Of a stretch of 64,000 nt of DNA, positions 1 through 64,000 are shown in pieces. A program made the position numbers and the translations under genes. Position 1 is the first letter of the stretch; every line of letters begins with the position of its first letter. The stretch is taken from positions 9,542,425-9,606,424 of the forward strand of contig NZ_JAQNDM010000002.1 in NCBI RefSeq assembly GCF_028368975.1, in the 5' to 3' direction. This DNA comes from Stigmatella ashevillena. Lineage in GTDB: Bacteria; Myxococcota; Myxococcia; Myxococcales; Myxococcaceae. The notes beneath the pieces were generated by a model that was given only the letters and a program-made list of their open reading frames with translations, ran no database searches and was not told the origin of the DNA.

Positions 1-93
1 ACGGGGCCGACGGGGCCGTTCAGAGGAGTACACGCGTGTGCCGGACATCTCAGTGCGGGAGGATACCACTGACACGTATGACGGAATTCCAGG

Positions 94-1245
94 TCAGCCT
101 GGCCGCGCGAGCTGGAGTTCCTGGCGGGCCGCCCAGGCACGTAAGTCCTGGCGTTGAATGGCCGCGGCCATGAGTTCTGGAAACAGATCGGGTGTACAGG
201 AGAAGGTGGGAATGCCCAGCGCCGCGAATTGCGCGGCGTGGTGACCGTCATGGGAGGGGGCTCCCTGGTCGCTCAGCGCCAGCAGACAGATGACCGTCAC
301 GCCGCTCTGCACCAGGGATGCGGCCCGCTGGAGCATCCGGTGGGCATTGCCCCCCTCGTACAAGTCGGTGATGAGCACGAGGATGCTCTGGGCTGGACGC
401 GTGATGAGCTGCTGGCAATAGGCCAGGGCCTGGTCGATGTCCGTGCCGCCCCCGAGCTGTGTGCCAAACAGCAGGTCCACGGGATCCGAGAGCTGTTCGC
501 TCAAATCCACGACGGAGGTATCGAACAGCACCATCCGCGTGGACACGGCACGCAGCGAAGCGAGCACGGCGCCGAAAATGCTCGAATAGACGACCGAGGC
601 CGCCATGGAGCCGCTCTGGTCGATGCACAGCACCACGTCCCTCAAGCTCGAGCGCTTGCGGCCATGGCCCACCAGTTTCTCCACCACCACGGACTTGCGC
701 TCCGGCGAGTAGTTTCCCAGGTTGGCCCGCAGCGTCCGGTTCCAGTCGATCTCCGCCGCCCGGGGCTTCCTCGTCCGGGAGGACCGGGACAACGCTCCTC
801 GCACGGCCCGCTCGGTGGGGGCGCGCAGCCGCCGCTCCAGATCCTCGACCACCTTGCGCACCACCCGGCGTGCCGTCTCCTTCGTCTTCTGGGGGATGAC
901 CTTTCGCAGGGAGAGCAGCGTGGCCACCAGTGAGACATCGGGCTCCACGGCCGCTAGGAGCTCGGGCTGTAACAGCATCTCCGTGAGCCCCAGCCGCGTC
1001 ATCGCGTCCCCCTGCATGACGCGCACGACGGAGGAGGGAAAGTACTCGCGGATGTCTCCAAGCCAGCGGGCCACGTGAGGCGAGGAGCCTCCCAGCCCTG
1101 CCTTGCGCTCGGAGTCGTACAGCGCCGCGAGCGCCCGGTCCATGCGCAGCTCGGCGTCCCCGAGAGACACCTCCAGCGCCGCCTGGGCGGGCTCCCCGAG
1201 GACGAGCCGCCATCGCTCCCACCGCTCTTCGTCAAACGGTTTCAT
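94..1245 (-). CDS. VWA-domain protein, last gene of a MoxR/VWA operon
   Basis: 383 aa soluble protein. The C-terminal half is a von Willebrand A domain with a full metal-ion (MIDAS) site: Asp209-x-Ser211-x-Ser213 in the stretch DQSGSM, Thr268 in GGGTD and Asp294 in LITDLYEGG. The N-terminal ~200 residues are helical and charged, as in VWA proteins that partner MoxR ATPases. No signal peptide or membrane helix, so cytoplasmic. The ATG at 1245 has a GAGG ribosome site five bases upstream and overlaps the end of the DUF5682 gene by 14 bases, implying translational coupling. From memory it resembles E. coli YehP, whose neighbours (yehL, yehM, yehQ) match the neighbours here. The biochemical role is unknown; VWA partners usually act as substrate adaptors for the ATPase. 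Confidence 0.88.
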   Translation of the reverse strand: MKPFDEERWERWRLVLGEPAQAALEVSLGDAELRMDRALAALYDSERKAGLGGSSPHVARWLGDIREYFPSSVVRVMQGDAMTRLGLTEMLLQPELLAAVEPDVSLVATLLSLRKVIPQKTKETARRVVRKVVEDLERRLRAPTERAVRGALSRSSRTRKPRAAEIDWNRTLRANLGNYSPERKSVVVEKLVGHGRKRSSLRDVVLCIDQSGSMAASVVYSSIFGAVLASLRAVSTRMVLFDTSVVDLSEQLSDPVDLLFGTQLGGGTDIDQALAYCQQLITRPAQSILVLITDLYEGGNAHRMLQRAASLVQSGVTVICLLALSDQGAPSHDGHHAAQFAALGIPTFSCTPDLFPELMAAAIQRQDLRAWAARQELQLARPG

Positions 1246-3460
1246 CGAGCCTCACCCCCAGCAGCAGTGACAATACGGGCAGGACCTTCGCCACACGCTC
1301 CGGATCCAATGCCTTGGAGGCCGCCGTTCCCTGACCCGCCCGCGGGGACGTGGACAGGTGCCGGATGCGTTCCGCCATGGCCCGCCGCTCGGACACGCTG
1401 AAGCCGGAGAAGGCACGCCTCACGAGGGGAAGTTGTTCGATGAAGGTGTCTCGCGCGAGGCTGGACAGCCACCCATCGAGCGCTGCCCACAGCTCGCTCC
1501 GGTGCAACAGCACCAGCGCGCTCCCCGAGATGAGCCCTTCGAGCCAGGCGGCGGCCTCGGAGGGAGGCACGGCGGCGGACAGGGCCTTCCGGGCGAGCAC
1601 CCCCAGCGCTTCGTCCTTCACCTGGCCCAGCTCCACCCGCAGCCTCAGCGCCGCGCCCCGCATGAGTCCGTGCACGGCGTCTCGTTGGATGAGCCCCTCC
1701 AGGGCATTCGACCAATCTTCCGCGCGCGTTCCTCCCTCCAGAAGCGCCACCGCGGCATGCATGGCGCGAAGCTGCTCGCGCCGCTGATGCGCGGCATCGT
1801 CATCCAGCGAGGTGCACGCACCGGGCAGCCCGATGAGAATGCGCTCGAAGAGTCCCTCGGCGATGGCGAGGATGGGAGCGGTGGGGGTCTGGCGGACGCT
1901 GCCGTAGCGGATGGCCTGCGCCAGCGCCGGGAAGGCCTCCAGCAGCTTGGGCACATCCGCTGACCGGGTGGAGAGTGCCTGGACATGGCTCAGCACGGTG
2001 CCAATGGCCTCGGAGAGCTCCGCGAGCAGACTCGCTTCGAGCAGGGCTGTCAGGGGACCGAGCTCGGTGGCCTCGGAAGCCCGCGCCACCACGCAGCCGG
2101 CTGCCGCCGATTCCACCGTGTTGCCGAAGAGGCTCGCCTCGACGACGTTCACGGCCATCCCCGGGTCCCAGCGCAGGCGCCAGGTTTCCCGGAAGGTGCC
2201 CGCCGTGTTTCGAGTGTCCTCTTCGGGCGAGCCCCACGGAATGTCGAGGAGGCGCAGCCGGTGCAACAGCCGGCTCCGGTTGCGATCCAGGTCCTTGCGC
2301 AGGTCCAACTCCAGGAGCTTGCTCTCGGAGGAGGGCGGCAGGCGCAGGGATTTTTGCTGCGAGGCCAGGTCCCGGGCGAGCGGAACCGAGGGCACCTCGG
2401 AGGGGACTTCACCCAGCCCGGTGCCCACCTCCAGCTTGTCGTGGATGAGGGCCAGAATCGTCCCATCCCCGCCGCACAGCACGGAGAGCGCGGCATCCCG
2501 AAGCTCGCCCAATCCCACGGTGGACAGCCCTCGCAGTGCCGCGAGTGCCTCCGCCAGCCGCACTGTCTCGATGACGTTCGCGGAGGAGGCCTCCAGCCCC
2601 TCGCCCCGGAGCAGGTGCGCGATGCGCGCCGCCCAGGAGGCTGCGGGTCTTCCTGGGGTGAGCCACAGGTGGGCGTACCAGCCGGGGGACTCGACGCCCG
2701 CGCCATATCCGCTGCGCCAGCCGAGCCGGTCATACGTCCAGGGAATCCAGGTGGCCGCGACCTTCGTCTTGGGCAGGCCCCTCAGCAGCTCGTCGTCCTC
2801 CCGGGCCGGGGGTTGCCGCTCGAGCGCGGGCGCATGCCAGGCGCCACACACGACCGCGATGCGCTGGAATCCCTCCTTCTTCGCCTGTCGGAGACTGCGG
2901 CGCATGAAGGCTTCCCGCAAGGCTTCGCGCCTGGGAAGGACCCCTTCCTCTTCGCGCAGGGCGCCCATGGCTTCCCGCACGGCATCGAAGACGCCCTCGG
3001 CATCCCGGCGTTGTTCAATCAAGTGCTCCCACCACAGCTCTCCGTCCTCGTAGCCCGCGGCCTGGGCGAGCGCGCCGAGAGGATCCACCCGAGGAGAGGC
3101 TGGGTCCGGTGGGATGAGGAACTCCGGGGCCAACTGGTGGGTCTGGGGCAGATCGATGAAGCGTACGGGCAGGGCGCGTTCCATCGCGTACTGGAGGGCT
3201 TGCCACTCGGGAGAGAAGAGGGCGAATGGATAGAAGACGGCCTGGGAGGGCTGTTCGAGCGCGTAGATGAGCAGCGCCACGGGAGGCTTCATCCCCTCCC
3301 GGGCCACCCAGGGCAGAATCGCGTCGGCTTCGGGCGGCCCCTCGATGAGCACCACGTCGGGTTGAAGCTTCTCGAGCGCGGCCCTCACGCTGCGCGCGCT
3401 GCCCGGCCCGTGATGTCGCACGCCGAGCACGTGAACCGCGGTGCCCGGTTTTCCGCTCAC
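1232..3460 (-). CDS. DUF5682 family protein
   Basis: 742 aa from a GTG at 3460 that overlaps the TGA of the MoxR gene (GTGA). The reading frame is open further upstream, but those extra residues only read through the MoxR gene in another frame, so I reject the longer start. Near the N-terminus it has the hallmark HVLGVRHHGPGSARSV, then VVLIEGPPEAD, and later VVCGAWHAPAL, a His/Glu pattern reminiscent of TraB/ChaN-like putative metalloproteins. The C-terminal ~400 residues are helical and repetitive. No signal peptide. It matches the size and position of E. coli YehM next to a YehL-type ATPase (from memory). The enzymatic activity is not known. Confidence 0.85.
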   Translation of the reverse strand: MSGKPGTAVHVLGVRHHGPGSARSVRAALEKLQPDVVLIEGPPEADAILPWVAREGMKPPVALLIYALEQPSQAVFYPFALFSPEWQALQYAMERALPVRFIDLPQTHQLAPEFLIPPDPASPRVDPLGALAQAAGYEDGELWWEHLIEQRRDAEGVFDAVREAMGALREEEGVLPRREALREAFMRRSLRQAKKEGFQRIAVVCGAWHAPALERQPPAREDDELLRGLPKTKVAATWIPWTYDRLGWRSGYGAGVESPGWYAHLWLTPGRPAASWAARIAHLLRGEGLEASSANVIETVRLAEALAALRGLSTVGLGELRDAALSVLCGGDGTILALIHDKLEVGTGLGEVPSEVPSVPLARDLASQQKSLRLPPSSESKLLELDLRKDLDRNRSRLLHRLRLLDIPWGSPEEDTRNTAGTFRETWRLRWDPGMAVNVVEASLFGNTVESAAAGCVVARASEATELGPLTALLEASLLAELSEAIGTVLSHVQALSTRSADVPKLLEAFPALAQAIRYGSVRQTPTAPILAIAEGLFERILIGLPGACTSLDDDAAHQRREQLRAMHAAVALLEGGTRAEDWSNALEGLIQRDAVHGLMRGAALRLRVELGQVKDEALGVLARKALSAAVPPSEAAAWLEGLISGSALVLLHRSELWAALDGWLSSLARDTFIEQLPLVRRAFSGFSVSERRAMAERIRHLSTSPRAGQGTAASKALDPERVAKVLPVLSLLLGVRLDETV

Positions 3461-4542
3461 AGCACCTCCATGCAGGCGCGGTAGAGGTCCTTCCACCCCT
3501 CGCGCTCCTTCACCACCGTCTTGAGGTACTCCAGCCACACCAGCCGGTCTTGCACCGGGTCCTTCACGATGGCGCCCGTCAGTCCCGCGGCCAGGTCTGG
3601 CGCCCGGAGCACGCCGTCTCCGTAGTAGCCCGCCATGGCCAGCCCTCCGTTCATGACGGAGATGACCTCGGCGGTGGACAGCGCGCCCGAGGGCGTCTTG
3701 AGCTTGGTCGTTCCATCCAGCGTCGCGCCGCTCCGCAGCTCCCGGAAGAGGGTGACCACGCGGCGGATCTCCTCCAGCGCGGGCTTCTCCGCGGGCAGCG
3801 CCAGGGCCTGGCCCATCTCGGCCACGCGCTTCTCGACGATCTCCACTTCCTGTTCCAGGGACTCAGGCGTGGGGAGCACCACCGTGTTGAAGCGGCGCAG
3901 CAGGGCGCTGGAAAGCTCGTTGACGCCTCGGTCCCGGTTGTTCGCCGTGGCGATGACATTGAAGCCCGCATGGGCCTGCACCTCGCTGGACAGCTCTGGC
4001 ACGGGCAGCGTCTTCTCGCTGAGCAGGGTGATGAGGGCGTCTTGCACCTCGCCCGGCATGCGCGTCAGCTCCTCGATGCGCGCGAGCTTTCCTTCGCGCA
4101 TGGCGCGCATCACGGGGCTGGGCACCAGGGCCTTTTCCGAGGGGCCCTCGGCCAGCAGCCTCGCGTAGTTCCAGCCATAGCGCAGGGCCGTCTCGTCCGT
4201 GCCCGCGGTGCCCTGCACGAGCAGTGTCGAGTCCCCGCAGATGGCCGCAGCCAGGTGTTCGCTCAGCCACGACTTGGCGGTGCCCGGCACACCGTAGAGC
4301 AGCAGGGCCCGGTCGGTGGCGAGGGTGGCCACGGCGATCTCCACCAGCCGTGGGTTGCCGATGTACTTGGCGCTCACCTTGAAACCATCCGGGAGCTGGC
4401 CTCCGAGCAGATAGAGGCGCACGGCCCAGGGGGAGAGCTGCCAGCCTTGGGGCTTGGGCCGGTCATCGGCGCGGGCGAGCGCGGTCAGCTCTCCGGCGTA
4501 CTGCTGTTCAGCGTGCTGGCGCAGAAGGGCGGTGGCGGTCAC
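3457..4542 (-). CDS. MoxR-type AAA+ ATPase (YehL-like)
   Basis: 361 aa from the GTG at 4542, which overlaps the upstream stop codon (GTGA); a longer upstream extension is Pro/Arg-rich out-of-frame sequence from the neighbouring gene. Walker A is GVPGTAKS (residues 84-91), the Walker B segment is KLARIEELTR (152-161), sensor 1 is NVIATANNRD (195-204) and the arginine finger lies in LSSALLRRF (210-218). These place it in the MoxR group of AAA+ ATPases, chaperone-like motors that usually act with a VWA protein. The VWA partner is two genes downstream. It should be the energy source of the five-gene system. Confidence 0.93.
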   Translation of the reverse strand: MTATALLRQHAEQQYAGELTALARADDRPKPQGWQLSPWAVRLYLLGGQLPDGFKVSAKYIGNPRLVEIAVATLATDRALLLYGVPGTAKSWLSEHLAAAICGDSTLLVQGTAGTDETALRYGWNYARLLAEGPSEKALVPSPVMRAMREGKLARIEELTRMPGEVQDALITLLSEKTLPVPELSSEVQAHAGFNVIATANNRDRGVNELSSALLRRFNTVVLPTPESLEQEVEIVEKRVAEMGQALALPAEKPALEEIRRVVTLFRELRSGATLDGTTKLKTPSGALSTAEVISVMNGGLAMAGYYGDGVLRAPDLAAGLTGAIVKDPVQDRLVWLEYLKTVVKEREGWKDLYRACMEVL

Positions 4543-6047
4543 GGTGTCAACTCCTGGTGGAGGATGCGGCGCTGGGAGACGGTCTGCTGGAAGCGTTGGA
4601 GCGCGGGGTTCCCCTGGAACAGGGGAGATGTCAGCTCGAAGGACTCGGAGGCGGCTTCGAGGCACTCGAAGGGCAGGGCGAGGGCTGCGTGCCGGAGGGA
4701 GCCCACGAGTGCCAGGGCCCGGGGGCTTGGGGTGTCCTGCTCACGCAGGGCTTGGAGCCAGGCTCGGCCCAACGTCACGGGCCACGGCGCGGGCGTCAGG
4801 GCCAGGGCCCGCTCCAGCGAGGGCAGGGCGTCTTGACCCCGGAGGATGCGCAGGGTGCGGCTTGAGCGCTCTTCGAGAGGAAGGTGCTCGAAAACCGTCA
4901 TGGAGAGAGACTGCGCCCGTTCGGGCTCGAGCACCTTGGCGTCGAGGCGCGGCCAGAAGGAGAGCAGGGCGGCCGCCCAGGCTGGGGACGCTTCCAGCCG
5001 GAGCGCCTGTGCCCAGCCCTCGGAGAGGGCCACCCCCTCATCCGTGCGTCCAGCGGCAGCGACGAGCCGTTCTGGGGAGGCTGAGAACCAGGCCTCCCAG
5101 GAGGAAGGGGGCACGCACGCCAGCAGCCGGATGAGCCAGTGTGCGTGCTGGCCCGTGCCGGGAGGAGGCTTGTCCAGGCCATCCCGTTCCGCCTCGGCAT
5201 CCCATCGGGCGGGGAACTGAATGTTCAGTCCCGAGTGCGGCTCCCAGAGGAGCACGGCCCTTGCCCTCTCCGTCATGCGCCGGGAGAACGCGGAGCCGGG
5301 CAGTTGGGCCAGCAAACCGCGCGCCACGTCACGCACCGAGGATGAGCGGTCCTTCCGGCCCAACTCCAGCAAGGGCTCGTCCTCGGCAGAGAGCTCTTGC
5401 TCGAAGCAGGCGAGAAACCGTGCACGGTGCTCGGCTTTTTCCTGGGGGAAGGTGCCCTCGAGCCAGGCGCGGGCACGGGCCGGATCGGCGAGGCGGGTGG
5501 CGGCCAGCACCGTGCACCGCTCCTCCAGAGTGCCCTCCGTCCAAAGGCGTTCCATTTCGGAGAGGTGGGTGGGGGAGGTGATTCCGAAGGAGCGCCAAGC
5601 GGGGTTCAGACGGGAAAGCCACCGGCCGCGCTCGCCGAGCACGGGTTCCGCCGCCCGGCGCAACGAAGGCTCTTGAAGGCTGAGTACACGTGGCAGCAAC
5701 TCCGGAGGAAGGCGGCGCCGCGCTTGGGCCATTCGCCCGAAACCCTCTCGCAGGACCTCGGTGTCATGGGACACCAACAGCTCGGTGAGAAGGGCGCTCA
5801 CGCGAGGCGGGCAGACGTCGAGCGTGTCCGGAGAAGCCGCCCCTTCTGGAGGGGCTCGTTGGGGGAGCGGATGGCCCGCGGCCTGCGCCACGGCCCGCAC
5901 GCCGGCGGCCAGCAGCAGACGCTTTTCTGGGGACAGGCCCTCGAGGGCTCGGAATGCCTGGGCCGCGATTCCCTCCAAGTCGCCGGGTTCTGGCGCACGG
6001 GCGGTTCCCAGCGTTGCCAGGCGTGTCAGCGCGTCGAGGTCGCTCAC
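4539..6047 (-). CDS. DUF5691-like alpha-helical repeat protein
   Basis: 502 aa from a GTG at 6047 that overlaps the stop codon of the SWIM gene (GTGA); the upstream extension overlaps that gene in another frame and is rejected. Almost entirely alpha-helical and rich in Leu, Ala, Arg and Trp, with HEAT-like repeats such as ELLVSHDTEVLREGFGRM and LGRKDRSSSVRDVARGLLA. No catalytic motif is visible. It is assigned to DUF5691 by its position between SWIM and MoxR genes and by general sequence character; this was not verified by search. Probably a scaffold or substrate-binding subunit of the MoxR/VWA system. Confidence 0.75.
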   Translation of the reverse strand: MSDLDALTRLATLGTARAPEPGDLEGIAAQAFRALEGLSPEKRLLLAAGVRAVAQAAGHPLPQRAPPEGAASPDTLDVCPPRVSALLTELLVSHDTEVLREGFGRMAQARRRLPPELLPRVLSLQEPSLRRAAEPVLGERGRWLSRLNPAWRSFGITSPTHLSEMERLWTEGTLEERCTVLAATRLADPARARAWLEGTFPQEKAEHRARFLACFEQELSAEDEPLLELGRKDRSSSVRDVARGLLAQLPGSAFSRRMTERARAVLLWEPHSGLNIQFPARWDAEAERDGLDKPPPGTGQHAHWLIRLLACVPPSSWEAWFSASPERLVAAAGRTDEGVALSEGWAQALRLEASPAWAAALLSFWPRLDAKVLEPERAQSLSMTVFEHLPLEERSSRTLRILRGQDALPSLERALALTPAPWPVTLGRAWLQALREQDTPSPRALALVGSLRHAALALPFECLEAASESFELTSPLFQGNPALQRFQQTVSQRRILHQELTP

Positions 6048-7375
6048 TGGAGGGTGCCCCCCAGCGCATACAGTCTTTCCTGCACACGGGCGCTCAAGGG
6101 TCTTGTCTCCTCTCCATCCCATTCGACGAACACGTCGAGCGGGTGGCCTCCAGACAGTGCAAGCAACCTCCACGTATCACATGCACCGGCCCGGAGCGCC
6201 TTGCCTGCCGCGTCCTGGAGCCAGACACGCCCCTCTGCATCGAGCACGGGGATGACCTGCCCCAGCAGGGCCGCTGTCTGCTCATGAAAGGGCTGCTGGG
6301 AGAGTTCTTGGGCAAAGCGCTGGCAGAGGCCTTCGGGCGTGAGCGAGGGCAGGGCGCCTGTCCAGGGATGGACTTCCCCCTGTCGCTCCAGGAGTTTCGC
6401 TCGCTGAGGCGCTGCGCTGGGCCAGAACACCAGCTCCGCGTCGAACGCGGTGCCGGGAAGGAATCGCTCGGTGAAGTGGGCTCCGGGACCTGCCGCGAAC
6501 TGGAGGAGCAGCGCTGTCCGGCCCTGGGTGGTGCCGAGCAGGTAGGTGCGCTGAGTCCTGACGCGCTCCGAGTCCTCGACTTCCTGGGCGATGACCACCC
6601 AGCGGTCCGTGAGGCGCTCGCCCCGGGCGATGACATCCTCTTCCCGCAGGGGAATGCCCACGAGGGCGCGGAGGTCCGCCGCGAGCAGGGGCGGAAGCTG
6701 CTCGAGCTTGCGCCAGCCTTCGGTGGCGAGCGCGAGCCGCCCAAGCCGTTCCAGCATTGTCCGGGGCCAGTGAGGGCTGCTGCCCGGGAGCACCGCGAGC
6801 TGGCGCACCTGCGCCGCGAGGCCCGGGGCTTGCGCGTCCACGAGCCTCGCGGCTTGGGTGTTCCACGCGGCGGTCTCCGCTTCGAGTCCGGCGAAGCCTT
6901 GGCGCACGAGATCCTCCATCCAGAGGGACAGGGCCTCCACGCCTTGCCTCACACGCTCATGGCGATCGGCCGCGCGCCGGGATTGCGCCTCGGGATCGAC
7001 AGGCGCAGGGGCCTGCGTGCCTGGGGCCTCCCGCTTCGCCTTCCGCTCGGAGGCAGCGGTTCTCCGGGACAGCCATTCTTCGACCCAGGCGGGAGGCACA
7101 CCCGCCGGAAGCCGCTCCGCGGCGGCGAGCAGCAGCAGCCCGACGGCATGCTTGCACGGGAACTTCCGGCTGGGACACGAGCACTTTGATGAGAGATCGG
7201 CCAGATCGACACGCACCTGGTACAGGGCGCTGCCCTTGCACTCTCCCCACGCGGCGCGCTCGTTTCGTCCCAGTCCCTGCCAGGACTGCCCGGTGGCCAG
7301 CTTCTGTCCGGCGCTCGCCACGGAGGTGTCCGGCGCGAGCGCGAGGGCCTGCTCCGATGTGAGAGAAATGGCCAT
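6044..7375 (-). CDS. SWIM zinc-finger protein, first gene of the MoxR/VWA operon
   Basis: 443 aa. The SWIM zinc motif CxC-x6-CxH is intact (Cys65, Cys67, Cys74, His76 in CSCPSRKFPCKH). SWIM domains bind nucleic acid or protein. The remainder is a long helical and beta region with no other recognisable domain. The ATG at 7375 has an AGGA ribosome site about eight bases upstream and fits better than an in-frame codon 19 residues earlier. It opens the operon; its stop overlaps the next start by four bases. Divergent from the SDR gene at 7510, so the operon promoter should lie in 7376-7509. E. coli YehQ is the comparable SWIM protein in a yehLMPQ context (from memory). Confidence 0.87.
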   Translation of the reverse strand: MAISLTSEQALALAPDTSVASAGQKLATGQSWQGLGRNERAAWGECKGSALYQVRVDLADLSSKCSCPSRKFPCKHAVGLLLLAAAERLPAGVPPAWVEEWLSRRTAASERKAKREAPGTQAPAPVDPEAQSRRAADRHERVRQGVEALSLWMEDLVRQGFAGLEAETAAWNTQAARLVDAQAPGLAAQVRQLAVLPGSSPHWPRTMLERLGRLALATEGWRKLEQLPPLLAADLRALVGIPLREEDVIARGERLTDRWVVIAQEVEDSERVRTQRTYLLGTTQGRTALLLQFAAGPGAHFTERFLPGTAFDAELVFWPSAAPQRAKLLERQGEVHPWTGALPSLTPEGLCQRFAQELSQQPFHEQTAALLGQVIPVLDAEGRVWLQDAAGKALRAGACDTWRLLALSGGHPLDVFVEWDGEETRPLSARVQERLYALGGTLQ

Positions 7376-7509
7376 GCGAATGTCCTGACTTTGGAACACA
7401 GCGTTCAGCGGACGCCGCCTTTTTCCGCGCATCGTTCCGCAAGCAGACTCATCTCATAAGCGACGCAATCAGGCGTCCCGGGAGTAAGAGGAAAATCAGG
7501 AGAGGCGTC

Positions 7510-8259
7510 ATGATCAAGGTGCTTTCGAGCAAGGTCGCTCTCGTTATAGGCGGTTCACGTGGCATTGGTGCGGCGGCCGCACTCCGTCTGGCCGAGGACG
7601 GAGCCCACATCGCCATCAGCTACGCTGCCTCCGCCGAGAAGGCACAGGCCATCGTCCGCCAGCTCGAAGCCAAAGGGGTGCGCGCCGTGGCGTTCCAAGC
7701 CGATCAAGCGGATCCCTCAGCGGTTGAGAAACTGGTGAAGTCGGTGGTGTCGCACTTTGGACACCTCGACATTCTGGTGAACAACGCCGCCATCTTCGTG
7801 ATGGGAGACGTCGACAATCCCCACCATCCCTTGACCGCGATCGAGCGCCAGTCCGCCGTCAATTTCAATGGCATCGCCGCGGCCATTCGTGCTGCCTCGA
7901 AGGTGATGGGCAAGGGCGGACGGATCATCTCGGTCGGCTCGGGTGTCACCTACCGTGGCGGCTTTCCGGGGCTCGCGGACTCCTTGGCGGCCAAGTCCGC
8001 GCTCGTGGGTTTCTCGAAGGGCGCCGCACGGGATCTGGCTCCCAAGGGCATCACCGTCAACGTGGTGCAGTCGGGCTACGTCAACACCGACATGAACCCG
8101 GAGACCAGCGCTTATGCTCCGGCGTTCAAGGCCTCCACGGCGCTGGGCAGATATGGCCGCCCGGAGGAGATCGCCGCCGGCATTGCCTTCCTGGCCCGCC
8201 CGGATGCGTCTTATGTCACCGGTTCGATCCTCGACGTCGATGGTGGCTACGGCGTCTGA
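7510..8259 (+). CDS. SDR family protein with catalytic Tyr replaced by Ser
   Basis: 249 aa Rossmann-fold short-chain dehydrogenase/reductase. The cofactor motif is GGSRGIG (residues 14-20), the structural NNA motif is present (ILVNNAAIF), and the C-terminal ITVNVVQSGYVNTDMN matches classical SDRs acting as 3-oxoacyl-ACP-reductase-like enzymes. The expected YxxxK is instead Ser158-x3-Lys162 (SLAAK); the nearest Tyr (148) is too far away to serve. Either activity is lost or altered, or another residue supplies the proton. The ATG is preceded by AGGAGAGG. Its last 13 bases overlap the convergent membrane-protein gene. Confidence 0.85.
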   Translation: MIKVLSSKVALVIGGSRGIGAAAALRLAEDGAHIAISYAASAEKAQAIVRQLEAKGVRAVAFQADQADPSAVEKLVKSVVSHFGHLDILVNNAAIFVMGDVDNPHHPLTAIERQSAVNFNGIAAAIRAASKVMGKGGRIISVGSGVTYRGGFPGLADSLAAKSALVGFSKGAARDLAPKGITVNVVQSGYVNTDMNPETSAYAPAFKASTALGRYGRPEEIAAGIAFLARPDASYVTGSILDVDGGYGV

Positions 8260-9905
8260 GGCCCGGGGACTTCCGCCAGGATGAGGGCTTCCCCCGCGTT
8301 GGGCCAGCCGATGCCGGGAATGTCGAGCTGCTGGAGTTCTCGCGGCCGGGTGGCGCGTGCGCCCCAGTAAGGCCAGGTGCAGTGGATGAACGGGCTGTCC
8401 CTCCACATGACGGGATAATCCAGAAGGTAGCGAACCTTGCGATCGTGCATGTACGCGAGCAACTCGCCCCGTTTCAGGGCCCGCGCCGCATCCTCGTTCA
8501 CCACGCCGTCGAGGTTCACCACCGTGTATTCGCTCACGTAACCCAGGATGCCGGAGTTGAACGCACCGACCACGGCACCTGGGGGGACGGTTTGAGCGAT
8601 ATGTCGGCCGCCCTGAAGCATCTCCGCTTGCCAGGGATAGGCAAGTGTCTGCCGGGTGGCGAGCGTTTGGGAGACGTCCTGGAAGAGGGTGAACCCACCT
8701 GCGGTCAGGAAGAGCGCACCCAAGCAAAGGTGTTGCCAGCGCGGAGCCGCTGTGGGCAGGCATAGCCGGAAGAGGGCGGCCGGTGCCAGACATGCCACGA
8801 GGGAGGCGGAGACGAAGTACCAGGGCCGTGGCAGCCAGCGCATGTAGCCATGGATGAATTGAAGTCCGACGAGCCCTCCCGTCAGCCCCAGGATGATGGC
8901 CATTGCCCGAGCGCCCTGCGGATCGGCCAGGCGCTGGCGGCAAGCCTGGAGGAGCAGGACCCCCACGGACAACACCAGGCAGAGCCAGAACAGACCCGTC
9001 TGGGGCTGCCCCAAGAGGTCCTGGGTGAGGCGCAGGGCCTCCATGAACACTTCGAGGCTGTGCTGGTGGACCTGTTCGGCACTGGCACCCGGATGGAGGC
9101 GGTTCCAGTTGGCGTGGAACAGCCAGGGCACGGCGGTGGCACTGCTCTGAAGAAACGAACCCGTCCGAAGCCAATGGGTCAGGCTCAGAAGGACCACTCC
9201 GGCCGCGGTGCCCCCCGCGACGCGGACGGCATCAGGCCACCCTGTGCGGTGGATCAGGAGCACCATGCAGGCGGGCGCGAGCACCACCAGGGCATCCGAG
9301 CGGGCCAGGAGGGTGAGGATCAGCAACCCAGTCAATTTCCAGGCGCGCTGCTGGGAGGGCACCTCCAGATAGCGCACCAGTGCCAGGAGACTCATTCCCA
9401 GGCAGGCAAGAGACAGCGCGGTCTCCAGCCCATTGAGGGACTCGCGGACCACCCAGGGGTTGGCGCCCAGGCAGGCTCCGAGCACGAAGGCCAGGAGCCA
9501 ACTTTGCGTCCAGGCGCGCGCGATGAGCGTGACGGACACGGATGCGAGCGCGATCAACCCCGTGCTCATCCACAAGGCCAGGGACACCGCCTGGGGATCC
9601 CCCACGGGGGAAAAAGCGAACAGGGGAAGCAGAAGCAGCAGCCACAGGAAATGCAGCCCCGTGGCGGGAGCGATTCCGTCGAAGGTCACCCCGTGCCCTG
9701 CCCACACCTGGCGGGCGATTTGAAAATAGTAGAAGGCATCGTCGGGGATGACTCCGGCCACGAGCGGCTCCAGGTCCGCTCGCAGCCAGTTCCACCGCAG
9801 GGCTGCGGCGAGCGCGAAGTGGCCCGCCCATACCCCCACGAGTCCAGCTCCCTTGAGGAGCTTTTTTCGTTTGCCCGCGCGACCCTCTTGGCTCATGGCC
9901 GTCAT
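8247..9905 (-). CDS. Polytopic membrane protein, GT-C glycosyltransferase-like
   Basis: 552 aa with a basic N-terminus followed by roughly ten to eleven hydrophobic segments. Between the first two is DDAFYYFQIARQVWAG, the acidic Asp-Asp motif in the first periplasmic loop typical of GT-C enzymes that use polyprenyl-phosphate sugars. The C-terminal ~130 residues are a soluble periplasmic tail (IVNLDGVVNEDAA region) like that of PMT/GT87-type proteins. Predicted to transfer a sugar to lipid or protein at the inner membrane; donor and acceptor are unknown. ATG at 9905 or 9896; neither has a clear ribosome site. Convergent with the SDR gene, overlapping it by 13 bases. Confidence 0.72.
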   Translation of the reverse strand: MTAMSQEGRAGKRKKLLKGAGLVGVWAGHFALAAALRWNWLRADLEPLVAGVIPDDAFYYFQIARQVWAGHGVTFDGIAPATGLHFLWLLLLLPLFAFSPVGDPQAVSLALWMSTGLIALASVSVTLIARAWTQSWLLAFVLGACLGANPWVVRESLNGLETALSLACLGMSLLALVRYLEVPSQQRAWKLTGLLILTLLARSDALVVLAPACMVLLIHRTGWPDAVRVAGGTAAGVVLLSLTHWLRTGSFLQSSATAVPWLFHANWNRLHPGASAEQVHQHSLEVFMEALRLTQDLLGQPQTGLFWLCLVLSVGVLLLQACRQRLADPQGARAMAIILGLTGGLVGLQFIHGYMRWLPRPWYFVSASLVACLAPAALFRLCLPTAAPRWQHLCLGALFLTAGGFTLFQDVSQTLATRQTLAYPWQAEMLQGGRHIAQTVPPGAVVGAFNSGILGYVSEYTVVNLDGVVNEDAARALKRGELLAYMHDRKVRYLLDYPVMWRDSPFIHCTWPYWGARATRPRELQQLDIPGIGWPNAGEALILAEVPGPQTP

Positions 9906-10016
9906 CAGGAAGGTGGCGGGGATACCACTCCTGAGGCCGCCTTGGACAGCGTCCTTGTTCCGAGGCGCGCCGCTGAAGCCGGTGCCGGGATGCTAGGTTG
10001 GCGGCAGGAGGTTCAG

Positions 10017-10514
10017 GTGAACATCGTCCCGTCGTTGGCTGTGATGGCCTCATGTTTGGCCATGGGGTGTGCCCGTACTCCCACTGTGCCCGTCCGTTAT
10101 GTGGTGGGCAGCGCGGAGGCCCCGTCCTTCCGTCTTCCAGGAGGGAAGGGCACCGCGCTCTTGCTGGTCAACGCTGAAACTGGGGCGAGTGCGGCCTCCT
10201 TGGGCGTGCTGGAACTCCAAGCGGGAGCCGGAGTGCCCGAGCACGTCCATGAGCACAGCGTGGAGATGCTCTATGTCGAGGAGGGCAGCGTGGAGATGAT
10301 CATCGAAGGCCGTGAGATGTCCGTGCGGCCAGGGGACGCGGTCTATATCCCCGCCGGAGTGCGCCACCTCGCGCGAGTGCCCGAAGGCGCGCCACGCTTC
10401 AGGGCGGTGCAGATCTACGTAGGTCCAGGCCCCGAGCAACGCTTCCGCCAAGGCGAGCCCGTGAAGCCGGCATCCCCTCTGCCTTCACCGCAGATGGGCG
10501 CTCCGGCGGGGTGA
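10017..10514 (+). CDS. Cupin-domain lipoprotein
   Basis: 165 aa. The GTG at 10017 is selected because a perfect AGGAGG (10006-10011) sits five bases upstream; the open frame extends much further 5' but that part is antisense to the membrane protein gene. An N-terminal lipoprotein signal ends in a lipobox (CLAMGC). A single conserved beta-barrel cupin follows: HVHEHSVEMLYVEEG as motif 1 and GDAVYIPAGVRH as motif 2, with His and Glu metal ligands. Probably a metal-binding lipoprotein facing the periplasm. The substrate is unknown and no partner gene is evident. Confidence 0.82.
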   Translation: MNIVPSLAVMASCLAMGCARTPTVPVRYVVGSAEAPSFRLPGGKGTALLLVNAETGASAASLGVLELQAGAGVPEHVHEHSVEMLYVEEGSVEMIIEGREMSVRPGDAVYIPAGVRHLARVPEGAPRFRAVQIYVGPGPEQRFRQGEPVKPASPLPSPQMGAPAG

Positions 10515-10589
10515 GGTGCTGGTGAGCCATGGCCCTGCCGGGGGGAGCTCGGGCATACTCACACCCTTCCCATTCACAGCGGAGTCCAG

Positions 10590-10859
10590 ATGAAGACGGC
10601 GTCCTTGTTGGTGGTGTCCACCCTGTTTCTGAGCCTCGCGGCATGCGGTAGCGGAATGGAGGAGGAGGCGCCGGGGGAGCCGTCCGACTCCAAGACGCCG
10701 TCAGCCCTTCAGGGGTGCAGCATCTCCTGCGACGATGGGCGCACGGGCTACTTCGCGGGCGCTTCCACGCCGCAGGGGTGTTACTCCTACGCCTACAACT
10801 TCTGTGCGCCCTATGGGGGCTCCCTGCTGGTTCCTGGCTACCCCGGGGTGGCGTGGTAG
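10590..10859 (+). CDS. Small Cys-rich lipoprotein
   Basis: 89 aa. The signal peptide ends at a lipobox (LSLAAC), followed by an acidic linker (GSGMEEEAPGEP), then a Cys-rich C-terminal domain (CSISCDDGRT, QGCYSYAYNFC). The ATG has CGGAG five bases upstream. No known family recognised. It shares layout with the small lipoproteins at 23397-23681 and 54382-54837: lipobox, acidic linker, Gln/Ala-rich hinge, Cys-containing tail. Likely exported and disulfide-bonded. The function is unknown. Confidence 0.72.
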   Translation: MKTASLLVVSTLFLSLAACGSGMEEEAPGEPSDSKTPSALQGCSISCDDGRTGYFAGASTPQGCYSYAYNFCAPYGGSLLVPGYPGVAW

Positions 10860-10884
10860 GCCCCCCGCGGAGCTCCAGGCTGAA

Positions 10885-10903
10885 GGGCTGAAGGCGTCAG
10901 CCC
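10885..10903. terminator. Hairpin between convergent genes
   Basis: Perfect 7-bp inverted repeat GGGCTGA / TCAGCCC with a 5-base loop. The right arm contains the stop codon of the universal stress gene (10897-10899). It lies between two convergent genes and could act in both directions. There is no clear T-run, so its terminator role is inferred. Confidence 0.45.
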
Positions 10904-12189
10904 GCCGGGGTGCGCACCATGAGGACAGGCCGGTCGCTGCGTGCCATCACCGCTTGCGCGACCGAGCCCATCACCGCTCGCGCCAGACCCGTGCGCCCGT
11001 GCGTGCCCATGCAGATGATGTCCGCACCGTGCCGCTCGGCGGCTTGAGCGATGAGCCCCGCCACGTCGGACCCGGCGACGACCTCCACCTGCACCTCGTG
11101 GTTGCCCTGTCCCGTCGCGCGGGGCACCCGTTGCTCGAGCTGTTGCCGGAGCGCGTGCTCCTGCTCTGGAGTCCCCCGCGAGGGGATGACGTGGAGCAGG
11201 TGCACACGGCCCCCGGCAGGCACCAGCGCGCTCGCGTAAGCGATGGCGCGGTCGCCCAGCTCGGAAAAGTCCGTCGTCACCAGGAGGGTGCGGACCTGGG
11301 GCAACTCCACCTCCGCGCCCTGGGGCCCCCGCACCGGCACACTCACCACCGACATCTTCGCCAGCCGCAGCGCATGGTGGGACACGCTCCACAGTTTGCC
11401 CAAGGCCTGGCGCTGGTGCGTGCCCACCACCAGCACATCCACCTGCTCCTCGTCCGCCAGTGCGACCAGGTGGTCCGCGATGCGTCCCATGCCTGGCTCC
11501 AACCGCACACGCACCGGTTGTCCGCCTTCGGCCAGAGAGGCCACCAGCGCCGCCGTTTCTGACTCCAACGCCTGGCGAAGTGCCGGCGAGACCTCTCCGA
11601 AACTCAGGGGGCGCTCCAGCCCAAGCCGCTGAGCTTCTTCCTGAGGCCAGAAGACGCGGCCCCCCACCACCTCCACGGGACCCAGCTTGCGCAGCCCCTT
11701 GACCCACTCCCGTGCTTTCTCGAAGGGCAGTGAGCGGTCCACCCCCAGCATCACCTTGAGCGGACGCGTCCCCCGCGCCCACGCCTCCAGCCCTCCTCCC
11801 TCCCGGGCGACGAGCAGCGGCATGTGCAGCGCCTCCGCCAGCCGGTCCACCGTGCCGCCCATCCCCAGGAAGGGCGTCTCATGGCTGGGGGCCGCCGTGA
11901 CCACCAACTGGGCGCCTTGCTTCGCGGCCAGCTCCTGAAGGGCCGAGGCTGGCTCGCCAGTGAGCAGGGCCCGCTCGACCTTCACGCCCAGCTTCTCCAG
12001 CCGCCGCGCCTCATCTCCCAGCGCGGCATCGGCTGCATCCATCAGCGCCTTGCCGAAGGCCTTCGCGGAATCCGAGGGCAGGACGTGGACCAGCCACAAG
12101 GTCTCTCCTGCCTTCCGGGCGAGGTGTGCTGCGGCGTCACAGGAGCGGTGCGTGGCATCGGAGAAGTTGGTGGCGCAGATGATGGGCAT
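10897..12189 (-). CDS. Universal stress protein with three tandem USP domains
   Basis: 430 aa from the ATG at 12189, chosen for GAGGAGG five bases upstream rather than an upstream in-frame codon. Three USP-like (adenine-nucleotide alpha-hydrolase fold) units in tandem: residues ~1-135 (start PIICATNFSDATHRS), ~145-285 (end VDVLVVGTHQRQALGKLW) and ~290-430 (LLVTTDFSELGDRA to the end). Only the third has a good ATP-binding loop, GTHGRTGLARAVMGSVAQ (GxxG-x9-GS). Cytoplasmic stress or nucleotide-sensing protein. Two domains is the usual tandem form, so three is uncommon. Confidence 0.88.
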   Translation of the reverse strand: MPIICATNFSDATHRSCDAAAHLARKAGETLWLVHVLPSDSAKAFGKALMDAADAALGDEARRLEKLGVKVERALLTGEPASALQELAAKQGAQLVVTAAPSHETPFLGMGGTVDRLAEALHMPLLVAREGGGLEAWARGTRPLKVMLGVDRSLPFEKAREWVKGLRKLGPVEVVGGRVFWPQEEAQRLGLERPLSFGEVSPALRQALESETAALVASLAEGGQPVRVRLEPGMGRIADHLVALADEEQVDVLVVGTHQRQALGKLWSVSHHALRLAKMSVVSVPVRGPQGAEVELPQVRTLLVTTDFSELGDRAIAYASALVPAGGRVHLLHVIPSRGTPEQEHALRQQLEQRVPRATGQGNHEVQVEVVAGSDVAGLIAQAAERHGADIICMGTHGRTGLARAVMGSVAQAVMARSDRPVLMVRTPAG

Positions 12190-12255
12190 GGTGCCTCCTC
12201 GAAGAAGGGCCTGGGGGCCCATGGACTCAGTGCCCTTCTACCGTGTTGCGGGCGG

Positions 12256-13311
12256 CTACTGAACCCAAACGCCGGCCGAGAACGTGTCCACCCGCGCCCC
12301 CGTTGGCGTGGAGCGGGAGGAGGTCGCGGTCAGCAGGCAGACGGCCCCGGGGGCAGGGGACGTCCAGGAGTAGTTGGCATGGCACGAGGTGTCTCCACAC
12401 ACCTGTGTGCCCGTCACCACATAGCTGGGAGTGCCGTTGCAGGAGACTTGGAGCACCGTCGTCCAGGAGTTGTAGATGGTGATTTGGACTTGAAACTTCT
12501 TGAACGCCTGGACGGGCGCGAAGTTTCCAGCCGCCGAGGAGCCTGGGGCGCCCCGCTCGCGGAGGCCTGAGTAGGTGTAACCCGACGAATAGTGGCTCAT
12601 GGAGAGTCTGGAGATGAATGGCCTGGGGACGTAGGTCGCGGAGACGTTCACGCCACCGGCCCCCGGTTGGACGTTGATCTCCAGGGAGGCGCTGACGCTC
12701 TTGTCGGCCACCGAGGCCGTGAGCGTGAGCGTGCATGCTCCCGCGGTGTCCGCCGTCCACGACGTCGTGGCAGACGAAGGAGCGTCGAACACACCGGAGG
12801 GACAGGTGCTGGACCAAGCATAGGTGATCGCCGCACCGGCGGGATGGACAACGTCCGCTGACAGCGTGATGGCCTCGTGGACCCCGGGCTCCAACTTCGA
12901 GGCCGTGAATGATTTGAGAATGGGCTCGAGGGTTTGCTGTCCAGGCTCGGGTGTCTGGTCATAGAGAACCAGGGTCACGGCCGAGATGACGCCTGCCGTC
13001 ACGGTGACGTTCGCGGAGCCGGAGGCGACGATGCCCTGATTGGGATCGGCCGTATACGCGGCAGCGGAAAGGACATACGCCCCCTCGGGCAGGGTGAGCA
13101 TCCCCTGGAACGCCTGCGAGGAGGGGTCTCGCGACAGCGTCGAGGTCGTTCCCGTGGGCTGTGCCGTGAGAACGACTTGGGCGATTTGGTCGATCGAGAG
13201 TTCGCGGAGGGTGACGCGGACGCCCGCCTGGGGGACATCGGAATCCGTCCCGGGATCGCACGCCTGCAGAAGGGTGACGGCCAGCAAGGAGAGAAACAGA
13301 GCAGCTTTCAT
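12256..13311 (-). CDS. Lipoprotein with Ig/PKD-like beta domain
   Basis: 351 aa. N-terminal lipoprotein signal with lipobox (VTLLQAC), then a domain resembling bacterial carbohydrate- or adhesion-type beta sandwiches: a Thr/Ser/Val-rich segment with VYDQTPE-like spacing, an Ig/PKD-like unit (ITYAWSSTCPSG to CTLTLTASV, residues ~140-215) and a C-terminal Cys-containing domain (LQVSCNGTPSY, QVCGDTSC). Surface or periplasmic lipoprotein of unknown function. Same strand as the kinase upstream, separated from it by 72 bases with a hairpin. Confidence 0.72.
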   Translation of the reverse strand: MKAALFLSLLAVTLLQACDPGTDSDVPQAGVRVTLRELSIDQIAQVVLTAQPTGTTSTLSRDPSSQAFQGMLTLPEGAYVLSAAAYTADPNQGIVASGSANVTVTAGVISAVTLVLYDQTPEPGQQTLEPILKSFTASKLEPGVHEAITLSADVVHPAGAAITYAWSSTCPSGVFDAPSSATTSWTADTAGACTLTLTASVADKSVSASLEINVQPGAGGVNVSATYVPRPFISRLSMSHYSSGYTYSGLRERGAPGSSAAGNFAPVQAFKKFQVQITIYNSWTTVLQVSCNGTPSYVVTGTQVCGDTSCHANYSWTSPAPGAVCLLTATSSRSTPTGARVDTFSAGVWVQ

Positions 13312-13332
13312 GGTGAGCAGGGACCTTTCTCA

Positions 13333-13358
13333 CGGCGGGAGCGCAGGCCGCTCCGCCG
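13333..13358 (-). terminator. Hairpin after the kinase gene
   Basis: Stem CGGCG/CGCCG plus GAGC/GCTC (one bulged G), 7-base loop, 26 bp downstream of the kinase stop and before the lipoprotein gene on the same strand. No T-run follows. It is a plausible terminator or mRNA-end structure. Confidence 0.35.
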
Positions 13359-13383
13359 ACCCGGCCTGCTCAGACGGTATCCC

Positions 13384-15198
13384 TCAGTTTTTGTGGAGGT
13401 TGTACTTGAGGACGTATGTTTTTCCCGCTTTGACAGAGATGACGCGGGTGACGTCCTTGTCCAGCGACGCATTGATGAAGCGGACGATGTGACGACCTTC
13501 CGGAATCTCGAGCGGAAGGAAGGGGGTCACTCCCACCTCCTGTCCATTGAGGAGGACGCGTGTCTCGGCGGCAAGGCGGAAGTCGACCAGCCCTTTCTCG
13601 GCCTCGGCAGGGGCGTTGCTCGGGGCAGGCGGCTCTGGGGCGGTGCTGGGTTCGGCCTCTGGAGCGCGCGAGCGCTTGGCGAGCGAGGGCTGCTCCTCAT
13701 GGGCGCCGAGGGGCTGAGGCGATGGGAAGAGCTGTGGGTCCGAGGGGCTGGGTGCCAGTGGCAGGGCTGGCTCGGCGGTCGCGACGGCCGTTTCTTCCGC
13801 AGGGACGTCTGTGCCCGCTGGAATCGCGGCTTCGGCCGAAGAAGGCGCCAGAAAGGGAAGGGCGTCGTGGCTCCAGAGGTAATGGCCTCCGCCTCCCACG
13901 AGGACCAGGATCAAGAGGGTGGGCAACAGCCACTGACGCCGCCGGACCGAGCTGCGCAGGGAGGCTTCGAACTGCGCGGTGTCATCCATGTCCGAGCGGG
14001 ACAGGGGCGCAGGGGGAGGCTTGGGCCTCCCCGCCGAGGTCATTCCGGACGTGGCCGCAGTGGAAGGCCGAGGTGTTCCTCCCCCGGGTGTCGTCATCGC
14101 CTCGTGTCCCGTTTTGGAGAGCCTGGCGGTCCTCTCCTCCGGCCGCAGAAGGCCTACGGGGGTGGGGGTGGTCGGGATGGTGGGGTGCGCATCATTGTCC
14201 TCTGGAGAGAGGATGGTGCGCAGGGCGTTGGTGTGAAGGGTGCGATCCTCTCGCTTGGGCGTGGGTTCGCTCTCCTGCGGCTCCAGGCCCAGTTGGGTGA
14301 TGAGCCGCGAGACAGAGAAGCTGCTCAGGGGCTCTCCTGTCGAGAGCACGAAGCGTTCCAGATCGGTCTGTAGCGCAAAGCAGTCCGGGTAACGTTCGTC
14401 GCGCTCCCGGGCGACGGCCCGGGCCAGGATCTTCTGCATCTGTTCAGGAAGATCCGGCCGCCGTTCCTGCGCGGGGACGAACTCCTCGAAGAGGATCGCC
14501 CGCATGAGGGAGGCGTCTGTGGTTGCCTCGAAGGGCTTGCAGCGCGTGAGCAACTCGTAGAGGACGATGCCGAGCGCATAGACGTCGGACCGACGATCCA
14601 TGGACGCTGCCTTGAGCTGCTCGGGCGCCATGTAGGCCAGTTTGCCCTTGAGGATGCCCTCCTGGGTCTGGGGGCCATACCCCGCGGCCTTGGCGATGCC
14701 GAAGTCCGCCACCTTCACCGCGCCCTGGCGCGACAGCATGATGTTGTCTGGGCTGATGTCGCGGTGGATGAGGCCCATGGGCTGCTGGGTGCTGGGATCC
14801 CGGAAGTCGTGGGCGTAGGCCAACCCCTCGCAGGCCGCTGCGACGATCTTCGCGCAGATGGCGGGGTGCAGCGGCTGGTCCATCGCAATGGCGCGCTTGA
14901 TGAGGGTGCGAAGGTTCGGGCCATCGATGTACTCCATGGCCAGGAAGTACGCGTTGTCTGCCTCTCCGAAATCGAAGATTTGGACGATGTTGGGATGGGT
15001 GAGGTGGGCGACCAGCTTGGCCTCGGAGAGGAACATCTCCACGAAGGTGGGCTCGTCCGCGAGGTGCGGCAGGATGCGCTTGAGAACCAACGTCTTCTCG
15101 AAGCCCAGAGGTCCGGCGACCTTGGCAAGGAATACTTCGGCCATGCCGCCCATCGCGAGCTTGCGGACGATCTCGTATCTGCCGATCTTCATTCCCAT
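13384..15198 (-). CDS. Ser/Thr protein kinase with C-terminal PEGA domain
   Basis: 604 aa. Hanks-type kinase domain at ~7-275: Gly loop LAMGGMAEVFLAK, Lys40, Glu59, catalytic HRDISPDN (145-152), DFG at 165-167 and APE at 191-193; all catalytic residues are present, so it should be active. A Pro/Thr-rich linker (~300-410) leads to one membrane helix (RRRQWLLPTLLILVLVGGGG region), a low-complexity extracytoplasmic stretch, and a PEGA domain at the C-terminus (RVLLNGQEVGVTPFLPLEIP). This is the common myxobacterial architecture of a membrane receptor kinase sensing outside. ATG at 15198 or 15192. Transcribed away from the 544-base gap upstream. Confidence 0.93.
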   Translation of the reverse strand: MGMKIGRYEIVRKLAMGGMAEVFLAKVAGPLGFEKTLVLKRILPHLADEPTFVEMFLSEAKLVAHLTHPNIVQIFDFGEADNAYFLAMEYIDGPNLRTLIKRAIAMDQPLHPAICAKIVAAACEGLAYAHDFRDPSTQQPMGLIHRDISPDNIMLSRQGAVKVADFGIAKAAGYGPQTQEGILKGKLAYMAPEQLKAASMDRRSDVYALGIVLYELLTRCKPFEATTDASLMRAILFEEFVPAQERRPDLPEQMQKILARAVARERDERYPDCFALQTDLERFVLSTGEPLSSFSVSRLITQLGLEPQESEPTPKREDRTLHTNALRTILSPEDNDAHPTIPTTPTPVGLLRPEERTARLSKTGHEAMTTPGGGTPRPSTAATSGMTSAGRPKPPPAPLSRSDMDDTAQFEASLRSSVRRRQWLLPTLLILVLVGGGGHYLWSHDALPFLAPSSAEAAIPAGTDVPAEETAVATAEPALPLAPSPSDPQLFPSPQPLGAHEEQPSLAKRSRAPEAEPSTAPEPPAPSNAPAEAEKGLVDFRLAAETRVLLNGQEVGVTPFLPLEIPEGRHIVRFINASLDKDVTRVISVKAGKTYVLKYNLHKN

Positions 15199-15742
15199 CT
15201 TTTCACAATATGAAGGAGGGCCAAGCCAAGCGAATTATGCATAAAAATGAGCGGCATATCCCAAAGGTCTTTATAGCCTGTAGCAGCCTGAAGCGGTTCA
15301 ATGCCTTCACTCACACGGTATATCTACCGCAGTGCAGCCCACCCAGGCCTGAAAAAGGCTCTCAGGACTTGGAGGGCCATACGTTGGCGCACACGCCCGA
15401 ATTCAAGCCAAATCCTGGGAAACCTGTTCATGGCCTGAGGAATTGCTGGGTATTCAATTTTGGCTGTCTTTGATTCCTGCGATTGCCTTTGACGCTGTGG
15501 GTCCGTTTGCGCTGAACCCTTTCGCCGCACGGACCACGGTGTGGAGCGCTTGCCGGGCCTCACCGGCATCGGTGAGAAGCCCCTCTTGGGCGATGCCGAC
15601 GTGGTTCTCCCTCCGTGCCGATGCGAACAGAGACTCCCTGGGACGATCCGAGCAGCACTGACGCTGAGGACGGGGAAGAGGGCTGAAGGGCCCCTGTACT
15701 TCACGCTTCAAATTACCTGCATATGCAGCTATTGTGACGGGC
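15199..15742. other. Divergent intergenic region, possible gene remnant
   Basis: 544 bases between the kinase and hydrolase starts, lower in GC near the kinase (15200-15480), where its promoter should lie. On the minus strand, 15454 to about 15615 reads as a good coding segment ending in a stop (HVGIAQEGLLTDAGEARQAL, then RAAKGFSANGP), with no convincing start, so it may be a decayed gene end. A 7-bp perfect hairpin CTCACCG/CGGTGAG lies at 15561-15578 inside it. I see no other gene. Confidence 0.4.
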
Positions 15743-16933
15743 ATGCCGCTTCCGACGAGCCCAAGGGCTCTTCTTTCCTCGCGCCGTGCCCTGAGTCCTC
15801 TCGCGCTCGTTCTCGTTTTGGGGTGTGCCTCCTCGCGGCCCCTGGAGGGAGTCAGGGCAGAGCACATCTCCACGGCGGCGCCGTTCCGCGCGGTGCCGGG
15901 ATTGGTGGCGCAGGAAGGGGACGCGGTGTTCAAGGACCATCGGTTTCGCGATGGGAGCGTGCTTCCAGAGGTCCGCCTCCACTATGCGACGGCCGGAACG
16001 CCGCGCCGTGATGCGAAGGGACGCGTGACCAATGCCGTGCTGCTGCTGCATTGGACGGGTTCGAGTGGCGAGGTGCTCAGGAGCCAGCCCTTCGCGGATG
16101 CCTTGTTCGCCCCCGGCAAGCCGCTCGATGCGGCGAAGTTCTTTCTCATCTTCCCAGACAGCATCGGGCATGGCCGCTCAAGCAAGCCGAGCGATGGTCT
16201 CCGGAGCCGGTTCCCGGCATACGGCTATCAGGACATGGTCGAGCTTCAGCACCGCGTCGTCACGGAGACGTTGGGGATTGCGCGCCTGCACGCCATCGTC
16301 GGCCTCTCCATGGGAGGGATGAACGCGTGGCTCTGGAGCGAGATGTACCCGGATGATGTCGGCAGCGTGATGCCCATCGTCTCTCTTCCCACGCGCATCA
16401 CGGGCCGCAACCTGCTGTGGCGCCGATTTGTCTCCCATCAGATCCGGAATGATCCGGAGTGGAAGGGCGGCCACTACACGGCCCCACCGCGAGGCTGGCT
16501 GGAGGCATTTCCAGTCTTCCGCATGCTCCTCGATGGCGTTCCGCACCTCCAGGCCACGATTCCGGACCCTGCGGCGGCCGACGCTTTCATTCGCGAAGCG
16601 ATCGCACAGGCCGCCCGGACCGATGCCAATGATCTCCTGTATTCGCTCGAATCCTCGAACGACTACGATCCTGAGCCCGCGCTGGGCAGGATTCGCGCGA
16701 AGGTTTTCGCCCTCAATTTCTCGGACGACGAGTTCATTCCTGTGTCGTTGCACGCCTTGGAGCGGCTGATGCCACGCGTGGCCCAGGGGCGCTTCGTGAT
16801 CCAGGAGGGGAATGAGCGCTCATTCGGACACTTCACGCAGGCACATCCCGGCCTGTGGGCGGAGCACGTCGCGGCCTTCCTGGCATATGCGGAGGAAGAG
16901 TCGGGCTCCCATCCTTCGCCTTCCTCGAGATGA
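15743..16933 (+). CDS. Alpha/beta hydrolase lipoprotein, homoserine acetyltransferase-like
   Basis: 396 aa from the ATG at 15743 (a GTG three codons upstream is an alternative). The N-terminus is a lipoprotein signal with lipobox VLGC at about residue 28. The hydrolase fold has the nucleophile motif GLSMGG, an Asp in LNFSDDEFIP and a catalytic His in RSFGHFTQ. Overall layout (LHYATAGTP, PDSIGHGRSSKP) is that of the MetX/homoserine O-acetyltransferase branch, but true MetX is cytosolic, so an exported hydrolase or acyltransferase is more likely. Convergent with the MarR gene. Confidence 0.82.
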   Translation: MPLPTSPRALLSSRRALSPLALVLVLGCASSRPLEGVRAEHISTAAPFRAVPGLVAQEGDAVFKDHRFRDGSVLPEVRLHYATAGTPRRDAKGRVTNAVLLLHWTGSSGEVLRSQPFADALFAPGKPLDAAKFFLIFPDSIGHGRSSKPSDGLRSRFPAYGYQDMVELQHRVVTETLGIARLHAIVGLSMGGMNAWLWSEMYPDDVGSVMPIVSLPTRITGRNLLWRRFVSHQIRNDPEWKGGHYTAPPRGWLEAFPVFRMLLDGVPHLQATIPDPAAADAFIREAIAQAARTDANDLLYSLESSNDYDPEPALGRIRAKVFALNFSDDEFIPVSLHALERLMPRVAQGRFVIQEGNERSFGHFTQAHPGLWAEHVAAFLAYAEEESGSHPSPSSR

Positions 16934-16974
16934 GGGCGCTCGTGCGGCTTCTGGCGCCAGCGGGTGTGCCCGGC

Positions 16975-17457
16975 CTACTCCCGCCGTTTGCGGGCGGGCT
17001 TTGGGGGACGGCTTTCCCCGTTGGCCAACGCGGTGCGGACGATGTTCTGCATCGTCTGGCGCAGTGCTGCGGCCTCCGTGCTGCCGAACACCCGCTCGAA
17101 TTCGGCTTGCGCGCGAAGCCAGAGCACGCGGGCGCGCCGGTGGGTGGCCTGCCCTTGAGGCGTCAGGGCCACGGCGCGTCTGCGCCGGTCCGTGCCCACT
17201 TGCAAGACGACGAGCCCCTCTTTCAGCAAGGGACGAAGGTTATGCGTGAGCGTCGAGGGATCCATGACGAGCTGCTCCGCGAGCTCGTTCACGGTCTTGG
17301 GGCCTTGCGCATGGACGCGGTGGAGAATCGAGTATTGCGTCGTCCGGATGCCGCTTGGCGCGAGTGCCTGGTCGTAAAACTGGGTGACGTGGCGCGACGC
17401 TTGCCTGAGGGCCAGGCAGTTGCACAGGGTCTGAGGGAATTCGTCGTCGGAGGGCAT
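16975..17457 (-). CDS. MarR family transcriptional regulator
   Basis: About 160 aa winged-helix regulator: helix-turn-helix ILHRVHAQGPKTVNELAEQL, recognition helix DPSTLTHNLRPL, and the wing with TDRRRRAVALTPQG. The start is uncertain (ATGs at 17490, 17460 and 17457; I prefer the last, which matches family N-termini). Divergent from the MFS gene with only 65 bases between starts, so it very likely controls its own promoter and that of the transporter, responding to a small aromatic-type ligand as MarR proteins do. Confidence 0.88.
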   Translation of the reverse strand: MPSDDEFPQTLCNCLALRQASRHVTQFYDQALAPSGIRTTQYSILHRVHAQGPKTVNELAEQLVMDPSTLTHNLRPLLKEGLVVLQVGTDRRRRAVALTPQGQATHRRARVLWLRAQAEFERVFGSTEAAALRQTMQNIVRTALANGESRPPKPARKRRE

Positions 17458-17522
17458 CATCCAGTCCAGAAGGAGCGTGGGCCAGCCCATGCTCCGCGCG
17501 AGAGTGTAGAGGAGGGGGTGTC

Positions 17523-18794
17523 ATGAGCCAACGCAAGGTTCACTATGCGTGGGTGGTCGCCGCCGCCGTGTTCGTCGTGCTGCTGTGCTCAGCGGGTGTA
17601 CGAGCGACCCCCAGCGTGCTCATCGTCCCGCTCGAGCGGGAGTTCGGTTGGAGCAGAGCCCTCATCTCGGGGGCCGTGTCGCTGAACCTCGTGCTCTATG
17701 GACTCGTCGGTCCATTTGCCGCCGCGCTCATGCAGACGTTTGGCATTCGGCGCACGACGATTGTGTCGCTGTCCATCATCGCGGTGGGCGTCGCACTGAC
17801 GAACCTCATGCGCGCTCCCTGGCAGCTCTTCTCGTTCTGGGGCGTGCTCGTGGGACTTGGGACGGGCACGACGGCGATGGTACTCGGAGCGACCGTGGTG
17901 CACCGGTGGTTCGTTGCCCGCCGGGGACTCGTCATGGGTCTGCTCACCGCCAGCACGGCGACGGGTCAGCTCATCTTCCTGCCGGTTCTGGCCTCGTTGG
18001 TCGAGCACCATGGATGGCGCAGCGTTTCGATCTCCGTCGCTGCCATCATCGCGCTCATCATTCCGCTCGTCGCACTCGTCTTTCGAGATCGCCCCTCGGA
18101 TGTCGGAGCGCGTCCCTACGGCGCAGCGCCTGGGGTGGAAGACGAAGCCCACTCGTCCATCAATCCCCTCGTGAACGCCCTGGGCGCATTGGGCCGAGCA
18201 GCCCGGCTGCGCGATTTCTGGCTGCTGGCGGGGAGCTTCTTCATCTGCGGGGCGACGACGAATGGTCTTGTGGGGACCCATCTCGTCCCTGCCTGCATGG
18301 ACCATGGGATTCCAGAGGTTCAAGCGGCGGGTCTTCTGGCGGTAATGGGGATCTTCGATCTCGTGGGAACGACCGCGAGCGGCTGGCTGTCGGACCGATT
18401 CGACAGCCGCTGGTTGCTCTTCTGGTACTACGGGCTGCGAGGGCTCGCGCTGCTCTACCTCCCTGCGGCGTTCGAGATGTCCGTCTTCGGTCTGCCGTTG
18501 TTCGCCGTCTTCTACGGGCTCGATTGGATTGCAACGGTACCTCCTACGGTGCGTCTCACGACCCAAACCGTGGGGGCCGCGGATGGCCCGATCGCGTTCG
18601 GGTGGATCGTCGCCGCACATCAAGTGGGTGCGGGTGTGGGAGCCCTTGGCGCCGGTGTGGTTCGCACGTCCTTGGAGACGTACACGCCCGCCTGGGTCGT
18701 TGCCGGAGTCATCTGCATGGCCGCTTCCGTTCTGGTGCTTCGCATCGGCCGCCGTCCTCGCCCGCCCGCCCTCGCAGGGGGGCAGCTTGCCTGA
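17523..18794 (+). CDS. MFS transporter
   Basis: 423 aa with twelve predicted membrane helices in two halves separated by a charged central loop (FRDRPSDVGARPYGA region). The N-terminal half resembles the oxalate/formate and monocarboxylate MFS branch (YAWVVAAAVFVVLL, EFGWSRALISGAVSLN). The ATG is preceded by AGGAGGGG. Divergently transcribed from the MarR regulator. Substrate unknown; probably efflux or uptake of an organic acid. Confidence 0.9.
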   Translation: MSQRKVHYAWVVAAAVFVVLLCSAGVRATPSVLIVPLEREFGWSRALISGAVSLNLVLYGLVGPFAAALMQTFGIRRTTIVSLSIIAVGVALTNLMRAPWQLFSFWGVLVGLGTGTTAMVLGATVVHRWFVARRGLVMGLLTASTATGQLIFLPVLASLVEHHGWRSVSISVAAIIALIIPLVALVFRDRPSDVGARPYGAAPGVEDEAHSSINPLVNALGALGRAARLRDFWLLAGSFFICGATTNGLVGTHLVPACMDHGIPEVQAAGLLAVMGIFDLVGTTASGWLSDRFDSRWLLFWYYGLRGLALLYLPAAFEMSVFGLPLFAVFYGLDWIATVPPTVRLTTQTVGAADGPIAFGWIVAAHQVGAGVGALGAGVVRTSLETYTPAWVVAGVICMAASVLVLRIGRRPRPPALAGGQLA

Positions 18795-18872
18795 GCGATT
18801 CTCCGGCAATGGAGGGCCCGGGGTGGCACGATGGTGTCCGGCGTCGTTTGCGCCTCTCTCTGGGGATTCATC

Positions 18873-20492
18873 ATGTCGAGCCTCCTCGAAAACCTTTTTT
18901 CCTCCGTGGATGCGGTCCCGGCTTCCGCCCGCATTCCTGAGTTCACCGAGCAGCGCGAGTACCTGGTCGATGGCAAGCTCCTCACCTGGCAGGGAGAACT
19001 CAACCCGGTGCGCAGCCCCGTCTGTGTGAGGACAGAGCGGGGACTCGAGCAGAAAGTCATCGGCAGCACCCCGCTGCTCACCTCGCATGAGTCGCTGGCC
19101 GCGCTCGATGCGGCGGTGCGGGCGTACGATCTGGGCCGCGGAACGTGGCCCACCCTGCGGTTGGCCGAGCGCATCGAGCACGTGGAGCGCTTCATCACCC
19201 GCATGCAGGATCAGCGGCAGCCCGTCGTGAACCTCCTCATGTGGGAGATCGGCAAGACGCAGAAGGATGCCGAGAAGGAATTCGACCGCACGCGGGACTA
19301 CCTCGTCGAAACCCTGTCGGCCCTCAAGGAGTTGGACCGCAACTCGGCGCGGTTCGTCCAGGAGCAGGGCATCATGGGACAGATGCGCCGCGTGCCGCTC
19401 GGCGTGGCGCTGTGCATGGGGCCTTACAACTACCCGCTCAACGAGACGTTCACCACGTTGTTTCCCGCGCTGCTCATGGGCAACACCGTCGTCTTCAAGC
19501 CCGCCAAGTTTGGCGTGCTCCTCATCCGCCCCTTGCTCGAGGCGTTCCGTGACAGCTTCCCCCCCGGCGTCATCAACATCATCTACGGCCGAGGCCGTGA
19601 GACGGTGGGCGCCCTCATGGAAAGCGGCAAGGTGGATGTGTTCGCCTTCATCGGCACCAATCAGGGCGCCAGTGAGCTGAAGAAGATGCACCCCAAGCCG
19701 CACCGCCTCAAGGCTGTGCTCGGCCTGGATGCGAAGAACCCGGCCATCGTCCTTCCGGACGCGGATCTGGATAATGCGGTGAACGAGTGCGTCCTGGGCT
19801 CGCTGTCCTTCAACGGTCAGCGGTGCACGGCGCTCAAGATCCTTCTGGTGCACAAGCAGATCCTTGCTCCCCTCCTGGAGAAATTCACCGCGGCCGTCGG
19901 CAAGCTCAAGCCTGGGCTGCCCTGGGAGCCCGGTGTGTCACTCACGCCGCTGCCGGAGCCCAGCAAGCCCGCCTACCTCAAGGGGCTCGTGGACGATGCG
20001 CTCCGGCACGGCGCCCAGGTGCTCAACCCGCATGGGGGAGAGATCCACGGCTCTTTCTTCTATCCGGCCATCGTGTCTCCGGTGAACGAGAGTATGCGGC
20101 TGTTCTACGAGGAGCAGTTTGGCCCCGTGATTCCCATTGTGCCCTTCGAGGAGGACGAGGAAGCCATCCGCTACGTGGTGAACTCACCCTACGGACAGCA
20201 GCTGAGCCTCTTCGGCAAGGACTCCAAGCGCATCGGGCACTTGATCGATGCGTTCGCCAATCAGGCCGGGCGCATCAACCTCAACACCCAATGCCAGCGC
20301 GGGCCGGACACCTTCCCATTCAGTGGGCGCAAGGACTCGGCGGAAGGCACCCTCTCGGTGTCGGATGCGCTGCGCGTGTTTTCGATCCGCACGCTGGTGG
20401 CCACGAAGACGACGGCGGAGAACAAAGCCCTGGTTCACAACATCCTCACCCAGCGCGACTCGGCCTTCCTCACGACGGATTACATCTTCTGA
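18873..20492 (+). CDS. gapN: NADP-dependent glyceraldehyde-3-phosphate dehydrogenase-like ALDH
   Basis: 539 aa from the ATG at 18873; an ATG 14 codons upstream gives an odd hydrophobic extension. Aldehyde dehydrogenase superfamily: cofactor region MGPYNYPLNE, catalytic Cys318 in SFNGQRCTALK, and the GapN-type motif NLNTQCQRGPDTFPFSGRKDS near the C-terminus. Expected to oxidise glyceraldehyde-3-phosphate to 3-phosphoglycerate with NADP, bypassing phosphorylating GAPDH. The usual catalytic-Glu motif ELGGK reads GLDAK here, so the general-base Glu is replaced by Gly; I recall this in one GapN branch. Cytosolic, monocistronic. Confidence 0.88.
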   Translation: MSSLLENLFSSVDAVPASARIPEFTEQREYLVDGKLLTWQGELNPVRSPVCVRTERGLEQKVIGSTPLLTSHESLAALDAAVRAYDLGRGTWPTLRLAERIEHVERFITRMQDQRQPVVNLLMWEIGKTQKDAEKEFDRTRDYLVETLSALKELDRNSARFVQEQGIMGQMRRVPLGVALCMGPYNYPLNETFTTLFPALLMGNTVVFKPAKFGVLLIRPLLEAFRDSFPPGVINIIYGRGRETVGALMESGKVDVFAFIGTNQGASELKKMHPKPHRLKAVLGLDAKNPAIVLPDADLDNAVNECVLGSLSFNGQRCTALKILLVHKQILAPLLEKFTAAVGKLKPGLPWEPGVSLTPLPEPSKPAYLKGLVDDALRHGAQVLNPHGGEIHGSFFYPAIVSPVNESMRLFYEEQFGPVIPIVPFEEDEEAIRYVVNSPYGQQLSLFGKDSKRIGHLIDAFANQAGRINLNTQCQRGPDTFPFSGRKDSAEGTLSVSDALRVFSIRTLVATKTTAENKALVHNILTQRDSAFLTTDYIF

Positions 20493-20511
20493 CGCGCGCG
20501 CCTTCTCCGTC

Positions 20512-21402
20512 TCACCCCGGGGCCTTCGCGAAGTCCACGAAGGCCCGGAGTGCGGCCGGGAGCTGGCGGCGGCTGGGGTAGTAGAGGAAGAACCCCGGGT
20601 ACGTGGGACACCAATCCTCGAGGACCCGGATCAGACGGCCCTCCGCGAGCAGGGCACTCACCTGCGCCTCGAAGACGTAGGCCAGACCGGTGCCGTTCAG
20701 CGCCGCTTCGACCATGAGTTCCTGATCGCTGAGGGTGAGGGGGCCATCGACCTCCACTTCCACCTCTTTGCCTCCGCGCTCGAACTCCCAGCGGTAGAGG
20801 ACGCCGCTGAGAAACCGGTAGCGGATGCAGGGCAGGCCTCGCAGCGCTTCCGGTGTCCGGGGCGTTCCATGCCGCGCGATGTATTCCGGCGAGGCGACGA
20901 TGGCGGAGCGCTGACGGGGACCGATCGGAACGGCGACCATGTCGGCGGCGATGTTCTCGCCAAAGCGCACCCCGGCGTCGAATCCCGCCGACACGATGTC
21001 ACTCAAGGCGTCATCCACTCGCACCTCGACCCGCACGTCCGGGTAGGTGCGCAGGAATCGTGTGACGAGGGGAAGGAGCACCAACTGCGAGGATTGTCGG
21101 CTCGCATTCAGGCGCAGGCTTCCCGCCGGTTGGCCTCGAAAGGTGTTCAAGTCCTCGATGGCATCGCTGAGGTCACGAAACGCCGGGCGGATGCGCGCGA
21201 ACAGCCGCTCTCCGGCTTCCGTCAGGGCGACGCTGCGCGTGGTGCGGTTGACCAGCCGGACCCCGAGGCGATCCTCGAGGCTGCGCAGCGCGTGGCTCAG
21301 GGCAGAGGGGGACACCCCCAGCTCCACCGCGGCATGGCGGAAGCTGCGATGGGTCGCGATGGCCAGGAAGACAGACAGGTCGCCAGGAGCGATTCGCTTC
21401 AT
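20512..21402 (-). CDS. LysR family transcriptional regulator
   Basis: 296 aa from the ATG at 21402 (an upstream ATG at 21447 is possible). N-terminal helix-turn-helix: FLAIATHRSFRHAAVELGVS then PSALSHALRSLEDRLG, followed by the LysR substrate-binding domain (residues ~95-290) with LRLNASRQSSQLVLLP. Divergent from the SDR gene at 21526 with ~120 bases between, the usual arrangement in which LysR regulates its neighbour. Confidence 0.92.
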   Translation of the reverse strand: MKRIAPGDLSVFLAIATHRSFRHAAVELGVSPSALSHALRSLEDRLGVRLVNRTTRSVALTEAGERLFARIRPAFRDLSDAIEDLNTFRGQPAGSLRLNASRQSSQLVLLPLVTRFLRTYPDVRVEVRVDDALSDIVSAGFDAGVRFGENIAADMVAVPIGPRQRSAIVASPEYIARHGTPRTPEALRGLPCIRYRFLSGVLYRWEFERGGKEVEVEVDGPLTLSDQELMVEAALNGTGLAYVFEAQVSALLAEGRLIRVLEDWCPTYPGFFLYYPSRRQLPAALRAFVDFAKAPG

Positions 21403-21525
21403 TGCTGAAATGAACTCATCAGCTCGATGCAGATTCAAGCGATTCATTCAACAAAAGGCGGTCGCTACTGTCTCAACCGTCAGCCCGGCACTTCGGCCGG
21501 GCGGCACTTGGGAAAGAGAATCACC

Positions 21526-22359
21526 ATGCGCACTTGGTTCATTACGGGAGCTTCACGTGGTTTTGGCGCCCTCATCACCGCCGAGGCCCTGGCCGCTGGC
21601 GACGCCGTGGTGGCCACGGCCCGCGATCCGCTGAGCGTCGTGGCGAAGTTCGGGGAGCACCCACGCCTGCTTGCCGTCAAGCTGGATGTCACTCGAGAAG
21701 AGCAGGCCCAGGCAGCGGTCGAGGCGGCCATTCAGCGCTTCGGCCGCATCGACATCCTGATCAACAACGCAGGCTATGGCTTGCTCGGTGCCGTCGAGGA
21801 AGCCCGTGCCAGCGAGGTGGAGCGCGTGTTCGCCACCAACGTCTTCGGTCTCCTGAGCGTCACGCGCGCCGTGCTGCCGCACATGCGGCGCCAGCGTTCG
21901 GGCCACGTCATCAACATCTCCTCGATTGGTGGCTACGGCTCCTACGCCGGCTGGGGAGTCTATTGCGCCACCAAGTTCGCGGTGGAGGGCCTCACGGAAG
22001 CCATGGCCGCCGAGCTGGCCCCGTTGGGCATCCATGCGACCGTCGTGGAGCCGGGCTTCTTCCGCACGGATTTTCTCGACGCGCAGTCCCTGGTCACGGC
22101 CGAGCCGATCGCGGACTACGCCGCGACTTCAGGGGCCACGCGCACGGGGGCCACGCAGCTGAACCATGCTCAGCCGGGCAACCCCGAGAAGCTGGCCAAG
22201 GCCTTGCTCGCGTTGGTGGGGGCGGCCCGCCCGCCGCTGCGTCTGCCGCTGGGCAGCGACACGGTGGCACGCATCGAAGCCAAGAACCGGAGCGTCGCCG
22301 AGGAGCTGGCCACCTGGCGTGAGCTCGCGGTGTCCACCGATGGCTTCTCCGCGGTGTGA
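21526..22359 (+). CDS. SDR family oxidoreductase
   Basis: 277 aa. ATG at 21526 with GGAAAGAG upstream; the in-frame extension further upstream is not coding-like. Classical SDR with cofactor motif TGASRGFG, NNAGYG and intact YxxxK (YCATK), so it should be catalytically active with NAD(P). It resembles SDRs that act on keto substrates in detoxification; the substrate is unknown. Divergent from the LysR regulator, probably its target. Confidence 0.9.
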   Translation: MRTWFITGASRGFGALITAEALAAGDAVVATARDPLSVVAKFGEHPRLLAVKLDVTREEQAQAAVEAAIQRFGRIDILINNAGYGLLGAVEEARASEVERVFATNVFGLLSVTRAVLPHMRRQRSGHVINISSIGGYGSYAGWGVYCATKFAVEGLTEAMAAELAPLGIHATVVEPGFFRTDFLDAQSLVTAEPIADYAATSGATRTGATQLNHAQPGNPEKLAKALLALVGAARPPLRLPLGSDTVARIEAKNRSVAEELATWRELAVSTDGFSAV

Positions 22360-22370
22360 GGGGACGCGGT

Positions 22371-22388
22371 CCAGGGCTCAGGCCTTGG
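22371..22388. terminator. Hairpin between convergent genes
   Basis: CCAGGGC / GCCTTGG, a 7-bp stem with one G-T pair and a 4-base loop, straddling the stop codon of the EamA gene at 22378-22380. Lies in the 18-base gap between convergent genes. No T-run; terminator function is inferred. Confidence 0.35.
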
Positions 22389-23256
22389 TTTGTGCAGGGA
22401 CCTTGGAGGCCGCGGCGTTGGAATCCCGGACCCCCAGGAGGGTCCGCCACACGGTGGCCAGGAGGATGATCCCCCCCCCCAGCAGTGCCCAGGGTCCCGG
22501 CTGCTCGCCCGCCACCAGAAAGGCCCACACCGGGTTGAGGACGGGCTCCAAGAGGACCAGCAGCGAGGTCTCCACGGCGGGGACTTCGCGCAGGCCCCGG
22601 TGGAAGAGGGCATAGCCCATGCCGAGCTGGAAAACGCCCAGGAAGGCGAGCAGTCCGAGATCCATGAGGGTGGGTGTGGGGCCGTTCAGCGCAGGCCCCA
22701 GGAAACTCAGGCCCGCGAGGAGATTGCCCCAGATCAGAATGGCGGAGCCGTCGGCGCTCGCCGCGCGCATCCCGAGGATGGTGAGCGCAAAGGCCACACC
22801 CGAAGCCATGGCGACGAGGTTGCCTTGGAGTTGCCCTGGCGAGAGCTGGTCGAAGAAGAACAGGCTCAGGCCGAGCAGGAAGACGGGCACGGCCACCAGT
22901 TCCCCGCGTGAAGGCCGCTCCTTCAGCAGCAGAGGAGAGAGGAGCAGGACGTAGAGGGGCGCGGTGTCCTGTAGGAAGATAGCGTTGGCGGAGGTGGTGA
23001 GCTTGTTGGCGAAGATGAACAGCACCACCGTGGCCGCATAGGCCGCTGCCACGCCGAGCATCCGGGGGGTAGGGCGGCGGCGGCCATCGGAGAAGACGAG
23101 GAACAGCATCAAGGCGGCAATCAGGGAGCGCCCGGACGCGAGCTGGAAGGCGTTGAGGGTAGACAGCTTGATGGCGGCGCCTGCCGTGGACCAGAGCACG
23201 GCGGCACCCAAAAGGTAGAGGCGGGGGCGGAGCATGGGGCGGTGGCGGCTGGACAT
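22378..23256 (-). CDS. EamA/DMT family transporter
   Basis: 292 aa from the ATG at 23256 (a GTG at 23298 and an ATG at 23235 are alternatives). Ten hydrophobic helices arranged as two five-helix EamA repeats, with typical segments ALMLFLVFSDGRRRPTPRM and ETSLLVLLEPVLNPVWAFLV. The family exports metabolites, amino acids or nucleotide sugars across the inner membrane. Convergent with the SDR gene; divergent from the small lipoprotein at 23397. Substrate not inferable. Confidence 0.87.
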   Translation of the reverse strand: MSSRHRPMLRPRLYLLGAAVLWSTAGAAIKLSTLNAFQLASGRSLIAALMLFLVFSDGRRRPTPRMLGVAAAYAATVVLFIFANKLTTSANAIFLQDTAPLYVLLLSPLLLKERPSRGELVAVPVFLLGLSLFFFDQLSPGQLQGNLVAMASGVAFALTILGMRAASADGSAILIWGNLLAGLSFLGPALNGPTPTLMDLGLLAFLGVFQLGMGYALFHRGLREVPAVETSLLVLLEPVLNPVWAFLVAGEQPGPWALLGGGIILLATVWRTLLGVRDSNAAASKVPAQTKA

Positions 23257-23396
23257 AGCTGGCAGGCCGTCCCGAGTCCATGGAGAGGACCTGTTCACTC
23301 AGGCGGCACGCAAACCTCAATTCGTGCGGTTCACCCAGGAGGCCATGTTAATCTGACGCTGCTTCATAAACACGGATTACACATCTGGGAGCCAAG

Positions 23397-23681
23397 ATGC
23401 GCGCGAAGATGATCGGTGGGCTGTTGATGCTGGGACTGCTGTCGTCCGGGTGCGGTGGGACGGGCATGGAGCCGGAAGTGGACGGGGAGACCCTGCAGAG
23501 CCAGGACCAGGAACTTGCCGCGCCGGCCTGCGCCGCAGGCTATACCGAGTACCTCATCTGGGATTGTGAGCGGACCTGTCCCCGCAACGGCAACGCCAAT
23601 GTGCTGAACCGCTACTGCACCAACGGAACCACCGAGTACCTGGCAGGCGCCGTGAGCCGGAGTTGCGGAGCCTGTTACTGA
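23397..23681 (+). CDS. Small Cys-rich lipoprotein
   Basis: 94 aa. Signal peptide ends at the lipobox (LLSSGC), followed by GGTGMEPEVDGE, a Gln-rich hinge (QSQDQEL) and a tail with six Cys (WDCERTCPRN, NRYCTNG, SRSCGACY). ATG with GGGAG upstream. It looks like a relative of the small lipoprotein at 10590-10859 (shared GxGMExE linker). No known family; probably exported and disulfide-linked. Confidence 0.72.
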   Translation: MRAKMIGGLLMLGLLSSGCGGTGMEPEVDGETLQSQDQELAAPACAAGYTEYLIWDCERTCPRNGNANVLNRYCTNGTTEYLAGAVSRSCGACY

Positions 23682-23851
23682 GGCTTACCGGCGGACAGGC
23701 GCAGGCGCTCATGGAGGCCTGAGACCCGCGCGAGCGCCGGGAAGCATGCCCCTGGGGGGGAGCCGCTCATCCCCACCTTGAGTTTTTTGCCGGGTGAGGA
23801 CATAGGAGCGCGCTCCTCGTCCTCCTTCCGGGCTCTCGGGCAAAGATCGGC

Positions 23852-25705
23852 ATGGATACTGGTTCACCCCGCACCTACCTCTTTCCTTCGCTGGGGTGGT
23901 GCCTGCTCCACGGTCTGTGTGCCCTGCCGCTTTTCGGTACTGAATTGCTGCGCGCCATCGAGCGGGCCCCCTCGGACCCACGCGCCGCGCTCGCCGTGGG
24001 ATCGCTTGTGCAGGCGCTCTTCCTGGGGCTTGTCGCGTTCGTGGTGACGCTCCCGTTCCTCGTCCTGCGGCGTGGCTACGTCTGGGCAGCCTCCCTCGTC
24101 ACGGCCCTGCTGCTCGCTTTTCTGGTCCTGGATTCAATCATCCACGCTTCGATGGGGTTCCATGTGAATGGGCTCGTCCTGGCGGTGGCGATGCAGGCCT
24201 CGGCGATCGGAGAGACGGGACTGCGGCGGGAAGAGGTGATGGAGATCGCCGCCATCGGTTCCGTGGTGCTGGTGCTCGATGTGTGGGTGGGCGCATGGGT
24301 GCTGCGCCGGTTCGCCTCGCCGCGCAGCCCTTGGCGCTGGGTGCTCGTGCTTCTGCTGCTCTGGGGTGGAGAACGCGTCGCCACGGCCTACCTCCTCTTC
24401 ACGGCCGGGGAGTCCGTTCAGGCCGCGGCCACCATTCTTCCCCTTCAGCCGCCGGTCCGAATGAACCGGCTCCTCGCGACGCTCACCGGCCGGTCGGCCT
24501 CGGCGGGATTGCGCTTCGGGGCAACCCCGCACGCCGGAACGTCCGCGGCGAAGGTGGCGCCCTCCGAGATCCGTTTTGCCCGGCGGCCCGATGTGGTGGT
24601 CCTCCTGGCCGAGAGCCTCCGCGCCGACTTCTTCACCTCGGACATCATGCCCCTCATGAGTCGGCGCGCCGAAGGGGGGACCACCTTTCTGCGCCACTAC
24701 AGCGCGGCGAGCTCCACCGACTACTCGCTCTTCAGCCTGTTCTACTCGCTGGATGCCCAACGGAGGGACGCGGTGATGGGCGTGGGGCAGACGCCGCTGC
24801 TCTTTCCGGTGCTGCGCGAGAATGGTTACCGCGTGGCGCTGCTCGCGGCCTCTTCGGTGGACTGGATGGGGCTGAAGGACACCGTCTTCCGCGATGTCCG
24901 TGACGGGTTGATCACGAACTACGAGGGAAAGCACCGGGTCAAGGACGCGGCGATGCTCGAGGATGCCCGGCGCATTCTTCGGGAGACGCCGCTCGATCAG
25001 CCCCTGTTCCTCTTCGTCTTCTTCGTGGGAACGCACTTCAACTATGACTATCCGCCCCGGGCCGCGGTGTTCTCCCCGGCGTGGGATGGGAAGGGCTCAC
25101 TCTCCGCCACCCGCATCCCCGCGGAGCAGTTGCGTGCCCGTGCCCAGAACGCTGCCTACGAGGTCGATCTGAAGATCGACGAGCTGCTCTCCGAGATGGA
25201 AGAGATCCGCGTCAGCCCTCCGCTGATCGTCTTCAGCTCCGACCACGGAGAGGAGTTCCGGGAGCACGGCCGCGTCGGCCACGGCTCGGATGTGTCCAGC
25301 TCCCAGCTCCACGTTCCCATGGTCATCATCGACGCGCAGTTGCCACCGGGCCGCGTCGATACCCTCACGGGCCACATCGATGTGGTGCCCACGCTCTTCT
25401 CGCTGCTCGGTGACACGCACGATCCGGTGCTGTTCGGGGATGGCACGTCCATGCTCACGCCGGATCCCACCCGCTACCTCTTGGCCACCGTGGGCTGGGA
25501 GCCGCGTTACGCGTTGATTGGCCAGTCCCTCAAGGTGGTCTTCGGGCCTGCGCAGCCAGGCACGCTCATCACCGATCCGGACGATCGGCCACTCCTGGAC
25601 GCGAGCAGCCGTTTTGCCACCGAAGTGCCCCGGCTTCTGCGCCGTCTTCGCGACGGCGGCAGCAGCGCGCCCTCTTCGCCCAGCCCCTCACAGACAATGC
25701 CCTGA
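23852..25705 (+). CDS. Membrane sulfatase/phosphatase-fold enzyme (YejM/LTA synthase-like)
   Basis: 617 aa. About five membrane helices in the first ~200 residues, then a periplasmic sulfatase-fold domain. The metal site begins at VVVLLAESLRADFF (residues ~247-260), the nucleophile region is YSAASSTDYSLFSLFY, and the later metal ligands lie in VFSSDHGEEFREHG and GHGSD. This domain order is that of YejM, LtaS and phosphoethanolamine-transferase enzymes that modify envelope lipids. Substrate not predicted. It is followed convergently by the cluster at 25799 but belongs to a separate transcript. Confidence 0.85.
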   Translation: MDTGSPRTYLFPSLGWCLLHGLCALPLFGTELLRAIERAPSDPRAALAVGSLVQALFLGLVAFVVTLPFLVLRRGYVWAASLVTALLLAFLVLDSIIHASMGFHVNGLVLAVAMQASAIGETGLRREEVMEIAAIGSVVLVLDVWVGAWVLRRFASPRSPWRWVLVLLLLWGGERVATAYLLFTAGESVQAAATILPLQPPVRMNRLLATLTGRSASAGLRFGATPHAGTSAAKVAPSEIRFARRPDVVVLLAESLRADFFTSDIMPLMSRRAEGGTTFLRHYSAASSTDYSLFSLFYSLDAQRRDAVMGVGQTPLLFPVLRENGYRVALLAASSVDWMGLKDTVFRDVRDGLITNYEGKHRVKDAAMLEDARRILRETPLDQPLFLFVFFVGTHFNYDYPPRAAVFSPAWDGKGSLSATRIPAEQLRARAQNAAYEVDLKIDELLSEMEEIRVSPPLIVFSSDHGEEFREHGRVGHGSDVSSSQLHVPMVIIDAQLPPGRVDTLTGHIDVVPTLFSLLGDTHDPVLFGDGTSMLTPDPTRYLLATVGWEPRYALIGQSLKVVFGPAQPGTLITDPDDRPLLDASSRFATEVPRLLRRLRDGGSSAPSSPSPSQTMP

Positions 25706-25798
25706 CGGGGGGCGCTCTCACCGGGAGAGAGCCGGCCTGGGAAGGCCCGGCTCATCTTCCGGTGCGTCCAGGCGAGGCGCCTGGAGAGAAAGAGCGGC

Positions 25799-26329
25799 TT
25801 ATGCCCCGGGTTTGCTCTTCCCCGCGGCTCCCGCGGAGAGGTGAGGGTGCTCTGGGGCCTCTTCCTCCCGGATGACCGTCTGTCCCAGGGCGTGCAGCAT
25901 CGGCATGTTGGTCGCGGTGATGTACTGCACGGCGTGGCCCTCGGCCGCGAAGTGTTGGTGCCAGCACCAGGGCGGCGTGTAGAGCGAATCTCCCGCCTCC
26001 CAGTCGAACCGCTTCCCTTCGACGATGGAGTAGCCCTTCCCCGAGATGACGTACATCAGTGCTTCGTACGCATGCCGGTGGTTGGACGTCTTGTCCCCGA
26101 GGGCAATCTCTCCAATGCTGCAGCTGACCGCCTTGCTGGGGGCCTTGATGGGGAACACCGGGTGTCCCCGCTCCGCCGAGAAGCCACCCGAGGCGATCTC
26201 ACCCCGGACGGCCTTGTGCAGGCAGGAGGCGTCTGGCTGCCGCGACGGGACCACCGTCAGGGAGTTGCGATTCTTCGACGTGTCCGCGAACGACTCGGAG
26301 CCCTGCGTCTCTTCCGTCACTTGCGCCAT
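25799..26329 (-). CDS. Cupin-domain protein of the 3,4-AHBA cluster
   Basis: 176 aa single-domain cupin, cytosolic. Motif 1 NHRHAYEALMYVISGKG and motif 2 AGDSLYTPPWCWHQHF supply His and Glu ligands for a metal. Cupins of this size act as dioxygenases, isomerases or sensors. It is the last gene of the minus-strand series; ATG with GAGGAA eight bases upstream, 21 bases after the oxidase gene. Position suggests an oxidative or tailoring role in the cluster; no activity can be assigned. Confidence 0.83.
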   Translation of the reverse strand: MAQVTEETQGSESFADTSKNRNSLTVVPSRQPDASCLHKAVRGEIASGGFSAERGHPVFPIKAPSKAVSCSIGEIALGDKTSNHRHAYEALMYVISGKGYSIVEGKRFDWEAGDSLYTPPWCWHQHFAAEGHAVQYITATNMPMLHALGQTVIREEEAPEHPHLSAGAAGKSKPGA

Positions 26330-26350
26330 CGTTGGTTCCTCGGAAACGGT

Positions 26351-27154
26351 TCAAGCTGCTTGAGAGGCCTGCCCGACCTGCCGCTGGAGCCGCAGGTACA
26401 TGTGATCAAAGAAGTTCCTGCGCGCATCCAGGGCCTTCAACGTCCCGACCGCCAGGTCCATGCGCCCCTTGGGAGTCTTCGCCAGGTCCACGGCGATCTT
26501 GCGCAGCACCTCGGCGTGGTCGTCGTCCACCATGGCATGCAGATCGAAGAAGACGCGATCGCGGCGGCTCAGCTCCGGCCATGCCTTCTGGATGCCCTTG
26601 AGCAGGTAGCCGTACATGTAGCGGACGATGCCTTCGGTGGCCACTCCCAGCGCGCCCGCGACCTGCTCCTGCGAGCCGGTGCTGCAGACGCCGTGGAACG
26701 TTTCGATCCACGCGACCGTGGCCACGTCCGGCGTCTCCTCGAGGAGCTGCCGCGCGTCCATGCCCACCGCCGTCAGGAAGCGGCGGAACAGGACCGGGTG
26801 CGGATACCGCGCGTCGTCCGGATCAATCCCCGACTGGCGCAGCTCCTCCTCGTGGTCAGGATCCAGCTTCCCAGCCTCCTCGGCCATGTTGCCCATCAGC
26901 GAGGCGCGGTGTTGCGGCGACTCGAGCCGGGAGGTGACCGCGCTCAGGTACTGGGTGAACCGGTAGCTGTAGAAGTAGTACTGGCTGAGCAGGTCCTTGA
27001 GGGCCGCGCGCATGTCGACGAAGTCGCCCCGCCCGATGGCCAGCAGCAGGGGGTGTTTGACAGCGGGGGAGTCCACTGCAATCGCTTGCAGCCGGTTGAC
27101 GAACTCCTCGGGGGAAATCTCGGATTGGACCAGCTCGGTCAGGTCGTGTCTCAT
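26351..27154 (-). CDS. Heme-oxygenase-like diiron oxidase (HDO)
   Basis: 267 aa all-helical protein of the heme-oxygenase-like diiron superfamily (PqqC, CADD, UndA and SznF relatives). Candidate metal ligands are Glu92 or Glu93 with His101 (AEEAGKLDPDH), Glu174 (ATEGIVRYMY) and the diagnostic HxxxDxxH formed by His206, Asp210 and His213 (HAMVDDDH). All six positions known from the family are present. Members N-oxygenate amines or cleave C-C bonds. In a 3-amino-4-hydroxybenzoate pathway an N-oxygenase is attractive, but this is inference. ATG with GGAGAG upstream; 61 bases after the hydrolase gene. Confidence 0.85.
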   Translation of the reverse strand: MRHDLTELVQSEISPEEFVNRLQAIAVDSPAVKHPLLLAIGRGDFVDMRAALKDLLSQYYFYSYRFTQYLSAVTSRLESPQHRASLMGNMAEEAGKLDPDHEEELRQSGIDPDDARYPHPVLFRRFLTAVGMDARQLLEETPDVATVAWIETFHGVCSTGSQEQVAGALGVATEGIVRYMYGYLLKGIQKAWPELSRRDRVFFDLHAMVDDDHAEVLRKIAVDLAKTPKGRMDLAVGTLKALDARRNFFDHMYLRLQRQVGQASQAA

Positions 27155-27215
27155 GGCTTACTCTCCGGGTTTTAGCGTTGTTCGAGGCGGGCGCTGAAGT
27201 GAGCACCCGCTCGCG

Positions 27216-28181
27216 TCAGGTAACCGATGGCGTGGACACGATGGGGCCCGGTACACGGGGCTCCACGTGCGCGATGAACTCCTCGAAGTGCTTCAGGACC
27301 TCTGCAGGGCGCTCGAGCATGGGTGCGTGTCCACACGCCTTCATCCGCACCACCCTCACATCCCGCAGGCCCTGCTCCAGCTTCTCAATGGCGGTTTCGT
27401 GAAGAAACCGGTTGGCATCTCCCCAGATGACGAGCGTCGGAGCGCGGATGCCCGGGAGGTTCTTCTCCAGGAGGTACGGCTGCTCGTTGTTCCAGAGATC
27501 TTTCCAGACGGCGCGGTGCAGGGCCTCTGAGGCCAGGGCTTGCTGCCGCAGGTGCAGGTACACCGGGCGAGGAATGAAGGGCCGCTTCACGAAGAGCAGC
27601 TCGGCCACGTGGTCGAACTCCTTCGTATTGCCCGGCACCAGCGGTGCGAGGCCTTGACGGATCTTCAAGTCGAGCGCGGTCGGGATACGGGACTCGATGC
27701 CCTGAGGCTCCAGGAGCGTGAGGCTCTCCACCTCGTCCGGGTAGGTGTGCGCGAGCATTCCGACGATGTTGCCGCCCATGGAGTTGCCGACCAGGTGGTA
27801 GCGCCGCAGCCCCAACGCTTGAAGGAGCGCGTGGAGGCGCTCGGCCTGCAAGGGAATCAGGAACCGCTCGGAGGTCGAGGCCTCCGTGCCACCAAAGCCC
27901 GGCACATCCGGCGCCAACACCCGGAAATGCTTCACCAGAGAGCTTGCCATCCGGACCCAGTGGTCCGAATTGGCTCCAAAGCCATGCACCATGACCACGG
28001 GGACGCCTTGGCCGCCCTCCAGGTAGCTGAAGGTACGGCCATCGACGGTGAGGCGCTTCGCCTTCAGCCCCGAACGCGTTCTCTCCAGGAACACCAACAG
28101 CGATGCCCACTGGAGTGGAAAGAGATAGTAGGAGCCCACCAACAGCAGCAGCATTCCCACAAATACGAGCAGTCCAGTCAC
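27216..28181 (-). CDS. Alpha/beta hydrolase of the 3,4-AHBA cluster
   Basis: 321 aa. N-terminal membrane anchor (residues ~3-25, LLVFVGMLLLLVGSYYLF), then the hydrolase fold: HGFGANSDHW oxyanion loop, nucleophile Ser in GNSMGG, Asp in VIWGDANRF and His in KACGHAPML. Membrane-tethered lipase/esterase-like enzyme. GTG start with GAGGA seven bases upstream. Could hydrolyse or transfer acyl groups from the product of the cluster. Confidence 0.87.
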   Translation of the reverse strand: MTGLLVFVGMLLLLVGSYYLFPLQWASLLVFLERTRSGLKAKRLTVDGRTFSYLEGGQGVPVVMVHGFGANSDHWVRMASSLVKHFRVLAPDVPGFGGTEASTSERFLIPLQAERLHALLQALGLRRYHLVGNSMGGNIVGMLAHTYPDEVESLTLLEPQGIESRIPTALDLKIRQGLAPLVPGNTKEFDHVAELLFVKRPFIPRPVYLHLRQQALASEALHRAVWKDLWNNEQPYLLEKNLPGIRAPTLVIWGDANRFLHETAIEKLEQGLRDVRVVRMKACGHAPMLERPAEVLKHFEEFIAHVEPRVPGPIVSTPSVT

Positions 28182-28270
28182 TTCTCAGTCCTCGCGAGCC
28201 CGCGGCGCCAGTGCCAGCTGTCCTGGCCTCCACGCATGAGCCTTGGCTTGATGCCCCCTGAGCGTCATGC

Positions 28271-29623
28271 TCAGAGCCCGGCGTTGCTCACCCGGCGTTG
28301 CTCCACCGGCTGATCCCCGTTCTCGGCGCCCAGCTCGAACGCGTCATGCAGCAGGTTCAGTGCCTTGTCGGCTTGCCCATCTTGGACGAGGCAGCTGACG
28401 CGCAGCTCGCCCGCGGCGACCGACACCAACGCGATTCCCTCCTGGTTCAGCACCCGGCACGCCGTCGCGGACACTTGAGGATCCGAGCGGATGCCCAGCC
28501 CCACCAGGGAGACCTTGGCCAGGTTGTTCTCCAGGACGACTTGCTGCGCCTTCACCTCTTCGCCCAGTTGCTCCAGCCGCGTTTGCGCGCGGTGGACCTC
28601 GCTGGTCGGCATGGAAAAGGCCACGCTCGCTCGCGACGGCTCGTGCGGAAGCACCGAGTGCGTCACCATGTCCACGCTCATGTTCAGCTCGGCCAGCAGG
28701 CCCAGGACTTCTCCCAGAAGCCCGGAACGGTTCTCGGCCGCGACGAGCTGGACGCGCGTCTGGCGGCGATCCACGGCGAGCCCCGTCACCCGGTGAGACT
28801 CCAGGCCCCGGCTCTTGTCGATCACCCACGTACCCGGCTTTCCAGAGAACGTACTGCGAACATGCACAGGGACCTTGTATTTCATAGCGATCTCCACACT
28901 CCTGGATTGCAGAACCTTGGCTCCCAGCGCCGCCAGCTCCAGCATCTCCTCGAACCCGAGGGAGGGAATCTGGCGCGCGGAGGGGCAAATGTTGGGGTCC
29001 GCCGTGTAGACACCATCCACGTCGGTGTAGATCTCGCACTCGTCCGCGCCCAGCGCGGCGGCCAGCGCCACCGCCGTGGTGTCCGAGCCGCCACGCCCCA
29101 GCGTGGTGATGTGGTTCTGGGAATCCACTCCCTGGAAGCCCGCCACCACCGGGATGATGCGCGCGGCGAGGGCCTCGTGGAGGACCTCGTGCTCAATGCT
29201 GTGGATGCGTGCCTTGGTGAAGGCGTCATCCGTTACGATGCGGACCTGATGACCGAGGAACGAGCGTCCCTTGCCCCCGTGCCGGGAAATGGCCAGCGCC
29301 GTGAGCGCCGCGGACACTTGTTCGCCCGTGGCCGCGATGGCATCCAGCTCTCGCGTGTCCGGAACGGCCACCACCTCGTGCGCCAGCTTCAGCAGGCGGT
29401 TCGTCTCTCCACTCATCGCACTCACCACGAGCACGACGTCGTTGCCCGCCTGCTGGCTCTCCAGAGCCATCCGGGCCACCTCGCTGATGCGCTCTACGTT
29501 CGCCACGGACGTCCCGCCGAACTTCATGACGACCAGCGGACGGTGTGGGGAACCGGGGGAGGTTCTCCGGTTCGACTGGGGGGAGCTGTTGTAGACGAGA
29601 GCTTTCATAGAGAGAGGCTGCAT
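28271..29623 (-). CDS. lysC: Aspartate kinase of the 3,4-AHBA cluster
   Basis: About 450 aa (ATG at 29623; ATG at 29608 or an upstream codon possible). N-terminal amino-acid kinase domain with KFGGTSVANVERI and the aspartate-binding TTLGRGGSDTTAV; C-terminal tandem ACT domains (NRSGLLGEVLGLLAEL and VSLVGLGIRSDPQV). Phosphorylates L-aspartate, first step toward aspartate semialdehyde. That semialdehyde is a substrate of the aldolase encoded at 31337-32200, so this looks like a dedicated precursor-supply gene. A strong hairpin and promoter-like sequence lie just upstream; it probably heads the sub-operon AK, hydrolase, diiron oxidase, cupin. Confidence 0.95.
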   Translation of the reverse strand: MQPLSMKALVYNSSPQSNRRTSPGSPHRPLVVMKFGGTSVANVERISEVARMALESQQAGNDVVLVVSAMSGETNRLLKLAHEVVAVPDTRELDAIAATGEQVSAALTALAISRHGGKGRSFLGHQVRIVTDDAFTKARIHSIEHEVLHEALAARIIPVVAGFQGVDSQNHITTLGRGGSDTTAVALAAALGADECEIYTDVDGVYTADPNICPSARQIPSLGFEEMLELAALGAKVLQSRSVEIAMKYKVPVHVRSTFSGKPGTWVIDKSRGLESHRVTGLAVDRRQTRVQLVAAENRSGLLGEVLGLLAELNMSVDMVTHSVLPHEPSRASVAFSMPTSEVHRAQTRLEQLGEEVKAQQVVLENNLAKVSLVGLGIRSDPQVSATACRVLNQEGIALVSVAAGELRVSCLVQDGQADKALNLLHDAFELGAENGDQPVEQRRVSNAGL

Positions 29624-29635
29624 CTTTCTCTTGAG

Positions 29636-29665
29636 AGTATAACCGGAGAGTGCACTTACAAACAA
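29636..29665 (-). promoter_or_regulatory. Candidate promoter of the aspartate kinase gene
   Basis: On the minus strand: TTGTTT (29665-29660), an 18-base spacer and TATACT (29641-29636), close to a primary-sigma -35/-10 pair in an AT-rich stretch of GC-rich DNA. Transcription would begin only a few bases before the ATG at 29623, which leaves little leader unless the ATG at 29608 is used. Confidence 0.42.
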
Positions 29666-29718
29666 GCAATTAGAGAGTTGTGAGTGAACCTCGGTTAATG
29701 AGAATTCTCTCCTGAGCG

Positions 29719-29757
29719 GAGACCCGGGGCCTGCCGGTCATGGCAGACCCGGGTCTC
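29719..29757 (-). terminator. Strong hairpin between aryl-ligase and aspartate kinase genes
   Basis: Perfect 10-bp arms GAGACCCGGG (29719-29728) and CCCGGGTCTC (29748-29757), continued inside by CTGCC/GGCAG around a 6-base loop. It lies 40 bases downstream of the ligase stop. No T-run follows on the minus strand, so it could be a factor-dependent terminator, an attenuator or an mRNA-stability element separating expression of the two halves of the cluster. A 10-bp palindrome GAGAATTCTC lies next to it at 29700-29709. Confidence 0.55.
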
Positions 29758-29797
29758 ATCCGCACCACTCCCAGGAGGGGGAGGAGAAGGGGGGGCC

Positions 29798-31291
29798 TTA
29801 GGCCCCGCCCGTGATGGCCTTGAGCAGCTCGCTCCGTTTGATTTTTCCGGAGGCGGTGCTGGGCAGGGACTCGACGAACACGATGCGGTCCGGCCTGAGC
29901 GCCCTCGGCCGCAGCGTCAGCTCCATCCGCTGGCGGACCTGGGCTTCCCACGCCTCCGTGCCCGAAGCCTGCACGTCCGGCTTGAGGACGATGAAGGCAC
30001 GCAGCCGTGTGAGGCCCTCGTCCGTCTTCAGCGCAATGGCCGCCGTAGAAGAGACGCCAGGCTGTGTCAGCAGGAAGTCCTCGAGCTCGTGAGGTGACAC
30101 CCAGCACCCACTGAGCTTGATCCGGTCTCCCTCGCGCGAGACGAAGTGGAAGCCCTCGCCGTCTGGCGTGAAGAGATCCCCGGTGGAAAGCCCCCCGCTC
30201 CGGGGCGCCAGGGCGCCAGAGGAGAGGTAGCCCAGCATCATGGCGGGTGAGTCAACGCTCAGGGCCACCACCTCCTGGGCGGACTCTCCCTCCACGGCAT
30301 GCGGCCGCACCTGGTATTGGAAGGCCTCCACGCGCTGCAGCACATTCTCGGAGAGGTGCGCGTCCTCGCTCAGGTAGGGGAGGAAGGTCTCCGTCGTCCC
30401 GATCGAGTTGAGCATGCGTGAGCCGCTGAAGGCCTCCCAGCGCTCGCGCACCAGTCCAGGCAGGTGCTCGCCCGCGGCGAAGCTCAGCCGCAGGAACTCC
30501 GGCTTCACGGGCGCTTCCGCAGCCCGGCGCCAGAGGATGTGGTACAATGTAGGAACGGCCAGGAGGGCCGTCACACGCTCGGCGTGCGCCACCTCGAGGA
30601 TGTCGAGGTGGCGGGTCCACTCGGGCACCATCACCGCGGTAGCGCCCACGCTCAGCGGGACGTGCAGTCCCTGCAGCCCGAACGAGAAGTGAGGGCTGGA
30701 GGCGGCCAGGACACGATCTTCCTCCCGGATTCCCCAGAGTGCGCGGGTGACGTGCCGCTCGAACCAGCCGAAGGCCCGGTGCGAGTGCACGCAGATCTTC
30801 GCGCCCCCGGTCGAGCCTGAGGTCATCAGCATCAGCGCCGGGCGGTCATCCCCCAGCAGCGCTTCGGCCGAGCCTTCCTGCGCGGGGGCGGGGGCCGGCT
30901 CCTTCAGCCAGTGAGAGATGTCCGGCAGGGGCTCGCCCGCGCTGGACGTGCGGTCCGACAGTACGCGCTCGGGGGCCACTTTTTCCCAGAGCGCTGGGTA
31001 GTACGCCTCGGCCTGCCGGGAGGGTGCCAGAAGCACGGGTCTTCCCGCGCGCATGGCCGCCAGCCACGCCACGGCGAACTCCAGGGTGGCGGAGCCTACC
31101 AGCGCCAGCGTGCAGCCCGGCGGGGTGGTCTGCTCGAGCCACCGCGCCATGGCGCACGTGGCATGGTAGAGCTGGCCGTAGGTCAGCTGTCGGCGCCCGA
31201 GGGTGCCGCGCTCGACGAGGGCCTCGCGGTCCGCGTTTCCGCGGGCCACGTGGCGCTCGACGAGAAGAGAGAAGCATCCTGCGGAGTCCAT
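29798..31291 (-). CDS. AMP-dependent aryl-CoA ligase-like enzyme
   Basis: 497 aa ANL-superfamily adenylating enzyme of the benzoate-CoA ligase type. P-loop TSGSTGGAKICVHSHR, A5 motif NSIGTTE, A7-like STGDLF, A8-like DRIKLSGCWVSPHELE and the C-terminal catalytic Lys in ASGKIKRSELL. It should activate a carboxylate, plausibly 3,4-AHBA, as acyl-AMP and then thioester. Cytosolic, no carrier domain fused. It directly follows the aldolase gene. Confidence 0.88.
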   Translation of the reverse strand: MDSAGCFSLLVERHVARGNADREALVERGTLGRRQLTYGQLYHATCAMARWLEQTTPPGCTLALVGSATLEFAVAWLAAMRAGRPVLLAPSRQAEAYYPALWEKVAPERVLSDRTSSAGEPLPDISHWLKEPAPAPAQEGSAEALLGDDRPALMLMTSGSTGGAKICVHSHRAFGWFERHVTRALWGIREEDRVLAASSPHFSFGLQGLHVPLSVGATAVMVPEWTRHLDILEVAHAERVTALLAVPTLYHILWRRAAEAPVKPEFLRLSFAAGEHLPGLVRERWEAFSGSRMLNSIGTTETFLPYLSEDAHLSENVLQRVEAFQYQVRPHAVEGESAQEVVALSVDSPAMMLGYLSSGALAPRSGGLSTGDLFTPDGEGFHFVSREGDRIKLSGCWVSPHELEDFLLTQPGVSSTAAIALKTDEGLTRLRAFIVLKPDVQASGTEAWEAQVRQRMELTLRPRALRPDRIVFVESLPSTASGKIKRSELLKAITGGA

Positions 31292-31336
31292 GGTGGGCTT
31301 TGTCGGGAAGGCTTGCCGGGCAGAGGCACCAGTTCG

Positions 31337-32200
31337 CTAGCTGACCGCGGCCAGAGCTGTCCGCTGCTCCCGCGGCCGCTCCGGTCCCCGGAGGAAGGGC
31401 CCGATGGAAGGCGGCGCCGACTCCACGTCCTCCAGCACCACGCGCTGCAGGCGCGTGAGGATCTCCGCCGTGTTCTCACGCTGGAACACGTTGCGCCCCA
31501 CACACAGTCCGGAGGCCCCGTACAGCGCTACGTCCCTGGCCAGCGCCAGCGTCGCTTCGTCCGAAGTGACCGCTCCGCCCGCGAAGAAGATGGCCGTGTG
31601 ATCCTGGAAGCCGTCCAGGAGGGCAGGCAGCTCCTCCAGCTTGGCGGGAGCCGCCAGCTTGAGGGCGTCCGTCCCCAGCTCCACGCACGCGCGCATCAGG
31701 TGCCGCAGCCGCGCCAGGCGCTGGTTGTCCTGGAGGTTCGTCACCTTGTCGTAGAGCATGGTCAGCACAGGCATGCCGTAGCCCTGGGCTTCATCCACGA
31801 GGGCGCCCAGCATCTTCCAGTTGTGCGCGTCGTTGGTCCCATCGAAGTTGATCTGCAGGGACACCGCGTCGGCGCCCAGGCGCACCGCCATCTCCACGGA
31901 CGTCAGCATCTCCTTGCGATCCGGAGCCGGCGCCGTGGCAACCGACGTCATGCCGTTGAGGTGGACCATGACGCCGATCCGCTGCAGCAGGCCACGGCTC
32001 CCCAGCCGCTCCACCATGCCTTTGTGCGCGATGACACCCGTGATGCCCGGATGGGGCATCCACTGCTCCATCTGCCGCATGCTGGTCAGACCCGGAATGG
32101 GTCCCAGCGTCAATCCGTGATCAATCGGGACGATGATGCCCCGATTGGAAGTGGCGTGAAGGAAACGCGACCAGCGAAGCTTCTTGGCGACTCCATCCAT
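31337..32200 (-). CDS. ADH synthase / GriI-like class I aldolase
   Basis: 287 aa archaeal-type class I aldolase (DeoC/LacD-like). Candidate catalytic residues are Asp27 (VPIDHG), Tyr150 (TMLYDK) and the Schiff-base Lys181 (DALKLAAP); the Tyr-Lys spacing of 31 matches what I recall for the M. jannaschii enzyme (Tyr153, Lys184). GriI of Streptomyces griseus condenses aspartate semialdehyde with dihydroxyacetone phosphate; its product is cyclised by GriH to 3,4-AHBA. The pairing here with a DHQ synthase II (42296-43537) and an aspartate kinase strongly supports that role over fructose-bisphosphate aldolase. ATG with GAGGAA upstream. Confidence 0.87.
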   Translation of the reverse strand: MDGVAKKLRWSRFLHATSNRGIIVPIDHGLTLGPIPGLTSMRQMEQWMPHPGITGVIAHKGMVERLGSRGLLQRIGVMVHLNGMTSVATAPAPDRKEMLTSVEMAVRLGADAVSLQINFDGTNDAHNWKMLGALVDEAQGYGMPVLTMLYDKVTNLQDNQRLARLRHLMRACVELGTDALKLAAPAKLEELPALLDGFQDHTAIFFAGGAVTSDEATLALARDVALYGASGLCVGRNVFQRENTAEILTRLQRVVLEDVESAPPSIGPFLRGPERPREQRTALAAVS

Positions 32201-32240
32201 GGCAAAGTTCCTCAGGAAAGCGGCACGTGGGCAGAAAAAC

Positions 32241-33554
32241 CTACAAGTCCGACAGCGCCTCCCGGATGGTCTTCCGGGTGGATTTCAGCGCAGGAATGGC
32301 GCTGGCTCCGACAGCGACCACCGCCAGCACGACGAGTGACAGGGTATAAGCAGGGGCTGACCAGCTGATGGTGATGGGGACGGCATTGCTCGACCCAGGA
32401 GGCACCCAGCTGAGTCCCGCCATGCGGACGGACAACGTCACGACCGCGCTCGCCAGCAGGCCCATGGCGCCAGCCACCAGCGCGAGCAACAAGCTCTCAA
32501 TCCAGCACAGCGACAGCACGAACTCCTTGCTGAAACCCATGCTGCGCAGCGTGCCGAACTCGCGGATGCGCCCCATGAAGTTCACGTAGCTGGTGTTGAG
32601 CAGGCTCATGAAGGACACCACCAGGGTGATGGCCAGCACGAACCCGAAGAAGCCCATGAGCAACCCGTAGACCTGGTGATAGAAGGTCGCGCGGTCGGAC
32701 CAGAAGAAGATCCGCACCTTGAGGCCCTTGGCCTCGAACGCCTTCATCAGGTCATCGCGCGCGTCTTCCATGGAGACGCCCTCGGCCAGCCGCACGTGAT
32801 ACTTGCTGACGGACTGCGTGTTCATCAGCTCCTGCGCGTCCTTCATGGGCAGGACGACGAGGCGCTGGTTGATCTCCTTGATGCCCCAGTCCATCACGCC
32901 CGTGGCCGGGAAGCTGACGGCGTTGATCTGGCCGTCGTTGGTGACGACACTGAGCTGGAAGTCAGGCCGGTCACACTCGAAGAGCCGCTCCTCCGGCTTC
33001 TCACCCGGCTTCGTAGGGCTGAAGCCCACATCCGGCACCTTGCAGCTCAGCGTACGGGCCAGCTCCTGCCCGACAATCATTGAGGGGGTGCTCGCGGTCG
33101 CCCACAGCGGCTTTCCCGCCACCACGTCGTACTCGTACTCCGCGCCCTTGATGGCGCGGATCTTCTCCACGTCCTGGCCAATGCCCGTGAAGATGGCATT
33201 GGTGCGTCCATCGGAGACGAGGCCGGAGATTTCCAGCAGGCGGGCATAGGCCATCACGCCCGGGGTCGCCCCCAGCACGCTGTCGATCGTGCGTTGGGCC
33301 TCCTCGGTCAGCAGGACCTTGGCCGCGTCCTCTTGTGCGGCTCCCTCCGCCACGGGGCTCTCGATCATCAACTGGCCGCGAGCGCCCCAGCGGGTGAAGG
33401 CCTCGCTGGTGAGGTCCAGCGTAGCATCCACGTACCCGTACAGCACGTTGCAGGCGAGGATGCCCACGGCCATTACCAGCAGCGTGCTGAGCGACTTGCG
33501 CCAGTAACGCCGCAGATTCTGAGCGGCCATCCGGAAGACGAGCGAGGTGGTCAT
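32241..33554 (-). CDS. FtsX-type ABC permease (LolC/LolE-like)
   Basis: 437 aa from the ATG at 33554, which aligns with the N-terminus of the paralogue encoded upstream; a TTG at 33575 overlapping the previous stop is an alternative. One N-terminal helix (LLVMAVGILACNVLYGYV), a ~230-residue periplasmic domain (with DVGFSPTKPGEKPE), then three C-terminal helices around LAITLVVSFMSLLNTSYV: the MacB/LolE permease topology. Should pair with the fused permease and the ATPase encoded upstream, moving lipids or lipoproteins out of the inner membrane. Confidence 0.88.
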   Translation of the reverse strand: MTTSLVFRMAAQNLRRYWRKSLSTLLVMAVGILACNVLYGYVDATLDLTSEAFTRWGARGQLMIESPVAEGAAQEDAAKVLLTEEAQRTIDSVLGATPGVMAYARLLEISGLVSDGRTNAIFTGIGQDVEKIRAIKGAEYEYDVVAGKPLWATASTPSMIVGQELARTLSCKVPDVGFSPTKPGEKPEERLFECDRPDFQLSVVTNDGQINAVSFPATGVMDWGIKEINQRLVVLPMKDAQELMNTQSVSKYHVRLAEGVSMEDARDDLMKAFEAKGLKVRIFFWSDRATFYHQVYGLLMGFFGFVLAITLVVSFMSLLNTSYVNFMGRIREFGTLRSMGFSKEFVLSLCWIESLLLALVAGAMGLLASAVVTLSVRMAGLSWVPPGSSNAVPITISWSAPAYTLSLVVLAVVAVGASAIPALKSTRKTIREALSDL

Positions 33555-33571
33555 GGGTGATATGCGCGGGC

Positions 33572-35638
33572 TCAACGCCCCAGATTGGCGAGGTTGAAGA
33601 GGTTGTCCGGGTGGGTGGCGGACTTCAGGTTGCTGTAGACCAACGTGCTGTTCTGGTTGGCGTACTTGCTGTCGATGATCTTCAGTTCCGAGATGAAGGG
33701 CGTGCCCGGCCCAGGCGTCTTGTTGCCGTACTTCATCAGCGAGTACTTGAAGGGCGTCCCCGAGGTGGTGAGGTACTCCGCCTTGAGCGCCAGGTGGTTC
33801 TCCTTGTCCAGGTAGAAGATGACCTGGTCGTAGGTGACGTCCTTGCGCTTGGCCACCAAGCGGACCTTGTGCACGGCCCGGCCGTCCACCGTGTCCTCGC
33901 CCAGCAGCGTCGGGTCGTAGTTGTCCGCGAACTGCGCGGAGGCGATGTCACCGTTGGCCGCCTGGCCACTCAGGCGCTGGCGCGGGCTGATGCTGATGGG
34001 CTTGCGCAGCCCGGGCTTCATGAACCACATGGAGCGCGCCTGGATGAGGATCTGCTCGCCCTTGCTGCTGACGGGCGTGAGCGTGTAGGCGAGCGCCTTG
34101 TCGCCCTTCACATCTACCCGGTAGGACGTCTCCGTGTGCCCCGAGGGCTCCTCCGAGGCGATGATCAGGCTCCACGTGTATGCGCCATAGCCCCCACGCG
34201 CCAGATCCGAGGCGCGGATCCACTCCCTCAGTTCATCGGCGGAAGGGGGCCCCGCGGGCTGCGCCGGCTGCACCGCGGGAGCTGCGGGAGCCGCCGCAGG
34301 GGGTGGCGCGGCGTGAGCAGGTGAGGCACCCATCCCCACCAGGGTGGCGGTCACGAACAAGGCAAAGGACAGCACGCGCGTCTGGAACGCATCCACGATT
34401 TGTCCTTCCATCCGCTTCTTGGCGGACCGATACGAAATCAACGCAGCCATGAGACCTCCTGCGATCAGAACAGCAACGAACCCGGTGGCTCCCAGCCGGA
34501 TGCTCACCGGTACTGGAATGGAGAGACGCGGCAGGGTCGTCGTGAGGTTCGTTTGCGTCAGCGCCAACGCGACGATGACGGTGAAGACGATCCCTCCCAC
34601 CGCGCCAAGAGAAGCGAGGATGAGCGCCTCGCGCGCGAACAGGCCTCCCAGCCGGCCCTTCCCGAAACCGATGGCCCGGAGCGTGCCAAGCTCTCGCACC
34701 CGCTCCAGCACACTGATGTTGATGGTGTTCTGGACGGTCAGCACGCACACCAGCAGCACGATGACGCCCGTGAAGGCAAACACCACCCCCATGAACCCCA
34801 TCACGCTCTCGTACAGCTTGCCAATGGCCGGGTGCTGCCAGGTGGTGACCTCGTAGCCCGGCAGCTCCGCGTCCAGCTTCTGCTGCAACTGGGCCGACAC
34901 GCTGGGGGTCAGCTCGCGGTCGGTCAGCACCACCACCATCCGCGATGCGTCCTCGGTGCGGTAGAGATCCTGGAGCAGCTTCAAGGGCACCTTGATGCTC
35001 TTGTTCTCCGTCTCTTCGATGGAGGTGGAGAACTCGCCCACCACGTCCGCGTCCGAGGCATTCAGACGCCGGTCGAACCCGATGCCCGCCAACTGCACGT
35101 AAGGGGCCTCCCCTTCGTTGGCCGGCTTGAGGTCCAACACCTGCTTGAGCTGCTTCGTCAACCAGAGCGAGGGCTTGCCCTCTTCGAGCGCTTCGCCCGA
35201 GGCGAAGTCATCCATGGAAGTGGCCACTGCCGCGCCACCCGCCTGACGGATCTTCCGGTCGTCTTCGGGCACCACGCCCGAGGCCAGGAAGACGGCGGTG
35301 CGGTCGTTGTTCTGGATGATGCCCACCCCCTCCATCTGCGGGGTGACCAGCGTCACGCCCTGCAGCCCCGAAGCGAGCTCGCGGATGCGCTGCTGCGCCT
35401 TGGGCTCAATGGAGAACTTCTCGGGCTCCGTCGACAGGTGCGTCAGCGCGTCCTTCTTGTAGACCTGAACGTGGCCGTTGCCCTGCCGGTAGATGACCAC
35501 CGCCGACAACGTGCGCTCGATGAACTGGACGTACCCCAGGAAGAGGAGCACGCCCAGCGCGCCGAAGCCCACGGAGATCATCGTCACAGCGGACCGCCGG
35601 GAGTCACGCCAGATATTGCGGAATGCGAGCGCCCACAT
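33572..35638 (-). CDS. FtsX-type permease fused to a LolA-like periplasmic domain
   Basis: 688 aa. Residues ~1-410 are an FtsX/LolE-type permease (first helix ~20-40, periplasmic domain, three later helices, IVFTVIVALALTQTN). Instead of ending there, it continues through a signal-peptide-like segment (residues ~422-441, LFVTATLVGMGASPAHA) into a ~220-residue domain resembling outer-membrane lipoprotein-sorting (LolA/LolB/RseB-like) proteins: SYRVDVKGDKALAYTLTP, DEDTV-like GEDTVDGRAVHKVRLV and VIFYLDKENHLALKAEYL. The fusion would tether a carrier to its own permease; alternatively a GTG near 34375 or a protease site separates them. Just 4 bases downstream of the ATPase gene. Confidence 0.83.
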   Translation of the reverse strand: MWALAFRNIWRDSRRSAVTMISVGFGALGVLLFLGYVQFIERTLSAVVIYRQGNGHVQVYKKDALTHLSTEPEKFSIEPKAQQRIRELASGLQGVTLVTPQMEGVGIIQNNDRTAVFLASGVVPEDDRKIRQAGGAAVATSMDDFASGEALEEGKPSLWLTKQLKQVLDLKPANEGEAPYVQLAGIGFDRRLNASDADVVGEFSTSIEETENKSIKVPLKLLQDLYRTEDASRMVVVLTDRELTPSVSAQLQQKLDAELPGYEVTTWQHPAIGKLYESVMGFMGVVFAFTGVIVLLVCVLTVQNTINISVLERVRELGTLRAIGFGKGRLGGLFAREALILASLGAVGGIVFTVIVALALTQTNLTTTLPRLSIPVPVSIRLGATGFVAVLIAGGLMAALISYRSAKKRMEGQIVDAFQTRVLSFALFVTATLVGMGASPAHAAPPPAAAPAAPAVQPAQPAGPPSADELREWIRASDLARGGYGAYTWSLIIASEEPSGHTETSYRVDVKGDKALAYTLTPVSSKGEQILIQARSMWFMKPGLRKPISISPRQRLSGQAANGDIASAQFADNYDPTLLGEDTVDGRAVHKVRLVAKRKDVTYDQVIFYLDKENHLALKAEYLTTSGTPFKYSLMKYGNKTPGPGTPFISELKIIDSKYANQNSTLVYSNLKSATHPDNLFNLANLGR

Positions 35639-35642
35639 GGCT

Positions 35643-36365
35643 TTAGCCCAAGGCCTTCTTCAGGGGGGCTGCTGCCGTGTCTTCCTGCAGCTTGCCGTCC
35701 CGGATGCGGATGATGCGATCCACCTTGCCGAGCAGGGACGCGTCATGCGTGGAGAAAACGAACGTCACGCCGCTCTCTTGGTTGAGCTTGCGCATGAGCT
35801 CGATGATGGCCTCCGAGTTGCTGGAGTCCAGGTTGGCCGTCGGCTCATCGGCGAGCACCAGGTTGGGCTTCGTCACCAACGCCCGGGCGATGCTCACGCG
35901 CTGCCGCTGGCCGCCCGACAGCTGGTCTGGCAGGTGATCCGTGTACTGCTCCAGGCCCACCTGGCGCAGCGCATGCTCCGCCTGCTCGCGCATCTGCTGT
36001 GCCTTCAGTCCGTGCAGTTGCAGCGGCAGCATCACGTTCTCCACGGCCTTGAGCACGGGGATCAAGTTGAAGCTCTGGAAGATGAAGCCAATGGCCCTGG
36101 ACCGCAGCTTGTCCAAAGCCTTCTCATCCAGGTCCGACGTGCGCGTGCCACCGATCTTCACCTCGCCGCTGGTCGGTACGTCCAGACAGCCGATGAGGTT
36201 GAGCAGGGTGCTCTTGCCGCTGCCGCTGGGGCCGGTGATGGCCACGAAATCGTTCTTGCGGATCCCCAAGGAGATCTCCTTGAGGGCATCCACCTCGGTG
36301 GCGCCAAGCTTGAAGCGCTTGGAAACCGAGCTCAGCTCGACGACGTTGGTCTGCTCCGGGTTCAT
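35643..36365 (-). CDS. ABC transporter ATPase (LolD/MacB-like)
   Basis: 240 aa from the ATG at 36365, which has AAGGA five bases upstream; the ATG two codons earlier is too close to it. Walker A GPSGSGKST, Q-loop FQSFNLIPVL, signature LSGGQRQRVSIARAL, Walker B LVLADEPTANLD and H-loop STHDASL are all intact. Sequence is of the LolD/MacB group, which drives FtsX-type permeases. Energises the two permeases encoded next to it. Confidence 0.94.
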   Translation of the reverse strand: MNPEQTNVVELSSVSKRFKLGATEVDALKEISLGIRKNDFVAITGPSGSGKSTLLNLIGCLDVPTSGEVKIGGTRTSDLDEKALDKLRSRAIGFIFQSFNLIPVLKAVENVMLPLQLHGLKAQQMREQAEHALRQVGLEQYTDHLPDQLSGGQRQRVSIARALVTKPNLVLADEPTANLDSSNSEAIIELMRKLNQESGVTFVFSTHDASLLGKVDRIIRIRDGKLQEDTAAAPLKKALG

Positions 36366-36380
36366 CGTCATCCTTTCAAT

Positions 36381-37928
36381 TCAGTGCGTAAAGCTCAGGC
36401 CCACTCGGAGGAAGCGCTCGAAGGGAAAGCGCTGCACGGAGGCCTCTGGGCCAAAGTTGAGCGCCACGGAGACGAACCCCTTAAAACTATCATAGGAGAA
36501 GGAGAGTTCGCCTGCGGCGATGAGAGAGTCGCTTGGGTTCGTATACATCAAGCTCGTTGATAAAGTCACCCGCTTGCCAGGAGGCAGATCCGGGAACCGC
36601 CCGTGCACCAGCACGTAGCGCCTGTCGAGCAAGGGGTGGATGCCGACCCCTGCCGACGTGCCAGCAAGCAGCAGCGGATACAGTGTGGGAAGTTGTTCCT
36701 GGGCCGAACCGCTCAGCGCGAATTCGTTTACACCCACCTCGGCGCCAATCTCTCCGCCGGAGCTGAGGCCGTAGCGCACATTGATCAGGCCGTCATAGCT
36801 CCACGCATCCTCGTGCAAGAACAGGCCCGGCGGACCGAAGTTCAGGTCCCGCTTGCGCGAGTAGCCCTTGGACGTGGAGAACTCGGCGCCTGCCGTCCAA
36901 GCATCCGACACCAGCATCTCGAAATACAGACCGCCATGAGGCTGGAAACGCTCGCCTGCTCCTGCCACTGCGCCCAGGGTGAAAGGAAATTCGCCCTGCG
37001 ACTGATACTCCACGCGCGAGGAGGCGAAGTAGGACCGAAGCGGCTCTTCGGCGCCCCAATCCGAGTCATCCGCCCGGGCGGCCGTCACGAAGAGTGTCAT
37101 CTCCGGGAGCAGTTCCACGTTCAGTGCCACCATCCTCCGGCGAATGGGCTCGCGCTGGGCGGTGGTGAAGAGTGTTTCGGGGAAGATGCGGTTGGTCGGG
37201 CTGTAGAAGATACCAGGGCCCCAGCCCTGCACCTGACTGCCGACAGAGACCACCGTCCGGGGAATGGCACTCACCGAGAGGTACAGCTCGTGGAAGTAGA
37301 AGTCAGGATCCACGTTGGGCTCAAACTGCCAGGTGAGCCGGGGCCGGAAGACGAGCGAGCTGCCGTTGCAGACCTCGAAGTTACAAATGAGTGTCTCGTT
37401 GGAGAACAGCCACACGCTTCCGAGGTTCTGCGTGGCCTTCAGCCCCAGGATGGGGGTCTCGAAGCGGTCGTAGCGCAGCTCCAAGGTGTTGGAGTGCCGC
37501 AGCTCGAAGTGATCCAGAAAGCCAGGGGTGTCCTCGGCCGGTGGACTCTCGGCCACGGCCGTGTCCGGATCCTGCCCCGCCGGGGGCATGGCTTCGGCTT
37601 CAGGCGTGGCTTCGGCAGGGAGCATGGCAGCGTCAGAAGAAGGGTCTTCGTCGGAAGGCGTGACGGCGGCAACAAGGGGAGCGACGTCAGAAGACGAGGC
37701 AGCGGATAAAAGCGTGACAGGGGGCCACGCAAGGGCCTCAGAAAGTCGCCTGAGCGTCCTCGTCCCACCGGCCTCCAGACCCTGGGAGTGTGCCGTCTTC
37801 CGGCTCCACTCCAGGGTTCCAGGTGGCTCCATCTCTCCCGCAAGTGCCTCTTGGAGGGGGGCGCATGCGACAAGACACGCCACCAGTCCAGAAGTCCATG
37901 CCCCCCATTTCGACAACCCATGCTTCAT
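36381..37928 (-). CDS. Predicted outer-membrane beta-barrel protein
   Basis: 515 aa from the ATG at 37928, which shares its A with the upstream TAA (TAATG). The signal peptide ends near ALAG, or at a lipobox LVAC. A Pro/Glu/Ala-rich linker (residues ~75-150) precedes alternating-hydrophobicity strands rich in Tyr, Phe and Gly (YVLVHGRFPDLPPGKRVTLS) and ends in an aromatic-containing strand RVGLSFTH, as barrels do. No TonB box. Placed between a ligase and an ABC ATPase, it is the likely outer-membrane exit or acceptor for the cluster's product. Confidence 0.7.
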   Translation of the reverse strand: MKHGLSKWGAWTSGLVACLVACAPLQEALAGEMEPPGTLEWSRKTAHSQGLEAGGTRTLRRLSEALAWPPVTLLSAASSSDVAPLVAAVTPSDEDPSSDAAMLPAEATPEAEAMPPAGQDPDTAVAESPPAEDTPGFLDHFELRHSNTLELRYDRFETPILGLKATQNLGSVWLFSNETLICNFEVCNGSSLVFRPRLTWQFEPNVDPDFYFHELYLSVSAIPRTVVSVGSQVQGWGPGIFYSPTNRIFPETLFTTAQREPIRRRMVALNVELLPEMTLFVTAARADDSDWGAEEPLRSYFASSRVEYQSQGEFPFTLGAVAGAGERFQPHGGLYFEMLVSDAWTAGAEFSTSKGYSRKRDLNFGPPGLFLHEDAWSYDGLINVRYGLSSGGEIGAEVGVNEFALSGSAQEQLPTLYPLLLAGTSAGVGIHPLLDRRYVLVHGRFPDLPPGKRVTLSTSLMYTNPSDSLIAAGELSFSYDSFKGFVSVALNFGPEASVQRFPFERFLRVGLSFTH

Positions 37929-39697
37929 TAGGATCCCGCGCGGAAAACCCGCTTCAGTGTCTTTCCAGTCACGCCGATGGGGAACTCGCTCCATCGGGTG
38001 ACCTTGAGCTCGGCCAGGCGGTCCTTCTCCGGCAGTTTCGCGTTCAGTTCAAGCCTGAGCCGCTCGGCGTCCATCGAATCTGCCCCGTTCTTGAGGGCCA
38101 CCGCCGCCGCGGGCACCACCTTGCCGTCCGCCTGGGTCAGCGCGAAGACCGTGGTGTCGAAAACCGCTGGGTGCTTGAGCACTTCCTCTTCCATGAGGAG
38201 GGTATAACTGACCCCCTGCTGATGGCTGATGACATCCACCTCGCGGTCCAGATGGACGAATTCTCCATCGGGCTGGCGGATGACGATGTCCCCGGTGAAC
38301 CACCAGCCGTTCTGCGACGAGGACAGCAGCTTGTCGTGGGCATTCCAATAGCCGCCGAACATACAGGGCCCCTTGATGGCGAAGCGCCCCGGCTGGCCAT
38401 CCGGCACCTGTTGCCAGTTCTCGTCCACCACCCGGACCTGGGGCCCGAAGAAGGGAACCGGACGGCCTACGCGCCGCCCGAACTGCTTCGTCCACGGCCC
38501 GGCGATGCGCAGCAGCGCGGCGATGCCCACCTCGCTCGAGCCCAGCCCGTCCACGAACAGGGAGCCCTGCATCGGGATGCCCAGCTCTCGCAGGAAGGAG
38601 CCTTTCTGGATGAGCGGGCGCTGGTGGACCTCGTGGCTGGCGTCCGCCGTGGTGCCCCAGATGCGCATGGCGCTCAGGTCGTACTTGGTCAGATCCTCCA
38701 CCACCAACTGGGCGTAGGTGATGGGGAAGCCGAAGTAGATGGTGACGCGCCGCCGGGAGAGCGTCTCCAGCACGCGCTCGGACTTGAACTCCGAGGACAT
38801 GATGACCCGTGCCCCGAGCGCCAGCGTGGTGAAGATGTAGAGGTTGGTGACCTGGTGGTTGAAGGGAACGCAGAAGTACGCCAGGTCCCTGCGCCCCACG
38901 AAGTTGAACATCAGCGTCGCCTTGAGCGACTGCATCAGCCCGCGCGCCAGCAGGATGACGCCCTTGGGGAATCCCGTCGTCCCGGAGGTGTGGACGATGT
39001 AGAGCGGATCATCCAGCCCCCGCTCGACAGCCTCCGCCGGCTCCACCTGCTGTGTGAGCATCCACTGCAGGCTGATCGCCCGGGGGCCTGCGGGCAGTTG
39101 GGCCAGTTCGGTGATGGCCCCATCCTTCCCGTCCGCTCCCGCGTCGGAGACGATGATGAACTCGACGCCCTGCAGCTTCACCTCATCCTTCACCAGCCGT
39201 TCCAGGGTGGCCACGTCCGTGATGATCACCTTGGCCCCGAGGTAGGCCACGTACTGGCCGAACGACGCGGAGGCCAGCTTTCCGTTGACGGGCGTCGCGA
39301 TGCCACCGATCCGGATGGCGGCGGAGGCGAACAGGAAGAGGTCGAACGCGTTCTCCTTGTAGATGATGACGCGGTCGCCCATCTGAGGGTTGGCGAACTT
39401 CTTCAGCGCACCCGCGATCAGCGCCACCGTCTGCTGTACCCGGACCGCGCTCCACTCCTGATCATTCTGCACCCGGACCTTGCCGGCGGGCACCTTCCAC
39501 TTCAGCGGGGTCTCCACCTCGATGAGCGTCGTGTCGCCGTAGCGGGCGGCGGCCTGATCAACGACTTTGTGGATGTTGGCCAGGCCTCCGAGCAGCAGCC
39601 CCAGCCGCTCCGGGAAGCCCAGCTTGACGAAGCAGTACGCTACCCACCCCAGCACCAACGCCAGCACCACGCCCACCACGATGAGAACCAGCTGCAT
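37928..39697 (-). CDS. Membrane-anchored acyl-AMP/CoA ligase
   Basis: 589 aa. An N-terminal hydrophobic anchor (LVLIVVGVVLALVLGWVAY, residues ~3-22) precedes an ANL-superfamily domain: IVHTSGTTGFPKGVI P-loop, FVDGLGSSEVG A5-like, WWFTGDIV A7-like and the C-terminal catalytic Lys in IGVTGKTLKRVF. Matches long-chain acyl-CoA/AMP ligases rather than aryl ones. Likely activates a fatty acid at the membrane for the acyltransferase encoded upstream. ATG with GGGAG upstream. Confidence 0.87.
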   Translation of the reverse strand: MQLVLIVVGVVLALVLGWVAYCFVKLGFPERLGLLLGGLANIHKVVDQAAARYGDTTLIEVETPLKWKVPAGKVRVQNDQEWSAVRVQQTVALIAGALKKFANPQMGDRVIIYKENAFDLFLFASAAIRIGGIATPVNGKLASASFGQYVAYLGAKVIITDVATLERLVKDEVKLQGVEFIIVSDAGADGKDGAITELAQLPAGPRAISLQWMLTQQVEPAEAVERGLDDPLYIVHTSGTTGFPKGVILLARGLMQSLKATLMFNFVGRRDLAYFCVPFNHQVTNLYIFTTLALGARVIMSSEFKSERVLETLSRRRVTIYFGFPITYAQLVVEDLTKYDLSAMRIWGTTADASHEVHQRPLIQKGSFLRELGIPMQGSLFVDGLGSSEVGIAALLRIAGPWTKQFGRRVGRPVPFFGPQVRVVDENWQQVPDGQPGRFAIKGPCMFGGYWNAHDKLLSSSQNGWWFTGDIVIRQPDGEFVHLDREVDVISHQQGVSYTLLMEEEVLKHPAVFDTTVFALTQADGKVVPAAAVALKNGADSMDAERLRLELNAKLPEKDRLAELKVTRWSEFPIGVTGKTLKRVFRAGS

Positions 39698-39744
39698 GAC
39701 TCGACTCCCGCCGCGCGCCCTCGGGCGGCGACGTCATGGGATGA

Positions 39745-41175
39745 TCAGGCTGCGACACTCTCGGCGGAGATGGAGAACTCCTGGAACATGTCTCGCAACG
39801 CCCGCTTCACGCCTTCGATGATTTGCGCCCGGAAATCCGTGAACGCATCCGGGTAGTATACCGCGTTGAGCTCCAGCCGTTGGTGAAGCTTGGGGGTATA
39901 GAGAATGAAGTCCATGGGGGGAAGTGCACACCCAAACCCGATGTAGTCCTCCACGGGCAAGTCACTCCGGCCGCACGTCCGGAAGTCCTCGTGGATGACG
40001 CCAGGGTTGGAGTAGGCCACGCTCGTCTGCTGAAACCCGTCCATCAGCGTCAGCCCCAGCCCATGAAGCACGGGGTTGCGCAGGAAGGTGCACATCAGCT
40101 TCAGTTTCTCGATCTCCAGGTGGACCCGGCCGCCCACCTTCACCTCGGAGATCTGCTGGGCGATGTCACTCAGCAGCTCTCGCGAGCTGGCTCCCAGCCG
40201 GTAGCTCAGCCGGCAGGGCAGCATGAAGTTGCGGTAATGCTTGCTGAAGGTGGGCCCCGCCAGGTAGCGCATGCTGATGGGGACAATCACCTTCACCCGC
40301 TGGTCCTTGCCCGGCTTCAGCGGCAGCTCTGGCTCCATGGCCCGTACCAGCGCTGCGGTGAAGAGCGTATTGAGGGTATGTCCCGAGGATTGGGACAGCG
40401 CGTGGATGTTGGCTTGCATCTCCTCGGAGAGCACCTCCCGGTGGAAGTCCGCCTCGCGCGCCTTCTGTCGGCGCACGGCCTTCGAGGCCGAACGCAGCCC
40501 CAAGGTTTTCTCGAGAACCTCCCGCTTGGCATCCATCGCCACGCTCCACAGGCCGAGCCCCGTGCGATCCTTGGGCGGAGGCAGCACCTGGGTCAGCCCT
40601 CGAAAGGAATGGTCGCGCGGTGCGTCGGCCACCCTTCGCTCGGCCCCGCCGTGGAGCGCACCGTAGGTCTGCAAGAGTGTCTCCAGAAGCATGGAGTCGC
40701 TCTTGGCATCCGCGGTGGCGTGCGAGGCCGTCATCAGGAAACACGAACGGTCTGGTTCCGCGGGGCTCTGGATGAGCCAGAAGCGCACCGGGGGCGTCTG
40801 CAGCCAGTCCACCGGGTGGTCTTTGCTCAGGTTGGTGAGAAAGCGCCGGAAAGGGGTGTGCTCAAAGTGGAGGGGCCCCTCGAACTTCACCTCTTGGAAC
40901 TGAACGTCCTCGGGCTTCCACGCATTGAGCAGGATGGTGCCTTTGCGCACCTCGGGCTTGCTCAAGAGGATGGGGAATTCCGGGACGGTCTGGTGGATGG
41001 CCCGCTCCATGAGGCCAAACTTCAGCGGGACCTTGGTCACGATGATCTGCATCGCGTTGCCGTTGACGCCCTGCCGAGCCGTATGAATGAACAGCTCCGC
41101 CAGGGGATCCAGCTCCTCGCGATCCCCCAGCGGTGCCAGGGCGGTGGGCCCTTGTGCCGGATCAGGCCGCGGCAT
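39745..41175 (-). CDS. Condensation-domain/WS-DGAT-like acyltransferase
   Basis: 476 aa from the ATG at 41175 (GAGGAA eight bases upstream); a longer frame adds an Arg/Pro-rich tail that overlaps the upstream gene. Two CoA-dependent-acyltransferase half-domains. The HHxxxDG-type motif is SHATADA, keeping the catalytic second His (152) and Asp156 but with Ser for the first His and Ala for Gly. A latch region follows (FSKHYRNFMLPCRL). Stand-alone, with no carrier domain. Could join an activated acyl group to an amine or hydroxyl such as the 3-amino group of AHBA. Its 5' end overlaps the reductase gene by 14 bases. Confidence 0.78.
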   Translation of the reverse strand: MPRPDPAQGPTALAPLGDREELDPLAELFIHTARQGVNGNAMQIIVTKVPLKFGLMERAIHQTVPEFPILLSKPEVRKGTILLNAWKPEDVQFQEVKFEGPLHFEHTPFRRFLTNLSKDHPVDWLQTPPVRFWLIQSPAEPDRSCFLMTASHATADAKSDSMLLETLLQTYGALHGGAERRVADAPRDHSFRGLTQVLPPPKDRTGLGLWSVAMDAKREVLEKTLGLRSASKAVRRQKAREADFHREVLSEEMQANIHALSQSSGHTLNTLFTAALVRAMEPELPLKPGKDQRVKVIVPISMRYLAGPTFSKHYRNFMLPCRLSYRLGASSRELLSDIAQQISEVKVGGRVHLEIEKLKLMCTFLRNPVLHGLGLTLMDGFQQTSVAYSNPGVIHEDFRTCGRSDLPVEDYIGFGCALPPMDFILYTPKLHQRLELNAVYYPDAFTDFRAQIIEGVKRALRDMFQEFSISAESVAA

Positions 41176-42265
41176 TGGAGCGTTCCTCGGCTTTGGCCTC
41201 GGCAACCTTGTGTGCCACGTAGTGCAGCACGCTCCGGCCAATGATGTCCTGGGTCATGGTGACCGGGCCGTACTCCTCGCCGAGCACCTGCTGGAGCCGT
41301 TCCGAGTTGAAGGTCCACCGGCCATTGGCGAACTGCTTGTTGCGCTCGAACACGGCGTTGATCTGCGCGTCCGTCTCGTTCACCGGAGCGCCGAACGACA
41401 CCTGCACGCCGATCATGGTCTGCAGCTGCTCCACCACATCGGTCATGGTGACGCACTCATCCCCGATGCAGTTGAAGATTTCAGCGGGCTGGCGCTCTGG
41501 AGACTCGGACTTCATCAGGGCCATGGCACGGCGGACCACCGTGTCGATGCAGACCAGGTTCGGCTTGGTATCCGCGTCGAGATCCAGCTTCAGGTGCGCG
41601 GTGCGCGCCTGCTTGCCATAGAGCACGGCCGCTGCGAGCAGGAACATGCCGAAGCTTGCCCCCGAGGACCAGCCGGTCTGCTCGTGGCCGATGACGACGC
41701 TCGGCCGGAAGATGGCCAGGGGCAGGCCCCGTTCCTTCTGGCTCTGGATGAGCGCTACCTCGGCCATCCACTTGCTGAGCTGGTACGAGTTGATGAGCTT
41801 GGGAGTGAAGTTGATCTCCTCCCGCGCCTCATTGTTGCCGAAGCCCACCGTGTAGGCGGTGGACACATGGTAGAAGCGCCTGCAGTCGTGTGCGTGTTGC
41901 GAGGCGAGCTTGTAGAGCATCGACGAGGCGATGACGTTCTGGTCCACCGCTTCGATGACCTTCTTCAGCGAGTAGGTCATCTCGGCCGCGACGTTCCACA
42001 CGGCGGTCACGCCCTCGAAGACGTGAGGCTGGAGCGTCTGGTCCAGGGCGCGGAAATCCACTTCCACGATGGACAGGCGGCTCCACTGCATCGGGCTCAG
42101 CGTGAGGCCGAAACCGGTTGCCGCTTTCTCCACGGCGGCCCGTGTTCGCTGCCCGCCCGGGTCCGTCCGAGACAGCGCTACCACCCGGGTGTCCTCCGCC
42201 AGGAGATTGGCGGCCAGCGCGCTACCCACGAAGCCTGTGGCTCCAGTGATCAGAATCTTGTTCAT
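41162..42265 (-). CDS. Thioester-reductase-like extended SDR
   Basis: 367 aa. NAD(P)-binding GATGFVGS (residues 8-15), catalytic Ser/Thr in HVSTAYT and intact Tyr161-x3-Lys165 (YQLSK). Extended SDR of the NAD_binding_4 type that includes thioester reductases and fatty-acyl-CoA reductases, which turn an acyl thioester into an aldehyde or alcohol. Might reduce the aryl or acyl thioester made by one of the ligases. ATG with GGAGTGAG upstream; end overlaps the acyltransferase start. Confidence 0.82.
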   Translation of the reverse strand: MNKILITGATGFVGSALAANLLAEDTRVVALSRTDPGGQRTRAAVEKAATGFGLTLSPMQWSRLSIVEVDFRALDQTLQPHVFEGVTAVWNVAAEMTYSLKKVIEAVDQNVIASSMLYKLASQHAHDCRRFYHVSTAYTVGFGNNEAREEINFTPKLINSYQLSKWMAEVALIQSQKERGLPLAIFRPSVVIGHEQTGWSSGASFGMFLLAAAVLYGKQARTAHLKLDLDADTKPNLVCIDTVVRRAMALMKSESPERQPAEIFNCIGDECVTMTDVVEQLQTMIGVQVSFGAPVNETDAQINAVFERNKQFANGRWTFNSERLQQVLGEEYGPVTMTQDIIGRSVLHYVAHKVAEAKAEERSNAAA

Positions 42266-42295
42266 GGCTCACTCCGCTCGTTGTGGAACAGGGGC

Positions 42296-43537
42296 TCAGG
42301 TTTCGAGGATGTGCTCGTCGACCTTGATGCCCACGTGACGGCCTGGCACGGCGACGTTTCCCAACACCTTGTCGCCCGGGCGCAGCTCAGTGATGTTCAG
42401 AGGCTTGGCATCGTCCGAGAAGATCCGCACGTGCCAGTCATCCTGCATGATGACGTTGATGCGCTCGCCGCTCGCGAAGTCGACCTCGATGAGGCGCAGC
42501 GGGCGGACTTCGGTCTTCATGCGGCCCACGGAGCCACGCCGGGTAGCGCCGGAGCGGTCCACGAGCATCACTGGCGAACCGGAGCGCAGCTCGCTCATGT
42601 AGTCCGTGCGGTTGTCGAAGTTGTAGACGTAGCTGTGCACCGCGCCCGCGTTCACCCGGAAGGGCCGCAGCTCCATGTAAGGCAGGTAGAACACCTCGGG
42701 GCAGCACAGCACTCCGCCCTGCGAGGTGGAGCCGACCAGGATGCCTTCGGTGGGAGAGAACAGCGTGGTGGTGTCGATGCAGCTGCGGTAACCCATCCCG
42801 ATGGGCGCGGTGCGGCGCACCGAACCCACCTGGAGCTTCAGGGTCGTCTTGGCGATGTTCCCCAGCCGCCGCAAGAACTCGTCCAGCGCCCCATGGTTCC
42901 GAGGGGAGAACATGACCCCGTCGGCGCCGACTTCCATGACGCCCAGCGTCACGATGGCGTCATCCACGTCCTCAGGAGAGCTGATCTCCTTGACGAGAAT
43001 GGTGTGGGTGGCCTGCAGGGAGGCGATCACCAGCTCCAGGGGGATGTTCGTCGGATCCCGGAAGCGGATCACCAGAAATGCGTGGTTGCTGCCCTCTTGG
43101 ATGGACGCGTGGAGGCTGGGGCCGTCATCGACGTAGGCCCGGTAGCAGGTGCGGAAGCCTTGCTCCAGGGCCCGCTTGAGCAGGCCTACGTGGGGGCTCG
43201 CCACGACGTACTCTTGGCGGGCATCGCCGGAGAGCAGCTGCAGCTCCTCTTCCTTCTCGACACTGAGCACCTTCACCACGCGCGCGGGCAGGGCGGGCGC
43301 CAGGGCGGCGAAGTTATTCGGGTAGAGGACCACGCCCGTGTACGACTGGTTGAGAACGCGCGGGAGCAGACCGTCGTAGGCATTCAGGTCCGAAATGCCC
43401 GACGTGTCGTACCAAGCAACGAGGGAATTCGACTCTTTGATGCGGTTGCGATCTCCATCGACGCGCTCGAGCTTGATGCGCTCGCGCTTCTTCATGGAGA
43501 CCTCGTCAATGACAACGCCAGCGGGAGACTTGCTCAT
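42296..43537 (-). CDS. 3-dehydroquinate synthase II / GriH-like enzyme
   Basis: 413 aa. Diagnostic DHQ synthase II signatures: ELRPFRVNAGAVHSYVYN, preceded by PIGMGYRSCIDTTTLFSPTE and GILVGSTSQGG, and SGISDLNAYDGLLPRV near the N-terminus. The archaeal enzyme makes 3-dehydroquinate from the ADH synthase product. The bacterial homologue GriH cyclises the GriI product to 3-amino-4-hydroxybenzoate. In a bacterium that would normally use AroB, finding this with a GriI-type aldolase and an aspartate kinase indicates 3,4-AHBA formation. It is the first gene of the minus-strand cluster; ATG with AAGGGGTG upstream. Confidence 0.92.
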   Translation of the reverse strand: MSKSPAGVVIDEVSMKKRERIKLERVDGDRNRIKESNSLVAWYDTSGISDLNAYDGLLPRVLNQSYTGVVLYPNNFAALAPALPARVVKVLSVEKEEELQLLSGDARQEYVVASPHVGLLKRALEQGFRTCYRAYVDDGPSLHASIQEGSNHAFLVIRFRDPTNIPLELVIASLQATHTILVKEISSPEDVDDAIVTLGVMEVGADGVMFSPRNHGALDEFLRRLGNIAKTTLKLQVGSVRRTAPIGMGYRSCIDTTTLFSPTEGILVGSTSQGGVLCCPEVFYLPYMELRPFRVNAGAVHSYVYNFDNRTDYMSELRSGSPVMLVDRSGATRRGSVGRMKTEVRPLRLIEVDFASGERINVIMQDDWHVRIFSDDAKPLNITELRPGDKVLGNVAVPGRHVGIKVDEHILET

Positions 43538-43593
43538 GACACCCCTTCAAGAAAAGCGACCAGAACCTGATGACTAGGAAAAACTGTTTACCA

Positions 43594-43603
43594 CGAACGT
43601 TCG
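43594..43603. repeat. 10-bp palindrome, candidate operator
   Basis: Perfect palindrome CGAACGTTCG, 57-66 bases upstream of the DHQ synthase II start. Palindromes of this kind often bind dimeric regulators such as TetR or LuxR types, but no regulator gene lies in the cluster. Confidence 0.4.
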
Positions 43604-43623
43604 AATTTCAGAAGGGATTAACA

Positions 43624-43644
43624 TTTACCGTCATGATCCGTAAA
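43624..43644. repeat. 21-bp imperfect inverted repeat, candidate operator
   Basis: TTTAC (43624-43628) and GTAAA (43640-43644) flank a near-central TCATGA palindrome. About 90 bases upstream of the first cluster gene; it may bind a dimeric regulator. Confidence 0.38.
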
Positions 43645-43876
43645 CCGCTGAAATAGGCGCAAGGGTAAGTAAAAGCATACTTGTGTGTATTGGTGTGTAA
43701 TCGGCGGCAAGTGTAATGAAATGCCTTGCCTTTGAGACTTGCCCTCTTGTCCGGGTGCTCGGGGAGACCGTGCAGGCTTGCGCAGCGCCCCGTGGCAGCG
43801 ACTCACCGGCCGAACACGCTCGAACAAGAGGTGAGACGAGGGGAGGGCCCCCGGGTCTTCTGCGGTGAGCGGGGGC

Positions 43877-44350
43877 TCAATCCGCGTAGGTGTCACGCAG
43901 GCGCTGGATGAGTTCGCGTACCGCTCTCAGGCCCGGCGCATCGCATCCCTCGATCTGCGCCCGGTAGGACTGGTCCTCCAATTCCAAGGTGAGGCGGACA
44001 CTGCTGTCGGTGACGGGAGGGCAGGGTTGCTCTCCGCGCTGCAAGGTCTTCAGCAAGCGGGAGTTCGTGGCGGTTTCCCGGACGGCTTCCAACTCGTGTT
44101 CGGGCAGGAGGACTTCCTGAAGCGGGCCGCCTGGGTCGTTGAAGGGGTCCACGCGGAAGGTGCCGTTCGCCAGGATTTCGTCCGAGCCCTGGCAGTCCAT
44201 CTCCTCCGAACAGGGCCCTCCCGCGGACTCGAGGAGGAGCCGCCGAAATGTCTCTGGCTCCGAGTGGCCGCACGCGAGAAGTCCCCCCATGGCGCCGCTG
44301 GTGGCGAAGCGGACCAGGAAACGGAAGAACGAAGCGCGATGGGAGTGCAT
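43877..44350 (-). CDS. Hypothetical lipoprotein
   Basis: 157 aa. Signal peptide with a lipobox (MGGLLAC) and one small soluble domain with four Cys (GGPCSEEMDCQG, QPCPPV, EGCDAP), likely two disulfides. Not recognised. Divergent from the OPT transporter gene with 53 bases between starts, and upstream of the 3,4-AHBA cluster on the same strand, but separated from it by a 339-base gap, so I do not include it. Confidence 0.72.
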   Translation of the reverse strand: MHSHRASFFRFLVRFATSGAMGGLLACGHSEPETFRRLLLESAGGPCSEEMDCQGSDEILANGTFRVDPFNDPGGPLQEVLLPEHELEAVRETATNSRLLKTLQRGEQPCPPVTDSSVRLTLELEDQSYRAQIEGCDAPGLRAVRELIQRLRDTYAD

Positions 44351-44403
44351 GTCCCTGCATCATGCATCAGTGGGGTGCGAGAGTGCGCTAGCCTGCGGCC
44401 TCC

Positions 44404-46224
44404 ATGGCCGATGCCCTCTCGTCTACTCCTGGAAGTCCCCGCTTTGGTTGGTTGCCGGCTCCGGGTACCTGGAAGTTCCACCTGCTCTTGAGCGCGGTGG
44501 CCATCTTCGTGCTGGGGCCGCTGGGCGGTATCGCCGCCTCGTATATGAACTTCAGCCTGGGGTTCTTCGTGGGGGGGCAGGTGCTGGCGGGCATTCTCGG
44601 CAGTGCCGTCACCTACGGCTACGGTCCCGAGGGCAAGCACGGCGCCAACTTCATGCAGACGATGGCCGCCTCGGTGGCCTCCATGTGCGCCATGGGGGTG
44701 CTCATCCAGGCGATGGTGTGGCTGGGCATGCCGCAGCCGCCCGCCTGGCACCTGATGCTCTTCGTCGGGTGTGTGGGCATGTTTGGTGTGGGCGTGGGCA
44801 TGCTCTACACGCCGTTGCTCGTGGACCGGTTGCAGCTGGATTACCCGTCGGGCTACGCGGTGGCCAACATCCTCCGGGCGCTCACCGACAAGCGGCTGTT
44901 GAAGGTCTCCATCGCCAAGCTGGGGAGCGGCACGGCCCTGGGCGCGTTGGTGGCGGGGCTCACCGAGGCATCGCGGGCCTTGGCGAGCCTGGGCGTGGGC
45001 GCGTCCACCGTGGGCGCGGGCATGGTGGTGGGCAGCCGCGTCACGGTGCCAGCCCTCCTGGGAGGCCTCGTGGGCGCGGCCCTCACGTCGCCCCTGCGTG
45101 AGTGGGGCTGGCTGGGCGCCGAGGATCCCTTTCGCAAGATCGGCTTTCTCGGTGGGTTGGGGATGATCTGTGGCGCCGCCGTGGTCGACTTGACCCTTCT
45201 GGCGAGGCAGGCGGTGGACCGGGTGCGCAACCGGGCGAAGGCTCCGGCGGACGAAGTGCCCGCGTGGAAGCAGGTGAGCTTTCCCAAGCTGTTCGCCTGG
45301 GTCGCCTTCTGGGGCGTGGCGTTGGTGCTGGTGGCCACACAGTTGCTGGAGCAGCCCCTGGGCTTCGTCCTCTTTGGAATGGCGTTGGCGCTGATCTTCG
45401 TGCTCATCAACGGCATCGCATACGGCATCTCCGACCAGAATCCCATTTCCAGCGCCTTCGTCGTCTCCGTGCTGCTGATGTCGATGCTGGGATTGAAGAA
45501 CCCCTTGGTGGGGATGATGGCCGCGAGCATCCTGCTCATCAGCACGTCGGTCGGCTGTGACATGCAGCAGGACCGTTCCACGGGCTGGCGTCTGGGCACG
45601 GACCGCACACTTCAGTTCCGCTACCAGGTGGTGGGCATCGTGATGGGCGCGGTGCTGTGTGTGGGATTGGCGCGCGTCTTCATGAGCGCCTACCCGGTGC
45701 TGGCCATCAACCAGCTCGACACGCCGGGCGCGAGTGTGGGGCAGTGGAATTCGGCGATGACGTACAAGCTCGTGGGCGCCATCCGGAGCCTGGGGGCTTT
45801 GTCGGACCACACGCTGAAGGCGCTGATGGTGGGGCTCACGTTGGGATTCGTGCTGGAGGTGGCGCGCAAGCTGCTCAAGCGCAGCGAGCGTTACACGCAG
45901 TATGTGAAGGGCTCGCCCAGGGGCCGCACGGTGGGGTGGATCATGGACTCGGTGGTGCTGGCCAGTCCCTATGCCTCGTCATTTGGCGCCTTCGTCAACC
46001 TGTCGTCGGCCATCTGGTTCGGCGTGGGAGGCATTGCCTCCTCGCTCTTCAACGCGTGGACTCGGCGGGGCCCACCCCAGGCGGCTGGCAGTCCAGGAGA
46101 AGGGGGGGAGACGCTTCCCGAGGACATGAGCACGACCTCCTTGCTGGGAGGAGGCCTCATCGCGGGCGAGTCGCTCTTCTTCCTCATCTTGGGGATCGCC
46201 GGTCTGGTAACCCTGTTGGGCTGA
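44404..46224 (+). CDS. OPT family transporter
   Basis: 606 aa with about fourteen to sixteen membrane helices. Oligopeptide/YSL transporter signatures: TWKFHLLLSAVAIFVLGPLG at the start, the PSGYAVANILRAL loop and ISDQNPISSAFVVSVLLMS. The family imports small peptides or metal chelates by proton coupling. Convergent with the ParB-like gene, four bases away. Substrate not predicted. Confidence 0.9.
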   Translation: MADALSSTPGSPRFGWLPAPGTWKFHLLLSAVAIFVLGPLGGIAASYMNFSLGFFVGGQVLAGILGSAVTYGYGPEGKHGANFMQTMAASVASMCAMGVLIQAMVWLGMPQPPAWHLMLFVGCVGMFGVGVGMLYTPLLVDRLQLDYPSGYAVANILRALTDKRLLKVSIAKLGSGTALGALVAGLTEASRALASLGVGASTVGAGMVVGSRVTVPALLGGLVGAALTSPLREWGWLGAEDPFRKIGFLGGLGMICGAAVVDLTLLARQAVDRVRNRAKAPADEVPAWKQVSFPKLFAWVAFWGVALVLVATQLLEQPLGFVLFGMALALIFVLINGIAYGISDQNPISSAFVVSVLLMSMLGLKNPLVGMMAASILLISTSVGCDMQQDRSTGWRLGTDRTLQFRYQVVGIVMGAVLCVGLARVFMSAYPVLAINQLDTPGASVGQWNSAMTYKLVGAIRSLGALSDHTLKALMVGLTLGFVLEVARKLLKRSERYTQYVKGSPRGRTVGWIMDSVVLASPYASSFGAFVNLSSAIWFGVGGIASSLFNAWTRRGPPQAAGSPGEGGETLPEDMSTTSLLGGGLIAGESLFFLILGIAGLVTLLG

Positions 46225-46228
46225 GCGC

Positions 46229-47221
46229 CTACTCCTCGTCTGGTTCCGAGGCTCCCGCTCCGCCCATGCGGGAGATGTCGTCCTTGTTCACCTTGTCGAC
46301 GTTGAACTTCCGGGCGCTGGCCAGCATCTTCGCCACGCTCGGGTTGAACTCCGCTGGGCTGTCGTCCTTCTTGAAGCGCAGGAAGTTGATGCGCGCGACG
46401 ACGAAGTTCTTCAGATAGGGGTTTTGAAGGCCCCGTTCCTTGAGCGCGGTGACGATCCGGATCACCTCGTCATCCAGTGTCAGCAATGCGTCTGACCGCT
46501 CCTCCCGGACACGAAGCGCCTCGGACAGGGGCAGGTCCAGGAAGCTTTCCACCCGTTTGACGAAAGGATGGTAGGCGCCCGCCGAGAAGCGAGGGCGCTT
46601 CTCATAGGCCGCGCCCAGGGTGATGAACGCGGGCTCCTCGAAGAGGTGGGAGAAGTCCGTCTCCTTGCCCGCGCGGGAGCCCGTCAGCCCCCGGTGCATG
46701 CGGATGACCTCCAGCGAGCGTTCCTTGAGGTTGTGTGCCTTCTCCGTGTTGAGGGCGAGGATCTGGTAGGCCACGTCCTCCTCGGGGAGCACGAGGGCCA
46801 CCATCGCCTTGGCGCCCAGCATCTTCGAGGCGTGCAGGCGGTGGTTGCCATTGGGCGTCCAGTAGCGCCCGTCCTTGCGAACGGCGATGACCGGGTCCAA
46901 GAAGCGATCCAGCCGCTCCATGGCGCCCACCAGCCGCTTCACGTGGGGCTCGGACAGATCCCGCTGGTAGGGCGTGGGCTCGACCTTGTCGATGGGGAGC
47001 GCGGCGAACACCACCGTGTGCGCGCCCAGCGGATCCCGGTAGACCGAGAGCACTTCACCCCCATCCTGCTGAATGCCCTGGATGAGCTCGGTGGGAGGGG
47101 TGGCGGCTTCGCTGGCGACCTCCGCGGCCGAGAGGCCCCGGGAGCGCGGCTCGGCCTTCTTGCGGCGCGGCTTGCGGACGGCCGTTCCGCGGGCCTTCGT
47201 GGCTGCCTTCTTCGCTGCCAT
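46229..47221 (-). CDS. ParB/Srx-superfamily protein
   Basis: 330 aa. Lys/Arg/Ala-rich N-terminal tail (~35 residues, histone-like), then a ParB N-domain: LPIDKVEPTPYQRDLSEPHV, VKRLVGAMERLDR and the signature WTPNGNHRLHASKMLGAK (the GxxRxxA-type box with NGNHR). The C-terminal half is helical with no HTH recognised. ParB-fold proteins act as CTP-switch clamps or nucleases; no parA or parS is nearby, so it is not the chromosomal ParB. ATG with AAGGGA upstream. Confidence 0.82.
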   Translation of the reverse strand: MAAKKAATKARGTAVRKPRRKKAEPRSRGLSAAEVASEAATPPTELIQGIQQDGGEVLSVYRDPLGAHTVVFAALPIDKVEPTPYQRDLSEPHVKRLVGAMERLDRFLDPVIAVRKDGRYWTPNGNHRLHASKMLGAKAMVALVLPEEDVAYQILALNTEKAHNLKERSLEVIRMHRGLTGSRAGKETDFSHLFEEPAFITLGAAYEKRPRFSAGAYHPFVKRVESFLDLPLSEALRVREERSDALLTLDDEVIRIVTALKERGLQNPYLKNFVVARINFLRFKKDDSPAEFNPSVAKMLASARKFNVDKVNKDDISRMGGAGASEPDEE

Positions 47222-47251
47222 ACGCGTCCCTTTCGTCTGGAGGGCGGCGGC

Positions 47252-48601
47252 TCAATCGCCAGAGATGGTGAGCTGCTTGAAACGCAGGGTGGGGGCGCCC
47301 GACGAGCCGCGGAACTGAAGGTCATTGCCGATGCCGTCCAGGTCCTGGAGCATCTGGAGGAGGTTGCCCGCCACGGTGACTTCCTGCACCGCGTGGGCCA
47401 GCTCTCCGTTTTCGATCCACAGCCCGTTGGCGCCCCGCGAGTACTCTCCCGTCACCGGGTTCGCCCCGCTGCCCAGCATGGAGGTGACATAGAAGCCGTT
47501 CTTCACCTCGCGCACCAGTTCCTCCGGTGTTCGCGTGCCCGGCTCCAGGTACAGGTTGTTCGTCCCGATGTGGGGCAGCGAGTTGTAGCCCCGTGAGGCG
47601 TTGCCCGTCGTTTTCGCCTTGGCTTTGCGCGCGGTGAACGAGTCGTACAGGTAGTTTCGCAGCACGCCCTTGTCGAGCAACGCGGTGCGTCGCGTGGCCA
47701 CGCCTTCTCCATCAAAGGGGGCGGTGCCCAGCCCTCGCTTCAGCAGGCCATCGTCCACCACCGTCACGGTCTCGGGCGCCAGCCGCTTGCCCAGCTTCGA
47801 GACGAAGATGCTCGAGTTCTTGTAGATGGCGTTGCCATCCGCCGTCGAGGCGATGTTGTTCACGAAGGAGGCGGCCACGAGCGGATCAAAGAGGACCGGT
47901 ACCTGCTGGGTCTTCGCCCGCTTCGCGCCGAGCATGCGCACCGCGCGGCGGGCCGCCTCTCGCCCCACCGCCTCGGGCGAGTCCAGGTCCGCCAGGAAGC
48001 GCTTGTAGTCCACCCAGTAGCTCGTCTGGAGCTGGCCGTTCTCGGAGGCCACGGGCGAGCCGAAGAGGTACACGTAGGTGCCCGAGTAGCCTGCGGTCAT
48101 GCCTTCGCTGGAGGCCACGTAGACCTCGGAGACGTAGTCCCCGGCGCCCACGTTGTCGAACGTGGTGATGCGGGGGTCCACCGCCTTGCCCGCTTTTTCG
48201 ATCTCCAGCGCGGCTTTGATCTTCCAGTCCCCGGCCAGGTTCGCCACCTCCGGGTCATACAGGTCTCCTGTCTCCCCGAGCTTGCCCAACTCCTTGCCGG
48301 TGGGCAGGCCATTGAGCTTGTTGGGGGCCGCGGCCTGGGCCAGTTGCAGTGCCCGGTTCACGAAGCCATCCAGAGAGGAGGGTTCGAAGTCCGAGGTGTA
48401 GGCGAAGCCCAGGCGGTGATCCTTGGTGATGACCCGCAGGCCCACGCCCTTGCTGGTGGCCTGGGTCAGGTCCTCGATTTCCCCCTCGCGCACCCGGCAG
48501 CTGCTCTGCCTGCCGATCTCGATGAAGGCCTCTGCTTGTTTCGCGCCCTTCTTCTTCGCGCTTTGGACGAGCTTCTTCGCGAGCTGTTCGTAGCCAGTCA
48601 T
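47252..48601 (-). CDS. pmbA: TldE/PmbA subunit of the TldD/E protease
   Basis: 449 aa. Member of the U62 TldD/PmbA family without the metal-binding HExxxH, as in TldE: N-terminal QAEAFIEIGRQSSCRVREG, GVGLRVITKDHRLGFAYTSD, and the C-terminal LGSGANPVTGEYSRGANGLW. Pairs with TldD (next gene) to make the heterodimeric metalloprotease that clips unfolded leader peptides. Downstream of tldD in the same direction with a 13-base gap. Confidence 0.92.
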   Translation of the reverse strand: MTGYEQLAKKLVQSAKKKGAKQAEAFIEIGRQSSCRVREGEIEDLTQATSKGVGLRVITKDHRLGFAYTSDFEPSSLDGFVNRALQLAQAAAPNKLNGLPTGKELGKLGETGDLYDPEVANLAGDWKIKAALEIEKAGKAVDPRITTFDNVGAGDYVSEVYVASSEGMTAGYSGTYVYLFGSPVASENGQLQTSYWVDYKRFLADLDSPEAVGREAARRAVRMLGAKRAKTQQVPVLFDPLVAASFVNNIASTADGNAIYKNSSIFVSKLGKRLAPETVTVVDDGLLKRGLGTAPFDGEGVATRRTALLDKGVLRNYLYDSFTARKAKAKTTGNASRGYNSLPHIGTNNLYLEPGTRTPEELVREVKNGFYVTSMLGSGANPVTGEYSRGANGLWIENGELAHAVQEVTVAGNLLQMLQDLDGIGNDLQFRGSSGAPTLRFKQLTISGD

Positions 48602-48614
48602 GGTGTCGAGTGCC

Positions 48615-50099
48615 TCAGGCGACCTTCGTTCCGCCGACCGTCATGTTGTCGATGCGCAGCGTGGGCAGTCCCACGCCCACCGGGAGGCTCTGTCCGTCCT
48701 TGCCGCAGGTGCCCAGGCCCGGGTCGGGCATGGGATCGCACCCCACGCGGGTGACGTTCTTCAGAGCTTCGGGCCCTACTCCGATGAGGATGGCGTTCTT
48801 CACCGGCTTGCCAAGCTTCCCATCTTCGATCTGGTAGGCTTCGGCGACCTCGAAGACGAAGTTGCCGTTGGTGATGTCCACCTGGCCGCCGCCGAAGTGG
48901 GCGCAGTAGAGGCCGCGCTTCACCTCCTTGAGGATGTCCTCGGGGGCGTGGTCTCCAGGGGCCAGGTAGGTATTCGTCATGCGCGGCAGTGGCATGTGCT
49001 TGAAGGACTCCCGCCGCCCACTTCCCGTGGAGCGCTGGCCCATCAGCTTCGCGTTGAGCTGATCGTACAAGTAGCCCTTGAGGACGCCCTTTTCGATCAG
49101 GACCTTGTGCTGGCCCGGAGCGCCCTCGTCATCCACGTTGATGGAGCCGCGGCTGTTGGCCACGGTGCCATCGTCGATGACGGTGACCAGATCCGAGGCC
49201 ACCTTCTGTCCCACCTTGCCGGCGAACAGGGACGTCCCCTTGCGGATGAAGTCCGCCTCCAGGCCGTGGCCCACCGCTTCGTGCAGGAGGATGCCGCTCC
49301 AACCCGGGGCCAACACCACCGTTTGCGGGCCGGCCTGGCACTCGGTGGCGCCCAGCGTGGCGATGGCTTGCCGGGCTGCCTCGCGGGCCACGCTCTCGGG
49401 CGTGAAGGTGTCGAAGTGGTTGAAGGACACCCGTCCGCCCCCGCCGTAGTAGCCCGTGCGCCGCTCCTTGTTCTTGCCTTCGGCCATCACCTGGACGGAC
49501 AGGCGGCACAGGTCCTGGGTGTCCTCGGAGTAGTGGCCCAGGGTGTTGCCCACGGCGATGCGCTTGGTGACATCCGCGTAGGAGCCGTTGACCTGTTTGA
49601 TGCGCGCGTCGAACGCCCGCGCCGCCTTGTCTGCCCGGAGCACCAGATCCGCCTTGCGCGCGACCTCGATGTCCGCCAGGGGCGTCGCCACCCGGTAGTA
49701 GGTCGGGGAGGGGGCCCGGCTGACCTTGAAGCTCTGCTCGGAGCCGCCGCCTTGGGCGATCATCGCCGCCGTGCGGGCCGCGCGCAGCAAGGATGCCTCT
49801 TCCAGGTCATCCGAGTACGCGTAGCCCACCTTGGCTCCGGCGATGACGCGGACGCCCACGCCTTGCGCCAGCCCTGTCTGAGCGCTCTTGACGCGCGCTT
49901 CTTCCAGGATGACCGCCGTGGTGAGGGCCCGCTCGACGTAGACTTCAGCGAACTCCGCTCCACGCTCCATCGCGACCGACAGCAGACGCTCGAGCAATGG
50001 CTGGGGCAGCAAGGGGGGAGGCGCCGTCCGCCGGGTGGACAGGGGGCCGAGCAGGGCCGGGGTGGGGCGCTTTCTCGTCGTCGCCGACGCACGGGGCAT
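48615..50099 (-). CDS. tldD: TldD metalloprotease subunit
   Basis: 494 aa from the ATG at 50099 (GGAG upstream); further upstream codons belong to the divergent region. The zinc motif HEAVGH is present (HExxxH), followed downstream by the conserved Cys-containing VGCDPMPDPGLGTCG. Forms the active TldD/TldE protease with the next gene. Divergent from the FHA gene at 50259. Confidence 0.94.
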   Translation of the reverse strand: MPRASATTRKRPTPALLGPLSTRRTAPPPLLPQPLLERLLSVAMERGAEFAEVYVERALTTAVILEEARVKSAQTGLAQGVGVRVIAGAKVGYAYSDDLEEASLLRAARTAAMIAQGGGSEQSFKVSRAPSPTYYRVATPLADIEVARKADLVLRADKAARAFDARIKQVNGSYADVTKRIAVGNTLGHYSEDTQDLCRLSVQVMAEGKNKERRTGYYGGGGRVSFNHFDTFTPESVAREAARQAIATLGATECQAGPQTVVLAPGWSGILLHEAVGHGLEADFIRKGTSLFAGKVGQKVASDLVTVIDDGTVANSRGSINVDDEGAPGQHKVLIEKGVLKGYLYDQLNAKLMGQRSTGSGRRESFKHMPLPRMTNTYLAPGDHAPEDILKEVKRGLYCAHFGGGQVDITNGNFVFEVAEAYQIEDGKLGKPVKNAILIGVGPEALKNVTRVGCDPMPDPGLGTCGKDGQSLPVGVGLPTLRIDNMTVGGTKVA

Positions 50100-50258
50100 T
50101 CGTGTTCTCCAAAAGCTCTGAGGTGGGATGAGACCGTAATGAGGGCTCATCCTCCGGGCAACGGACAACGCACGCGTGCTGTTCCGGTTGGCCAGCATTC
50201 CCCTGGAGGGGCCAGCGCTCTAAGATGCCCCGGCCTCGCTCCAGGCCCACCCACCGCC

Positions 50259-52421
50259 ATGCCCCCTCGCCGACCCACCTCCTCCCACGCGGACGACTCC
50301 TCGAAGCCTTCGGGCGGTGCCTCGCGAAATGACCGCACCGAACTCAAACCGTCGCCTTTTGCCTCGGGGGGGCGCTCTCGCGCAGGGGCTCGCCCCCGCT
50401 CCGTCGAGGTCGATGAAGGGATGGAGGACGGAGGCGCAGCGCCCGCCGAGGAGGAGTACCGGACGTCCAACCACTATCCCTCCGAGGAAGAAGAGGAGAT
50501 GGGAGAGGAGGGCACGCCGACCCCCTCGGCGCGGGATTCCACCCGGATGACCGCCATGGACGGGTTCGCCGAGGAGGGGGAGGAGGAACCCCTGTCCGAG
50601 GACGATGACAACCCGGACTCGACCCGGGCCGGGCCGCCGGTTTCGCTCCACATCATCGAGGGTCCGGACAAGGGAAAGAAGCGGCGCTTCAGGGGCGTCC
50701 GCATGGTGGTGGGGCGCGGCAAGAAGATCGAGATGCAGCTGTCCGATCAATCCGTGTCCCGCCGCCACCTAGAGCTGATTCACGGAGATGCCGGGACGCT
50801 CATGAGGGATCTGGGCACCATCAACGGCACGTTGGTGAACGACGAGCGCGTGGATGAGCGCCTGCTCAAGCACGGCGACGAGATTGCCATCGGCAAGACC
50901 CGTATCCGTTACGTGGACGAGCTGGAGCAGGTCAAACAGCTGCGCGCCGAGAAGGATGCGAAGGAGGCCGAGGCGAAGAAGGCCGACGAGGAGGCCAAGA
51001 AGAAGGCCGAGACCGATGCCGCGGCGCGCAAGGAGGCCTCGGCCGGCGCCAGTGCGGCCAGCAAGTCGGAGGTCGACCCCTCCGATCCGCGCCTCAATCA
51101 GGCCACCCAGGCCCGTTTCGTCGCGCCCGAGGAACTGCTGGATGTTCCCATCCGGGGGCGCCCTGCCCGGGGCGGCAGCCGCAAGCTCGGGGACAACAAG
51201 GTCCTGATTGGTGGAGGCGTGGGCGTGGCGGTGGTGGTGGCGCTGGTGGTGATGATCATCATCATGGGGCGCACGTCTCCGCCCGAGCCGCCCGTCCAGG
51301 ATCCACGCGAGGTAACGGCCGCCACGAAGATGCAGCAGGCCTACAATGCGGTCCGCAGCGGCGACTTCGCGCTCGCGGTGAAATTGGTCGAGGAGGCCGA
51401 GGCGCTCAAGCCCGGAATCGACACCGAGGGGCTGGCCCAGGCCGCGCGGCGTGAGCTGGCGGTCATCGAAGCGTTCCAAGCCGTGCGGGTCCTCATGGAT
51501 GAGGGGCGCTTCGAGGAGGCACGTCAGAAGTTGAAGGACACCCCGCTGGGAACCACGGCCCAGAGCGACGAGGAGCGCGAAAAGCTCGAGAAGGAGCTGG
51601 ATGAGCGTGAGATGGACTTCCTCGTGAAGCGCGCGGAAGGGTTGTTGACGCAGCGCGACGTGGAGGGATTGCGTGCGCTCATCGCCAAGCTCCCCCTGTC
51701 GGCGCAGCCCCTCTACCGGCAGAAGCTGGCGGACCTGGAGAAGGCGCTGGACGACGAGGCCAAGGATCTGGCCCGGCAGGCCCGTCAGAACAAGGCCCTG
51801 GCGGCGAAGCTGGCGGCCGAGAAGCGCGCCCAGTTCATCTCCGAGGCCTTCGAGGCGGTGGAGCGCAAGTTCGACAATGGGGACTACACGCGCGCGGTGC
51901 TTGAGTGCGACCGGGTGCTGGAGGCCCACAAGGGCGACGCGGAGATCCGCGATCGCGCCAAGAGCCTCAAGCGGCTCATCCCCCTGTTCTCCAAGTCCTT
52001 CGAGGACGCCCAGCGCAAGGTCCAGGCCCGTTCGCTGGAGGCCGCTGTCCGGCCCCTGAAGCGCTCCGCGGAGCTGTACCAGCAGATCGGCTTCAATGGC
52101 GGACTGCTGGAAACCCTCAACGAGCAGCTCGCCCGGGCCTCGGTGAGCGCGGGCAAGGCGGCCCTGGCCCGCCGCGACGTGGCCAGCGCGGCCCGCAGCT
52201 TCCGGGAGGCTTTGCGCATCAACCCCGGGGATGCCGGGGCCCAGGAGGGGCTCAACAGCCTGGAAGGCCAGGTGGAGGAGCTGTTCCAGCGGGCCTACAT
52301 CGAGCGGGACCGGGACCCTCGGTCCGCAGCGGAAAAGTTCAAGATCGTCATCGATGCGGCCCCGGAGGATTCCGAGCTGCGGCAAAAGGCGCAGGCGCAC
52401 CTGGAAGCACTTCAGCCCTGA
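50259..52421 (+). CDS. FHA-domain, transmembrane, TPR protein
   Basis: 720 aa from the ATG at 50259; the open frame extends far upstream only because it is antisense to tldD. A long acidic disordered N-terminus (~1-125) is followed by an FHA domain (~128-215; GRGKKIEMQLSDQSVSRRH, then NGTLVND), which binds phospho-Thr. A charged Lys/Glu/Ala helix (~230-265) and a single membrane helix (~315-337, GVAVVVALVVMIIIMG) lead to TPR-like repeats (~350-715). Phospho-signalling scaffold, probably read by a Ser/Thr kinase. Head of an operon with the cNMP-binding gene. Confidence 0.87.
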   Translation: MPPRRPTSSHADDSSKPSGGASRNDRTELKPSPFASGGRSRAGARPRSVEVDEGMEDGGAAPAEEEYRTSNHYPSEEEEEMGEEGTPTPSARDSTRMTAMDGFAEEGEEEPLSEDDDNPDSTRAGPPVSLHIIEGPDKGKKRRFRGVRMVVGRGKKIEMQLSDQSVSRRHLELIHGDAGTLMRDLGTINGTLVNDERVDERLLKHGDEIAIGKTRIRYVDELEQVKQLRAEKDAKEAEAKKADEEAKKKAETDAAARKEASAGASAASKSEVDPSDPRLNQATQARFVAPEELLDVPIRGRPARGGSRKLGDNKVLIGGGVGVAVVVALVVMIIIMGRTSPPEPPVQDPREVTAATKMQQAYNAVRSGDFALAVKLVEEAEALKPGIDTEGLAQAARRELAVIEAFQAVRVLMDEGRFEEARQKLKDTPLGTTAQSDEEREKLEKELDEREMDFLVKRAEGLLTQRDVEGLRALIAKLPLSAQPLYRQKLADLEKALDDEAKDLARQARQNKALAAKLAAEKRAQFISEAFEAVERKFDNGDYTRAVLECDRVLEAHKGDAEIRDRAKSLKRLIPLFSKSFEDAQRKVQARSLEAAVRPLKRSAELYQQIGFNGGLLETLNEQLARASVSAGKAALARRDVASAARSFREALRINPGDAGAQEGLNSLEGQVEELFQRAYIERDRDPRSAAEKFKIVIDAAPEDSELRQKAQAHLEALQP

Positions 52422-52491
52422 AGTTCATGGCGGGCGTGGGGTAAGGTCGCCCGGCGGCAGCCGCCGTTCAATATCTTGTGGGAGAGTGGCA

Positions 52492-53832
52492 ATGAGTGAG
52501 TCGTCGCTGCGGGAACTCGGCATGGACCTGCTCGAGGATCGTCAGTTCGAGCGAGCCCTCGGGGTGTTCTCCGAGTCAGTTCGCCGCCGGCCCGCGGATC
52601 ATCGCTCGCGGATGCTCGCGGCGCGGTGTCTGGCCGAGATGGGTGAGCGCGAGCGCGCGGTGACGGCGTATCACGCGTGCGCCGAAGGGCTCCTGCGGAG
52701 GGATTACCTGCTGTCGGCCATGGCGGCCTGCAAGCTGGCGCTGGAGCTGGCCCCCCAGGAGCGCCGGTTGAAGGATACGCTGGTGCGCATCCATGCGCGG
52801 GCCTCGCGCAATGCCTCTGGGCGCGCGTCCGTGCCCCCGCCGCTGCCGCCCGAGACGATGTTCGAGGGCAAGGTGGAGCAGGACTTGCTGGGGATGGTGG
52901 GCGAGGAGCTCACCCAGCACGCCATCGAGGTGCTGGCGGCGCCGGATCCGGGCGGCGCGGCGGACCCGAACAGCCGGCCGCCACTGCCCTTGTTCGCGGC
53001 CCTGGAGCGCGAGGCGTTCCTGGACCTGGTGTACCGGATGGCCTGGCGGAGCGTGCCGCCGGGGACCGTCATGAGTCAGGAGGGAGAGACGGGAGACCAC
53101 CTCCACGTCATCGTCGCCGGCAAGGCGGAGGTGACGCGGCTGACGGAAGGCCAGCGCAAGACGCTGGGCTTTCTGGGGGGCGGCTCCATCTTCGGCGAGC
53201 TGTCGCTGATGACGAACACCTCGCCCACCGCCAGCGTCACCTCGACGGTGGACACGGAGGTCTTCGAGGTCCGCCGTGAGCACCTCAACGCGGTGGCGCG
53301 CAATCACCCCTCCGTGCCGCAAGTGTTGGCGGAGTTCGCCCAGCAGCGCATGGCGCGCAACATGATGGCCACCTCGCCGCTCTTCCAGCAGCTGCCCGAG
53401 TCAGACAGGGCCGCCCTCTTGGGGCGCTTCACGTTCCGGGCGCTCCAGCCGCGGGAGAAGGCCCTGGTGGAAGGGGAGCCCTCACCGGGGCTCTTCCTGG
53501 TACTGGCCGGCGAACTGGTGGTGCAGAAGGAGGATCCGGCGGGCGGCGCGGTGAGCCTGGGCATTCTCCGTGAGGGAGAGGTGGCCGGGGAGATGTCCCT
53601 GCTCACCGGAACGAATGCCTCCGCCACGGTGGCGGCCACGCGCAAGACGGCCACCGCCTTTCTGCCGCGGGAGGCCTTCTCCGAGCTGACGCAGGAGTAT
53701 CCGTCCATCAAGACGTACCTGGAGCAGCTCTCGGAGCAGCGCATGCAGCGGACGGCCGAAGCGCTGCTGCCCGCGGAAATCATCGACGCGGACGAGCTTG
53801 TCATCGAGGCGGAAGCAGTCCGGGCGGTCTGA
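52492..53832 (+). CDS. TPR protein with two cyclic-nucleotide-binding domains
   Basis: 446 aa from the ATG at 52492 (GGGAGAG upstream). N-terminal TPR-like repeats (~1-110; GMDLLEDRQFERALGVFSES), then two cNMP-binding (CRP-like beta-roll) domains at ~165-285 (GGGSIFGELSLMTNTSP) and ~293-415 (REGEVAGEMSLLTGTNA). No DNA-binding domain, so a sensor or scaffold rather than a CRP regulator. Follows the FHA gene by 70 bases. Confidence 0.88.
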   Translation: MSESSLRELGMDLLEDRQFERALGVFSESVRRRPADHRSRMLAARCLAEMGERERAVTAYHACAEGLLRRDYLLSAMAACKLALELAPQERRLKDTLVRIHARASRNASGRASVPPPLPPETMFEGKVEQDLLGMVGEELTQHAIEVLAAPDPGGAADPNSRPPLPLFAALEREAFLDLVYRMAWRSVPPGTVMSQEGETGDHLHVIVAGKAEVTRLTEGQRKTLGFLGGGSIFGELSLMTNTSPTASVTSTVDTEVFEVRREHLNAVARNHPSVPQVLAEFAQQRMARNMMATSPLFQQLPESDRAALLGRFTFRALQPREKALVEGEPSPGLFLVLAGELVVQKEDPAGGAVSLGILREGEVAGEMSLLTGTNASATVAATRKTATAFLPREAFSELTQEYPSIKTYLEQLSEQRMQRTAEALLPAEIIDADELVIEAEAVRAV

Positions 53833-53844
53833 GCCGGGGCTCCC

Positions 53845-54336
53845 ATGGTGGCCATTTCTCGCTCACATGTGGTGGGAGGGGGGCTGGCCCTGCTGGTGGG
53901 GGGCCTGGTGTTGGCCTTCTGGCCGAGCGAGGAGCCTCCGGTAGAAGAAGCCATCCGGCGGAAGATCGCCGAGATGACACACGCGGCCGGGCAAAAGGAC
54001 GTCGGCGCGGTGATGGACAGCGTCTCCGAGCGCTTCAAGACGGATCAGGGCTGGGACAAGCAGCGGGTCCGGGGGGTCCTCCTGGCCCAGGTGTTGCGAG
54101 GGCAGTGGGTCCGTCTCTTCACCACGGATCTGGAGGTCACCGAAGTGTCTCCTTCCCAGGGAGACTTCACGGTGAAGTTCATCTTTGGCCGCTCAGAGGG
54201 CAAGGACCTCGAGCAGCTTGGGCAAGACAGCGTGATGAGCGCGTGGCGGCTCGAAGGCTCCTTCGAGAAGGAAGACGGTGAGTGGCGCATGGTTCGCGCC
54301 AATCACCGTCGCCTGGAGCCCTCCGAGCTGTTCTGA
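53845..54336 (+). CDS. Membrane-anchored NTF2-like protein
   Basis: 163 aa: one N-terminal helix (HVVGGGLALLVGGLVLAF) followed by a cone-shaped NTF2/SnoaL-like domain (KDVGAVMDSVSERFK to GEWRMVRANHRRLEP). Ends 12 bases after the cNMP gene in the same direction, so third gene of that operon. No catalytic residues recognised; probably a protein-protein or ligand-binding module. Confidence 0.72.
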   Translation: MVAISRSHVVGGGLALLVGGLVLAFWPSEEPPVEEAIRRKIAEMTHAAGQKDVGAVMDSVSERFKTDQGWDKQRVRGVLLAQVLRGQWVRLFTTDLEVTEVSPSQGDFTVKFIFGRSEGKDLEQLGQDSVMSAWRLEGSFEKEDGEWRMVRANHRRLEPSELF

Positions 54337-54358
54337 CAGGGCAGCTCCCGCTGGCTTA

Positions 54359-54383
54359 GCCTTGCATCGCTTGGCCTTGCATC
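54359..54383. repeat. Short direct repeat
   Basis: GCCTTGCATC occurs twice (54359-54368 and 54374-54383), five bases apart, in the gap between convergent genes; the second copy runs into the lipoprotein stop codon. Likely a slippage duplication. Confidence 0.4.
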
Positions 54384-54837
54384 AAGGACAGTTCACGACG
54401 GTGACATAGACAATCTCACCGCTGATATTGTAGTTGTCGTCCCATGCCAGGTATTGCACGTGATACAGGCCATTGACAGACGTGTCGGGGCCCGGGCCAT
54501 AGTCATCCGGATCGGTGTCGCCTGAGGTGCCATCCAGGTCGTCATCGCCCGTGTTGTAACGATGAATGGGCAATGGCTCACCGCATCCGCTCACCGCCGA
54601 GACGGCAGGCTCCACCCAGGGCTCATTGCACTGAAGGGTGATATGGGTGAACTCCACCGTCAGGGTGGGATCGGTGAACTCGCAACCGCCCTCCAATGCC
54701 TTGCTTTGTTCTTTCCTCTCCGGGAGAGGCTCTTCGGTGGCGGGGCCGCAAGCGCTTGCCAAGAGCGCCAGTCCTGTCACGGACCACAAAACGAGGGAGC
54801 GGCTGGTAGCTTTCATGCAACGGAGAATGGGAGTCAT
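54382..54837 (-). CDS. Acidic lipoprotein
   Basis: 151 aa. ATG at 54837 has GAGAGG eight bases upstream, which favours it over the in-frame ATG at 54816. Lipobox LLASAC, then a Glu/Pro linker, a KALEGGC hinge and a domain rich in Asp/Gly/Tyr with GDDDLDGTSGDTDPDDYG, a possible Ca-binding stretch. Organisation parallels the small lipoproteins at 10590 and 23397. Surface-exposed function unknown. Confidence 0.7.
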   Translation of the reverse strand: MTPILRCMKATSRSLVLWSVTGLALLASACGPATEEPLPERKEQSKALEGGCEFTDPTLTVEFTHITLQCNEPWVEPAVSAVSGCGEPLPIHRYNTGDDDLDGTSGDTDPDDYGPGPDTSVNGLYHVQYLAWDDNYNISGEIVYVTVVNCP

Positions 54838-55111
54838 TTCTGTCGCCTCTCTGTGTGGGGGTGGCGAGCAAGTATGAGATGAAAACGTGCATGGAGAAAG
54901 GAGAAAGTTTTCTGTGAGTCATTTTTGTATCACGCGGGTGCTGGTCTCGGAAATACGAAGGGTGGCTGGAATTCGAATGAGCAGGAATTGATGAATGCAA
55001 TGCGTTGGTGTCAACGTCGGATTATGTGAGTTTATGTATATGAAGCAGTGGGGCGTGATTTTTCGGTTCGGTGTGTGAGAGGGTTTAGGCCCTCATTGCC
55101 AGGTGGACTGC

Positions 55112-55864
55112 GTGCCTCATTCGAAGAGAACCATTCTGAGAAGGCTGGGATTGAAGTTGTGCGCTGTGATGCTGTGTGTTTCAGGCGATGGCCTCGCGGA
55201 AGAGCCACTGCGGGAGAACGTGCCGACCGCCTCACAGGAACTCTCTGCGCTCGCGGTAAAGAAAGTGATGCCTCTCGGGGATTCCATCACCCAGGGGGCC
55301 TCGGGGCGCGCGAGCTACCGCTGTGCGCTGTGGCAGAAGATCCAAGCAGGAGGCTCCTCCGCGGACTTCGTGGGCAGCGTGACGGGAGGCCATGGGGGCG
55401 CGAACAGCTGTAGCGTGAGCGGGTTCGATGTGCAGCACGAGGGGCACTGGGGGTGGCGCGCGGACCAGATCCTGGCGCAGCTCTCGACGTGGGCGGCCCA
55501 TACCCGGCCAGACATCGCGCTCATCCACCTGGGCTCGAACGACATGTTCCAGGGAAATACCGTCGACAGCACGATCCAGGAACTCAGTCAGATCATCGAT
55601 CGGCTGCGCGCGGCCAACCCCCACATCCAGATCTTCCTGGCGCAGCTCATTCCGGCCACGAACTCGAGCGCCATCCAAGGCTTCAACCAACGCATTCCAG
55701 GCTTGGCGTCGTCCAAGAGCACGTCCGCCTCACCCGTGACGGTGGTGGATCAGTGGACGGGGTTCAACGCGCAGACCGATACCTATGATGGGATTCATCC
55801 GAATCCCACCGGCGAGGCCAAGATGGCCGAGCGCTGGTATCAGGCCCTCCGCTCCAGCCTCTGA
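55112..55864 (+). CDS. Secreted SGNH/GDSL esterase
   Basis: About 250 aa. The GTG at 55112 is favoured by the AGGTGG six bases upstream (a GTG at 55103 is an alternative). Signal peptide-like N-terminus (LKLCAVMLCVSGDGLA). SGNH blocks: PLGDSITQG (block I, Ser), HWGWRADQI (Gly, block II), LIHLGSNDMF (Asn, block III) and DGIHPNPTG (Asp/His, block V). All four catalytic positions present: an active serine esterase/lipase. The 274-base gap upstream is AT-rich and shared with the divergent lipoprotein. Confidence 0.85.
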   Translation: MPHSKRTILRRLGLKLCAVMLCVSGDGLAEEPLRENVPTASQELSALAVKKVMPLGDSITQGASGRASYRCALWQKIQAGGSSADFVGSVTGGHGGANSCSVSGFDVQHEGHWGWRADQILAQLSTWAAHTRPDIALIHLGSNDMFQGNTVDSTIQELSQIIDRLRAANPHIQIFLAQLIPATNSSAIQGFNQRIPGLASSKSTSASPVTVVDQWTGFNAQTDTYDGIHPNPTGEAKMAERWYQALRSSL

Positions 55865-55878
55865 GTGGAGTCCGCGTT

Positions 55879-57483
55879 CTACTTCAGCAGGGCCTCGGCC
55901 TCGGCCTTCCAGGCCTGGGCCATCTTCGCCTGCCCCGCGTCCGTCAGCTGCTTGCTGATCGCCGCCGCCTGGGCCTGGAGCTCCTCGGTGGGCACGCCGC
56001 GCCCCTGGGCCCGGCTCAGGGCGAAGTAGTGGTGCTGGCAGCCCGTGGCGTAATCCCCCTGGGCGAAGAGCAGTTCCGCCATGGCCGTATAGGCCTCGGG
56101 GACGGAACTGGCGCCATTGTCGGGGGTGACGCCTGCGAGCACTTCCTTCGCCCCCGTGTAGTCCTTGCGTGCCAGGAGCAACGCGCCCTTGGCGTACTGC
56201 GCGCGGGCTTGTTGCGGTCCCTTCACGGCCAGGGCGTGCTCATAGGCCGCCAGCGCTTCATCCTGCCGGTTCGCGGCTTCCAGCACGTTGCCGCGCGCCA
56301 GCCAGTACCGGTCGTCCCGCTCCAGCGCGCTGACCGTCTTGCCCTCTGCCGCATTCACCTGAACGCCACGGAACGTGGCCTCGTAGGTGTCGAGCAGCGC
56401 CAGGGCTCCCGGGGTGTCTCCGGCCTGCTGGAGCGCCTTGGCCCCCTCGATGGCGAAGAGGGGAGCCGTCTTGCGCTTCGCCACTGCGGATTCGAACGCC
56501 GCGCGGGCGCCTGGATCCTTCTTCTCCGCCAGGGCCTTGGCGCGTCCGAAGAGGGCATACGGCTCTCCGGGGTAGAGCGCGAGCGCTGCATCCGCGTCCC
56601 GGAGGGCCGCCTCCGGGTTGTTACGGCTCAGCGCGAGTTCCGCACGGGTGGCCAGCGCGCGTGCCTTCAGCGAGGGGCTCAGCTCCGCTTCCCGGGCTTG
56701 GATGTCTTGCAGGGTGCGCTCCACCTCGGCCGACTTCTCACGCACATACAGGTGCGCCAGCGCCCCCGTCAGCCGCGCCTGGAGATGATCCGGATTGGCC
56801 GCGGTGGCCCGGCCCAGCGCTTCTCCCGCCTGGACGAACAGCCCCTCTTGCAGCAGGGCCTCTCCGTAGGCTGTGGCGAAGCGGGGATCCTTCCAGGCGC
56901 CCTCCGTTGCACGGGCGTAGGCCTGCCGTGCGCCCTGGAGGTTTCCGAGTGCCTGGTCCGTTCGCGCTTGGGCCAGCCACAGCTTCGGGTTGCTCGCCCC
57001 CCGCTCGCGCAGGACCTTCAATGTCTCCGCGGCCTCCGCGGTCTTGCCCTCGGACAGCGTCACCCATGCCCGGACCACCCGGGCGCCGTAGCGCTCAGAG
57101 TCCTTGGACTCCAGGGCCTCGGCCCGGGCCAGGTGCTCGCGCGCTGGGGCCTCCGAGGCGGGCTGGTGGTGGTCCAGCCACAGCACGGCATGGATGTCCG
57201 CCGCCAGCGCATGCGCGCCATAGACGTCCGCATCCACGGCGAACAGGGCCTCCAGTTCCTGGAGCGCCTTCGAGAGGTCCGCTGGGTTGCCGCGCTGCGC
57301 CAGGGATTGAGCCGCCTTGAGGTGCGTCTCCGTTTCCTGCCGCACCTGGCCCCGGTGGACCACGAAGGTGACGGCCCCTCCCAGCAGCAGGGCTACCAGT
57401 GCCACCTGGGTCAGCGCGCTGCCGAGGCTCTCCCGTCGTTTCCAGTCCCGTTGCCCGTCGTTACTGCCGCTTGCCGTGCCCAT
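55879..57483 (-). CDS. Membrane-anchored TPR-repeat protein
   Basis: 534 aa. One N-terminal membrane helix (ALTQVALVALLLGGAVTFVV) and then about ten TPR-like helical pairs over the rest (e.g. NPEAALRDADAALALYPGEP, ANRQDEALAAYEHALAVK). A periplasmic protein-interaction scaffold; no enzymatic domain. Convergent with the esterase gene, 14 bases away. Confidence 0.82.
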   Translation of the reverse strand: MGTASGSNDGQRDWKRRESLGSALTQVALVALLLGGAVTFVVHRGQVRQETETHLKAAQSLAQRGNPADLSKALQELEALFAVDADVYGAHALAADIHAVLWLDHHQPASEAPAREHLARAEALESKDSERYGARVVRAWVTLSEGKTAEAAETLKVLRERGASNPKLWLAQARTDQALGNLQGARQAYARATEGAWKDPRFATAYGEALLQEGLFVQAGEALGRATAANPDHLQARLTGALAHLYVREKSAEVERTLQDIQAREAELSPSLKARALATRAELALSRNNPEAALRDADAALALYPGEPYALFGRAKALAEKKDPGARAAFESAVAKRKTAPLFAIEGAKALQQAGDTPGALALLDTYEATFRGVQVNAAEGKTVSALERDDRYWLARGNVLEAANRQDEALAAYEHALAVKGPQQARAQYAKGALLLARKDYTGAKEVLAGVTPDNGASSVPEAYTAMAELLFAQGDYATGCQHHYFALSRAQGRGVPTEELQAQAAAISKQLTDAGQAKMAQAWKAEAEALLK

Positions 57484-57631
57484 GCGCGACCGCCTCCGGA
57501 CTGGAAATTTGAATGGTTTCGGACGTTTATGCCTGATAAGGGAGCCGGGGCTAAATAAGGCTGCTGTCTCCGGGTGTCAACGTGTGGGGGGGCGGAGGGT
57601 TGAGCGGCTGTCGGCTCCTGGAGGTGGAGTG

Positions 57632-58603
57632 ATGGCGGTGTACACGGTGCTGGATTCCGGGGCGTTCGCGCGGATCGCCGGGGCTTTCGGGCTGGGCGAG
57701 GTGCAGACGATTGACGCCATTCCCGAGGGCTCCATCAACACCAACCATCGGGTGCTCACATCGTCAGGCCGCTTCTTCGTGAGGCACACCACAGTGCGCT
57801 CGGCGGAGGATCTGCGCTTCGAAGCCGCGCTCCTGGCCCACCTGTCCGAATCCCATTTCCCGGGACCCACGCCGGTGCTCACGGTGCAGGGGGAGCCCTT
57901 CCTGGAGTTACAGGGCGGCCGGGTGACCGTCTTCCGATGGTTGACGGGGGAGGAGTTGAAGCGCCCGCAGCTCACCCCGGTTCACCTGGAGCGGCTGGGC
58001 CATGAGCTGGGAAAGATGCACCGGCTTACCCAGTCCTTCGGCGGCAGCCGGGACAATCCCTACAGCGCCGCGCAGGTGCAGGCGTGGCTGGAGGGGCTGC
58101 GGAGCAATCCGGACGCGGAGGTGGCCCACATCGCCGTGGAGCTGGAGGGGTACCTGGCGCGGGCCGAGCAGGAGCGGGGTGGCGGCCTGGAGCCCCGGGG
58201 CGTCATCCACGCGGATCTCTTCATGGACAACGTGAAGTGGCTGGCGGACCGGGTCGGCGCCTTCTTCGACTTCGAGATGGCATGCCGCGATGCCTACGCC
58301 CTGGATGTGGCCATTACCCTCAACGCCTGGTGTTTCGACGGGGAATACGTGCCGGAGCTGTGTCAGGCCTTCTTCCGGGGCTACCAGGACGCGCGTCCCC
58401 TGTCGCCGGTGGAGCGCGAGCACCTCTTCGGGCACGCGCTCTTCGGGGCGGTGCGCTACACCGCCAGCCGCATCCGGGACTTCCACCTGTCACCGCTGCC
58501 GGCGGAGCAGCTCACCCGCAAGAGCTTCCGCACCTACCTGGCGCGGGCCCGGACCCTGATGTCCCTGGGCCCCGCGGGCTTCCTGGCCCGCATGGGGTTG
58601 TGA
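57632..58603 (+). CDS. thrB: Homoserine kinase
   Basis: 323 aa from the ATG at 57632 (GGAGGTGGAG upstream); the open frame extends upstream without coding character. Aminoglycoside-phosphotransferase fold, ThrB type II: GSINTNHRV nucleotide loop, RGVIHADLFMDNV catalytic loop (Asp), and FDFEMACRDAYALDVAI metal loop. Makes O-phosphohomoserine for threonine from homoserine. A related choline/aminoglycoside kinase cannot be excluded. Orphan, not in the 3,4-AHBA cluster. Confidence 0.82.
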   Translation: MAVYTVLDSGAFARIAGAFGLGEVQTIDAIPEGSINTNHRVLTSSGRFFVRHTTVRSAEDLRFEAALLAHLSESHFPGPTPVLTVQGEPFLELQGGRVTVFRWLTGEELKRPQLTPVHLERLGHELGKMHRLTQSFGGSRDNPYSAAQVQAWLEGLRSNPDAEVAHIAVELEGYLARAEQERGGGLEPRGVIHADLFMDNVKWLADRVGAFFDFEMACRDAYALDVAITLNAWCFDGEYVPELCQAFFRGYQDARPLSPVEREHLFGHALFGAVRYTASRIRDFHLSPLPAEQLTRKSFRTYLARARTLMSLGPAGFLARMGL

Positions 58604-58622
58604 GCGCGCGGGAGGGCGTCTT

Positions 58623-59096
58623 TCAGATGCCGGAGATGATCTTCCACTGGCCGTCGCGCTTCTCGAGCACCATCTGCTCCAGCTCCGAGTCGCTCTGGCT
58701 GCGGGACGTCAGGGTGGGCAGGCGCCAACTGGCGTTCCAGTAATAGATGGCCAGGGCCCGGTTCTCCTCCTCGAGCAACTGCACCCGGCGGACGTTGATG
58801 TCCACCTTCGGGTTGTCCAGCTTGGAGAAGAGGTTCTGGAGGTGCGCGGGCAGGTTCGCATACGTGAGATCGTCCTCGAGCGTCTCCGTTCCCGCATCCT
58901 CGCGGAAGGACTCGGAGACGAGCGCCTGGATGGCCTTGGCATCCTTGGCCTCCAGGGCAGCCCGGTAGCGCTCCATCACGGTGAGGATGGCGCGCGAATC
59001 TTCGGAGTCTTCGATATCGGTGCCCGGAATGCGCCGGGTGGCACACGCCGCGGTCAGGAGCAGCAGGGGCAGGACAAGGAGCGATCGGACGTTCAT
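58623..59096 (-). CDS. NTF2-like lipoprotein
   Basis: 157 aa. Signal with lipobox LLTAAC; then an NTF2/SnoaL-like domain (VMERYRAALEAKDAKAIQAL, ending EKRDGQWKIISGI). Convergent with the homoserine kinase. Envelope protein, function unknown. Confidence 0.75.
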   Translation of the reverse strand: MNVRSLLVLPLLLLTAACATRRIPGTDIEDSEDSRAILTVMERYRAALEAKDAKAIQALVSESFREDAGTETLEDDLTYANLPAHLQNLFSKLDNPKVDINVRRVQLLEEENRALAIYYWNASWRLPTLTSRSQSDSELEQMVLEKRDGQWKIISGI

Positions 59097-59162
59097 GGTT
59101 CGGTGGCCTCTATGAGTCCAACCGCTCCGGTGTCAACTCATTCCCCGGTCGGCCGGGGAAGC

Positions 59163-59687
59163 TCAACGCTTGCGCACGAACTCGGCGATGAAGCGGTTGA
59201 GCACCGCGGGCTCCGCATCGAGGATCTTCAGCCCTTCGGACTGGATGACCTTCTCGCCAATGAGGGCCAGGGGCTTCAGCAGAAAGGGCAGCTTGAGGGA
59301 GATCTCCCCATCCATGGTGCGCTCGGTCTCGCCGTTGACGTCCCTCAATCGCAGCACGCCGGTGTTCACCAGCATCTTGGAGATGGCGTTGGAGGTCGGC
59401 ACGTTGGCGAACGTCAGCTCCTTCGTGCGCTTGTCATAGGAGGACGTCTCGATGAAGGCGAACCACTCGGGAGGGACCTTCTTCGGACCAATGGAGCTGA
59501 TGACGGGCTTGGGGCGGTAGCGTATCCGGCGCCGGACCACGTTTCCCTCGTCCTTGACCTCCAGCGTCTGCACCTCCAAGAGCACGCCGTGGTGCTTGAG
59601 CAGAAAGTCGGAGTACCGCTCGTCGAACAACGCGCGCTCCACCTCGTCCACCGTCCCCTGAATCCGTTGCCGCGCTTCGAACCGCAT
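59163..59687 (-). CDS. DUF2505-like protein (SRPBCC fold)
   Basis: 174 aa, cytosolic. MRFEARQRIQGTVDEVERAL opening, a helix-grip pattern with strands VRRRIRYRPKPVISSI and the long C-terminal helix ending IAEFVRKR. Members likely bind hydrophobic ligands. Excellent ribosome site AGGAGG six bases before the ATG. Confidence 0.77.
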   Translation of the reverse strand: MRFEARQRIQGTVDEVERALFDERYSDFLLKHHGVLLEVQTLEVKDEGNVVRRRIRYRPKPVISSIGPKKVPPEWFAFIETSSYDKRTKELTFANVPTSNAISKMLVNTGVLRLRDVNGETERTMDGEISLKLPFLLKPLALIGEKVIQSEGLKILDAEPAVLNRFIAEFVRKR

Positions 59688-59716
59688 ATTCCCTCCTGTC
59701 GAGTAGGCGGATGCGT

Positions 59717-62083
59717 CTAGCGGAAAGCCCGCCGGGGCACCAGGGGGCCGCCCAGGGCACCTTCCTCGAAATCACACCGGGCCACCCATTCGGTGGCCGC
59801 CATTTTGAAAGCAGGTCCAAAATCCGGCAGGACCCCCACTTCATGCCTCACCGCGCCGCAATCTCCGGCCAGGTAGGAGGCTTCCACCAGCAGCCGCAAG
59901 GTCTCCCGGCGCAGGGCTTCGGACAGCGGGGGGACGGCCTCGAGCGTCCGGTGCAGGTGCTCTACCGCCAGCGAGGGTTCTCCCACCTGGTGCAGCCGCC
60001 GCCCGAGCAGGTAGTGGAGGATGGGATCCTTCGGCGCCGTCTCCAGCGCCCAGGACAGCCGCAGCAGGCGCATGTCCTCGCGCGGGTCCCGGAAGAAGCG
60101 CTCGATGGTTTCCAATCGCGAGGGGGACTCAAGCGCGGAGAGCTTCACCTGGGCGGTCCGCTCCAGCTCGGGGCTGGGCGCCAGGGCGAGCACCCGCTCC
60201 AGGTGGCGCCGGGCCTCGTCGAGCTGGGTCAGGCGCAGGGCCATGTCCGCCTGCTTCATGGCCACCTCGGCCTCCAGCGCGGGCTGGGCCTGGGATTTCT
60301 CGGCCAGCCGCGCGAGCACCTGGGCGGCCTCGGCGGTCTGGTCGAGCTGATCCAGGGCGGTGGCCTGGCCGATGATGTAGTTGGGCTCTTCGGGTTGAAG
60401 CTCCGCGGCGCGCTGGTAGAGCTTGAGGGAGTCCTCGGGATCTCCCGCGAGCGAGCTCCACGCGGCCTCCGAGAGGCGCGCCACCTCTCGGGCACAGGTG
60501 CGGGTGAAGAGGCTGCCGGTGCGAAAGCGCAGAAAGGCACGGCTCAGCGCGGCTTCATCCAAGGGAAGCGAGTCCAGGAAGCGCTCCCACTCGGTGGCGA
60601 GTTCATCCAGGGACCGGCCGTAGGCGGCGGGGAAGTCCGCATGGGCGTAGAGGGTGCGCACTTTCTCCGAGCCATAGGTGTCCGCCAGATAACGGATGAA
60701 GGAGCCCGCCACCGTGTACGCCCGCGTGGGCGCGGCCTGGTAGAAGCTCTCGGTGCCCATCAGCCCGCGCATGTCCGGCGCCAGGCCCTGTCGGCGCATG
60801 CCCGCCGCCCACTGGTGCAGGGTGAGGTCCCCCTGGATGGGATCATCCGCGGCGACCGCGTAGCCTTCGATCACGCCCATCAGGGGCCAGAGTCCGAAGC
60901 GGGTGGTGACGCGGAAGGGGCCGCTGCCCGCGGGGGCCGCCATCACATGGGCCAGCTCGTGGTGGAGGCTGGAGTGAGGGAAGGGGCGCTCGTTGATGTG
61001 CAGCTCGTAGCGCCAGGGCTTGGCGAACTGGGTGCGCCCGGCGCCCACCAGCTCCTGTTTCTCCTCGTCCGAGCGGTAGAGGTAGACGTGAAGGGTCTCG
61101 GTGGGCGCTTTTCCGAGGAAGCGTGAGAGCTGCGAGTGGCGGAACTCCAGGTCTCGGGCGATGCGCTCCACGTCCTGCCGGGGCTTGCCGCGGGGGTAAT
61201 GGAGGCGGAAGTGGGGGGTGTCCCGGACGCCGCCGAGGCGCTCGGAGAGGTAGGCCTCCGTCATCCGCAGCCCCAGGGTGGGGGCCTGGGCCTCGATGAG
61301 GACGATGCTGCCCACCAGCACCAGCATCAGCCCTCCCGTCCCGAGGCGCACGCGCGGCCGGGTGAGGCGGCCCTCCCGGAGCTCCAGGCTCATCGTGGTC
61401 CCCAGCGCCAGCACCGCGGCCCCCAGCAGCGTCTCCAGCCGGAACCAGGCCAGGCGGGGCGTCACCTTCAGGGCCTCGTCATACAGGGGGCCTGGCAGAT
61501 GTCCGAGGAAGTGGTTGAAAGCGTACACTTGAGGCCCGAAGACGATGGGCCAGGCGGTGAGGACGCCCGAGGCGAGCACCAGGGCGGCATAGGCGAGCAC
61601 CGCGCGCCCGGGCCGCTGGGTCCAGAAGCCACAGAGGACGCCGGCGCAGGAGGCCAGGGCCGCGGAGGGCAGGGTGAGCAGGGGGTAGAAGCCCACGAGC
61701 TCGAAGGGATCGCACCGGGTGGTGATCAGCGCGAAGAGGGTGGCGCTGAGGAAGGGGGGCAGGAGCACCGCCGTGTTCAGCAGCAGCGCGGTGCCCAGGG
61801 CCTGCGCCACCGGGAGGCCTGGATGTTCCGGTCGGGGGAGATCCTTCCAGCGGGAGTCCTCCCCCCGGAGGATGCGGCGCTCCTGACCGGCCGCGGCGAT
61901 GCCGATGCCTCCCCCCAGGGTTCCCACGGCGATGGCCAGGGCCAGCCCCAGTTCGAAACCGGGCACCCCAAACAGCGGAAGGAAGACGAGCGCGGAGCCG
62001 CCGAGCGCCAGCGCTCCCACCACGATGAGCACCGCGCGACGGCGAAGCAGTGCGAGAACTCGGGAGGATGGGACTTGCTGCAT
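59717..62083 (-). CDS. Peptidase-MA-like membrane protein with TPRs
   Basis: 788 aa from the ATG at 62083 (GGGGAG upstream). About seven to eight membrane helices (residues ~15-270), then a zinc-peptidase-like domain with HExxH in HHELAHVM (~373-378) and the downstream Glu in MGVIEGYAVA, matching peptidase MA-like metalloproteases. C-terminal ~250 residues are TPR-like. Inner-membrane protease or processing factor facing the periplasm; substrate unknown. Divergent from the PilZ gene with only 25 bases between starts. Confidence 0.83.
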   Translation of the reverse strand: MQQVPSSRVLALLRRRAVLIVVGALALGGSALVFLPLFGVPGFELGLALAIAVGTLGGGIGIAAAGQERRILRGEDSRWKDLPRPEHPGLPVAQALGTALLLNTAVLLPPFLSATLFALITTRCDPFELVGFYPLLTLPSAALASCAGVLCGFWTQRPGRAVLAYAALVLASGVLTAWPIVFGPQVYAFNHFLGHLPGPLYDEALKVTPRLAWFRLETLLGAAVLALGTTMSLELREGRLTRPRVRLGTGGLMLVLVGSIVLIEAQAPTLGLRMTEAYLSERLGGVRDTPHFRLHYPRGKPRQDVERIARDLEFRHSQLSRFLGKAPTETLHVYLYRSDEEKQELVGAGRTQFAKPWRYELHINERPFPHSSLHHELAHVMAAPAGSGPFRVTTRFGLWPLMGVIEGYAVAADDPIQGDLTLHQWAAGMRRQGLAPDMRGLMGTESFYQAAPTRAYTVAGSFIRYLADTYGSEKVRTLYAHADFPAAYGRSLDELATEWERFLDSLPLDEAALSRAFLRFRTGSLFTRTCAREVARLSEAAWSSLAGDPEDSLKLYQRAAELQPEEPNYIIGQATALDQLDQTAEAAQVLARLAEKSQAQPALEAEVAMKQADMALRLTQLDEARRHLERVLALAPSPELERTAQVKLSALESPSRLETIERFFRDPREDMRLLRLSWALETAPKDPILHYLLGRRLHQVGEPSLAVEHLHRTLEAVPPLSEALRRETLRLLVEASYLAGDCGAVRHEVGVLPDFGPAFKMAATEWVARCDFEEGALGGPLVPRRAFR

Positions 62084-62108
62084 GGGCTCCCCTATACTCC
62101 GCGCCAGC

Positions 62109-62497
62109 ATGCCCGAACAGAAGACCGGTCCAGAGCACCGCCAGCACACGCGCGCGCCCATTGAATTGAAAGTCGATTACAAGAAGCTCAACTCCTTCTT
62201 CGCCGACTACACGAAGAACATCTCCAAGGGTGGCACGTTCATCAAGACGAAGAAGCCGTTGCCCATCGGCACGCGCTTCCTCTTCAAGTTGACGGTCCCC
62301 CAGCGCGAGGCGCCCTTCGAGCTGTTGGGCGAGGTGGTCTGGTCCAAGGGGGATGGGGATGAGCCCGGCATGGGCATCCGGTTCATCTACAGCAATGATG
62401 CCCAGCGCACGGAGTTCGAGGCGGTCGTCGAGAAGCTGATGGCGGACAGCTTGGGAACGGACCTGACCGAAAAGCTCCTCAAGAAGCCCCTGCACTC

Positions 62498-62501
<4 letters not shown>
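62109..62501 (+). CDS. PilZ-domain protein
   Basis: 130 aa from the ATG at 62109; upstream frame is antisense to the peptidase gene. PilZ c-di-GMP-binding motifs: RQHTR (RxxxR) and NISKGG ((D/N)xSxxG). Single-domain type typical of Myxococcota adaptors. Ends with an ATGA overlap with the DUF192 gene. Confidence 0.9.
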
Positions 62502-63040
<539 letters not shown>

Positions 63041-63073
63041 GCCACCCATGCCCGGGTCATCCGTAGGGGGACC

Positions 63074-64000
63074 ATGAAGACCGCCGCACTTCCCGAGACC
63101 ATGCGCGCCCTGTGCCTCATGGACTATCAGGGGGGACTCGGGTCCCTGCGACTCATGGAGCGCCCCTTGCCGAAGCCTTCGGCCGGGCAGCTCTTGGTGC
63201 GTGTCGCGGCAGCGCCCATTCACCCCGCGGACAGGATGTTCCTGCAAGGCCGGTATGGGGTGAAGAAGCCCCTGCCGGTGGTGCCCGGGTTCGAGGGCAG
63301 TGGCACCGTGGTGGCCGCGGGGAGCCTGTCAGGGCGGCTGTTGGTGGGACGCAGGGTGGGGGTATCGGTTTCCGCGGAGTCCGACGGAACGTGGGCGGAG
63401 TATGTGGTGGTGCCCCTGGCCCAGTGCCTGCCGTTGTTGCCGCGCATGAGTGACGAGCAGGGGGCCAGCCTCTTCGTCAACCCCTTCTCGGCCTGGGCGT
63501 TGATGGAGAGGGCGCGCAAGGGCAAGCACCCGGCGCTGGTGCAGAGCGCCGCGGCGAGTGCCCTGGGGCGCATGCTGCTGAAGCAGGCCCTCAAGGAGAA
63601 GCTTCCCCTGGTGAACATCGTCCGCCGGGCGGCGCAGGAGGAGTTGCTGCGGGGGCTGGGGGCCGAGCACGTGGTGAACAGCAGCGAGCCGGAGTTCGAG
63701 GAGCGCTTGCGGCTCCTCTGCCATGAGCTGGGGGTGACGCTGGGCTTCGACGCGGTGGCGGGCTCGATGACGGGACACATCCTTCAAGCGCTGCCAGAGG
63801 GAGGGACGGTGGTCGTCTACGGTGAGCTCTCGGGCGAGGAGTGCCGCATTCCCGCGGGTGAGCTGATCTTCCGAAGGAAGAAGGTGGAAGGCTTCTGGCT
63901 GTCAACGTGGCTCAGCCACGGCATCGGCAGGTCCCAGCTCCGGGCACTGGTGGATATTCCGTTGAGGGGGGGCAAGGACTTCGAGACTCCCGTTCGCGCG
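63074..64000 (+). CDS. Quinone oxidoreductase-like (MDR) enzyme, partial at 3' end
   Basis: 309 codons, open through the window end, so the 3' end is missing. ATG at 63074 with AGGGGG upstream. Medium-chain dehydrogenase/reductase superfamily, zinc-free quinone-oxidoreductase type: N-terminal GroES-like domain (HPADRMFLQGRYG, PGFEGSGTVV), then the nucleotide-binding domain with an altered glycine motif (SAAASALGRMLLKQAL) and VTLGFDAVAGSMTG. NADPH-dependent reduction of enones or quinones is likely. Confidence 0.83.
   Translation, partial: MKTAALPETMRALCLMDYQGGLGSLRLMERPLPKPSAGQLLVRVAAAPIHPADRMFLQGRYGVKKPLPVVPGFEGSGTVVAAGSLSGRLLVGRRVGVSVSAESDGTWAEYVVVPLAQCLPLLPRMSDEQGASLFVNPFSAWALMERARKGKHPALVQSAAASALGRMLLKQALKEKLPLVNIVRRAAQEELLRGLGAEHVVNSSEPEFEERLRLLCHELGVTLGFDAVAGSMTGHILQALPEGGTVVVYGELSGEECRIPAGELIFRRKKVEGFWLSTWLSHGIGRSQLRALVDIPLRGGKDFETPVRA

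Follow-up and report, generated by a model that had tools for sequence, protein, structure and literature searches.

Four genes at the centre of a biosynthetic cluster in Stigmatella ashevillena probably form an exporter dedicated to what that cluster makes (a probability of about 0.6, judging from sequence). They lie in the window, the 64,000-nucleotide stretch of DNA that was analysed, within a 14-gene operon-like run (25799-43537, minus strand), and enzymes of the 3,4-AHBA type flank the four-gene block on both sides. A preliminary description had placed a LolD/MacB-type ATPase, two FtsX permeases and a barrel side by side amid biosynthetic genes, and all were found there on the minus strand. 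Three findings lend good support to its proposal that a Lol-like exporter is dedicated to this cluster: the block is embedded in the operon, it is conserved in a second species, and it is kin to modules some of which adjoin other biosynthetic genes.

The gene run and its probable exporter block

The run opens with a DHQ synthase II homologue of the 3,4-AHBA synthase type (42296-43537; PF01959, E 8e-86), which scored 250.7 bits against the NCBIfam BagC/FevH 3,4-AHBA synthase model, under its cut-off of 750. It is followed by an acyl-CoA-reductase-like NAD_binding_4 enzyme (41162-42265; PF07993, E 1.4e-31), a PapA/condensation-like acyltransferase (39745-41241; PF16911, E 1.7e-4, 21.5 bits, cut-off of 30 not reached) and an AMP-dependent ligase with an N-terminal membrane segment (37928-39697; PF00501, E 2.3e-47; hydrophobic segment 3-21). 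Beyond the exporter lie a DeoC/ADTH-synthase-like aldolase of the GriI/BagB type (31337-32200; PF01791, E 5.5e-24; 193 bits against the NCBIfam ADTH synthase subfamily, under the cut-off of 241), a benzoate-CoA-ligase-like AMP-dependent ligase (29798-31291; PF00501, E 6.6e-38; TIGR02262, 174 bits, cut-off of 375 not reached) and an aspartokinase for precursor supply (28271-29665; PF00696, E 1e-52). The tail, assigned by Pfam and with gaps of 89, 61 and 21 bp, encodes an alpha/beta hydrolase (27216-28181), a haem-oxygenase-like iron enzyme (26351-27154) and a cupin (25799-26329); all of these genes are on the minus strand. For the AMP ligase of the run, the nearest curated model was AvaA6 (diazotase), at a score far under its cut-off. 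By domain matches, the 3,4-AHBA gene pair of ADTH-synthase-like aldolase and DHQS-II homologue is present, and the run seems to make an aminohydroxybenzoic-acid product, an identity that we infer because the curated AHBA models were matched below their cut-offs. The closoxazole clusters of Clostridium cavendishii and Pyxidicoccus fallax, described as making 3,4-AHBA via an aldolase and a DHQS-II-like enzyme before AMP ligases act, share these three kinds of enzyme with the window (PMC12118335), whereas none of the 14 window genes has a Pfam amidohydrolase match. A term search of the main text of that report found no occurrence of "transporter", "export", "efflux" or "membrane".

Read in the direction of transcription, the block consists of the barrel (36381-37928), the ATPase (35643-36371), FtsX permease 1 fused to a LolA-like domain (33572-35638) and FtsX permease 2 (32241-33575). 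The start of the barrel overlaps the stop of the AMP ligase by 1 bp (TAATG), the gaps that follow are +9, +4 and -4 bp (the last assuming a TTG start of FtsX2), and 40 bp separate FtsX2 from the aldolase. The ATPase, of 242 aa and of the LolD/MacB type (PF00005, ABC_tran, E 1.4e-34), scored highest among NCBIfam models with LolD (TIGR02211; 239.9 bits, the curated cut-off of 307.75 not being reached), and it scored 352 bits with an HMM of related module ATPases from which the window was excluded.

The outer-membrane beta-barrel has 515 aa when counted from the likely ATG at 37928 (a longer ORF begins at 37994), with a likely signal peptide and about 16 strands. It had no match in Pfam or NCBIfam, but an HMM made from the barrels of related modules, with the window left out, recognised it (E 4.3e-15, 50 bits); the 14 matches of the barrel HMM at E<1 among 306 targets were ORFs or ORF pieces adjoining such systems. 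The AlphaFold2 model, of moderate confidence (mean pLDDT 67), has 16 long strands within residues 190-514. Foldseek aligned it with MOMP/OccD2 (E about 1e-7) and VIA-align with OccK8 over 321 residues (Z 22.1, rmsd 3.8), AlgE being level with it at Z 21.9; the nearest folds of the predicted barrel are OprD/Occ, AlgE and MOMP.

Barrels of the OprD/Occ type are substrate-specific uptake channels, and the predicted fold could accordingly suit the uptake, instead of the export, of a product such as an iron-binding aminophenol. No type VII ABC system, however, is known to act as an importer, Pfam identified neither a TonB receptor nor a substrate-binding protein among the 14 genes, and we consider uptake highly improbable. 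MacB and its homologues are also described as acting on the periplasmic side (PMC5985334). The nearest folds are channels as well, which would fit a self-protective efflux in which a toxic hydrophobic product is expelled from the membrane to the medium via a porin-like barrel and is not placed in the outer membrane. A common fold, however, demonstrates no function, and we know of no tripartite efflux system that includes a LolA carrier. MacAB-TolC shares the type VII permease fold, but in the window the ATPase is separate from the permease and a LolA carrier stands in place of MacA/TolC; Pfam identified neither an adaptor of the MacA type nor a domain of the TolC type in the 14 genes of the run (operon only). 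Although MacB-type relatives are known as efflux pumps (PMC5985334), we consider such a self-protective efflux rather improbable.

Permease 1 and its LolA-like domain

The gene for permease 1 encodes, in one reading frame, a single 688-aa fusion in which PF02687 covers residues 289-408 and PF17131 covers residues 513-688. The PF02687 match had an E value of 2.6e-14 here and of 7.4e-17 in FtsX2, which also matched MacB_PCD (E 1.3e-7) and starts with TTG at 33575, or with ATG at 33554 as in a second species (G037). The permease part (residues 1-412; 34403-35638) has four hydrophobic segments and a predicted type VII, MacB-LolCDE fold. Its AlphaFold2 pLDDT was mostly 80-95 and lower around residues 130-180, and the model could be superposed on two LolCDE chains, 9xro_E (366 residues aligned at rmsd 5.6, Z 27.8) and 7mdx_A (365 at rmsd 4.0, Z 24.7), and on MacB 5nik_J (372 at rmsd 7.1, Z 19.6).

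The LolA-like domain (residues 474-688; 33572-34219) is preceded by a Pro/Ala-rich linker. The preliminary description was right that such a domain is present (PF17131, E 1.3e-29), but it is no separate gene, being the C-terminal third of the gene for permease 1. It matched the LolA-superfamily protein of PDB 3buu (E 5.3e-25) and the module LolA HMM (E 6e-68, 223 bits), and at E 0.001 it matched PF17131 and MucB_RseB, not PF03548. In the model of the fused protein, this part is unreliable (mostly pLDDT <50), because the alignment, made of permease rows and two fused rows, covered it with those two rows only. Between the two parts lies a junction (residues 406-443; 34310-34423) with a basic stretch, a hydrophobic segment (hydropathy peak 422-440) and A-H-A, and its sequence is also kept in G037. 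The junction looks like a retained signal peptide, which would act as a fifth membrane segment or be cleaved.

The FtsX-LolA fusion was found in only two genomes, those of the window species (G000) and of G037. When 195 genomes of the phylum were searched at E 1e-50, residues 1-688 were matched without a stop only in these two, and among 2,551 ORFs outside the window (from partly overlapping stretches) a single one, the G037 gene, matched both the LolA and the FtsX HMMs. A candidate further fusion in G133 (open frame 734) was rejected, since the permease and the LolA of that genome do not share a reading frame, as worked out by hand. A fusion by chance or sequencing error was rejected as well, because the fused frame is likewise open in G037, where the linker is shorter. 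The listings and passages covered, from mostly open-access literature, contained no report of an FtsX-LolA fusion and none placing an ABC-FtsX-PF17131-barrel module in a biosynthetic cluster.

The two window permeases scored 339 bits (FtsX1) and 300 bits (FtsX2) with module FtsX HMMs from which the window was excluded. In a quick tree of 97 permeases with long branches, FtsX1 and FtsX2 grouped with the first and second permeases, respectively, of two-permease modules (SH-aLRT 96 and 98), and FtsX2 clustered with the second permeases of L121, L167 and L170. The gene order ABC-FtsX1-LolA-FtsX2 occurs in L121, L167 and G183, and the LolA match of G133 lies between its two permeases; L170 has two permeases, with LolA not between them. 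Judged on these sequences, the window represents a two-permease subtype of the module, in which the carrier gene that usually lies between the permeases is here fused to permease 1.

The whole cluster recurs syntenically in one other species, G037, at about 90-98% protein identity, with Ka/Ks values of 0.06-0.17 for the exporter parts that indicate purifying selection on each. The synteny and these values argue that the exporter ORFs are not chance.

Relation to Lol and other envelope systems

The exporter resembles LolCDE/LolDF-LolA in its type VII ABC fold, separate ATPase, permease pair and LolA-like carrier, and its top structural matches were LolCDE permeases. It differs in that the window permeases fall outside the LolC/E/F clade, the carrier is PF17131, not PF03548, and is fused to permease 1, a barrel is included and the setting is a biosynthetic operon. 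In the quick tree, E. coli LolC and LolE formed one group with the LolF-like permease of the window genome itself (100), and the window permeases lay in another. They scored 52 and 38 bits with TIGR02212 (cut-off 362), which alone is a weak test because the genome's own LolF-like permease also misses it. This LolF-like permease and a PF03548 LolA, the single PF03548 match of the genome, are encoded away from the cluster. The preliminary description had asked whether the permeases group with housekeeping LolCE in a genome that holds no other Lol system; housekeeping LolCDE was rejected by the tree, by the carrier family and by the separate Lol system.

The block might instead be a side branch of lipoprotein sorting, unrelated to the small molecule, with a single lipoprotein or a small number of them as its cargo for the outer membrane. 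The predicted permease fold is nearest LolCDE, PF17131 proteins carry the name lipoprotein-sorting proteins, and two LVAC motifs at the start of the barrel (MVAC and LVTC in G037) would make its lipidation possible. However, ALA-G, which suits signal peptidase I, is kept in both barrels, and in a simple lipobox pattern scan the barrel was the only match among the 14 operon proteins, the other 13 being unmatched. Upstream of the run, orf157 (43877-44350) has a lipoprotein-like start, LLAC, that the scan missed, but 339 bp separate it from the run, and in G037 the distance is greater, with other ORFs intervening. Housekeeping LolA was found in 96/96 genomes of the family, and the window genome has its LolF-like permease with a separate LolC/E/F clade, all of which makes lipoprotein sorting unlikely as the task of this block.

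Lipoproteins are also among the cargoes proposed by the authors for BBJ23-BBJ29 of Borrelia, a MacB-like ABC pair, a LolA-like protein and an outer-membrane barrel that are proposed to bring a non-polar ligand to the outer membrane (PMC13078400). As in the window, ABC, LolA-like protein and barrel are encoded together. The Borrelia system, however, has an Omp85-type barrel and a homodimeric permease, whereas the window has two permeases, a fused LolA and a barrel of predicted porin-like fold, and biosynthetic genes are not described in the accessible text of that report (PMC13078400). The matches listed for the window barrel were porin-like (OprD/AlgE/MOMP), with no Omp85-type entry among them, and lists of this kind could miss such a relationship.

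The preliminary description had also compared the cluster with those for aryl polyenes and flexirubin. In aryl-polyene, xanthomonadin and flexirubin clusters, an own LolA-like carrier is proposed for outer-membrane delivery (PMC8253772, PMC11885536, PMC3949708). ApeL-ApeM-ApeN and lolA2/lolB2 of Flavobacterium share with the window the pairing of a cluster for an aromatic lipid, putative in the window, with its own LolA-like carrier, and the analogy is fair, with 6 of 8 fetched near-family modules beside KS genes. It does not extend to a shared machine: the inner-membrane transporter of E. coli aryl polyenes is described as RND-type (PMC8253772) and that of the window is a type VII ABC, the other enzymes differ, and a barrel stands where those systems have a LolB-like protein. 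No MMPL or DUF3261 match of the ApeLMN type was found among the 14 operon genes.

Related modules and a proposed route

The window exporter belongs, by its sequences, to a widespread ABC-FtsX-LolA_like-barrel module, defined in this analysis from 79 loci spanning several phyla; all window components were recognised by HMMs built from these scan loci. A subset adjoins PKS, fatty-acid or NRPS-like genes, with type I and type II polyketide genes in several lineages. KS genes occurred in the sequence fetched around the locus, at most 10 kb per side, at 27/79 related modules and at 1/40 control loci, the controls being drawn from the window's family, the modules from several phyla, and the loci not being independent; L099 of the scan repeats family locus L069 (G066:C12) and was kept in both counts. 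The near-family KS genes belong to a FabA/KS/FabG set (Pfam run on L068), and the near-family figure of 7/8 takes in orthologous loci and does not represent 8 independent cases. When PF17131 loci of the family were taken in general, a KS neighbour was found at 0/20 and an AMP ligase at 1/20, so a neighbour enrichment for PF17131 in general is unsupported and is confined to the nearer module. AMP ligases at E 1e-15 were matched at 0/79 module loci, although L148 and L156 had ORFs marked as AMP-like by blastp at 1e-5. About a third of the related modules have a histidine kinase (25/79) and a LytTR regulator (23/79) nearby, and many neighbours are genes of unknown kind.

Since related modules adjoin many kinds of genes and the family PF17131 loci lack KS or AMP-ligase enrichment, the block could be a general envelope-lipid transporter that sits in the operon by happenstance. 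Its position in mid-run, its overlapping genes and its conservation along with the whole cluster make this very unlikely, as does the finding that the other five genomes of the genus contain nothing close to it (best about 32%). Among the other DHQS loci, the window-type exporter was found in 0/19 fetched stretches (19 fetched of 20). At E 1e-20, the PapA-like enzyme was present in 2/195 phylum genomes, both with the window-type exporter; L144 and L138 encode homologues of it (E 1.7e-35 and 2.8e-34, respectively) next to the same exporter type. Sister clusters in G036 and G038, of the same genus, have part of the enzyme set (in G036, cupin 72%, HO2 61%, AMP ligase 38% and, weakly, the PapA-like enzyme) but an MMPL-LolA-barrel exporter instead; both also have a PF17131 gene of the L024 type some 11 kb away from a DHQS gene, just beyond the examined stretch.

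For a dedicated exporter, we infer cargo, direction and destination as follows. The gene content suggests, short of proof, a hydrophobic product that is placed in or passes the outer membrane. The product of the enzymes would be an aromatic conjugate, lipid-like enough to settle in the inner membrane, and an ATPase dimer with FtsX1 and FtsX2 would spend ATP to pull it from the periplasmic leaflet. Since MacB-like pumps are held to lift cargo and not to carry it across the membrane, an earlier flip would be needed, and against the dedicated-exporter reading no flippase was identified. The cargo would then go to the LolA-like domain, either tethered by the fifth membrane segment and the Pro/Ala linker or freed by signal peptidase, and the domain would hand it to the barrel for outer-membrane insertion or release. 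The heterodimer and the fusion would give one LolA per complex.

For the passage of lipophilic secondary metabolites from the inner to the outer membrane of Gram-negative bacteria, LolA-like proteins of pigment clusters have been proposed as carriers, and the window would offer a compact, genetically separable, ATP-driven version in which the carrier is tied to the pump. Since several lineages have the related module next to genes for polyketides, fatty acids or NRPS-like enzymes, product binding by the LolA domain and cleavage of the tether become testable questions. We tentatively propose, at less than even odds, a covalent pump-carrier: a heterodimeric type VII ABC of which one subunit bears its own LolA, through a signal-peptide-derived fifth segment or with release as from a polyprotein, and which feeds a small lipophilic aromatic product to a dedicated outer-membrane barrel. 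If this is true, type VII ABC and MMPL/RND motors would be interchangeable drives for one LolA-plus-barrel route of cluster products, as the sister clusters suggest.

Exporter genes within the biosynthetic operon

The host genome (10.95 Mb, two contigs) contains the window, in which an operon-like run of 14 genes occupies 25799-43537 on the minus strand, the gaps between genes ranging from -80 to +132 bp. The run starts with a DHQ synthase II homologue (DHQS-II), a NAD_binding_4 reductase, a PapA-like acyltransferase and an AMP ligase with a membrane segment; the barrel (36381-37928), the ABC ATPase (35643-36371), the FtsX1-LolA fusion (33572-35638) and FtsX2 (32241-33575) follow, then an ADTH-type aldolase, a benzoate-CoA-ligase-like enzyme and an aspartokinase, and finally an alpha/beta hydrolase, a haem-oxygenase-like enzyme (HO2) and a cupin. 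As the preliminary description had it, the exporter parts are contiguous and lie amid biosynthetic genes, with the AMP ligase on one side and the aldolase on the other. All the parts it named (ATPase, two permeases, LolA-like domain and barrel) are present, with the amendment that the LolA-like domain is fused to FtsX1. In the closoxazole clusters, a DHQS-II-like enzyme acts with an aldolase of the ADTH type to make 3-amino-4-hydroxybenzoate, according to the available text of PMC12118335. Since the window enzymes match the curated aminohydroxybenzoate (AHBA) models below their cut-offs, we infer an AHBA-type product from the enzymes encoded. Among curated models, the membrane-anchored AMP ligase (37928-39697) scores highest with the diazotase AvaA6, at 196 bits against a cut-off of 975, which hints weakly at N-N chemistry on an aminophenol.

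Distinction from housekeeping Lol and membership of a module family

The permeases might have grouped with housekeeping LolCE in a genome with no other Lol system, but this was not the case. In a quick tree of 97 permeases with several long branches, LolC, LolE and the LolF-like permease of the host genome shared a clade of their own (SH-aLRT 100); those of the window fell among permeases of ABC-FtsX-PF17131-barrel modules (group support 97). Housekeeping LolA (PF03548) is present in 96/96 family genomes, with one copy in the host genome (C2:8537017), which also carries a LolF-like permease adjoining an ABC ATPase (C2:2031535-2032839); this permease has the top TIGR02212 score of the genome, in two pieces of 220.5 and 87.5 bits that miss the cut-off of 362. 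The LolA-like carrier PF17131 occurs in 79 of the 96 genomes in variable copy number. Judged by sequence, the window exporter is not the housekeeping Lol system.

Genome contigs were searched with a permease profile, and the best 79 of 511 matches listed were kept, some at loci that stop at contig ends. ORF grouping assigned a permease to 74 of these 79 loci; 67 have an ABC ATPase, 61 a LolA-like protein and 52 a barrel, and most of the modules among them have a single permease. Module HMMs scored FtsX1 at 339 bits and FtsX2 at 300, compared with 94 for the LolF-like permease, and the barrel HMM matched the window barrel at E 4e-15; the window proteins outscored other paralogues well. The order ABC-FtsX1-LolA-FtsX2-barrel was found in loci L121 and L167, and the same order as far as FtsX2, then a contig end, in genome G183; genome G133 has a LolA match between two permeases, and locus L170 has both permeases without LolA between them. 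The quick tree groups window FtsX1 with first permeases (L121, L167, L170 and L097; support 96) and window FtsX2 with second permeases (L121, L167 and L170; support 98). The window carrier gene is positioned as in two-permease modules, yet is fused to FtsX1, and the barrel gene precedes the ATPase, whereas it stands last in L121 and L167. A Duganella locus (L118:8972-11239) encodes a 755-aa module permease whose ~340 extra N-terminal residues did not match the panel ATPase. Locus L099, from a record titled Comamonas sp. KCTC 72670, is the same locus as G066:C12 of the window family, and its organism name looks wrong.

Fusion protein and proposed export route

Beyond the four hydrophobic segments of the FtsX1 part comes a fifth (residues 422-440), with a basic stretch on its N-terminal side and A-H-A plus a Pro/Ala-rich linker on its C-terminal side; the fusion in G037, another genome of the genus with a syntenic cluster, retains all of these with a shorter linker. 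The fifth segment looks like the former signal peptide of the carrier. Since a permease with this fold finishes on the cytoplasmic side, the fifth segment would bring the LolA domain to the periplasm. The FtsX1 permease model (pLDDT mostly 80-95) matched LolCDE chains 9xro_E (Z 27.8, rmsd 5.6, 366 aligned) and 7mdx_A (Z 24.7, rmsd 4.0, 365 aligned) better than MacB 5nik_J (Z 19.6, rmsd 7.1, 372 aligned). The barrel model (mean pLDDT 67, 16 long strands) matched OccK8 (Z 22.1, rmsd 3.8, 321 aligned) and AlgE (Z 21.9, rmsd 3.7, 315 aligned) in a tie.

Sequence comparisons establish the parts of the exporter and its evolution; its cargo, direction, tethering and destination we infer. MacB and its homologues are thought to be active on the periplasmic side and not to carry substrates through the inner membrane (PMC5985334, in the portion available), so the product would first have to arrive in the outer leaflet of the inner membrane. 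The transporter would then extract it and hand it to the LolA domain, which would pass it to the barrel. As far as the accessible parts of these papers go, three published ideas come nearest: ApeLMN, as proposed for the aryl polyenes of E. coli (PMC8253772), LolA2/LolB2 of flexirubin loci (PMC11885536) and the Borrelia BBJ23-29 system (PMC13078400).

Distribution and gene neighbours

The full-length fused permease (residues 1-688, without stop) was found only in the host genome and G037, both among 96 family genomes and phylum-wide (195 genomes, E 1e-50), and the PapA-like enzyme in the same 2/195 genomes (E 1e-20). Gene order in the G037 cluster is identical, with protein identities of about 92-98% (barrel 90%). 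Ka/Ks values between the two were 0.10 (permease part), 0.13 (LolA part), 0.09 (FtsX2), 0.06 (ATPase) and 0.17 (barrel); the junction gave 0.16 and the linker 0.07 (few sites).

DHQS genes occur at 22 loci in 13 of the 96 family genomes. Apart from the window locus and its counterpart in G037, 20 loci remain, of which 19 were fetched in stretches of at most 20 kb, two being shorter; no ATPase, permease, LolA or barrel match was found within these, and five of the 19 share HO2- and AMP2-like genes. Two more 3,4-AHBA-type DHQS-II clusters lie in the host genome (C2:2649855, L173; C2:8030386, L172), without this exporter in the fetched stretches. In two further genomes of the genus (G036:C6 and G038:C2), an L024-type PF17131 gene lies ~11 kb from a DHQS gene, just beyond the stretches examined. 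Our reading of the gene content is that the window exporter accompanies the acyltransferase and reductase and is not tied to AHBA itself. A sister cluster in these two genomes (L209:1263-19288 on G036:C27; L269 on G038:C15) encodes relatives of the cupin (72% identity in G036), the haem-oxygenase-like enzyme (61%), the AMP ligase (38%) and, at 21% and E 3e-9, the condensation-like protein, together with a PaaA-like and a PLP enzyme; no DHQS match was found within the stretches fetched. An MMPL transporter occupies the position of the ABC exporter in this cluster, together with a PF17131 LolA and a DUF1302-type barrel.

Ketosynthase (KS) genes of a FabA/KS/FabG set, assigned by ORF starts with Pfam run on L068, adjoin 6/8 near-family modules fetched (L062, L065-L069); L063 adjoins a PKS with PLP domains and L064 a PP-binding/thioesterase protein. 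A second PF17131 system of the host genome adjoins acyltransferase, luciferase-like and thioesterase genes, and no domain of these types was found among the few neighbours scanned of the third. A second ABC-FtsX-FtsX-LolA_like system of this genome (L023, C2:1401500-1421000) adjoins trans-AT polyketide-type genes. Outside the family, modules adjoin long PKS genes in Pseudomonas protegens (Pfam), Paraburkholderia and Massilia (both blast), an FA-hydroxylase/KS-III/haem-oxygenase set at L167, and a PapA-like gene (E 1e-34 to 1e-35 to that of the window) in Zoogloea and Azoarcus.

KS-like genes were found at 27 of the best 79 of 511 listed loci and at 7/8 near-family loci, one locus being counted in both sets, compared with 0/20 housekeeping LolA loci and 1/20 arbitrary loci from the window family. 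The enrichment of 27/79 over 1/40 (Fisher p 5e-5) compares different taxa and loci related to each other. Counting against this link to biosynthetic genes, a set of 20 further PF17131 loci from the family had KS at 0/20 and AMP ligase at 1/20, and AMP ligase was near 0/79 of the best-scoring loci. KS adjacency is therefore a trait of the nearer module, not of PF17131 generally. Among the same best 79 of 511 (L092-L170), a histidine kinase lies near 25 and a LytTR regulator near 23, with examples from Gallionella-like and Deltaproteobacterial records, which suggests that related modules may also serve a regulated role in the envelope.
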